From: Caulobacter sp.
GTDB taxonomy: Bacteria; Pseudomonadota; Alphaproteobacteria; Caulobacterales; Caulobacteraceae
Assembly (NCBI GenBank): GCA_026225565.1
Contig: JAMFTA010000076.1
Location: forward strand, 1 to 34,438
Direction of reading: 5' to 3'
Length of the DNA stretch: 34,438 nt
Part shown: positions 1 to 34,438 of the stretch, piece by piece
Position numbering within the stretch: the stretch's first letter is position 1
Layout: each line of letters opens with the position of its first letter
Translations under genes and position numbers: made by a program
The notes under the pieces: generated by a model
Told to the model about the DNA's origin: nothing
Databases searched by the model: none
The model's input: only the letters and a program-made list of their open reading frames with translations

Positions 1-2
1 CG

Positions 3-1034
3 GTCACCACCGATCTGAACATCAACAACGGGCAAACCGCCGCCGTTCCGTCCTACTATGGCACCGACTCTTGGAACGGCGTCGACTCCAACGTGGTGCC
101 GGTTAAAACGCACCGCTCCTATACCGATCTGCTGCCGTCGTTCAATTTTACCCTCAATGTGACGGATTCGCAGATTGTCCGGTTCGGCGCCGCCCGGGTG
201 ATGTCGCCGCAAGACCTCTTCTCCTTGGGCCTGGGCAACACCTACGGCTTTACCCGTCAGGTCGGCGCCCGGACTAATATTCACACCGGAGTGCAGGACG
301 GCTTCGCCTTCAACGGCGGCTCTTCTGGCAATACCCAGCTCGATCCGTATCGGGCGACGCAGAGCTTCATCTCCTATGAAAACTACTTCGCCAGGGGAGC
401 GTTGGTCAGCGCCTCGATCTTCTATAAGGCTGTGGACAACTTCGTCGAGCAGCAGAACGTCTCCACCACGGTGGTAGACGATTTCGGCGGCACCACCTCG
501 AACGTCAGCGAGCCGGTCAACGCCGGGAAGGGCAAGATCTACGGTGTTGAACTGGGCGGGCAGTATGTGTTCGATGATCGCATCTCTCCCTTGTTGAGGG
601 GATTGGGCGTCGCCGCCAACTACACCTTGTCGGTGTCGTCTTCGGCGCAAACCACTTCCTTCTCCGGCAGCTCGGAAATTCCGGGCGTAGCCAAGAACGC
701 CTTCACCGGCACCGTCTACTACGAGCGTGCGGGTTTCTCCGCCCGCGCCTCCTACTCCTGGCGAGACACGGCTGTGAACGACTCCGTGGTGGGGGCGACC
801 TTCGCCTTCAACGATCAGAACGGCAATTCGAAGATCTACCAGGTCTATTCGGCGGCCTATGGTCAGCTGGACGCTCAGATCGGTTACGATATCACGCCCC
901 GGCTCGGGATCGTGGCCTCGGTGCAGAACCTCAGCGACGAGGCTCAGCACACCTATCTGCAATGGAAGAACCTTCCGTTCACCTATGACGACAGCGGCCG
1001 CCGCTACTTCGTCGGCTTCAAGTTCAAGCTCTAG
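3..1034 (+). CDS. TonB-dependent receptor, C-terminal part (partial)
   Basis: The reading frame is open from the first bases of the window and ends in a TAG stop at 1032-1034, so only the C-terminal ~343 residues of an outer-membrane beta-barrel are present. Alternating polar/aromatic strands, many Tyr/Phe/Asn/Gly turns and a last strand ending in Phe-Lys-Phe-Lys-Leu are typical of TonB-dependent receptors. The plug domain and TonB box lie outside the window. The family imports siderophores or, in Caulobacterales and Xanthomonadales, oligosaccharides across the outer membrane using TonB energy. The glycosidase immediately downstream suggests a carbohydrate ligand, but this is inference from context. 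The GTG at 93 is an internal codon rather than the true start. Confidence 0.85.
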   Translation, partial: VTTDLNINNGQTAAVPSYYGTDSWNGVDSNVVPVKTHRSYTDLLPSFNFTLNVTDSQIVRFGAARVMSPQDLFSLGLGNTYGFTRQVGARTNIHTGVQDGFAFNGGSSGNTQLDPYRATQSFISYENYFARGALVSASIFYKAVDNFVEQQNVSTTVVDDFGGTTSNVSEPVNAGKGKIYGVELGGQYVFDDRISPLLRGLGVAANYTLSVSSSAQTTSFSGSSEIPGVAKNAFTGTVYYERAGFSARASYSWRDTAVNDSVVGATFAFNDQNGNSKIYQVYSAAYGQLDAQIGYDITPRLGIVASVQNLSDEAQHTYLQWKNLPFTYDDSGRRYFVGFKFKL

Positions 1035-1080
1035 CCTCCCCGGCGCTGTGAAGCCCGATCGAATCGACAGCGCTAAACTG

Positions 1081-1116
1081 CAGGGCGGCGGGCATCTCCG
1101 CCGCCCTGATCTTTTG
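1081..1116 (+). terminator. Rho-independent terminator-like hairpin after the receptor
   Basis: CAGGGCGGCGG (1081-1091) pairs perfectly over 11 bp with CCGCCGCCCTG (1098-1108) across a 6-nt loop, followed by ATCTTTTG. It lies 47 bases after the receptor stop and 40 bases before the glycosidase start, so the two genes may be separate units or the hairpin may attenuate read-through. Confidence 0.7.
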
Positions 1117-1155
1117 CACCGCCCTCCCAGCGGCGGCCTTGGGATACATCTGCCG

Positions 1156-4100
1156 ATGACGTGGATCCGCTGGACGGTGGCCGTGTTGGCGGCCGGATGG
1201 CTCTCGTGCGCCCAGGCCGCGCCGCCGATCGGCGCATTGGGGCCCTACAATGTGACGGTGCTGCAAGGGGGCGTGGGCATGACGCGCAGCCTCGCCGCCG
1301 ACGCTCCCATTCTGGCCGCCGGCGCGTCCTGGTCGATCACCAGCTGGGTGAAGCTCGATGTCGCCTGGCCTGGCGAGGTCGCGGTAGCCGTGGTGGGTGA
1401 TGTGGGCTCGAACGCCAGCGTCGCCCTGGTTCTGCAGGATGACCGGCTGGGGCTGCGGGCGTTTGGACAGGCGCTCGACTCCCAGGCCGCCTTTCCCGTG
1501 GGCGTCTGGCGGGCTGTTGCGGCGGTGTTCGACGGCAAGAGCGTGCGTCTTTACCTGGACGGCGAGCCGGTGAGCGGCCGTCCTCTGTCCACCCGTGGAG
1601 CGGCGGCGATCCTATCCCTGGCCCCAGCCGTGGGCCCGCCCGGGCGGGTGCAGCATTTCGGCGGCTCCCTGGCCGATTTCCAACTGTCGGCGCAGGCGCT
1701 GTCGCCGGCCGAGATCGGGGCCTTGGCGGCGAAGCGGCCCAACTTCGATCTGGTGACCTTCACGGCGGTCGGCGTCGGCTGGCCAGTGCAGGAGCACGCC
1801 TGGATCGGCCTCAATACGCCGCAAGACCCCTGGACTCTGCCCCACGCCCACACGCCGCCAATCACCCCCGTCGCGGCGCCCCTGCCGCCCGCCGTCGCCC
1901 TGACCCCTCTGCCCGATCGCGCCTGGACGCTCGGCGCCTGGCGGCTGGCCGCCGCGCCTGGCGTGCATGAGGGCGGGGCGGCTCTGTCTCAGCCGGGCTA
2001 TAGCGACTCCGGCTGGTACGCCGCCACCGTTCCCGGCACCGTCTTGACCACCCTGATCGATCGGGGCGTCTATCCAGACCCGGACTATGGCCTGAACAAC
2101 CTGGCCATTCCGGAAAGCCTCGCCCGTCAAGACTATTGGTATCGCACCGCCTTCACCCCGCCGGTGGAAACCGCCGGCAAGCGCCTGACCCTCACCTTCA
2201 AGGGGATCAACTACGCCGCCGAGGTGTGGCTGAACGGCGCCAAGCTGGGCGGGATCAAGGGCGCCTTCATCCGCGGCGTGTTCGACGTGACGGGCGTCAT
2301 CAAACCCAGCCAGCCCAACGTTTTGGCCGTCCGCGTCGCGCCGCCGCCGCACCCCGGCATCCCGTCCGAGGAGTCCATCGCCTATGGACCGGGGCAGAAC
2401 GGCGGGTCGATGACCATCGACGGGCCCACCTTCATGCCCACCGAGGGCTGGGACTGGATCCCCGCCATTCGCGACCGCGACACCGGCATTTGGCAGGATG
2501 TGGAGTTGAAGGCTACGGGCGCGCTGCACCTGCTCGATCCCACGGTAATCACCCATCTACCCTTGCCCCACATCGACGAGGCCGACCTGCAAATCCTTGT
2601 GTCGGTCGAAAACAGCAGCGGCGCGGCGCGCGAGGCGACGGTGGAAGCCGCCTTCGACGGGATCGACATCAAGAAGCGGGTGCTGCTCGCCCCAGGTCGC
2701 ACGGAGGTCCGGCTCGATCCCGGCGAGTTCCCGGAACTGAAGGTCGCCCATCCGGCGCTCTGGTGGCCCAACGGCTATGGCCCGGCGACTCTGCATGATC
2801 TCACCGTCACCGTGCTGGACGGGGAGGGGGCGTCAGACCGCCAGACGGTGCGTTTCGGGATCAGGGAGATCACTTACGACCTCTCCCTCTTCGACCATAC
2901 CGGTGCGCTGCGGCGGGTGGAGGTTTCGCCGACCACTGCCTCCGCCAGGGGCGAGCGAGTGATCGATGTGCGCCATGAGGCGATCAAGCAGACCCCCAAC
3001 GGCTGGGCTGAATCCCTGACCCTGGCGGGCGAGACCTCGCCAGCGGTGCGCCCCGCGCCGACCGCGTCGCTCGCGCCCTATCTGGCGATCCGGGTCAACG
3101 GTGTGGCCATCGCCGCGCGCGGGGGCAGCTGGGGGATGGACGATTCGCGAAAGCGCATTTCGCGTGGGCGGCTGGAGCCCTACTTCCGCCTGCACAAGGA
3201 GGCCCACGTCAACATCATCCGCAACTGGCTGGGGCAGAACACCGAGGACGTCTTCTACGATCTGGCGGACGAATACGGCATGTTGGTGCTGAACGATTTT
3301 TGGGAATCTACGCAGGATTTCCAGATCGAGGCGCAGGACCCGGCCCTGTTCCTGGCCAATGCCCGCGACGTGATCCTGCGCTACCGCCATCACCCTTCCA
3401 TCGCCGTCTGGTTCGGCCGCAACGAAGGCGTTCCGCAGCCGATCATCAACCAGGGCCTGGACGATCTGGTCAACACCCTGGACGGCGCCCGCTATTACAC
3501 CGGCAGCTCCAACCGGGTGGGGCTGCAGGACAGCGGACCCTATAATTACCGCCCGCCGGCCGCCTATTTCACCGACCTGGCCAAGGGCTTTTCGGTGGAG
3601 GTGGGCACGCCGTCCCTTGGAACCCTGGAGGCCATAGAGGCGTCCGTGCCGGTGACCGATCGCTGGCCCCTCAGCGACACCTTGGCCTATCACGACTGGC
3701 ATTTTGGCGGGAACGGCGATGTGAAGACCTTCATGGCCGCGCTGAATACCGAGTTCGGCGTCCCAACGAGCCTTGTGGACTTCGAGCGCAAGGCCCAGAT
3801 GATGAATTACGTGGATTACCGCGCTATCTTCGAGGGCTTCTTCGCCCATCTGTGGACAGAGAACAGCGGCCGCCTGCTCTGGATGGCCCACCCGGCCTGG
3901 CCCAGCAACCATTGGCAGATGTACACCGCCGACTACGACACCCACGCCGCCTACTACGGGGTGAAGACTGCAGCCGAACCGCTGCACGCCCAGATGAACC
4001 TGCCGGACTTCGCCCTGGCGGTGGTCAACACCACCCGCGTGGACCAGGTGAATTTAACCCTGACCAGCCGTATCCTCTCCCTCGACAACCGGCTCCTCGC

Positions 4101-4599
4101 CCGACGGGAGGATAGGATGACGGCGCCGGCCAACCAGGTGACCACCTTGGCCCCGCTCGCTCTGCGACCCTATTTGGTCAAGGAAGGGGTGGTGCTGGTG
4201 AAGCTGAGCTTGCGCGACGGGACCGGGGCGACCGTATCGGAAAACCTCTATTGGCAGGGCCGCGACGAGGCCAGCCTGCAACGGCTAAACGGCCTCGCCC
4301 CGCAACAAGTGGGTCTGCTGGCCCAGGCGCAGACCGATGGAGCGGAGACAGTCGTGCGGGTCACCCTCAACGATCTGGGCGCCGCACCCGCCCTGAATGC
4401 GAAGCTTACCCTGGTGACGGCCAAGGGAGACCGCATTCTGCCCGCCTACTATAGCGACAACTATGTCTCGCTACTTCCCGGGGAGCCGCGTCAGGTTGAA
4501 ATTCGCGTGCCCGCAAGGTCCATGCTCGGCGCCCGGATCAATCTTCGCGGCTGGAACGTCGATCCGACGACGGTGCTGGTTCCGAGCCAAGGGGATTGA
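1156..4599 (+). CDS. Secreted GH2 exo-beta-D-glucosaminidase-like glycosidase with N-terminal LamG domain
   Basis: The protein has 1147 residues. The ATG at 1156 is chosen because it opens a signal peptide (hydrophobic core at residues 7-17, likely cut after Ala-Gln-Ala at 21); upstream in-frame codons overlap the receptor. Residues ~38-190 look like a concanavalin/LamG-type lectin fold. From ~256 come the GH2 sugar-binding jelly roll, Ig-like domains and a TIM barrel. The segments around Asn-Ile-Ile-Arg, Trp-Phe-Gly-Arg-Asn-Glu (acid/base Glu757), Gly-Pro-Tyr-Asn-Tyr and Phe-Ser-Val-Glu (nucleophile Glu815) match the layout of exo-beta-glucosaminidases such as CsxA, although those carry Ser-Asp rather than Asn-Glu at the acid/base site. 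Substrate (chitosan oligomers, mannosides or another beta-glycan) is not decided by sequence. It probably works in the periplasm on material imported by the upstream receptor. Confidence 0.85.
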   Translation: MTWIRWTVAVLAAGWLSCAQAAPPIGALGPYNVTVLQGGVGMTRSLAADAPILAAGASWSITSWVKLDVAWPGEVAVAVVGDVGSNASVALVLQDDRLGLRAFGQALDSQAAFPVGVWRAVAAVFDGKSVRLYLDGEPVSGRPLSTRGAAAILSLAPAVGPPGRVQHFGGSLADFQLSAQALSPAEIGALAAKRPNFDLVTFTAVGVGWPVQEHAWIGLNTPQDPWTLPHAHTPPITPVAAPLPPAVALTPLPDRAWTLGAWRLAAAPGVHEGGAALSQPGYSDSGWYAATVPGTVLTTLIDRGVYPDPDYGLNNLAIPESLARQDYWYRTAFTPPVETAGKRLTLTFKGINYAAEVWLNGAKLGGIKGAFIRGVFDVTGVIKPSQPNVLAVRVAPPPHPGIPSEESIAYGPGQNGGSMTIDGPTFMPTEGWDWIPAIRDRDTGIWQDVELKATGALHLLDPTVITHLPLPHIDEADLQILVSVENSSGAAREATVEAAFDGIDIKKRVLLAPGRTEVRLDPGEFPELKVAHPALWWPNGYGPATLHDLTVTVLDGEGASDRQTVRFGIREITYDLSLFDHTGALRRVEVSPTTASARGERVIDVRHEAIKQTPNGWAESLTLAGETSPAVRPAPTASLAPYLAIRVNGVAIAARGGSWGMDDSRKRISRGRLEPYFRLHKEAHVNIIRNWLGQNTEDVFYDLADEYGMLVLNDFWESTQDFQIEAQDPALFLANARDVILRYRHHPSIAVWFGRNEGVPQPIINQGLDDLVNTLDGARYYTGSSNRVGLQDSGPYNYRPPAAYFTDLAKGFSVEVGTPSLGTLEAIEASVPVTDRWPLSDTLAYHDWHFGGNGDVKTFMAALNTEFGVPTSLVDFERKAQMMNYVDYRAIFEGFFAHLWTENSGRLLWMAHPAWPSNHWQMYTADYDTHAAYYGVKTAAEPLHAQMNLPDFALAVVNTTRVDQVNLTLTSRILSLDNRLLARREDRMTAPANQVTTLAPLALRPYLVKEGVVLVKLSLRDGTGATVSENLYWQGRDEASLQRLNGLAPQQVGLLAQAQTDGAETVVRVTLNDLGAAPALNAKLTLVTAKGDRILPAYYSDNYVSLLPGEPRQVEIRVPARSMLGARINLRGWNVDPTTVLVPSQGD

Positions 4600-4650
4600 A
4601 TTGCGAACACGGCGGGTGGGGCAGGGCGTCTCGATATTTAAATGTTCGTA

Positions 4651-4696
4651 ATAGATGTATTCTATACATAAATATAATTTAATCGATTTGCCCTAT
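4651..4696 (+). promoter_or_regulatory. Putative OxyR operator in the ahpC promoter region
   Basis: ATAG-N7-CTAT at 4651-4665 matches the core OxyR dyad exactly. A second element ATCG-N7-CTAT at 4682-4696 differs by one base. The gap between them is 16 bp rather than the canonical 7, so tetramer binding in the standard form is uncertain. The stretch 4630-4705 is strikingly A+T-rich compared with its surroundings, as expected for a promoter, and lies 50-95 bases before ahpC, a classical OxyR target. Confidence 0.55.
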
Positions 4697-4746
4697 TTTT
4701 TAAAGGCCTGTAGAAGACGCTCATTCGACCTCTCCAGGAGCACCGC

Positions 4747-5310
4747 ATGTCGTTGATCAACACCGCCGTAAAGCCCTTCACCGCTCAAGCCCTCAAGGAC
4801 GGAAAATTCATCACCGTCAGCGACGCCGACCTGAAAGGCAAATGGTCGGTGGTCTTCTTCTACCCGGCCGATTTCACCTTCGTCTGCCCGACCGAGCTGG
4901 AAGACCTCGCGGACAACTATGCCGAGTTCAAGAAGCTGGGCGTGGAGATCTACTCCGTTTCGACCGACACCCACTTTGCCCACAAGGCGTGGAAAGACAC
5001 TTCCGAAGCCGTCAAGAAGATCGAATACACCATGGTCGGCGACCCGACCGGCACGATCAGCCGCAACTTCGACGTGATGATCGAAGACGCCGGCCTGGCC
5101 GACCGCGGCACCTTCGTGATCGATCCGGACGGTAAGATCCAGATCGTCGAAATCACCGCCGGCGGCATCGGCCGCGACGCCTTGGAGCTGCTGCGCAAGG
5201 TCAAGGCCGCGCAATACGTCGCCAGCCACCCGGGCGAAGTCTGCCCCGCCAAGTGGACCGAAGGCGAAGCGACCTTGGCCCCCTCGCTGGACCTCGTCGG
5301 CAAGATCTAA
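4747..5310 (+). CDS. ahpC: Alkyl hydroperoxide reductase peroxiredoxin subunit C
   Basis: This typical 2-Cys peroxiredoxin has 187 residues, the usual AhpC length. The peroxidatic Cys47 lies in Phe-Thr-Phe-Val-Cys-Pro-Thr and the resolving Cys166 in Gly-Glu-Val-Cys-Pro-Ala; both positions equal those of the enterobacterial enzyme. It reduces H2O2, organic hydroperoxides and peroxynitrite in the cytoplasm and is re-reduced by AhpF, encoded next. An AGGAG ribosome binding site (4736-4740) sits 6 bases before the ATG. The OxyR-like dyad upstream suggests peroxide induction. Function is secure from family knowledge. Confidence 0.97.
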
Positions 5311-5326
5311 GCCCAAAGCCTAAGCC

Positions 5327-5353
5327 CGGCGCCGCTCCCCGCGAGCGGCGCCG
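5327..5353 (+). terminator. Perfect 10-bp hairpin between ahpC and ahpF
   Basis: CGGCGCCGCT (5327-5336) pairs with AGCGGCGCCG (5344-5353) over a 7-nt loop, without a following T-run. Its place, 17 bases after the ahpC stop, suggests a partial terminator or 3'-end stabiliser that would let ahpC be made in excess over ahpF. This role is inferred. Confidence 0.5.
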
Positions 5354-5389
5354 CGTGCGCTCCCCCGCATTTATCCAAGGATTTCCGCC

Positions 5390-6973
5390 ATGTTGGACGC
5401 CGCTTTGAAGGGTCAGTTGAAGACCTATCTGCAAAACGTCACCCAGCCGGTCGCGCTGGTCGCGTCGCTGGACGACAGCGCCAAGTCCAAGGAAATGCTG
5501 GATCTGCTCGAAGACATCGTCTCGGTCTCCGACAAGGTGACCCTGTCGCGCCGCGACGACGATGCGCGGCGACCTTCGTTCGCCATCAATCGCGAAAATT
5601 CCGATATCGGCGTGCGATTCGCCGGCCTTCCCCTGGGCCACGAGTTCACCTCCCTTGTGCTGGCCCTGCTGCACGTGGGCGGCCATCCGCCCAAGATCAC
5701 GCCGGAAGTCACCGCCCAGATCAAGGCGCTCGACGGCGTGTTCCACTTCGAGACCTACTTCTCCCAGACCTGCCAGAACTGCCCTGACGTAGTGCAGGCG
5801 CTGAACACCATGGCCTCGATCAACCCCAACATCACCCACGTGGCCATCGACGGCGCCTTGTTTCAAAGCGAAGTCGAGTCTCGCCAAATCATGGCCGTGC
5901 CCACCGTGCTCCTGAACGGCCAGCCCTTCGCCCAGGGCCGCATGAGCTTGGATCAGATTCTCTCCAAGATGGACGTGGGCGCGGCGGCCCGCGACGCGGA
6001 GAAGCTCAAGGCCAAGGACGCCTTTGACGTCCTGGTGGTCGGCGGCGGCCCTGCGGGGGCAGCAGCGGCCATCTACACGGCCAGGAAGGGCATCCGCACC
6101 GGCATCGCCGCCGAGCGCCTGGGCGGCCAGGTGCTGGACACTATGGCCATCGAGAACTTCATCTCCGTCCCCCACACCGAGGGCCCGAAGCTCGCCTCGG
6201 GCCTGGAGCAGCACATCAAGGATTACGATGTGGACGTGATGAACCTGCAGATCGCCACCGCCCTGCTCCCGGCCAAGACCCCGGGCGGCCTGATCGAGAT
6301 CAAGCTGGAGAACGGCGCCAGCCTTAAATCGCGCACCGTGATCCTGGCCACCGGCGCCCGCTGGCGGCAGATGAACGTGCCGGGTGAGGAGCAATACCGC
6401 AACAAGGGCGTGGCCTACTGCCCCCACTGCGACGGCCCCCTCTATAAAGGCAAGCGCGTGGCGGTGATCGGCGGCGGCAACAGCGGCGTGGAGGCGGCCA
6501 TCGACCTGGCCGGCATCGTCGCCCACGTGACTCTGATCGAATACGACAGCCAGCTGCGCGCCGATGCGGTGTTGCAAAGGAAGCTTGCCAGCCTGCCCAA
6601 TGTCGCCATCATCACTTCGGCGCTTACAACAGAAGTGCATGGCGATGGTCAGAAGGTGACCAGCCTCAGCTACAAGGATCGCAACCACGACACTGTGCAT
6701 GAGGTGGATCTGGAGGGGATCTTCGTGCAGATCGGCCTGGTCCCCAACACCGAATGGCTGAAGGACAGCGTGGCGCTCACCCCGCGCGGCGAGATTGAAG
6801 TGGACTACCGAGGCGAGACCTCGATCCCTGGCGTCTTCGCCGCCGGCGACGCCACCACCACGCCCTATAAGCAGATCGTCATCGCCATGGGCGAGGGCTC
6901 CAAAGCGGCGCTCTCGGCCTTCGACTACCTGATCCGCCAGCCGGTGATCGAGGACGCCCGCGTCGCCGCTTAG
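5390..6973 (+). CDS. ahpF: Alkyl hydroperoxide reductase subunit F (flavoprotein disulfide reductase)
   Basis: The 527-residue protein has the full AhpF architecture. A tandem thioredoxin-fold N-terminal domain carries the redox pair Cys128-Gln-Asn-Cys131. A linker leads to a thioredoxin-reductase-like part with the FAD motif Val-Gly-Gly-Gly-Pro-Ala-Gly (~residue 217), a second redox pair Cys344-Pro-His-Cys347, and the NAD(P)H motif Val-Ile-Gly-Gly-Gly-Asn-Ser-Gly. Positions are within one residue of the E. coli enzyme. It passes electrons from NAD(P)H through FAD and both disulfides to AhpC. An AAGGA sits before the ATG. It follows ahpC in the same orientation and is probably co-transcribed, with the hairpin in between tuning its level. 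Confidence 0.96.
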
Positions 6974-7160
6974 CGATCCGTTCGGCGGGCTCTCCTCCCG
7001 AAACAACTCCGCGGTTCGATCGGCGCGATGGCGCCGCGGCGAGGGCCAATAAATGGCGACCCTGCTTGATTTTCGGCCGATGGACTGGGTAGGGCCGCAA
7101 AGGCTACAGCTGGAGCTTTTGAAGGCTGGCTGGAGATCGGCTCTCAAGTGATAACGTTGG

Positions 7161-7180
7161 ATTTGCTTCACTTGGCAAAT
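7161..7180. promoter_or_regulatory. Palindrome upstream of the efflux operon, candidate repressor operator
   Basis: ATTTGC (7161-7166) and GCAAAT (7175-7180) form a perfect inverted repeat across 8 bases. An interleaved repeat CAAGTG (7145-7150)/CACTTG (7169-7174) overlaps it. The element lies 33 bases before the first efflux gene, where TetR- or MarR-type repressors often bind. No regulator gene is adjacent to this operon in the window, so the binding protein is unknown. Confidence 0.4.
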
Positions 7181-7212
7181 GATCGCGCCCTTTGGGCGAA
7201 AGGGGCTGGTTG

Positions 7213-8289
7213 ATGACCGACGTTGCACCCAAGAGCCTGTGGCGGCAGGCGCCGGAGCTGGCCTGGCGCATCTTGGTGTTCGTGATCGCGGCGCTGATCC
7301 TCTTACTGGTCATCACTCGCTGGAACCGGTGGCAGGGACACGCCGGGTGGCAGTCTACCGACGACGCCTATCTGCAGGCGGACATCACGCCCATCTCGGC
7401 TAAGGTCGCCGGATACGTACAGGCGGCGCCTGTCCAGGATTTTGAGCGCGTGCGCGCGGGACAGGTGCTGGCGCAGATCGTCGATACCGACTATCGCGCC
7501 GCCGTCGCCCAGGCCGCCGCCGGCGTCGCCTCGGCCAAGGCCCAGGCCCAGGCGCTCGGCGCCCAGCACGCGCTGCAGGACGCCAACGTTCAGGCAGCCA
7601 AGGCGGTGGTCGCCTCAGCCGCCACCGTCCTTGCACAAAACGCACGCGACTTGAACCGTCAGCATCGCCTTCTCGCCACCGGCTCTTCCTCGACCGAGGC
7701 GACCGAGAAATTGCAGACCACCCGGGACCAGCTCGCCGCCCAGCTGGCGCAAAATCGAGCCCAAGCCCAGGCCGCCGCCCGCCAGCTGGATGTGCTCGCG
7801 GCCCAGCAGACCCAGGCCAAGGCGAGCATCGCCGCCCAGGAAGCCGCCTTGGAGTTGGCCCGCATCAATTTGGGCTACACCCGTATCCTCGCGCCGCAAG
7901 ACGGGGTGCTCGGCTTGCGGCAGATCAGGCCCGGCCAGTTTGTCGGCGTCGGCAGCCAGATCACCACTTTGACGCCTCTGCCCCACGTCTGGGTGATCGC
8001 CAATTTCAAGGAAACCCAGCTCACTCACATGGCGGTCGGCCAAAAGAGTGAAATCCGCATAGACACCTTTCCGGGACGGGTGTTGCGTGGACACGTCATG
8101 GGCTTTTCCCCGGGTTCGGGCTCGCAGTACGCGCTCTTGCCGCCGGACAACGCCACGGGCAACTTCACCAAGGTGGTGCAAAGGATCGCCGTGAAGATCG
8201 CCATCGATGATTCCGCCGATCTTGCCGATCGTCTAAGGGCGGGCATGTCCGTTATCGCCAGGATCGACGCGCGGGACGGACGGTCCTGA
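7213..8289 (+). CDS. HlyD/EmrA-family efflux periplasmic adaptor
   Basis: The 358-residue protein starts at ATG 7213, preceded by a purine-rich AAAGGGG; a TTG at 7192 in the same frame is less likely. A single N-terminal membrane helix (~residues 16-33) anchors it in the inner membrane. A lipoyl/barrel-sandwich half (Ala-Tyr-Leu-Gln-Ala-Asp... Gly-Tyr-Val) follows, then a long Ala/Gln-rich coiled-coil hairpin (~95-205), the second lipoyl half and a beta-barrel. This is the EmrA layout: the adaptor links an inner-membrane DHA2 transporter to an outer-membrane channel. Its TGA overlaps the next ATG by one base, so the three pump genes are translationally coupled. Confidence 0.92.
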   Translation: MTDVAPKSLWRQAPELAWRILVFVIAALILLLVITRWNRWQGHAGWQSTDDAYLQADITPISAKVAGYVQAAPVQDFERVRAGQVLAQIVDTDYRAAVAQAAAGVASAKAQAQALGAQHALQDANVQAAKAVVASAATVLAQNARDLNRQHRLLATGSSSTEATEKLQTTRDQLAAQLAQNRAQAQAAARQLDVLAAQQTQAKASIAAQEAALELARINLGYTRILAPQDGVLGLRQIRPGQFVGVGSQITTLTPLPHVWVIANFKETQLTHMAVGQKSEIRIDTFPGRVLRGHVMGFSPGSGSQYALLPPDNATGNFTKVVQRIAVKIAIDDSADLADRLRAGMSVIARIDARDGRS

Positions 8290-9899
8290 TGACGGATCAC
8301 GCCGTCCAAAGAGCGGCGGCGCCCATAGTCGCTGGACCGCCCCAGTTCCTGGGCATTCCGTGGCTGGGGCTGACCGCGGTGTTGATGGGCACGTTCATCT
8401 CGACCCTGAATGGCCGCCTCTCCAACTTTGGCCTCGCCGATATCCGCGGGGCGCTGCACGCCGGCTTCGACGAGGGCGCCTGGATCACCACAGCGCAAAC
8501 CACCGCGCAGATGTTGGTCGCCCCGCTCGCCGTCTGGGTGGGGGGCGTCTTTGGGCCGAGGCGGGCGCTATTGGCGGCTGCGGCAAGCTTCGCCGTGATC
8601 TCTCTGATCATCCCGTTTTCGGTCGATCTGCCGATGTTGCTGATCTTGCAATTTGCGGGCGGCCTGGCGTCGGGTTTCTTCATTCCCTTGACCCTGGGCT
8701 TTATCCTGCAGAACAGCCCGCCGAAATATTGGGCCTATGGCATCGCCCTCTACGCTCTGAACCTTGAGCTCTCGCTCAACATCTCGGCCTCATTGGAGGG
8801 CTGGTACGTTGAGCACCTGTCGTGGCGCTGGATCTTTTGGCAGAATATTCCCCTGGCCGTCATCATGGGGCTGTGTTTGCACTTTGGCGTCGCCCGGGAC
8901 GCCGCCAAGCCCAACCGCCCCCCCGCCGATGTCTTCGGCCTGCTTTCCGCCGGCCTGGGTCTTGCCTTGATCTATGCCGGTCTCGACCAGGGCAATCGGC
9001 TGGACTGGCTGAACTCGGGCCTGGTGACGGCGCTTTTGGGTGCGGGGGGCGTGCTCGTGGCGGGCTTCTTCGTCCACGAAGCGCGCACGGCTCATCCCCT
9101 GATCAATTTGAAGGCCGCCCTTGGGCCGCCCATTCCGCGCCTCCTGTTGCTGATCGGCTTTCTGCGCCTGACCATCCTGGCCACGGCCTTCCTGATCCCG
9201 CTCTATCTGCAGTCGGTTCGGGCTTTCCGCGCGCTGCAGGTGGGGCAGACCCTGGTCTGGATCGCTGCGCCGCAACTACTGCTGTGCTTCCTCGCGGCCC
9301 TGATGTTGCGACGGATGGACCCGAGGATCGTGGCCTGCATGGGTTTTATCTTCATCAGTCTTGCCTGTCTGATGGTCGCCCACGGTCTGACGCCGGTTTG
9401 GGGGTCCGACCAGTTCCTGCCATCCCAGCTTCTGCAGGCCGTGGGGCAGAGCTTCGCCCTTTCCGGCGTCCTCTTCTTCGGCATTCTGCATCTTCGGCCT
9501 CAGGATGCGCTGACCTTTGGCGCGGCTGTGCAGACGGCGCGTTTGATGGGGGGCGAGATCGGGCTGGCCTTTATCACCACCTTCACCCGGATGCGCAGCC
9601 AAACCGCCTCCAACTTCATCGGCCAGCACATACAAAGCGGCGATGGCCGGGTTCTGCAGCGGTTGCACGCCTACGCCGCCGTCGGTGGGCGCGCCAGCAG
9701 CGACCCGGCCGCCGCCGCCGCCCGAGGCGGCGCCATCCTGAGCGCCGTGGTGCGCACCATGGCCTCGACCCAAGGGGTGATCGACGCCTTTGTCATCATC
9801 GGGGCGCTCACCGCGGTCGCGCTCCTCTTGGCGGTTTCCCATCGCGCCGCGCCGATCGGACCGGCTTCTCATCGCCCGTTGTTCGAGGAGGCTTCGTGA
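8289..9899 (+). CDS. DHA2-family MFS multidrug transporter (EmrB-like)
   Basis: The protein has 536 residues with about 14 hydrophobic helices, the size and topology of the DHA2 (14-TM) drug:H+ antiporters such as EmrB. Residues ~20-60 carry the Asn/Asp-rich first helix and the helix 2 pattern Asp-Glu-Gly-Ala-Trp-Ile-Thr-Thr-Ala, seen in EmrB relatives. A cytoplasmic loop with Gly-Pro-Arg-Arg follows helix 2. It would export hydrophobic compounds through the adaptor and outer-membrane factor encoded on either side. It overlaps both neighbours by a single base (TGATG). Substrate cannot be told from sequence. Confidence 0.92.
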   Translation: MTDHAVQRAAAPIVAGPPQFLGIPWLGLTAVLMGTFISTLNGRLSNFGLADIRGALHAGFDEGAWITTAQTTAQMLVAPLAVWVGGVFGPRRALLAAAASFAVISLIIPFSVDLPMLLILQFAGGLASGFFIPLTLGFILQNSPPKYWAYGIALYALNLELSLNISASLEGWYVEHLSWRWIFWQNIPLAVIMGLCLHFGVARDAAKPNRPPADVFGLLSAGLGLALIYAGLDQGNRLDWLNSGLVTALLGAGGVLVAGFFVHEARTAHPLINLKAALGPPIPRLLLLIGFLRLTILATAFLIPLYLQSVRAFRALQVGQTLVWIAAPQLLLCFLAALMLRRMDPRIVACMGFIFISLACLMVAHGLTPVWGSDQFLPSQLLQAVGQSFALSGVLFFGILHLRPQDALTFGAAVQTARLMGGEIGLAFITTFTRMRSQTASNFIGQHIQSGDGRVLQRLHAYAAVGGRASSDPAAAAARGGAILSAVVRTMASTQGVIDAFVIIGALTAVALLLAVSHRAAPIGPASHRPLFEEAS

Positions 9900-11329
9900 T
9901 GGTCGGCGGCGTGCGCGCGCTTGTCCCCCTGATAGTCGGCGCCCTGTTATCGGGATGCGTCGTCGGGCCCGACTACGTGGCGCCCCCGCCGCCCCAAGGC
10001 GCCTCGGGACCGCTGGTGTCCGTCAATCCCGCATTGGAAGCGGACACCACAGCCCCCGATGCCTGGTGGAAACTTTATAGCGACCCCACACTTGATGGCC
10101 TGCTGGCGCAGGCCTTCGCCGCCAACACCGATCTGGCCGCCGCCGAAGCCAATCTGTCGTCCGCCCGCGCTGTTTTGGAAGCCGCGCGCGCCGGGCGCTA
10201 TCCCTCTACCGTGATCAAATCGGGCGGGACCTATGGACGCGACGCCGCCACAGATGAGATTTTGGAGATCGGCGGTCATCCCCCGCAAACCACCTGGCTG
10301 TTCGATGATGTGCTGGATGTCTCCTATGAGTTCGACCTGTTTGGGCGCGTGCGCCGCTCGGTCGAGGCGTCTCGAGCCGATGCCCAGGCCGCGGCCGCCA
10401 GCCGGGACGCGCTGCGGATAACCGTCGCCGCCGAAACGGCCCGCGCCTATGTCCAGATCTGCACGCTCGGGGAACAACTCAGCGTGGCCCGCCGATCTTT
10501 GGATATCGTCGCCAAAGAGGCGCAGATCACCGCAGACCGGCACGCCGCCGGCGCTAACTCCCGTTTTGACGTGGTCCGCGCCGAGGGGCTTGTGGCCCAG
10601 GTGCGGGCGGCCATTCCACCCTTGGAGGGGCAGCGCCGGGCCGCATTGTTTCAACTCACCGCTCTTCTGGGCCGCACCCCCGCCAACGCGCCCTCTGAAG
10701 TTCTCGCCTGTGTGAAGCCGCCGCGACTGACCGGTTTGATCCCCGTCGGCGACGGCGCCGCGTTGTTGAAACGGCGACCGGACGTTCGGCAAGCGGAGCG
10801 ACGCCTGGCTAGCGCCACGGCTCGTATCGGCATAGCCACGGCCGATCTCTACCCCCGGATCAAGTTGGGCGGCCTTTACGGCGGCGCATCTTCGGACATC
10901 GGCGCTCTGGGCGGCGAGAACGCTCTGATCTGGGGCGTCGGACCGAGCGTCAGCTGGGCCTTCCCCAACCAGGCCGAACCCCGCGCCCGCGTCCGCCAGG
11001 CCAAGGCGGGGGCCGCTGCGGCTCTGGCTGGTTTCGACTCCGTCGTTTTGCAAGCTTTGAAGGAGACCGAGCAATCGCTGGTCGCCTACAGCGCCGAACT
11101 AGATCGTCGCCAATCCTTGGGTGAGGCTCAGGAAAAGGCGCACGAGGCCTATGCTCTGGCCCATGGAGAGGTTCTGGCGGGATCGATCAGCACCCTCGAT
11201 CTTCTAATCACCGAACAGGCGCTGGTTGCGGCGGACACCGCCGTCGCTGCATCCGACGCGGTCTTGGCGCAAGATCAGATCGCGGTGTTCAAGGCGCTAG
11301 GGGGTGGATGGGCGCGCAGCCCGATTTAG
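9899..11329 (+). CDS. NodT-family outer-membrane efflux lipoprotein (TolC-like)
   Basis: The true start is the ATG at 9899 that overlaps the transporter stop; the same frame is open further upstream only by chance. The 476-residue product begins with a lipoprotein signal ending Leu-Leu-Ser-Gly-Cys20. It then has two OEP repeats of long Ala-rich helices with the usual motifs near Trp-Trp-Lys-Leu-Tyr-Ser-Asp-Pro, Tyr-Glu-Phe-Asp-Leu-Phe-Gly and Arg-Arg-Pro-Asp-Val-Arg-Gln-Ala-Glu. It forms the trimeric outer-membrane exit duct of the tripartite pump. Confidence 0.93.
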   Translation: MVGGVRALVPLIVGALLSGCVVGPDYVAPPPPQGASGPLVSVNPALEADTTAPDAWWKLYSDPTLDGLLAQAFAANTDLAAAEANLSSARAVLEAARAGRYPSTVIKSGGTYGRDAATDEILEIGGHPPQTTWLFDDVLDVSYEFDLFGRVRRSVEASRADAQAAAASRDALRITVAAETARAYVQICTLGEQLSVARRSLDIVAKEAQITADRHAAGANSRFDVVRAEGLVAQVRAAIPPLEGQRRAALFQLTALLGRTPANAPSEVLACVKPPRLTGLIPVGDGAALLKRRPDVRQAERRLASATARIGIATADLYPRIKLGGLYGGASSDIGALGGENALIWGVGPSVSWAFPNQAEPRARVRQAKAGAAAALAGFDSVVLQALKETEQSLVAYSAELDRRQSLGEAQEKAHEAYALAHGEVLAGSISTLDLLITEQALVAADTAVAASDAVLAQDQIAVFKALGGGWARSPI

Positions 11330-11401
11330 CGCTTTGGCGCATGTCTCTTTGGCTCCGCGTTATGGCCGGTGAGCTTGCGCGCATTGCAGAGGCGAGGGCA
11401 G

Positions 11402-11417
11402 CGTCCGGAACCGGACG
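11402..11417 (+). terminator. Short hairpin after the efflux operon
   Basis: CGTCCGG (11402-11408) pairs with CCGGACG (11411-11417) around a 2-nt centre, 72 bases after the last efflux gene. There is no T-run, so this is a weak terminator candidate or a protein-binding palindrome (TTCCGGAA core). The surrounding 11330-11539 stretch holds no gene I can support. Confidence 0.25.
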
Positions 11418-11539
11418 GTCACCACAGCGCGCCGCGCGAATAGGAGGCAAGCGGCCCGACAGCGGCGGCTCGCTGCGATGAGCCCGCCGTTCGCTTCAGC
11501 GTCGGATTTTCGCAGCGACCCTAGTGTAGTGTGAAGACC

Positions 11540-12637
11540 ATGACCGACGCCCGTGCGGAAACACGTTCGATACGCTGGACCTGGATCGCGGCCATTTGGT
11601 GTGCGGGCGCGTTGTTCGACGCGAGCCAGACCATGCTCGTCATGCACGCGGTGGGCGGGCGCAGGCCGTGGCTCCCCCCGTTCGTGGTTGAATTCGTGTC
11701 CTGGCTGCCCTGGGCGTTGGCGACGCCGCTTGTCATCGCATTGGCGCGGCGGCGGCCGATTGTTCAGGGCGGTATTCTCAAGGTCGCGACGGTGCATCTG
11801 GCGGCCTTCGCCGCCATCAGCATGACGGCTGAGGCGTGGTCTGCGTCGCTTCGGGTCACCTTCAACCCGTGGTGCCACGCGCGGCCGCCTACCTTCGTGA
11901 ACACCTGGACCTCCTCGCTCACCGACCAGATCCTGACGTTCGCGATCGTCTACGTTCTCATCCTGACCATCACCTACGTCGTGGACTCGCGCGAGAAGAT
12001 GGCCCGGCAGATGACCGAGACCGCACGGCTCAACGAGGAGCTTTCGCGGGCGCAGCTCGCCGCGCTCAGGCGCCAGATGGACCCTCACTTCATGTTCAAT
12101 ACCCTGAATTCGATCGCCGGCCTGGTGCGCGACCAGCGAAGCAACGCAGCGGTCGGCATGATCGTGGGCCTGAGCGAGTTCCTGCGCCGCGCGTCGGAAG
12201 ACTCCCACCGGGCCCAGGTCACGCTGGCGGAGGAGGTTGAATACTTGCAGCGCTATATCGACATCCAGAAGGTCCGCTTCGGGGACCGTCTGCGGGTGAG
12301 CCTCGACATCCCCGATGATCTCCTGGATGCGTCGGTCCCGAGCTTTCTGCTGCAGCCGCTCGTGGAGAACGCCATCAAGCACGGTATCTCCAAGCGCGTC
12401 GCCGGCGGCGAAGTCCGTGTTGTCGGCGCGCGCTGCGGCGGCGTCCTTCGCTTGACGGTCTACAATGACGGCCCGTGGGTCCAGGATGACCGAGAGGCGG
12501 CGCCCGGCGGCGTCGGGCTCGGCAATCTCCGAACCCGCCTGCAGATCCTCCACGGCGGCCTTGCTGAGCTACGGCTGAGGCCGGTCGAGGCGGGTGGCGT
12601 GGAGGTGGTCGTGACCCTGCCGTTCCAGGAGGCGTGA
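11540..12637 (+). CDS. LytS-type sensor histidine kinase (His_kinase family)
   Basis: The protein has 365 residues from the ATG at 11540; a GTG at 11531 is an alternative, and neither has a strong ribosome binding site. Four hydrophobic N-terminal helices (~15-155) form the membrane sensor. A short coiled coil leads to the His_kinase domain, with phospho-acceptor His183 in Asp-Pro-His-Phe-Met-Phe-Asn-Thr-Leu-Asn. A HATPase_c domain follows with Asn-Ala-Ile-Lys-His-Gly (N box) and Gly-Val-Gly-Leu-Gly-Asn (G box). It would phosphorylate the LytTR regulator whose ATG directly follows its stop. The stimulus is unknown. Confidence 0.92.
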   Translation: MTDARAETRSIRWTWIAAIWCAGALFDASQTMLVMHAVGGRRPWLPPFVVEFVSWLPWALATPLVIALARRRPIVQGGILKVATVHLAAFAAISMTAEAWSASLRVTFNPWCHARPPTFVNTWTSSLTDQILTFAIVYVLILTITYVVDSREKMARQMTETARLNEELSRAQLAALRRQMDPHFMFNTLNSIAGLVRDQRSNAAVGMIVGLSEFLRRASEDSHRAQVTLAEEVEYLQRYIDIQKVRFGDRLRVSLDIPDDLLDASVPSFLLQPLVENAIKHGISKRVAGGEVRVVGARCGGVLRLTVYNDGPWVQDDREAAPGGVGLGNLRTRLQILHGGLAELRLRPVEAGGVEVVVTLPFQEA

Positions 12638-13393
12638 ATGGCCCTTCCTGGCGAGCGATCCCAGCAGATTCGGGCCCTGGTAGTCGACGACGAAGCCTTG
12701 GCGCGGCGGAACCTGATCCTCCTGTTGCGCAACGATCCTGACATCGGAGCGGTGATCGAATGCGGGTCGGGCCTGGAGGCGATCGAGGAAATCCGGCGGT
12801 CCAGACCGGACTTGGTGTTCCTGGACGTACAGATGCCTGAATGCGACGGCTTCGATGTGCTCGAGCTCCTGGGCGCGGACCTGCCCGAGACGGTTATCTT
12901 CGTGACGGCCTATGACGCCTATGCGCTGCGCGCTTTCGAGGCCGGCGCGTTGGACTACCTCTTGAAGCCTTTCGACGACGCGCGCTTCAGCCGCGCCCTC
13001 GCGCGCGCCAAGGACAAGCTCGCTCACTACGCCCCAAATAAACGCCAATCGATCAGCCGGATCACCGTCAAGAGCCGAGGCCAGACCCTGTTCCTGAACG
13101 TCTCGGACATCGATTGGATCGAGGCGGCGAGCTACTACGCCTGTCTGCATGTGGGCAGCGCCACACACGTCGTGCGCAGGACCCTGCAGCAACTCGAGCA
13201 TGACCTGCATGAGCGGACATTCGTCCGCATCCACCGCTCGATCATCGTCAACCTCGACCGGGTCCGTGGGCTGGAACTGCAGGACAGCGGCGAATACGAG
13301 GTCGTATTGGAGTCCGAGGCTCGCCTCCGCTTGAGCCGCCGCTACCGCAAGCGCCTTCAAGACCGCCTGAGTGAGCTGACGAACGGCGGCTGA
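12638..13393 (+). CDS. LytTR-family DNA-binding response regulator
   Basis: The 251-residue protein has an N-terminal receiver domain with the acidic pair Asp17-Asp18, phosphorylation site Asp63 (Phe-Leu-Asp-Val-Gln-Met-Pro) and Lys in Leu-Leu-Lys-Pro-Phe. The C-terminal LytTR domain (~140-247) contains Phe-Val-Arg-Ile-His-Arg-Ser. LytTR domains bind direct repeats in target promoters. GGAGG lies just before the start, inside the end of the kinase gene, and the start follows the kinase TGA with no gap, so the pair is co-translated. The target genes are unknown. Confidence 0.94.
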   Translation: MALPGERSQQIRALVVDDEALARRNLILLLRNDPDIGAVIECGSGLEAIEEIRRSRPDLVFLDVQMPECDGFDVLELLGADLPETVIFVTAYDAYALRAFEAGALDYLLKPFDDARFSRALARAKDKLAHYAPNKRQSISRITVKSRGQTLFLNVSDIDWIEAASYYACLHVGSATHVVRRTLQQLEHDLHERTFVRIHRSIIVNLDRVRGLELQDSGEYEVVLESEARLRLSRRYRKRLQDRLSELTNGG

Positions 13394-13465
13394 TCGTGTC
13401 AGCCCCACGCGGGGCCTGGCGGCGACTTCGGACGCGCGGCTCCCGCCCGTTCGCGTTCACATTCT

Positions 13466-14005
13466 TTACTGCGCCCGCCGAAGAACGGTGATGGGGATCG
13501 AGCCGTCTTGTCGGGCGGCCACCTTCCAGGAAAGCTCATCGCCGTTCAGCTCATAGGGATCCACGCCAGTCTTATCATCCAGATTGGGGACGGAACTCCG
13601 ATCGCGATGAAAGGAGATCGTATGTTTGACCGGATCGACACTGTATCGGCCAAAGCTGACGCTCATGCCGAGAGATGCATCTTTATATTCTTCCGGAGTT
13701 CCAGAGAATTTGTCTCCGGATGCGAACTTCATGCGTTCAGCGCGATAAATCTGGAGGGAGTAGTAGCCGTCGGACGTGAAGACGCAGAGGCCATGCGGGT
13801 TGGGGCCATAGTCAGGGACACGAGCGCCGTCGGGGAGCAGCTTGTCGGCCGCCGCGAGGACCCACGTGCCGGCGATCGATGGAGGTTCATGCGGGTTGGC
13901 GTTCGCCGTCTCGCCGGAGCTGAGGAGAATGATCACGACCAGCGCGGCGACGGCGCGGCGGCTGCGGCCCTTGCGATTGAGTTCGAACTTCATGGCTTTC
14001 ATCAT
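13466..14005 (-). CDS. Lipocalin-like domain secreted protein
   Basis: This 179-residue protein has a basic N-terminus and a hydrophobic segment (~residues 18-31), followed by Ala-Asn-Ala, a likely signal peptide cleavage site. The mature part starts Ile-Ala-Gly-Thr-Trp-Val-Leu and has alternating strands with Gly-Tyr-Tyr-Ser-Leu-Gln-Ile. These are features of the small Lipocalin_5-type family seen in proteobacterial exported proteins, whose function is not established. Three ATGs (14005, 14002, 13993) compete; GAGG upstream favours 14002 or 14005. It converges on the LytTR regulator gene, with only a weak GCCCC/GGGGC hairpin (13402-13415) between the two stops. Confidence 0.75.
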   Translation of the reverse strand: MMKAMKFELNRKGRSRRAVAALVVIILLSSGETANANPHEPPSIAGTWVLAAADKLLPDGARVPDYGPNPHGLCVFTSDGYYSLQIYRAERMKFASGDKFSGTPEEYKDASLGMSVSFGRYSVDPVKHTISFHRDRSSVPNLDDKTGVDPYELNGDELSWKVAARQDGSIPITVLRRAQ

Positions 14006-14142
14006 GCCTCGGTTGGGGTTGTTTTCGTCGTGGCTCGCCTCAGCCCGTCTCCGCGCTTGACGGCGTCGAGGATCGCCCAGTTCCCGGTGTCGGAGCGTGG
14101 CCGCCAGTCGAGCTCTTTCCAGGCTGCAAACTCGAGCCTCAC
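14002..14142 (-). CDS. Possible 46-residue ORF overlapping the lipocalin start
   Basis: A GTG-initiated frame encodes a charged 46-residue peptide (Trp-Lys-Glu-Leu-Asp-Trp-Arg near its N-terminus) and ends in a TGA that overlaps the first ATG of the lipocalin-like gene. That overlap is typical of translational coupling. However, there is no clear ribosome binding site, its start lies within a MerR-like palindrome, and I recognise no family. It may be a gene remnant or chance. Confidence 0.2.
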   Translation of the reverse strand: MRLEFAAWKELDWRPRSDTGNWAILDAVKRGDGLRRATTKTTPTEA

Positions 14143-14154
14143 ACTTGCTTGAGG
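14137..14154 (-). promoter_or_regulatory. SoxR/MerR-like box
   Basis: On the minus strand this reads CCTCAAGCAAGTGTGAGG. The outer arms CCTCA/TGAGG are perfect and 10 of 18 positions match the SoxR box CCTCAAGTTAACTTGAGG; the centre is poor. It lies 132 bases upstream of the lipocalin-like gene. No soxR or merR gene is in the window and no clear -35/-10 pair flanks it. Confidence 0.25.
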
Positions 14155-14433
14155 TTGTGACCCCGAGTGTAGGTGCGCCTGCCCCGGCGGTGCAGACCGC
14201 TAACTGCAGCGAGACGGCCGCTCACCGCATAAACTGGGAATAGGCCTGCCTTGACGAGCAACTCGGCGATCCTTGCGAGATCGCGCCACCCTGCAGATCA
14301 TGACGGCGGGAGCCAGTTTTGCGGTGGGCATGTCGCCCGTCGGGCTTGCGCCGCCCGACCCCAAGCGGCGGTGCGACTGACCTCTCTATTCTGCGCGCCC
14401 GTGACATCCAAACGGTGAGAAATCGTGACTTCT

Positions 14434-14595
14434 CTAACCGGCGTAGACGGAAAACCGCAGCGGGGAGGTGTATTTCGACCGGAACGACTGGAAGGGTCTA
14501 AGGGTGAATTCGAGCGCCCCGTTTGCGGAGCGGAGCCAGAATATGCTTTGGGCGGCGAGCCGCTCAAAGTCGCCGGACCGGCTTAGGTCAGCCAT
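14434..14595 (-). CDS. Possible 53-residue ORF downstream of the amidohydrolase
   Basis: An ATG-initiated 53-residue frame begins 21 bases after the amidohydrolase stop on the same strand. It contains Phe-Glu-Arg-Leu-Ala and a C-terminal run rich in Phe, Tyr and Ser (Phe-Thr-Leu-Arg-Pro-Phe-Gln-Ser-Phe), ending Ser-Val-Tyr-Ala-Gly. The composition is protein-like but the ribosome binding site is weak and no family is recognised. It could be the C-terminal fragment of a lost gene. Confidence 0.25.
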   Translation of the reverse strand: MADLSRSGDFERLAAQSIFWLRSANGALEFTLRPFQSFRSKYTSPLRFSVYAG

Positions 14596-14616
14596 GAAGG
14601 TCAAACAGCGGCCCCG

Positions 14617-16656
14617 TCACTTCGGCATTCCATTCAGACCGCTCGCTTGCCTCAGCGCGTCCCCATTCAGTCGGTAGCCGTCCAAGAACACGGTGTCGAC
14701 ATGGCGAAGGTTGGCGAGGTCTTTGGACACATCCCCATCCACAAGGATGATATCCGCCGTCTTTCCGGGGGCGATCGATCCCGTGCGATCCGCCATGCCG
14801 GTCATCCGGGCAGGGATGATGGTTGCGGTCTGCAGCGCTTCCGGGTTGCTGAGGCCGGCCTGCTGGTAAAGCTCCAGTTCGCGCACCAACTCCAGTCCGT
14901 ACCCGTCGGTGCCAGCGACGATCCGGACACCCGCCTGATGGAGCTTACCCACAAGGTCCACCATCTTGGCGAAACTTTTGCGATAATCGTCGCGCGTGAG
15001 ACCCTCGGAGAGGGGATAGCCGCCGATTTTCCAACTCCGGGCGACCGATGGCGGCGCGATATCAGCAAACGGCGCGTATTCGGGCGATATGGCGCTGCCG
15101 TCGGAGGTCATCAGCGGCTCCCATACCGTTAGCGTCGGATCGATGATTGTCTGTCGCTGCGAGAGCTCCGCGTAGAAGGCTTTCATCGCCGGGGAATCGA
15201 GATCGACGTCCTTGCCGTATCTGGCAGGGCCCTCCAGCCGTGCGGCGGTGTTGGATTTGTCGACGACATCTTGCGGCATCGCCTGCATCAGGATGAAGTT
15301 GATGTGCGTGACTTCGTCATAGCCCGCCCGTACCGCGTCGAGCGGGCGCATACCTGCGGGCACATGGCCGTGCACGTGTAGGCCGAGCTTGTGAGCCTCA
15401 GCGGCGCCCGGAGCGATCCACGCCGGGTTCATCGACGTGTAGAACTTGACGCCCCACAGGCCCGCCGCCTTGATCTTATCGACTGCGGCTATCGTCTCCG
15501 CTTCCGACGAGACCGTAAGCGCGCCCTGTGCGGCCAGCGGGTCCTTGCGATCGATGATCACGGAGATCTTTCCATCGGGCGCGAGCAGGTCGCCGGAGGC
15601 GCGACGCTTGTAGATGCTCAGCGCCTCGTCGATCATCGTGCCGGGGCTCCGGTAATTCGTCATGCCCGTCGCGACGTTCTGGAGGAGGTTCCAATCGTCG
15701 CCGACATGCTGGTGCGAGTCCCACAGACCGGGCGTCAGCGTCTTGCCGCGGCCATCGATCATGACAGCGCCGGGCGGCGGCTTGATCGATCCCGCCGGGC
15801 CCATGGTGGCGACCTTGCCGTCGGCGATCAGAACCGCGCGGTCAGGCAAGTACCGCCCTGCGACCGAATCGAACATGAGCACATGATCGACCAGCGTCGG
15901 CGTGCGATTGGCGGGGCTTAGAAACTGGTGAGCGACTCCGCGGACCATGGCGGCCGTCGCCAAATCTTGAAGCGCCTTCAGCTTCGGGCCGCTCCCTTCG
16001 TACCCCTCGGGCAGCAGCGAGATCTCTCCGGCCTGACCGAAGAAATGATTGTCAGTGTCGAGCCATACCGGTGAGGGGGCAAAACCGTAGCCTGTGATGA
16101 AGGCCAGCTTGACGGTCTTGGGTCCGTGCGGACCGTCGATCTGCACCGGTTGGTCGAAAGTGATGCTGGCGTGCCCAGTGGGCAGCAGGTCGATCCCCTT
16201 GTCACCCGCGGCGACAAGCGCCTCGACATCCATCTCACTGGCAAGCCATGGGCCGCCGTAGGTATTGTAGCGCTTGCCGCCGAAAGGCGCGGAGCCGGAA
16301 TCGACAACCGTTTTCCAGTGCGCGACGCCACCGCCATCGACGGTAAAGTCCTCGGTTGCGTCACCCTGATCGGTGTAGCCGCGGATGGCGATGGCCGTCG
16401 GCCGGCGATCGCCGCCAACCGTCACAAGTTCATCGTCCTCGGTCACCCAACCCCGCAAGGACATCGACATGCGATAGGCCACGCGTCCGTCAGGCCTCGT
16501 CCACGACCAAACGTCGCCATGTTTGCCGGCCGTCGAACTGATCGTGTAGTGGCGCGCGTCGGCGGGCGGTGCGGCCAACTGCTCCTTAGACGTCGGCGCG
16601 GCCGCAGCTAAGGACGCAGTAGCGGCAAACAGTGTCGCGAGCATCATTAGGCGCAT
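14617..16656 (-). CDS. Secreted amidohydrolase-superfamily protein with large N-terminal domain
   Basis: The 679-residue protein starts at the ATG at 16656, preceded by GGGGGA at good spacing and opening a signal peptide (Met-Arg-Leu-Met-Met-Leu... Ala-Ala-Ala-Ala); an ATG 30 bases upstream is less likely. Residues ~25-280 form a beta-rich extension of unknown fold. The amidohydrolase barrel begins near 300. Metal ligands are His315-Gln-His317, a Lys in Val-Lys-Phe-Tyr that may be the carbamylated ligand, histidines at 427-431, a His in Thr-His-Ile-Asn, and Asp584 in Ala-Gly-Thr-Asp-Gly. The C-terminal Gly-Ser-Ile-Ala-Pro-Gly-Lys-Thr-Ala-Asp segment is typical of imidazolonepropionase/prolidase-like members. 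It probably hydrolyses an amide, peptide or lactone in the periplasm; the substrate is unknown. Confidence 0.85.
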   Translation of the reverse strand: MRLMMLATLFAATASLAAAAPTSKEQLAAPPADARHYTISSTAGKHGDVWSWTRPDGRVAYRMSMSLRGWVTEDDELVTVGGDRRPTAIAIRGYTDQGDATEDFTVDGGGVAHWKTVVDSGSAPFGGKRYNTYGGPWLASEMDVEALVAAGDKGIDLLPTGHASITFDQPVQIDGPHGPKTVKLAFITGYGFAPSPVWLDTDNHFFGQAGEISLLPEGYEGSGPKLKALQDLATAAMVRGVAHQFLSPANRTPTLVDHVLMFDSVAGRYLPDRAVLIADGKVATMGPAGSIKPPPGAVMIDGRGKTLTPGLWDSHQHVGDDWNLLQNVATGMTNYRSPGTMIDEALSIYKRRASGDLLAPDGKISVIIDRKDPLAAQGALTVSSEAETIAAVDKIKAAGLWGVKFYTSMNPAWIAPGAAEAHKLGLHVHGHVPAGMRPLDAVRAGYDEVTHINFILMQAMPQDVVDKSNTAARLEGPARYGKDVDLDSPAMKAFYAELSQRQTIIDPTLTVWEPLMTSDGSAISPEYAPFADIAPPSVARSWKIGGYPLSEGLTRDDYRKSFAKMVDLVGKLHQAGVRIVAGTDGYGLELVRELELYQQAGLSNPEALQTATIIPARMTGMADRTGSIAPGKTADIILVDGDVSKDLANLRHVDTVFLDGYRLNGDALRQASGLNGMPK

Positions 16657-16719
16657 TTCTGATCCCCCTGGGGAAGAACATCGCAAGCTAGACCGGAAAG
16701 CGCAATGACAGTCTAAGAA

Positions 16720-16765
16720 GCGGCGGTTGCGGCCTCGGTCGCGATCGGCTTGTCGCAGCCGCCGC
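16720..16765 (-). terminator. Long imperfect inverted repeat between the kinase and amidohydrolase genes
   Basis: GCGGCGGTTGCG (16720-16731) pairs with CGCAGCCGCCGC (16754-16765) over 12 positions with one wobble, around a 22-nt loop. Read on the minus strand it lies 70 bases after the kinase stop and is followed by TTCTTAG. It is a plausible terminator separating the kinase operon from the amidohydrolase. Confidence 0.4.
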
Positions 16766-16834
16766 CCTTCGGCTTACGATCGGCGGAGCGTCGCTCGCCG
16801 AAGCGGTAGCCATGCCGTCGGCGGACTTTTTCTG

Positions 16835-17554
16835 TCAAACGGCGCCGCGGGTCGGAGAAGATGGCCGCCCGTCGTCATCGGGGTGGTGTCTCGCTCGCAA
16901 AAGATCGAACGCCGTGCCCGGGCCGCTGGCAAGGCGGCCCTGGATCATTTCGCATACCGCTTGCGGCCCGTGCACATTGGTGTCGATCTCCAGATCGTAG
17001 AGGTCGTTCGCGTAGGCCGCTTCGTAAAACCAGGGCCGTAGGCGATCCAGTCGGTCGACAATGATCCTTACGGCATCCTCGCCAAGCATGTCGGTGGGCA
17101 TTCTCTTGTCCATTTTCCTCATCGCCACGCGCTCCTTGAGCACTTCAAACGGCGGCTTGAGCGACACGAACAACACCGGCAACCCCTGTAGGCGCCAGAT
17201 CGCATCTTGCAGAAATGGAGGATCGGTGAACATCAGGTGATCGACGATGATGTTACATCCCGAACGCGAGGCGGAAGCGATCCACTCGTGAAAGCAATTG
17301 AAAGCGCGCACGCCGTTGTCGGCGAGGCTCCAGCGCAGCGGACCATCGGGACGATCGGGATCGAGCGGCAAGGCCTGCACCCCTTCGAGACTGCGGGGTC
17401 CGTGATGGCCGAACTTCGAGGGAAACGTGGCCGCCATGAAATGATCGATGCCATAGAGCAGCCAGAACGCTTCGGCCTGCTTGGCGAAAAGTTCACAGGT
17501 CGTCGATTTGCCGGAACCCGAAGTTCCGCTGACAATGATTATCTGGCCGGCCAA
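16835..17554 (-). CDS. Chloramphenicol phosphotransferase-like P-loop kinase
   Basis: The 239-residue protein starts with TTG at 17554, set by AGGA 7 bases upstream (AGGAAAAAAATTG) and by the P-loop right after it. Walker A is Gly10-Thr-Ser-Gly-Ser-Gly-Lys16-Ser. Val-Asp-His-Leu-Met-Phe at about residue 103 sits where the family has its catalytic Asp region, followed by an Arg-rich lid (Lys-Glu-Arg-Val-Ala-Met-Arg-Lys). The pattern resembles the chloramphenicol 3-O-phosphotransferase (CPT-like) family, which phosphorylates small hydroxylated molecules with ATP in the cytoplasm. The real substrate is not known and resistance should not be assumed. It follows the DUF7064-like gene by 33 bases and is likely co-transcribed with it. 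Confidence 0.75.
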   Translation of the reverse strand: MAGQIIIVSGTSGSGKSTTCELFAKQAEAFWLLYGIDHFMAATFPSKFGHHGPRSLEGVQALPLDPDRPDGPLRWSLADNGVRAFNCFHEWIASASRSGCNIIVDHLMFTDPPFLQDAIWRLQGLPVLFVSLKPPFEVLKERVAMRKMDKRMPTDMLGEDAVRIIVDRLDRLRPWFYEAAYANDLYDLEIDTNVHGPQAVCEMIQGRLASGPGTAFDLLRARHHPDDDGRPSSPTRGAV

Positions 17555-17587
17555 TTTTTTTCCTGCTCTTTAGCGTTCGACGTCCGC

Positions 17588-18526
17588 TCAGAACCCACCG
17601 GGGCGGATCTCGAGACGGGCGATTTTGCGGAAATTCTCGGTGCTACAGAATTCCTGGTTGTCGCCCCAATGGGTGATGTCGCCCCAGTTCCATTCCGCCA
17701 GCGACCACAGCACCGTGTGATCGGTGTAGCCGGTAAAGATCAGGCCTTCATCGAGCCGGCCGGTGGCGCTGATCTGCCGTCCGAGTTTGTCGGTCGCTTC
17801 GAATAGGATGAGCCGGGGGCCATAGCGGCCATATTCGAGCACCTCGCGACTTCCCGCGACGAGGCTGGACATCTCGCCACCCTGCCAAAGGTAGCCGCCG
17901 ATGACAGTCTGACGGCTCCCTGTGCCGATCGCGATGGCGTGGAACGAACTACTTTCGGCGATTCCCCAGAAATAGCCGCCGCTGGAGAGTGAATCGTAGT
18001 CGCGGGGACCAAAGGAGGTGTCGCGCATGGAGAAGCAGTCGATGGCGATCTCCCTGCCGTGGAGCCAGATTTTCCCGCGCATTCGGCCGGGCTGCTCGAG
18101 ATGAAATTTCGCTGTCTCCGCCTGAGCGGGGTCCGCGGTCGTGAGGACGTGAATCGGCGCATTTGCTTCCCACTCCAGATCCATCTTGAAGTCGGGCTGA
18201 TCATAGCGGATCGCATAGCGGCGAAGCGGTTCGAGCACTTTCACCGACAAGGAGTTGCGCGCCCTCATATCGAATTTGGACGCGCCTGGCGGCATGGCCT
18301 GCAGATGACTCCAATTGTAGTACAGACAATCCCACTGATTGGTTCCAGATGGATCCCACAGCACCGGGCCGCCGTTCAGCATTCCCATATTCGGGCGGAA
18401 GTAGTATTGGATCATGCCATGGATCCGCTCCTCGGGCTTGGAGACGGAAAACCACACGCTTTCGTTCCAATAGGGACTGTCACTGCGATCATCCGAGAAG
18501 CGATCGGCCTGGGGTAACGTGCTCAT
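17588..18526 (-). CDS. AttH/DUF7064-like protein (hydroxyneurosporene synthase-type fold)
   Basis: The 312-residue protein lacks a signal peptide. It has two beta-rich halves with many Trp/Tyr and the motif Arg-Asp-Thr-Ser-Phe-Gly-Pro-Arg-Asp-Tyr-Asp near residue 170, which resembles the Arg-Asp-His-Ser-Trp-Gly-Pro-Arg motif of DUF7064/DUF7065 proteins. These share the two-lipocalin-domain fold of carotenoid hydratase CrtC and AttH. The family has no settled reaction but often sits in xenobiotic, steroid or terpenoid catabolic clusters. Here it heads an operon with the CPT-like kinase and faces a TetR regulator across an intergenic promoter region. The assignment rests on motif resemblance only. 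Confidence 0.6.
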   Translation of the reverse strand: MSTLPQADRFSDDRSDSPYWNESVWFSVSKPEERIHGMIQYYFRPNMGMLNGGPVLWDPSGTNQWDCLYYNWSHLQAMPPGASKFDMRARNSLSVKVLEPLRRYAIRYDQPDFKMDLEWEANAPIHVLTTADPAQAETAKFHLEQPGRMRGKIWLHGREIAIDCFSMRDTSFGPRDYDSLSSGGYFWGIAESSSFHAIAIGTGSRQTVIGGYLWQGGEMSSLVAGSREVLEYGRYGPRLILFEATDKLGRQISATGRLDEGLIFTGYTDHTVLWSLAEWNWGDITHWGDNQEFCSTENFRKIARLEIRPGGF

Positions 18527-18906
18527 GGCTTAGGTTCTTCCGGAGTGGCGGGTGATTACGGGGTGGGCCATCAGCGGTCACTTCCCTTGCCTTGTCCAGG
18601 AAGCCGGCCGCAGCAATTGCCGGCCGCGCGCCCGAAGACATCGGCGAATGGTCTCGATCTCGGTCGGACAGAATTCAGGAAATTCTGGCGTTCCGTCGCT
18701 CGTAAGCACTCGTCGGTCAGGACAACAGGGAACGCGCCGCGGTTGGCGCCTGGGCTATTCTGTAAGCACGTCTCCATCAGCCGCTCCAATATGCCGAAGT
18801 CATTATCTATGAGACTATTCGTATCGTAAATTATCGGTCGTTGGTGTCAAACCAATTGTCGGCGCCGTTTTTTGCCTTTTGAAGCGCGCGCCGATTGGAG
18901 TAGCGG
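18527..18906. other. Divergent promoter region between the DUF7064 operon and tetR
   Basis: No supported gene lies here. The part nearest tetR (18795-18860) is A+T-rich and carries TTGGT-N5-ACCAA at 18841-18855, a small inverted repeat that could be an operator. A 72-codon minus-strand frame from a TTG (18571-18789) has no known features and I do not call it. TetR regulators usually bind such divergent regions and repress both sides. Confidence 0.4.
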
Positions 18907-19530
18907 ATGGAAACCCTCGATCAGCAAGGTCACGCCTCGCGTGTCACGAATCGGAAACGCATGAGCCGGCAAACTGACCCGCGAATGGTGCGTTCGCGGC
19001 GGGCGATGACGGCGGCGCTCATGCGTCTGCTGGGGGAAAAGGACCTCGACCGGATCACGATCGAGGAGATCGCCAGGACCGCGAATGTCGGGCGAGCAAC
19101 GTTCTTCCGCCATTTCTCGACGAAGGAGGGTTTGTTCAACGCGCTCGCATCGGAAGAAATCTCCGGTCTTCTGGCGCTAACGATTCCTCTGGTCACCGGC
19201 GTCAACAGCCTCCAATCCTGCTTGGCCCTATGCCGATATGTCGATGGGCGCCGCCTCCTTTGGACCGCGCTTCTCACAGGCGGGGCGGCTAGCAACGTCA
19301 GGGCGGAGTTTGTCCGTCAGGCGCTGGCGTGCGCGGCGCAGTTTCACCGCGACGATGGCGAAATTCCCATCGAACTTGGTACGCGCTACTGTACTGGAGC
19401 CACGCTCGATGCGCTTACCTGGTGGCTGGAGCAGCCGGAGGACTATCCCGCCGAAAAGATTGCCGGGATTATCGATTCGCTGATCATCCGCCCCTTCGTT
19501 CGGCCATTCCTCGAAAAAGAACGCCCCTAG
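18907..19530 (+). CDS. TetR-family transcriptional regulator
   Basis: The 207-residue protein has an N-terminal helix-turn-helix (~residues 35-78) containing Ile-Thr-Ile-Glu-Glu-Ile-Ala and Val-Gly-Arg-Ala-Thr-Phe-Phe-Arg-His-Phe, the standard TetR pattern, followed by an all-helical ligand/dimerisation part. The ATG at 18907 is preceded by GGAG at 8 bases; Met19 is an alternative. It is transcribed away from the DUF7064/kinase operon, so that operon is its likeliest target. It converges on the molybdenum hydroxylase operon, making control of that unit less likely. The ligand is unknown. Confidence 0.92.
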   Translation: METLDQQGHASRVTNRKRMSRQTDPRMVRSRRAMTAALMRLLGEKDLDRITIEEIARTANVGRATFFRHFSTKEGLFNALASEEISGLLALTIPLVTGVNSLQSCLALCRYVDGRRLLWTALLTGGAASNVRAEFVRQALACAAQFHRDDGEIPIELGTRYCTGATLDALTWWLEQPEDYPAEKIAGIIDSLIIRPFVRPFLEKERP

Positions 19531-19721
19531 CTGAAGCGGCGCGCAATGATGATTGGTCCGACGCGCTGTCGCCACCGATTCCTGGCGACCGGCTTCGGAA
19601 GACGCTCAATAGGTCCATGTCGATCACTCCATGACCCGCGGCCCTGCCGCTGCAGGAGGGTGAAACATGGGTCAATTCCCAGTGAAAAATTCCGGCCCGC
19701 CCACGTTGTCGACCGCGACCT

Positions 19722-22475
19722 CTATAGGCGCTCGCCGGTCAATTTGGCGTTGCCGAAAAAGCCCATCTTCACCTTGCCGGAAAGCTTGTCGCCCTCGATC
19801 TGCACGTCATATTTGAGCGTCAGCGATACGGGCTTTTCCACCTTTAGGTCCCATTTGAGCGTGGCGCCGGCGACGATCCCCTCGAAATCCTGGTCGCCCA
19901 TGTCGCTGTAGAGCGTGCCGGTGAGGATCTGGCCGTTGGTGGCGAAGCGTCCCTTCATCGCCTGGGGGCCCATGGGCGTGGACAGGACCATCTTCCACAG
20001 GCCATCGACGGCTGTGGCGGGCGCCGGCTCCAGCGGTGGGGCGGCCTGGGGCTCGGCGGCTTCGCCGATCGGCGTCGCGTCCGGCTCGCTTGCGGTCACA
20101 GCCGTCGGGCGGTCCACGGCGGCGGCCTGCGGTCCGGCGCCGTGGCCAGAGGCCTTGCGCAAAATCGTGCGCCCCTCGATCAGCTCGAGGATTTTGGACG
20201 GGGTGAGCGGCAGGTCGAGGCAGCGGGCGCCGAACGGAGATAGCGCGTCGGCGATGGCGTTGACCAAGGTCGGCGGGCCGATGATGCAGCCGCCTTCGCC
20301 CACGCCCCGAAACCCGCCCTCGGACTTCGATGGGGTGGAGGCGTGAACATGCTCGAAATCCGGCACATCCGAGATGGCCGGCAGCATATAGTCCTTGTAG
20401 GTGACCGCGGTCGGATTGCCTCGGGCGTCGAAGCTTACCTCCTCCAGCAGCACCGAGCCGATCGCCTGGGCCAGCCCGCCCGCGATCTGCCCTTCGACCA
20501 CGGCGGGATTGATCACCACGCCGCAGTCTTCGCTGGAGATCCAGCGCTTGATCGCAACAAAGCCGGTCTCGGCGTCGATCTCGACAATGCAGGCGTTGGC
20601 CGCGCTGGTGAAGGTGACGGGCGGCGGCGTATAGCGATATTGGGTCTCCAGTCCAGCCTGGATATCGGGCGGCAGGCGATCGGGCTCGCCATAGGCCACC
20701 TCGGCGATCTCGCGCAGACTGCGCGTCATTTCCTCGGCGCCGGCGACGTAAACCACGCCATTCTCGAGCCGAACATCGTCGGGGTTGGCGTTGAGCAGAT
20801 GGGCGGCGACGCGCTTGACCTTGTCGAGCAGCAGCTTGGCCGCCTTCATCGAGGCGCCGCCGCCGGCCACCCCCTGGCGGCTGCCGGCCGCGCCCGGGCC
20901 AAAACCCCCGCGCGAGCTATCCCCCTCGAACACCGACACATCTTCGTAGGGAACGCCCAGCTGGTCGGCGATCACCTGGGCCATGGTGGTTTGAGTCCCG
21001 TGGCCCTGCGAATGGGTGCTGAGCGTGGCGGTGACCTTGCCGGTGGGCTCGATCCGGATCTGCGCCAGCTCGCCGCTCATCACGCCGATGCTGCCGGTCG
21101 ACGCGGTCGGCTCGATATAGGTGGCGATACCCAGCCCGAGGTAGCGCCCCTGCTTGCGCGCCGCCGCCTGTTCGGCGCGGAAGGCGGGCACGTCCAGGGT
21201 CTCCAGCAGCTTGTCCAGGCATTCCGCCGGAGTGATGTCTTCTAGCTGGATGCCCAGGGAGGTTGTGCAGGGCTGGTCGGCCTTGGTGATGAGGTTGCGG
21301 CGGCGTATCTCGATGGGATCGACGCCGATCTGCCGCGCGGCGATGTCGAGCATGGTCTCGCGCGCCAGCGACTCCATCGCCCACGGCCCGCGATAGGCGG
21401 CCAGGCCCACCGTATTGGTGTACCAGCCCTTGGTGTAGAAGCCGAAGGCCGGCATCTTGTAGGCCGCCCACATGAACATCTGCACCGCGATGTTGCAGTC
21501 GGGGCCGTGGGGATAGGCGCCGTTGTTGAGGTCATAGTCGGCGTGCGAGGCCAAGAGCTTGCCGTCCGCGTCGAAGGCGATGCGCAGGGTGATCTCCTGC
21601 TCTCGCGCCTGATTGGCCGCGGTCAGGTTCTCGAGCCGGTCTTCGGTCCATTTGAGCGGCCGTCTCAGTATCATGCCGGCCGCGATCACGGCCATCTCCT
21701 CACGCCAAGGCTGAACCTTGAGGCCGAAGGAGCCACCGACATCCTTGGCGAGCACGCGGATGCTGATGTTCGGCATCCCGAAGGCCTGCGACAGATAGCG
21801 CGCCACCAGATGCGGGCTCTGGCAGGCGATATAGACGGTCAGTTCCTCGTCGCCCTGCTGATCGACCACGACGCCGCGGGTCTCCATCGGCGACTGGGAG
21901 ACGCGCTGGTGGGTGATCGTGCCGGTCACCAGGTGCGGCGCGCTCGCCAGCAGCGCCTCCAGGTCCTCGTCTTCCTCGACGCCCAACACGGCTGCGGCGT
22001 TCGACTCGCTGCCGGGGTGTACGAGCGGGCCGGTCTTGGCGTCGTCGATGGTGACGACCGGATCTTCTTCCTCATAGTCGATCGCCACCAGGCCGGCCGC
22101 GTCCTCGGCCAGATACCGATCCTGGGCGATGACCATGACCACCGGATCGCCCACATAGGCCACCCGGTCCGTCGCCAGCGGCGGGATCTCGATCCCCGGC
22201 AGGGTCAGATAGAAGGTGAGCATGTCGATCTTGAACCGCGACAGGTCCTTGGCCGTCAGGATGGCGTGGACTCCCGGCATGTCGCGGGCCACCGAGGTAT
22301 CGATCAAGGCGATGCGCCCGCGCGCGATCGGGCTGCGCACAAAGGCGACATGGAGCATACCGGGCAGAACGATGTCGTCGACAAAGGTCCCGCGGCCGGT
22401 CAGCAACCGGCCGTCCTCCTTGCGCGGCACGCGCTGACCGATGAAGCGCGCGGCGCCGATCTGAGGGGCGGTCAT
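19722..22475 (-). CDS. Molybdenum hydroxylase large subunit (xanthine dehydrogenase/aldehyde oxidase family) with extra C-terminal domain
   Basis: The 917-residue protein binds the molybdenum-pterin cofactor. Family marks are Gly-Arg-Gly-Thr-Phe-Val-Asp-Asp near the N-terminus, Val-Gly-Gly-Ser-Phe-Gly, Gln-Gly-His-Gly-Thr and the catalytic Glu727 in Gly-Val-Gly-Glu-Gly-Gly. The active-site loop reads Ala-Tyr-Arg-Gly-Pro-Trp instead of the Ala-Tyr-Arg-Cys-Ser-Phe-Arg of CO dehydrogenase, so it is not a true CoxL. After a Pro/Ala-rich linker (~780-820), a ~95-residue beta-rich domain (from Val-Asp-Gly-Leu-Trp) is added that typical large subunits lack. It overlaps the 2Fe-2S subunit gene by 4 bases. 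It hydroxylates an unknown N-heterocycle or aldehyde. Confidence 0.9.
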   Translation of the reverse strand: MTAPQIGAARFIGQRVPRKEDGRLLTGRGTFVDDIVLPGMLHVAFVRSPIARGRIALIDTSVARDMPGVHAILTAKDLSRFKIDMLTFYLTLPGIEIPPLATDRVAYVGDPVVMVIAQDRYLAEDAAGLVAIDYEEEDPVVTIDDAKTGPLVHPGSESNAAAVLGVEEDEDLEALLASAPHLVTGTITHQRVSQSPMETRGVVVDQQGDEELTVYIACQSPHLVARYLSQAFGMPNISIRVLAKDVGGSFGLKVQPWREEMAVIAAGMILRRPLKWTEDRLENLTAANQAREQEITLRIAFDADGKLLASHADYDLNNGAYPHGPDCNIAVQMFMWAAYKMPAFGFYTKGWYTNTVGLAAYRGPWAMESLARETMLDIAARQIGVDPIEIRRRNLITKADQPCTTSLGIQLEDITPAECLDKLLETLDVPAFRAEQAAARKQGRYLGLGIATYIEPTASTGSIGVMSGELAQIRIEPTGKVTATLSTHSQGHGTQTTMAQVIADQLGVPYEDVSVFEGDSSRGGFGPGAAGSRQGVAGGGASMKAAKLLLDKVKRVAAHLLNANPDDVRLENGVVYVAGAEEMTRSLREIAEVAYGEPDRLPPDIQAGLETQYRYTPPPVTFTSAANACIVEIDAETGFVAIKRWISSEDCGVVINPAVVEGQIAGGLAQAIGSVLLEEVSFDARGNPTAVTYKDYMLPAISDVPDFEHVHASTPSKSEGGFRGVGEGGCIIGPPTLVNAIADALSPFGARCLDLPLTPSKILELIEGRTILRKASGHGAGPQAAAVDRPTAVTASEPDATPIGEAAEPQAAPPLEPAPATAVDGLWKMVLSTPMGPQAMKGRFATNGQILTGTLYSDMGDQDFEGIVAGATLKWDLKVEKPVSLTLKYDVQIEGDKLSGKVKMGFFGNAKLTGERL

Positions 22476-22960
22476 GCCGGTTCCTCTCCCGCCGGAGCGC
22501 CCGCCAGCCTGCGAGCGGCGCGCCGGATGCCCTGATAGCCAGTGCAGCGGCAGATATGGCCCGACAGAGCCGCGAGCAGCGTATCGGCGCTTGGCCGCTT
22601 ATCGTCACCCGTCAGCGCGGCGAGCGTCATCACCACGCCGGGCGTGCAGAAGCCGCATTGCAGGCCATGCTCGTCGCGCAAGGCCTGTTGCGCCGGATGC
22701 AAGGTCCCGTCGGGCGCGGCGAGGCCCTCGACCGTGGTGATCTCGCAGCCGTCCGCCTGCACGGCCAGCATCAGACAGGCGCGCACCGCGCAGCCGTCGA
22801 CGATCACGGTGCAGGCGCCGCAAACCCCATGCTCGCAACCGAGATGCACCCCGGTGTAACCAGCATCGATGCGCAGGAAGTCGCCCAGGACCAGCCGCCC
22901 CTCCACGGTCGCCCGATGGGCCTGGCCGTTGATGGTGACCTCGATCCGATGCTCACTCAT
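22472..22960 (-). CDS. Molybdenum hydroxylase small subunit, two [2Fe-2S] clusters
   Basis: The 162-residue protein has a plant-type ferredoxin N-terminal domain with Cys42, Cys47, Cys50 and Cys62, and a C-terminal four-helix domain with Cys102, Cys105, Cys137 and Cys139 (Cys-Gly-Phe-Cys and Cys-Arg-Cys-Thr-Gly-Tyr). All eight cluster ligands are present. It passes electrons from the molybdenum site to FAD. It overlaps its neighbours by 4 bases on each side (ATGA-type), as in an operon with fixed stoichiometry. Confidence 0.96.
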   Translation of the reverse strand: MSEHRIEVTINGQAHRATVEGRLVLGDFLRIDAGYTGVHLGCEHGVCGACTVIVDGCAVRACLMLAVQADGCEITTVEGLAAPDGTLHPAQQALRDEHGLQCGFCTPGVVMTLAALTGDDKRPSADTLLAALSGHICRCTGYQGIRRAARRLAGAPAGEEPA

Positions 22961-23826
22961 GCCGCCTGCCTCGCATCCAGCGCCTCTTGGAGCGCGCGCG
23001 CGAAGATTCGTCGCCCAACGGTGCGCCGATAGTCCGCGGTGGCGTGGTGATCGTCGAAGGGTGCGGTGTCGGCGATCGCAAGCTCAGCGATCCCCCGCGC
23101 GTCGAGCCCCGCGATCGATTGGCCGAGCAGCGCCGCCTCCGCCTGCCTGGCCTTGATGGGGGTCGGTCCCATGCCGAACCAGGCCAGGCCCGCGCGGGCG
23201 ATGCGGCCTTGCTCCACCGTCAGCGCGCCGATCAGGCCGACCAGGGCGAAGTCGCCCGGCCGCCTCGCCACCTCGCGAAACAGGTTGATGGTGTCGGGCG
23301 GCCAGTCGGGGAAATGGATCGCGGTGACCAGTTCGTCGGGCTCCAGCGCGGTGGCGTAGGGGCCGAAATAGAGCGCCTCGGCGGCGATGCGCCGGACGCC
23401 CCGCGTCGAGCGCGCCTCCACCGACGCGCCCAGCGCCACCGCGGCCGCCGGCAGCTCGGCCGCCGGCTCGCCCAAGGCGATCGAGCCGCCAATGGTCCCG
23501 CGATTGCGGGTCTGGTGGTGCCCTACATGGCGTGTCGCGGTGAGCAGCAAGGGCAGGGCGTTGGCCAGTGTCGGATCGGCGATGACTTCGTTCTGGCGCA
23601 TGACCGGCCCGATGCGCGTGCCGCCGTCGGCGCGGGCGGCGCCCTTGAGCGCAGCGATCCGGTTGATGTCCACCAGGATGAACGGCTGGCTCATGCGCAG
23701 GGCGAGCAGCGGCATCAAGGTCTGGCCGCCGGCCAATACGGTGGCCCCGCCGCCCGCCTCGGCCAGCCGCTCGCAAACCTCGTCGATGGTCTCGGGGGCG
23801 ATATAGTCAAAGGGCGCGGGCTTCAC
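22957..23826 (-). CDS. Molybdenum hydroxylase medium subunit, FAD-binding
   Basis: The 289-residue protein starts with GTG at 23826, overlapping the stop of the coxG-like gene by 4 bases; the same frame is open upstream but gives non-family sequence. It begins Lys-Pro-Ala-Pro-Phe-Asp-Tyr and carries the FAD motifs Ala-Gly-Gly-Gln-Thr-Leu-Met-Pro (~residue 35) and Thr-Ile-Gly-Gly-Ser (~residue 112), as in CoxM and related FAD_binding_5 subunits, with a CO_deh_flav_C domain at the end. It takes electrons from the iron-sulfur subunit and passes them to an acceptor. Confidence 0.94.
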   Translation of the reverse strand: MKPAPFDYIAPETIDEVCERLAEAGGGATVLAGGQTLMPLLALRMSQPFILVDINRIAALKGAARADGGTRIGPVMRQNEVIADPTLANALPLLLTATRHVGHHQTRNRGTIGGSIALGEPAAELPAAAVALGASVEARSTRGVRRIAAEALYFGPYATALEPDELVTAIHFPDWPPDTINLFREVARRPGDFALVGLIGALTVEQGRIARAGLAWFGMGPTPIKARQAEAALLGQSIAGLDARGIAELAIADTAPFDDHHATADYRRTVGRRIFARALQEALDARQAA

Positions 23827-24587
23827 CGCTTGGCTTCCTCGCCCAGCCGCGCCAGCAGCGTGGGGTCGAGCACCACAATGGGCGCCGCCGTCCGCCGGCC
23901 GAACTCGAAGGCCGCCGCCGCGAGGATCACCAGCAGCAGGCCGATGGCGAGACCCATCCAATCCGATTGACCGCCGCCCTTGGCGTGCCCGATCAGGTAC
24001 CCGACCAGCGCGGCGACGACCAGCGCCAGGAGCCATGTCGTGGGGAGGCCCGGTGACGGTCGGACGTGGGGCGCAGCGGCCGCGTTTGCTTTCGCTCCCC
24101 TCCCGGCCGACGCCGACACACCCGCCGGCGGCGCGGCGGCCTGGGTCGCAGGCGCGGCGATCTCGCCAAATTGCTCAAAGAACTTGGCCGCAAGTTGCTT
24201 GGCGGTCGCATCGATGATCGGGCCGCCGAGCTGCGCCAGCCGGCCGCCGACCTGGGCGTCCACCTCGTAGGACAGCAGCGTGCCGCCATTGTCGTCGGCG
24301 AGCCGAACCTTGGCGCCGCCCCTGGCGAAGCCGACCGTGCCGGCCTGACCTTCGCCACTGATGGTGTAGCTGTTCGGCGGATCGAGCTCAGAAAGCGTGA
24401 CGGCGCCGGCGAAGCGCGCGCCGATCGGCCCGATCTTGATCGCTACCGTCGCCTTCAGCCGTCCGTCCGGCTCCTTCTCGAGCGACTGGCAGCCTGGCAC
24501 GCATCGCCTCAGGACCTCGGGATCGTTCAGCGCCTCCCAGACCCTTTGGCGGGGGGCGGCGATCCGCTGATTGCCGGTCATTTTCAT
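23823..24587 (-). CDS. CoxG-like SRPBCC protein with C-terminal membrane helices
   Basis: From the ATG at 24587 the protein has 254 residues. The N-terminal ~145 residues are a CoxG-type START/SRPBCC domain (Trp-Glu-Ala-Leu-Asn-Asp-Pro-Glu-Val-Leu and Val-Pro-Gly-Cys-Gln-Ser-Leu). A low-complexity Ala/Pro linker follows, then two hydrophobic helices (~180-202 and ~210-228). CoxG of carboxydotrophs is needed to anchor CO dehydrogenase to the membrane, so this one may tether the hydroxylase. It is the first gene of the operon. An in-frame ATG at 24638 has no better signal. Confidence 0.85.
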   Translation of the reverse strand: MKMTGNQRIAAPRQRVWEALNDPEVLRRCVPGCQSLEKEPDGRLKATVAIKIGPIGARFAGAVTLSELDPPNSYTISGEGQAGTVGFARGGAKVRLADDNGGTLLSYEVDAQVGGRLAQLGGPIIDATAKQLAAKFFEQFGEIAAPATQAAAPPAGVSASAGRGAKANAAAAPHVRPSPGLPTTWLLALVVAALVGYLIGHAKGGGQSDWMGLAIGLLLVILAAAAFEFGRRTAAPIVVLDPTLLARLGEEAKR

Positions 24588-24906
24588 GATGCGCTGCGTT
24601 CTTTCCCGTAGCCCGACCCAGCCGTTAGCATGTCGCAAGGGCCGGCGTCAGCCCGGAATTTGGCGGTCGCTCAGCTGGCTCCGGGCAGGTTCTCGCCGCC
24701 AACGCCGCCCCGGCTGCTGGATGCGAAGGCCGATCAAGGCTCCAGCAGGGCCGAGCCCGCCGTTGTCAGGCCGATTTTGCTGAGTGGCGGACCCTGATGG
24801 CGTAAGCCAGAACGGGGTAGGGGACAGCGCGTCCTCTCGATGCAAGTTGCGGTTGGACTGGCGGCGCCCGTCCGAGCTAATGCGTGTTGTCTAGGTAGGG
24901 ATTCTC
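24588..24906. other. Divergent promoter region between the hydroxylase operon and the amidase
   Basis: This 319-base G+C-rich stretch should hold promoters for both sides. I found no clear -35/-10 pair, operator or hairpin. A 57-codon plus-strand frame from ATG 24630 gives a Pro/Ala/Arg-rich product with no known motif and is not called. Confidence 0.4.
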
Positions 24907-26520
24907 GTGAAAACACTTGTCCTGATCTTGTCCTGCACCGCCCTGTGCCAGCCCGCAGCGGCGCACGCCTATGATGTCCAAGAAAAAACCATCGCCGAAC
25001 TGAAAGCCGATCTTTCCGCCGGCAGGACCACGTCCGTGGAGTTGGTGCGCCTCTATGAGCAAAGGATCGCCGCCTTCAATCCGCAACTGCACGCCGTTAT
25101 CGCCTTGAACCCGGACGCGATCGCCCAGGCGGAGGCGGCGGACGCCGCGCGCAAGGCGGGTCGGCCGGCTGGAATGCTGGCGGGCATCCCGATCCTGATC
25201 AAGGACAATGTAGAATCCGCTGACAACATGGCGACCACGGCCGGCTCGATAGCGCTGAAGGACAATGTCACCCATCGGGATGCTCCTCTCGTGGCGCGGA
25301 TGCGAGCCGCCGGCGCCATCATCCTTGGCAAGAGCAATCTCTCAGAATGGGCGAACATCCGTTCAGCCCATTCGATCAGCGGCTGGAGCGGCGTGGGCGG
25401 CCAGGCGCGCAACCCCTATGCGTTCGATCGCAACACCTGCGGCTCCAGCGCCGGATCGGGGGCGGCCGGAGCCGCCAGCCTGGCGGCGGCGACCATCGGC
25501 ACGGAGACGGACGGATCGGTCACCTGCCCCTCGGCCATCAACGGACTGGTCGGCCTGAAACCCACTGTCGGCCTGGTTTCGCGCACCCACATCGTGCCGA
25601 TCAGCCACAGCCAGGACACCGCCGGCCCCATGGCCCGCTGCGTCGCCGACGCGGCGGCGATCCTCGCCGTGATCGCCGGCGCCGATCCAGCCGATCCCGC
25701 CACTGCGGCGGCGGACGCCAAGAAAACGGACTATCTCGCCGTCTTGAGGCCGGATGCGCTGAAGGGCGTGCGTATCGGCGTTCTGCGTTACGCCTCCGAC
25801 TTCCACCCGGAAACCACCCGCGTGTTCGAGCAGGCTCTGGCCGCCTTGACCGCGGGCGGCGCCACCCTGGTGGAGATCAAGGCGTTTCCCGGCGACCATG
25901 ACATCGGCAAGCTCGAGCATCTGATCCTGATGACCGAGCTAAAGGCCGATCTGAACAGCTACTTGGCGACCACCGCCGCGCAGCAGGTTTCCACTCGCAC
26001 CCTCGCCGACCTCATCGCCTTCGACAAGGCCCACGCCGATCGGGAAATGCCCCTCTTCGGCCAAGAGCTGTTCGTCGAAGCGGAAGGGACAAAGGGCCTC
26101 GACGACCCCGACTATCTCAAGGCGGAGGCCGACGCTCACCGATTCGCCGGACCCGAAGGCATCGATAAAATGCTGACGGACAATCAGGTCTCGGTCTTAG
26201 TGGCGCCGACGCTCGGGCCAACCTGGCTGATCGATCCAGTGCTGAAAGATCGCTTCGTTGGCGGGGGCGCGGGTCAGGCGCCCGCCGTCGCCGGCTATCC
26301 CCATCTGACGGTGCCCATGGGACTGGTGGACGGTTTGCCGGTGGGGCTGTCGTTCATTGGCGCGGCGTGGAGCGACGCGCAACTGCTCGCCTATGGCTAC
26401 GCCTATGAACAGGCGTCCCACGCCCGTCGGCCTCCGCGCTATCTGCCTACGGCGGCCATTGAAAACGAGGCATCCTGGCGCGGCGTCGATGACGCCGATG
26501 GCAAGGGCGGGACAAATTAA
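24907..26520 (+). CDS. Secreted amidase, amidase-signature family
   Basis: The 537-residue protein starts with GTG at 24907, opening a Sec signal peptide that probably ends at Ala-His-Ala. It contains the Ser-cisSer-Lys triad of the family: Lys99 in Gly-Ile-Pro-Ile-Leu-Ile-Lys-Asp-Asn, cis-Ser180 in Cys-Gly-Ser-Ser-Ala-Gly-Ser, and nucleophile Ser204 in Glu-Thr-Asp-Gly-Ser-Val-Thr-Cys-Pro. This form is close to peptide amidases and related exported hydrolases, which deamidate peptide C-termini or other amides. It is not GatA: it is exported and no gatB or gatC is near. It is divergent from the hydroxylase operon. Confidence 0.93.
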   Translation: MKTLVLILSCTALCQPAAAHAYDVQEKTIAELKADLSAGRTTSVELVRLYEQRIAAFNPQLHAVIALNPDAIAQAEAADAARKAGRPAGMLAGIPILIKDNVESADNMATTAGSIALKDNVTHRDAPLVARMRAAGAIILGKSNLSEWANIRSAHSISGWSGVGGQARNPYAFDRNTCGSSAGSGAAGAASLAAATIGTETDGSVTCPSAINGLVGLKPTVGLVSRTHIVPISHSQDTAGPMARCVADAAAILAVIAGADPADPATAAADAKKTDYLAVLRPDALKGVRIGVLRYASDFHPETTRVFEQALAALTAGGATLVEIKAFPGDHDIGKLEHLILMTELKADLNSYLATTAAQQVSTRTLADLIAFDKAHADREMPLFGQELFVEAEGTKGLDDPDYLKAEADAHRFAGPEGIDKMLTDNQVSVLVAPTLGPTWLIDPVLKDRFVGGGAGQAPAVAGYPHLTVPMGLVDGLPVGLSFIGAAWSDAQLLAYGYAYEQASHARRPPRYLPTAAIENEASWRGVDDADGKGGTN

Positions 26521-26766
26521 AAGGCTAAGCTCGGATCGAAGGCTGCTTGATTGGAGAAGGTGTGAAAGGCGCTTGTCAGCGCAAATGCACCGCGCGACGC
26601 CAAACCTGTTCACTCAGCAGTGGATCCACTTACGGCTGGTGTCGAAACCGTCCTAGGGCGTCAAATCCTCGACGTTATGGATGCTCAAGGCGAAGCAAAA
26701 CCAGAATTCAGAGACCGGTTGCGCCGGAGGGCTTACGCTTATCCGAAGTGCAGCCCCCGACGTCCA

Positions 26767-26931
26767 TTACGGCTTTTCGCCAGCCGTAAACAGACCGACG
26801 AGCACCCCGGCGTTTGGCGTTCCTAGTCCCGTGCAGGCATCCCAGCCCAGCGTGGCTGCGCCCGCCACTTGCACATTCACCGCCACCTCACCATCCGCAT
26901 TGGGCAGGGTCCGGCTTTGAAGTCGACGCAC
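26767..26931 (-). pseudogene. C-terminal remnant of an S53 (sedolisin/kumamolisin) peptidase
   Basis: This minus-strand frame of 54 residues ends at a TAA (26767-26769) and is closed upstream by a stop at 26935-26937. It contains Gly-Trp-Asp-Ala-Cys-Thr-Gly-Leu-Gly-Thr-Pro-Asn followed by Val-Leu-Val-Gly-Leu, the hallmark C-terminal end of secreted S53 acid serine proteases. The Ser, Glu and Asp catalytic residues and the Asp-Ile-Thr calcium site are absent, and nothing S53-like continues upstream. It is therefore the stump of a deleted gene. Confidence 0.65.
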
Positions 26932-26940
26932 ACCTTACGC

Positions 26941-26965
26941 ACTTAAATTCTCGCTTAAGTTGACA
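26941..26965 (+). promoter_or_regulatory. Palindrome overlapping a TTGACA hexamer upstream of the DyP operon
   Basis: ACTTAA (26941-26946) and TTAAGT (26955-26960) form a perfect repeat across 8 bases. The last T begins TTGACA (26960-26965), a consensus -35 box, though no good -10 hexamer follows at 17 bases. A repressor bound here would block the promoter of the operon starting at 27056. The half-sites TTAA-N8-TTAA miss the CtrA spacing of 7. Confidence 0.35.
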
Positions 26966-26985
26966 AAAAGCATCAAGTATCGCCA

Positions 26986-27002
26986 ACCTGCTCTCAGCAG
27001 GT
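26986..27002 (+). promoter_or_regulatory. 7-bp hairpin in the leader of the DyP operon
   Basis: ACCTGCT (26986-26992) pairs perfectly with AGCAGGT (26996-27002) across 3 bases. It lies 53 bases before the first gene of the operon and could act in the mRNA leader or as a protein-binding site. No T-run follows. Confidence 0.3.
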
Positions 27003-27055
27003 GGGACGTTTCGGCGGTTTGTTGAGCCGTCGAATCCGCAATGCAAGGGGGGGAC

Positions 27056-28915
27056 ATGTCGAACGTCGCGGGCAAGGCCTATGGCATGAACGTCATTACG
27101 CCCATGCGGCCGTCGATGACGTGGCTCAACACCTTCCTGTTCATGGTGTCGCGGGCGTTGCCGGCAACCTTGTCGGGTCTTCTCGGCCTCTCGCTTATTC
27201 ATTTCGCAAGGTGGGTGATGATCCGGCGCGATCAATGGCCCCAACGTGGCCAGGGACCGCAGCCGCTCAAGAATGACTACATGCTGTTTTGCAGCAATTT
27301 TAACGGCACCTGGGATCAATATATCGACGCATTCGCGGACGGAATTCCAGGAGGTCTCGACCTTTTTTGGTATTCGAGCACCAAATATCCAAACTCAATC
27401 CCGATCACGCCGTTTAAGAATTACATCCGCGGCAACCAGATCGACACCAACTATTACTATAACGCCACACCGGGGAGCGGCCAGCGCGATATAAAGGCGG
27501 CGCTGAAGCTATATGCAGCTCTGTGTGAGGTGAACGTCAAAGCTGACGATTCGACCCTCGCCTTAGCCTATCGCCGGGTGCTGGACGCCGTACAGGGCGG
27601 GCTCGGAGCGCCGGGCTACGCGCCGGTCGCCAGTTGCGACACCAGCGCCGCTGACCGACATCGATGCGCGGCGGTGCGCGCCCGCTGGGGCGCGGAGGGC
27701 AAGGGGCCGCCCAGAGCCGTACAGATGATCCATCCGATCGATCCACAGGTGGTCGCGGGGAGCGCCGCGAACGAGCCGGGCGCGACGACGGCGGTGCGCG
27801 ACGCCGTCGCCGAGGTCACCTTTGGCGCAGCCCGGATCGAAGCGCCGATCCTGAAGCCCGTCCAAGTCGTCCCGCCTCCCCTCATCGCCGAGGAGAAGGC
27901 GACGCCGCCCGCCGGCGTCGGCGCGCCTGCCGAGACGAAAACAGCCGGCACTAATTTAGACGGCGGCCACTATTTCTTCACCGGCCTGGTTCCGATCTGC
28001 AATGTCGGCATCGTCGAGCATGAGGCGATGAAAAGCTCGCCGATCCATATGGTGCGCGAAGCGCTTGAGACCCTGCCGACCGCGCTGCAATCACATGCCT
28101 CCGAAGAGGTGGGCATACAGAGCCCGTTCGCGCGATCGCTGCGCACACACTTCGCTAGGCTGGTGGTGGTGGACCAGCCTTATTTCAACGGGCGCGACCA
28201 TGCTGACGCGTTGGTCTCAGCCGTGAAGGGTACGGATTTGCTGGCGGCCGAACCGGTGGACGCCCTCGCTTGTCCCTATGTGCTGGTAGTCATCGATTTT
28301 GATCCGGGCGAGGCGAGCGGCCAGGGAGAGCCGCGGTCCTATTTCGAGGAGTTGTGGCGGCTCATGGCGGTCGAGCTGACCGCCGTATTCCGTTACGCCT
28401 ATGGCTTTTCCAATGTGGTCGACGCGACGAGCTTCGCCGACATGATGATCGATTGTCAGGTCAAGACGACGATGCCGTTCAACGACTATTGGGTCGGCGC
28501 ACCTCCGTTTCCGTCTTTGTCGAGTGGGGCCTTGTTGGCGGTTCCGATCGCGGGCGTGGTCGCGGGATTGGGCTTGGCGCTCATCGTCGTCTTGATGATT
28601 CATTGGCCTTGGTGGCTGGCGGCTTCGCTGCCCATCCAGTTCGGCCTGATCGGCGTCCTGATCGACTATGCATGGGTCATGCGGCAAGGGGCGAAGCCGT
28701 TCCCGGCCGCGCCGAACGCCACGCTTCGCCATATTCTGAAGGCGCTACACTTACAGCAGGCCTTCACCCGTTTCGTCTCCAAGCGGCAGGACGCCGATTC
28801 GGTCGGGCTGGGCGCCGCCTTCCGGCAGTTTCTCGCCGACCACGATCCCCCCAATCTGAACGCGCCGACCCAACCGCCTGGAGTCATTCGCAGTCCGTTC
28901 GCAGGAGCCTTCTGA
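27056..28915 (+). CDS. Uncharacterised membrane protein in a DyP peroxidase/P450 operon
   Basis: The 619-residue product starts at the ATG at 27056, just after a strong G-rich ribosome binding site; an ATG at 27041 is less likely. A hydrophobic stretch (~20-55) is followed by a soluble domain with Ser-Asn-Phe-Asn-Gly-Thr-Trp-Asp-Gln-Tyr-Ile-Asp (80-91). A Pro/Ala-rich linker leads to a second soluble domain with Thr-His-Phe-Ala-Arg-Leu-Val-Val-Val (364-372) and Phe-Asn-Gly-Arg-Asp. One or two membrane helices lie near 492-540, then a tail. The two soluble parts may be repeats of a ferredoxin-like alpha/beta fold related to DyP domains, but that is a guess. I do not recognise a named family. 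It overlaps the DyP gene by one base. Confidence 0.8.
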   Translation: MSNVAGKAYGMNVITPMRPSMTWLNTFLFMVSRALPATLSGLLGLSLIHFARWVMIRRDQWPQRGQGPQPLKNDYMLFCSNFNGTWDQYIDAFADGIPGGLDLFWYSSTKYPNSIPITPFKNYIRGNQIDTNYYYNATPGSGQRDIKAALKLYAALCEVNVKADDSTLALAYRRVLDAVQGGLGAPGYAPVASCDTSAADRHRCAAVRARWGAEGKGPPRAVQMIHPIDPQVVAGSAANEPGATTAVRDAVAEVTFGAARIEAPILKPVQVVPPPLIAEEKATPPAGVGAPAETKTAGTNLDGGHYFFTGLVPICNVGIVEHEAMKSSPIHMVREALETLPTALQSHASEEVGIQSPFARSLRTHFARLVVVDQPYFNGRDHADALVSAVKGTDLLAAEPVDALACPYVLVVIDFDPGEASGQGEPRSYFEELWRLMAVELTAVFRYAYGFSNVVDATSFADMMIDCQVKTTMPFNDYWVGAPPFPSLSSGALLAVPIAGVVAGLGLALIVVLMIHWPWWLAASLPIQFGLIGVLIDYAWVMRQGAKPFPAAPNATLRHILKALHLQQAFTRFVSKRQDADSVGLGAAFRQFLADHDPPNLNAPTQPPGVIRSPFAGAF

Positions 28916-30594
28916 TGAGCGTGCTCGATCTCGCCGACATCCAGGGCGGCGTTCTGCGCGCCTACGGCCGCCAAGGCTTTCCCAAGGCCCGCTATTTCTT
29001 CCTGACAATCCGCGACGCCGTCAAAGGCCGCGCCTTTGTCGAGACGCTGCGCCCCCGCATCACGACGGCGGCGCGTTGGAAGAACCCGGAACGGGGCGAG
29101 GCGCTGCTGCGCACGCGAAACCCGCGGGTGAAGGATATCGTGCGCGCCGAGGGCGTGCCGGACTATCCGGGCGAGGTCCAGCTTATGAAGCCGAAGGTGG
29201 CGATCAATATCGCCTTCACCTTCTATGGCCTCTACGCGCTGGGGGTGCCGACGCGCACCCTCCGCGCCATGCCTGACGAGTTCATCGACGGCATGGAGCA
29301 GCGCGCCCCCATACTCGGCGATGACCTGTTCCTCGACAAGCGCGACGCTGTCTGGAGGCGCTCGCGCGACGATACCCGGGTGCACATGTTCATCTCGATG
29401 AACGCCGAGATGAACGACGACGGCACGCCGATCGCCGAACTGGAGGCGGAGACGACCGCCCTAAAGCAGCTATGCGCCGACAGCGGCGGCGGCGTCGTCC
29501 TTCTCTCGGGCACAGGACCGGACGATGCCGAATGGCAAGAGGTTTCAGCGGTGCTCCGCCCAGATGACGGTGTCATGTCTCCGACCAACAAGGAGCATTT
29601 CGGCCTTTCCGACGGTTTCGGCGATCCGGTGTTCGAAGGACAGTTTTCCGGGGAGGCCGAGCGTCTGCGCATGATCGGCGGCGGCAAGGTGTTGCCCAAC
29701 ACTCAGTGGGCGCCGCTGGCGACCGGCGAGTTCCTGCTTGGGCATCCGGATGAGGCGCAAGAGATCCCGGGCGCGGCCATGCCCATCGAATTCAGCCGCA
29801 ACGGCACCTTCATGGCCTATCGCAAGCTCCATGAGAATGTCGAAAGCTTCACCGCCTATATCAAGCAGATCGGCGCGCGCTATGCGCAGCTGAATGACGT
29901 GCCGCAGACCGAGGCTGAGGATACGGTCACGGCCAAAATGGTTGGACGCTGGAGCGATGGAGTGCCGCTGATGGCCGCCCCGACCCATGCCGACTGGGTG
30001 ACCTTCAATGAGGAGCTGGCGGCCGCCCATGCGGCGGGCGACAAGCCCAAGCTCGCGCAGATCGCGCTGCGCTTCACCAACTTTCTCTACCGCTCCGATC
30101 AGACCGGGGCGGTCTGTCCCATGACCTCGCACCTGCGCCGCGCCAATCCGCGCGATACGCTGGACCCGCAATTCGCGTCCCCCAATCCGAAGAACTGGGA
30201 CGGCTCCGCCCTCGTCAATCGCCGCCGCATCCTGCGCCGCGGCCTGCCCTATGGCGAGGTCGATCCTGCGGCGCCGGACGATAAGGGCGAGCAGGGCATC
30301 ATCTTTCTGGCGATCTGCACCAGCCTGTTTCGGCAATTCGAGTTCCTGCAACAACAGTGGATGCAATACGGGCTGGACTTCAACGCGGGCAGCGACACCT
30401 GTCCCATCGTCGGCAACCACGATCCAGAGCATGACCCCAAGCTGGTGATCGTCACCGATCCCGATGGCCCGCGCCGACCGTTTGTGTGCGGCTGTATTCC
30501 TCAGCTCGTGGAATGCCGCGGCGGGGATTACTTCTTCATCCCCAGCATGACCGCCCTGCGCATGATCGGCATGGGGATCGTCGATCCGACATGA
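28915..30594 (+). CDS. DyP-type heme peroxidase
   Basis: The 559-residue protein starts at the ATG overlapping the previous stop (TGATG). The distal Gly-x-x-Asp-Gly motif is Gly-Leu-Ser-Asp233-Gly-Phe-Gly; the proximal heme ligand is His406 in Cys-Pro-Met-Thr-Ser-His-Leu-Arg-Arg-Ala-Asn-Pro-Arg-Asp, both canonical. The protein is longer than compact DyPs of ~300-350 residues and belongs with the longer forms. There is no signal peptide, so it acts in the cytoplasm unless carried by its partner. DyPs use H2O2 to oxidise dyes, phenols, porphyrins or other donors. The physiological donor is unknown; the flanking membrane protein and P450 suggest a joint pathway. Confidence 0.93.
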   Translation: MSVLDLADIQGGVLRAYGRQGFPKARYFFLTIRDAVKGRAFVETLRPRITTAARWKNPERGEALLRTRNPRVKDIVRAEGVPDYPGEVQLMKPKVAINIAFTFYGLYALGVPTRTLRAMPDEFIDGMEQRAPILGDDLFLDKRDAVWRRSRDDTRVHMFISMNAEMNDDGTPIAELEAETTALKQLCADSGGGVVLLSGTGPDDAEWQEVSAVLRPDDGVMSPTNKEHFGLSDGFGDPVFEGQFSGEAERLRMIGGGKVLPNTQWAPLATGEFLLGHPDEAQEIPGAAMPIEFSRNGTFMAYRKLHENVESFTAYIKQIGARYAQLNDVPQTEAEDTVTAKMVGRWSDGVPLMAAPTHADWVTFNEELAAAHAAGDKPKLAQIALRFTNFLYRSDQTGAVCPMTSHLRRANPRDTLDPQFASPNPKNWDGSALVNRRRILRRGLPYGEVDPAAPDDKGEQGIIFLAICTSLFRQFEFLQQQWMQYGLDFNAGSDTCPIVGNHDPEHDPKLVIVTDPDGPRRPFVCGCIPQLVECRGGDYFFIPSMTALRMIGMGIVDPT

Positions 30595-30606
30595 GGAGCC
30601 GATGCG

Positions 30607-31965
30607 ATGGCGTTGCTGAACCTACCTATCGCGCTGTGGCGCCGTCTTTTGCTGCTCGTACAAGGCTGCAGCGCCTTGATTTTGCTGCTGTGGAGCGGCG
30701 TGGCGGCGCTCCTGAGCGGCGGCCCGATCGGCAGCAAGATCGCCGCAAGCCTGACCTCACCCGTAGGTCAACGCCGCGTCTTCGCCCTGTTGCGGCTGAT
30801 CCAGCCCAATCTGGTGCTAAAGCGCGTATTGGTTAAGGCCTACGCCAATACCGGCACCGCCTTGGTCACCCGGCGCGAGGACGTCACGGAGGTGCTGACC
30901 CGTGACGCAGACTTCGGCGTGGTCTACGCGCCGCGGATGGAGATGATCACCGGCGGTGAGAACTTCTTCCTCGGGATGCAGGATACGCCGCGCTACACCC
31001 GCGACACCTCGAACATGAAGCTGGTGGTGCGGCGCGACGATGTGCCGGAAATCGTCGTTCCCCTGGCTTCCGCCGCCGCGCACACCTTGGTGAAGGCCGC
31101 CGGGAGGCAGATCGACGTGCCCCAGATGTTGACCATCCCCGTCGCGGCGGAGCTGCTGGACCGATATTTCGGCACGCCCGGTCCATCCATGAACGAGATC
31201 GCCGATTGGACGACGACCTTGTTCTGGTACCTTTTCATCGACCTCGCCGCCGATCCCGTGCTCGACGCCAAGGCAAGGGACGTGTCGGCCAGGTTCCGGG
31301 CCTGGCTCGACACCCTGATCGCAGAGCGGAAGGCCGGCGGCCAGGATCGGGAGGACGTGCTCGGCCGCTGCCTGAAGATGCAGGCGGGGGGCGCTCCTGG
31401 AATGGCCGATCTGGATATCCGCAACAACTTGATCGGCCTTTTGATTGGCGAACTGCCGACCACCTCGGCGGCGGCCAATTTCGCCCTCGACGAACTGCTC
31501 GATCGTCCAGACGCCTTGGCTGGCGCACAAGCCGCGGCCCGGGCGGGGGATGATGAGCGCCTGGCCGCGTACATATTCGAAGCCTTGCGCTTCCGGCCGT
31601 TGAATCCGGTGATTTATCGCCGCGCGTTGCGCGATACACACATCGCCGACGGCACGCTGCGCGCGCGTCATGTACCCAAGGGTCGGATGGTCATGGCGTC
31701 TAATCTTTCGGCGATGTTTGATCCTTTAGCGGTGCCCGACGCCGGGCGTTTTCGCATCGATCGCCCGTGGGAGACCTACATGCTGTGGGGCTATGGGATG
31801 CACGCCTGCTTCGGCGCTCACCTCAACCGAGCCACCCTTCCCGCCATCCTGAAGCCGCTGCTGGCGAAACCGGGCTTGCGCCGGGCAGCGGGCGCTGCAG
31901 GTCGCATTGACGCTGGGGGAACGCCTTTTCCAGTCCACTTCCATCTCGAATTCGAAAGTCCCTGA
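30607..31965 (+). CDS. Cytochrome P450 with hydrophobic N-terminal anchor and atypical I-helix
   Basis: The 452-residue protein lies 12 bases after the DyP stop, with GAGGAG as ribosome binding site. Heme ligand Cys401 is in Trp-Gly-Tyr-Gly-Met-His-Ala-Cys-Phe-Gly (Trp replaces the usual Phe), and the ExxR pair is Glu325/Arg328. In the I-helix the usual Ala-Gly-x-Asp/Glu-Thr-Thr reads Gly-Glu-Leu-Pro-Thr-Thr (281-286), so the acid is replaced by Pro284 while the Thr remains. Residues ~12-36 are strongly hydrophobic, unusual for bacterial P450s, which are mostly soluble. No ferredoxin or reductase gene is adjacent. It may use peroxides or an unlinked redox partner; its substrate is unknown. 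Confidence 0.88.
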   Translation: MALLNLPIALWRRLLLLVQGCSALILLLWSGVAALLSGGPIGSKIAASLTSPVGQRRVFALLRLIQPNLVLKRVLVKAYANTGTALVTRREDVTEVLTRDADFGVVYAPRMEMITGGENFFLGMQDTPRYTRDTSNMKLVVRRDDVPEIVVPLASAAAHTLVKAAGRQIDVPQMLTIPVAAELLDRYFGTPGPSMNEIADWTTTLFWYLFIDLAADPVLDAKARDVSARFRAWLDTLIAERKAGGQDREDVLGRCLKMQAGGAPGMADLDIRNNLIGLLIGELPTTSAAANFALDELLDRPDALAGAQAAARAGDDERLAAYIFEALRFRPLNPVIYRRALRDTHIADGTLRARHVPKGRMVMASNLSAMFDPLAVPDAGRFRIDRPWETYMLWGYGMHACFGAHLNRATLPAILKPLLAKPGLRRAAGAAGRIDAGGTPFPVHFHLEFESP

Positions 31966-32241
31966 TGGCCTAAGGTCAACGGGGCAGGGGATGGCTGCGT
32001 TCAGCGGAGACAAGTCGCCGCTAGACTGACACCGCCCAGCCGATCCCTGAACCTGGGGTCGAGGCCTCAGCCCGGCGCGGTTGGGCAAAGTTGCGATCAT
32101 CATGGTGGAGACTGCGTCCGATTGTCGCTCTGAAATGGCACGTTGACGCAGATCAAATGCCCATCAACTATTTTGTAATAGTAGGATGGGAAAAATTTAC
32201 TCTTGCTAGTATTTCACTATATATCCTGAGGCAGGAACGCT

Positions 32242-33744
32242 ATGTCTGATATTAGAGAAAAAATCGTTACATGGGGCGAAAAAGATCGTGAAGTCGGGGC
32301 TATTGTCTACCAACGCGCGGGAAAGCATCTTGAGGGCGCTCTTCTGAATGCGTATCGAGTTATAGATCCATCACTAAAAGAATTGCCTCGAGATGTATTT
32401 GAAAACGAGAAGAGAAAATTCGCTTTTATAGCGAAGGGGAATTTTCCGTCGGAATATTTTGATCAACAAGAAATAATTACAACAAATATTTCAAATAGTC
32501 TCGATTTCGCGACATATCTCAGTAAGACTTACGCCGCCTATGCGGCGGGCTTGGCGTCGGGTTTGGTCAAAGAGAAGGGTTGGGTTGAGAAAAATTCCGA
32601 CGAACTGATGCTCAGCCTGATGAAGTCCGTGTTCTCCGACGCCAGCGTTGTCATGTTTTATTACTTTCAGCTCCTGAACGCGAAAGCTGACGAAGAGCGC
32701 GCGGTAATTGAAGCTGAGCGCCGGCGTGTTGCGGACGAGCAAGACACCGTCGTCGCCGCGCTCGCCGACAGCCTAAAGCGGCTGGCAGAGGGCGATCTTA
32801 CGGCACATATCGCCGTCCCGTTCAACGGACGCTATCAGCAAATCAAGGACGACTTCAACGCTGCGATCGACAGCCTGCGTGAAGCGATGAAAGCGATCGC
32901 ATCGACAACAGGCGGACTTCGTTCCGCCTCCGACGAAATCGCCGCCGCCTCGGAAGATCTATCTCGGCGCACCGAGCAACAGGCCGCCGCCCTGGAGGAG
33001 ACTGCAGCCGCGCTCGATGAGATCACCGCGACGGTCAAGCGTAGCGCCGGCGGCGCTAAGCAAGCGTCCGCCGCCGCCTCTGGCGCCACGGCGGACACGA
33101 CGCGGTCGGGTGAAGTCATGCACGGCGCCATGGCCGCGATGGGCGAGATCGAGCGCAGTTCAAAGGAGATCATCAGCATCATCGGTGTGATCGACGAGAT
33201 CGCTTTCCAAACCAACCTGCTAGCCTTGAATGCCGGTGTCGAAGCGGCGCGCGCCGGCGACGCAGGCCGTGGGTTCGCCGTCGTCGCCCAGGAGGTCCGG
33301 GCTCTGGCCCAGCGATCCGCCGATGCCGCCAAGGAAATCAAGGTCCTCATCGCCAACAGCGCGGCCCAGGTCGAACGCGGAGTCCGCCTGGTGGATGACA
33401 CCGGCCACGCGCTAACCGGCATAGTGAGCAAGATCACCGAGATCGACGCCCTGATCTCCGAGATCGCCCAATCCTCTCAGGAGCAGGCCAGCGGGCTCAA
33501 TGAGGTGAATACCGCCGTCAACCAGATGGATCAGGTCACCCAGCAAAACGCCGCCATGGTGGAAGAGGCGACGGCGTCAGCGTCCACCATGAGATCCGAG
33601 GCGGCGGAGTTGGAAATGCTGGTCTCCCGATTCCAAACAGGCGAACTTGCGCATTCGAGCGCCCGCCCGGATACGGCTCGGGCTGGCCGGCATTCGCCCT
33701 CCCGCAGCCCGGTCGCTCCGGCCCAGGTCAAGATCGCGTCGTAG
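32242..33744 (+). CDS. Soluble methyl-accepting chemotaxis protein with cytoplasmic sensor domain
   Basis: The 500-residue protein has no membrane helix. Residues ~1-150 are an all-helical sensor domain whose length and helix pattern (ending Phe-Ser-Asp-Ala-Ser-Val-Val-Met-Phe-Tyr-Tyr-Phe) resemble globin-coupled sensors. It has only one His (29), early in the chain, and none where the proximal heme ligand should be, so heme binding is doubtful. A coiled coil and HAMP domain (~150-225) follow, then the MCP signalling domain with the tip Glu-Ile-Ala-Phe-Gln-Thr-Asn-Leu-Leu-Ala-Leu-Asn (~317-330). It signals to CheA/CheW in a cytoplasmic array. The 5' third is A+T-rich and the rest G+C-rich. 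Confidence 0.88.
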   Translation: MSDIREKIVTWGEKDREVGAIVYQRAGKHLEGALLNAYRVIDPSLKELPRDVFENEKRKFAFIAKGNFPSEYFDQQEIITTNISNSLDFATYLSKTYAAYAAGLASGLVKEKGWVEKNSDELMLSLMKSVFSDASVVMFYYFQLLNAKADEERAVIEAERRRVADEQDTVVAALADSLKRLAEGDLTAHIAVPFNGRYQQIKDDFNAAIDSLREAMKAIASTTGGLRSASDEIAAASEDLSRRTEQQAAALEETAAALDEITATVKRSAGGAKQASAAASGATADTTRSGEVMHGAMAAMGEIERSSKEIISIIGVIDEIAFQTNLLALNAGVEAARAGDAGRGFAVVAQEVRALAQRSADAAKEIKVLIANSAAQVERGVRLVDDTGHALTGIVSKITEIDALISEIAQSSQEQASGLNEVNTAVNQMDQVTQQNAAMVEEATASASTMRSEAAELEMLVSRFQTGELAHSSARPDTARAGRHSPSRSPVAPAQVKIAS

Positions 33745-33809
33745 GCGCGGCGAATAGCGTACCATACCGAACGGCGCCAAATGGGAAATTGGCGGTGAGA
33801 GAGTCCGCC

Positions 33810-33833
33810 GAAGCGGTAGTCCCATACCGCTTC
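33810..33833 (+). terminator. Hairpin downstream of the chemoreceptor gene
   Basis: GAAGCGGTA (33810-33818) pairs perfectly over 9 bp with TACCGCTTC (33825-33833) around a 6-nt loop, 65 bases after the chemoreceptor stop. The T-rich part that follows is interrupted (CGTCTTGTCTCGTTATCTT), so termination strength is uncertain. Confidence 0.5.
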
Positions 33834-33944
33834 ATGCGTGCTCGTCTTGTCTCGTTATCTTGATGATTTCATAAGTAAATACTGATTATCGCTTCCATTG
33901 CGTCTCTCGACGTCTCGCCGAATTTCAGGTACAAAACAGGACCG

Positions 33945-34051
33945 AAAGTGGGGCCCAAAGTGGGGCCGAAAATGACGGGCGGCCGATCTCGTCGGCACGA
34001 CAGACCGGGGCTTCCCGAAGTGGGCCCCAGGGGCTGTTACCGAGTGGGGCC
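33945..34051 (+). repeat. Direct repeats of AAAGTGGGGCC upstream of the integrase
   Basis: AAAGTGGGGCC occurs twice in exact tandem with a 12-base period (33945-33955 and 33957-33967). Degenerate copies follow: GAAGTGGGCCCC (34017-34028) and GAGTGGGGCC (34042-34051). Repeats directly before a tyrosine integrase gene often serve as arm-type integrase binding sites near attL. That role is inferred from position. Confidence 0.45.
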
Positions 34052-34072
34052 GGCCCAAGTTGGAGGTTTGGT

Positions 34073-34414
34073 ATGGGACGATCACTCCACAAACTGACCG
34101 CGATCCAAGCGGCCAAGCTTAAGGTGCCTGGCCGACACTCCGATGGCGGCGGCCTCTATCTCTCAATCGATGATAGTGGGCGGCGACGTTGGGTATTCAT
34201 CTACACGCGTGGCGCCAAGCGCACGGAATTGGGCCTTGGCGGTGGACGCGACCTGACTCTCGCCAACGCACGTGTCGAGGCGGCAGCATTCCGGAATATC
34301 CTCGCCGAGGGTGTCAACGGCGGTGCAAAAGTAGGCCAGTGGGGCGGAGTAAAAACAGGCCAGGTAAGTGGTCTTCTTCGTCCGTCGAGCGGCGATGCGC
34401 GGAGCCATGCGTAG
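34073..34414 (+). pseudogene. Tyrosine-type site-specific integrase, N-terminal DUF4102 domain, interrupted
   Basis: The ATG follows GGAGG at good spacing. The first ~80 residues form the DUF4102 arm-binding domain of P4-like integrases: Leu-Thr-Ala-Ile-Gln-Ala-Ala-Lys-Leu, Asp-Gly-Gly-Gly-Leu-Tyr-Leu, Arg-Arg-Trp-Val-Phe-Ile-Tyr and Leu-Gly-Leu-Gly-Gly. At 34312 the sequence becomes the terminus of an insertion sequence, and the last ~33 codons to the TAG/TGA region are IS-derived (Gln-Trp-Gly-Gly-Val-Lys-Thr-Gly) rather than integrase. The core-binding and catalytic Arg/His/Tyr domain would lie beyond the insertion, outside the window. The protein as read cannot recombine DNA. Confidence 0.7.
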
Positions 34415-34438
34415 CGCAGCGCATCGCCGCGGGGTGAG
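34312..34438. mobile_element. End of an IS21-like insertion sequence (partial)
   Basis: The element begins TGTCAACGG at 34312 and runs out of the window. Two 20-bp repeats, GGCGGTGCAAAAGTAGGCCA (34319-34338) and GGCGGAGTAAAAACAGGCCA (34343-34362), match at 16 of 20 positions with a 24-base period. Multiple ~20-bp subterminal repeats and a TG-starting terminus are features of IS21-family ends, where the transposase IstA binds. No istA or istB coding sequence is inside the window, so the family call rests on the terminus only. Confidence 0.55.

Follow-up and report, generated by a model that had tools for sequence, protein, structure and literature searches.

In hydroperoxide metabolism, fungi pair a heme dioxygenase with a P450, and Nostoc pairs one with a catalase-related protein (PMC13049297). 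The fungal heme dioxygenase-P450 fusions (linoleate diol synthase, PpoA type) as well as the cyanobacterial 10S-DOX with its catalase-related lyase are the closest working analogy to the operon described here. These oxylipin systems and the operon have in common that a heme peroxidase-type enzyme occurs together with a P450 or a catalase-related protein, and they probably share a membrane or lipid context. By fold, the operon does not belong to them: it contains a member of the DyP superfamily instead of a peroxidase-cyclooxygenase, and it has an obligatory protein family, termed A/B here.

Furthermore, a catalase fold linked to an oxidising heme partner is found in the catalase-related allene oxide synthases and hydroperoxide lyases (coral cAOS and cHPL, Nostoc). 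Both distal residues, His and Asn, are still present in coral cAOS (PMC5617202). In P. aeruginosa, the oleate 10S-dioxygenase PA2077 and the diol synthase PA2078 are RoxA-related di-heme proteins, in which the heme motifs are spaced by 245 and 235 residues, respectively (PMC4496055).

Organization of the operon

The stretch of Caulobacter sp. DNA analysed here (34,438 nucleotides, called the window) harbors a row of three genes, which encode a protein of no known family (P1), a DyP-type peroxidase and a cytochrome P450 (Table 1). The first-pass annotation had described this row with its 1-nt overlap and its 12-nt gap, and all three ORFs were confirmed. For P1, an alternative ATG at 27041 is possible; position 27056 is probably the better start, as it is preceded by a GGGGGG run resembling a ribosome-binding site and matches the MSN start of the relatives. 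Wide gaps separate the operon from an amidase gene before and a chemotaxis gene after it. Both neighbors are uninformative with respect to lipids. A scan for promoters and terminators gave no signal above chance.

Table 1. Positions of the operon genes, their flanks and the assigned domains and residues within the window.
Feature	Position	Strand	Remarks
Amidase gene, upstream flank	24907-26520		ends about 535 nt before 27056
First gene (P1), 619 aa, no known family	27056-28915	+	ORF confirmed
Domain A of P1	27056..27700	+	predicted ferredoxin-like b-a-b-b-a, SNFNGTWDQY motif; AlphaFold2 pLDDT 75
A-domain residue His49	27200-27202	+	conserved over 65 A/B-like domains
A-domain residue Arg52	27209-27211	+	conserved over 65 A/B-like domains
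Linker between A and B	27700..27950	+	stop codon of A and start codon of B gone, giving one 619-aa protein; junction found only at this locus
Domain B, paralogue of A	27950..28912	+	AlphaFold2 pLDDT 82; C-terminal helical tail
Hydrophobic hairpin in C-terminal part of B	about 28523-28690	+	from hydropathy
DyP-type peroxidase gene, 559 aa	28915-30594	+	ORF confirmed; 1-nt overlap with P1, TGATGA
Catalytic Asp233 in GLSDG	29611-29613	+	from alignment
Distal Arg303	29821-29823	+	from alignment, RNGTFMAYRKL
Proximal His406	30130-30132	+	from alignment, TSHLRRANPRD
Cytochrome P450 gene, 452 aa	30607-31965	+	ORF confirmed; 12-nt gap after DyP, containing GGAG
I-helix GELPT	31447-31461	+	Pro284 replacing the acid
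Heme loop WGYGMHACFG, Cys401	31786-31815	+	
Methyl-accepting chemotaxis protein gene, downstream flank	32242-33744		

The DyP-type peroxidase

For most bacterial DyPs, neither the natural substrate nor the role has been established to our knowledge, and we know of no DyP acting as a fatty-acid dioxygenase. The DyP of the window lies over the Pfam cut-off for DyP_N and just below it for DyP_C, it matches TIGR01413 with 1.3e-19, which is below the cut-off of that profile, and it matches solved DyPs with 8.5e-37. The Asp of GLSDG, the distal Arg and the proximal His are all kept, which bears out the earlier description as a canonical DyP. Judged by these motifs and family matches, the second gene product can be assigned to the DyP-type peroxidase superfamily. 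Its N-terminus, MSVLDLADIQGG, displays no Tat-type signal.

The D-type-like DyPs (fungal DyPs, nearest solved chain 8re3) share the fold family, the catalytic Asp, the Arg and the proximal His with the window DyP. In contrast to these, the window DyP is characterized by an obligatory linkage to A/B and usually to a second heme enzyme, and it is about 100 aa longer than 8re3.

The cytochrome P450

The third gene product matches PF00067 with 47.7 bits (cut-off 22.8) and keeps the ExxR motif (FEALRF) as well as the Cys heme loop, features that mark it as a cytochrome P450. The I-helix of P450s usually displays the pattern xGx(D/E)T, the acid of which serves proton delivery in O2 activation. In the window P450, the canonical (D/E)T acid-alcohol pair of monooxygenases is absent and Pro-Thr is found instead, the Thr being kept. 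Together with an N-terminus that is hydrophobic by hydropathy, the exchange of xGx(D/E)T for GELPT agrees with the atypical P450 that had been claimed.

This exchange is widespread among the P450s linked to such units. Pro occupies the acid position in 31 of the 36 linked P450s, the remaining five keeping D/E or another residue, and most of them keep the Thr. None of seven other P450s of the window's own genome has Pro at this position. In a tree, a single branch (support 100/99) unites the 36 linked P450s and sets them apart from a small set of eight other P450s, seven of them encoded in the window's own genome. P450s that use peroxide have been described to lack the acid-alcohol pair (PMC9112060; PMC10988616). 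By itself, Pro at the acid position is no proof of peroxide use. For Pro-Thr in the I-helix itself, no tested precedent is known to us.

Similar to the window P450, the CYP152 peroxygenases have a disrupted acid-alcohol pair and no dedicated redox-partner gene. The CYP152 I-helix contains an Arg/Pro arrangement, whereas the window P450 carries L-P-T with the Thr kept, a hydrophobic N-terminal segment and nearest solved relatives that are not CYP152. Among the best 60 of its 280 solved-structure matches, neither a CYP152 nor a CYP74 chain is named, and the structures closest to it are those of ordinary bacterial CYPs. Membership in CYP152 or CYP74 was considered and not adopted. The first-pass annotation had also noted the missing redox partner. 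Indeed, no ferredoxin or reductase gene is present in the operon; this is weak evidence, since nine Fer2 matches and no fewer than ten further P450s are encoded elsewhere in the genome.

The first protein and its two domains

In profile searches, P1 gave no Pfam match above cut-off and no NCBIfam match. It had been regarded as an unknown membrane protein, of which the lack of a known family stands; in fact, it appears to consist of two ferredoxin-like domains, A and B, followed by a C-terminal hydrophobic hairpin. As judged by profile comparison (prob 98.6, E 5e-16), A and B are paralogues. In the AlphaFold2 models of both domains, strands and helices follow each other as in ferredoxin-like folds. 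Here, A and B were modelled apart, because MAFFT aligned B onto A in a combined alignment, and the row of a plasmid record was left out of the alignment. Across 65 A/B-like domains, His49 (58), Arg52 (60), Gly84 (63) and Tyr89 (60) are conserved. The predicted order of secondary structure elements fits the ferredoxin-like b-a-b-b-a(b) pattern of ABM (dimeric alpha+beta barrel) proteins, with fold matches below significance: many top matches of A in a Foldseek search against the PDB are dimeric alpha+beta barrels, including polyketide cyclases, hydroxynitrile lyase and muconolactone isomerase, at E 0.07-0.8. For B, Foldseek revealed no such match among solved structures.

In all 18 relatives of a named genome collection, the counterpart of P1 is encoded by two separate genes, an A gene of about 220-290 aa and a B gene of about 320-380 aa. 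Domain A shares 47-76% identity with separate A genes of relatives, and domain B 24-55% with their B-type genes. Loci that have a P450 display the gene order A-B-DyP-P450 as far as the contig reaches. The stop of A overlaps the start of B in another frame in the nearest relatives (ATGGCTAAT in L024 compared to GGCACTAAT in the window), and only at the window locus does the junction form a single ORF. This fusion looks real, because the frame is open and the start codon of B is gone. A sequencing error was considered and is not favoured, the B start codon itself being replaced.

Linkage and fusions in other genomes

Carriers were searched using either P1 itself or a profile of A as the query, without reference to DyP or P450. 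With the window's own genome included, they were found in 8/299 genomes at the level of the order, 9/385 of the class and 22/398 of the phylum. Linkage of the first gene in other genomes had been set beforehand as a test. In 34 of 34 carriers other than the window, an A-like domain adjoins or is fused to a DyP, so that the test was passed and the refuting condition, a first gene unlinked elsewhere, did not hold. Locus L039 is cut before the DyP. Since the DyP linkage recurs in 34/34 independently found genomes, the arrangement is beyond chance.

Among the loci of the tree set, a P450 is present within 1.5 kb or fused in 37 (window included), a catalase-fold protein in eight, and neither of them in six, of which L033 is cut by a contig end. 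The three-gene unit noted at the outset is thus real and conserved, but not strictly dependent on the P450. Single ORFs joining P450, A-like domain and DyP are present in L040, L042 and L043 (1568-1661 aa), in L095-L098 (1408-1535 aa) as well as in L119 and L120, all within 1408-1661 aa. In L081, the DyP is fused to a P450, and in L103 to a catalase-fold domain, where all ORFs of relatives are mechanical calls. Of all observations, such fusions speak most strongly for a joint action of the parts. It is near certain that A/B and DyP, usually with a second heme enzyme, represent a conserved functional unit. In the open-access literature searched, no description of DyP-P450 or DyP-catalase units or fusions was found. 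The enzyme set is therefore apparently undescribed, a provisional statement because the search covered open-access papers only.

Catalase-fold partners and di-heme neighbors

In the eight loci in which a catalase-fold protein replaces the P450, the region of the proximal Tyr is kept. The distal His is present in L044, L094 and L100. In L093, L101 and L103, alignment to catalase motifs assigns Asn to the position of the distal His and Thr to that of the distal Asn. Because these two residues are replaced, the latter three proteins would hardly be ordinary catalases. Searches for solved-structure relatives of the catalase-fold partners gave a weak catalase match or none. These loci resemble the catalase-related oxylipin enzymes in that a catalase fold is linked to an oxidising heme partner. 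In contrast to that system, the window itself has no catalase-fold partner, and three members have lost the distal residues that cAOS keeps.

A reverse search with the window P450 gave matches in 18 of 398 genomes of the phylum sample, own genome included, and 15 of these carry the A-DyP unit. In the remaining three (L117, L118 and L121), no DyP is located nearby and the gene of a RoxA-like di-heme protein (NF040606) lies close upstream of the P450 in every case. Chance is a very unlikely cause of this, because no more than 37 of 396 genomes contain an NF040606 match above the cut-off. A fourth NF040606 gene adjoins the A-DyP pair of L092. The heme-motif spacing is 232-236 residues in three of these four neighbors and 313 in the fourth. 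By family and, in three of the four, by spacing, they can be likened to the PA2077/PA2078 oleate diol synthase pair (di-heme FadCcps); relatives of this di-heme family adjoin P450s of the window clade as well as an A-DyP pair. In contrast to PA2077/PA2078, the partner of the window P450 is a DyP, and the window's own genome contains no NF040606 match.

Gene neighbors at other loci

At several loci, the neighbors are related to lipids. In L089/L090, a patatin-like phospholipase gene is located between DyP and P450, followed by a FadL-type outer-membrane transporter. A FadL gene precedes L034, patatin genes lie beyond L031 and L036, and lipases are found at L080 (LCAT-like) and L079 (Tle1-like). 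A GST gene directly follows the P450 in four loci. Such loci are a minority of about fifty, among which some close relatives are counted together, and several lipid neighbors were picked for the Pfam scan after the sequences had been read. A tally of 88 neighbors gives a less biased view, with GST found four times, patatin three times and FadL twice among 126 families. In 20 carriers no lipoxygenase was found, in a search that had no positive control.

Proposed function and alternatives

The best explanation for the operon, to which we give about an even chance of being correct, is that lipid-like substrates are oxidised by peroxide, or their hydroperoxides rearranged, at the membrane. Here, the operon would encode a membrane-associated multi-heme oxidation unit. 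We infer a complex in which the A/B ferredoxin-like pair, fused here and equipped with a membrane hairpin, would hold DyP and P450 together or feed them substrate. The DyP might consume H2O2 or organic hydroperoxides, or generate an oxidised intermediate. The P450 without the I-helix acid could perform peroxide-level chemistry as a hydroperoxide isomerase, lyase or peroxygenase; its substrate would be fatty-acyl or otherwise hydrophobic, and a redox partner of its own would not be needed. In other lineages, a catalase-fold heme protein stands in place of the P450. Such a peroxide or oxidised-lipid role, already suggested by the first-pass annotation, gains circumstantial support from the loss of the I-helix acid, the catalase-fold swap, the di-heme neighbors and the occurrence of genes for patatin, FadL, lipases and GST beside some of the loci.

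Tentatively, and with less than even confidence, the operon might represent an undescribed bacterial oxylipin-type machinery, in which a two-domain scaffold joins a lipid-oxidising DyP to an interchangeable hydroperoxide rearranger of the P450 or catalase fold. If this is true, a biological role other than the oxidation of dyes could be assigned to DyPs. If lipids are the substrates, a third route would exist besides the fungal dioxygenase-P450 and the cyanobacterial dioxygenase-catalase pairs, and the self-contained P450 fusions would be of practical interest. The obligatory partner family, the P450 fusions and the exchange of P450 and catalase fold provide a concrete handle on the role of one bacterial DyP. 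Even if lipids are not involved, the analysis defines a new protein family that is strongly linked in function to its partners.

A doubtful alternative is peroxide defence, in which a DyP docked by A/B clears the membrane of H2O2 or lipid hydroperoxides, with the P450 or catalase-fold protein as a second route and without any specific product. KatG directly upstream in L046, KatG and a Fur-type regulator near L019, the GST genes after the P450 and the distal His of three catalase-fold partners would fit. However, the distal His and Asn needed for catalysis are missing from several catalase-fold partners, a P450 would be an odd choice for bulk removal, and a sporadic distribution of 22/398 genomes is unlike that of a core defence. 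It is unlikely that the P450 is an ordinary NAD(P)H monooxygenase fed by a ferredoxin from elsewhere, while DyP and A/B scavenge H2O2 from uncoupling or act on the product. Such a supply is conceivable with the Fer2 matches and the many P450s of the genome, and the I-helix Thr is kept; nevertheless, the acid is replaced by Pro in most linked P450s, P450, A/B and DyP are fused in one chain, and a catalase-fold substitute is not expected to take electrons from ferredoxin.

Quite unlikely is that some other hydrophobic compound (isoprenoid, polyketide or hydrocarbon) is made or degraded, with A/B as ABM-type enzymes and the heme enzymes as tailoring oxidases. The barrel enzymes on top of the fold matches of A point in this direction, as do the RoxA-like family member adjoining four loci and the GMC oxidoreductase and alpha/beta hydrolase beside L101. 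Yet those fold matches are not significant, and no PKS, NRPS or terpene synthase family occurs among the commonest 25 of the 126 neighbor families. Iron or heme handling as in EfeB-type DyPs, where the unit would modify heme or a siderophore and release iron, is highly improbable. The A-DyP loci L019 and L020, which have no P450, lie near iron-transport or TonB genes, and a gene for an ABC solute-binding protein follows L028, but at most loci no iron genes stand out among the neighbors, the P450 or catalase-fold partner would be left unexplained, and the window DyP starts without a Tat-type signal.

Outside the Pseudomonadota, one plasmid record was seen, from Granulicella (Acidobacteriota), which carries A-B-DyP with KatG nearby and no P450.

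Oxidative neighbors of the unit and its relatives

Three other genomes combine a P450 from the same clade as the window's with a closely neighboring gene for a RoxA-like di-heme cytochrome c peroxidase (family NF040606, whose relatives include the oleate 10S-dioxygenase PA2077); DyP is missing from these loci. Such a pair is a possible second two-enzyme oxidation unit.

In the acidobacterial locus L019, which has A-B-DyP, a Fur-type regulator and katG are present 4 kb downstream. For L046, where katG directly adjoins the unit, the search matches of both A (TAA) and B (TGA, TAG) appear to contain stop codons. Here, the unit may be decaying, the matches may cover separate genes, or the assembly may contain errors.

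Within the window itself, the Fer2 match that falls in the molybdenum hydroxylase operon of the xanthine/CO dehydrogenase type is no ferredoxin for a P450. No tRNA was found in the window.

Possible links to signaling and defense

In all four loci L095-L098, the gene upstream of the P450-A-DyP fusion is of the class III adenylate/guanylate cyclase type and encodes TPR repeats, and a Crp-like regulator gene is found close to the unit in L104. These genes hint at a possible cyclic-nucleotide control of the unit. The patatin-like phospholipase and TPR-S pair of L031 and L036 is reminiscent of defense or signaling systems; the patatin of L089 matches a CBASS phospholipase model with a score under the model's cut-off.

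Features of the window and of related loci in other genomes
Feature	Locus	Position	Strand
Molybdenum hydroxylase operon: large, small (2Fe-2S), medium (FAD) subunits	window	19722-24638	-
CoxG-like gene in this operon	window	23823-24638	
Short ORF, arm DNA-binding domain of tyrosine integrase only, close to contig end	window	34073-34414	+
GST-like gene (one family) directly 3' of P450	L022	12974	
Same	L032	13180	
Same	L037	12755	
Same	L087	11663	
A-B-DyP without P450, Granulicella tundricola plasmid	L019	12001-14630	
Unit with katG directly upstream	L046 (genome G034)	8000-9780	
Patatin-like phospholipase adjoining TPR-S sensor protein	L031	12794-15519	-
Same	L036	12791-15556	-
RoxA-like gene and P450	L117	5341-8699	
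Same	L118	3719-8159	
Same	L121	6675-10109
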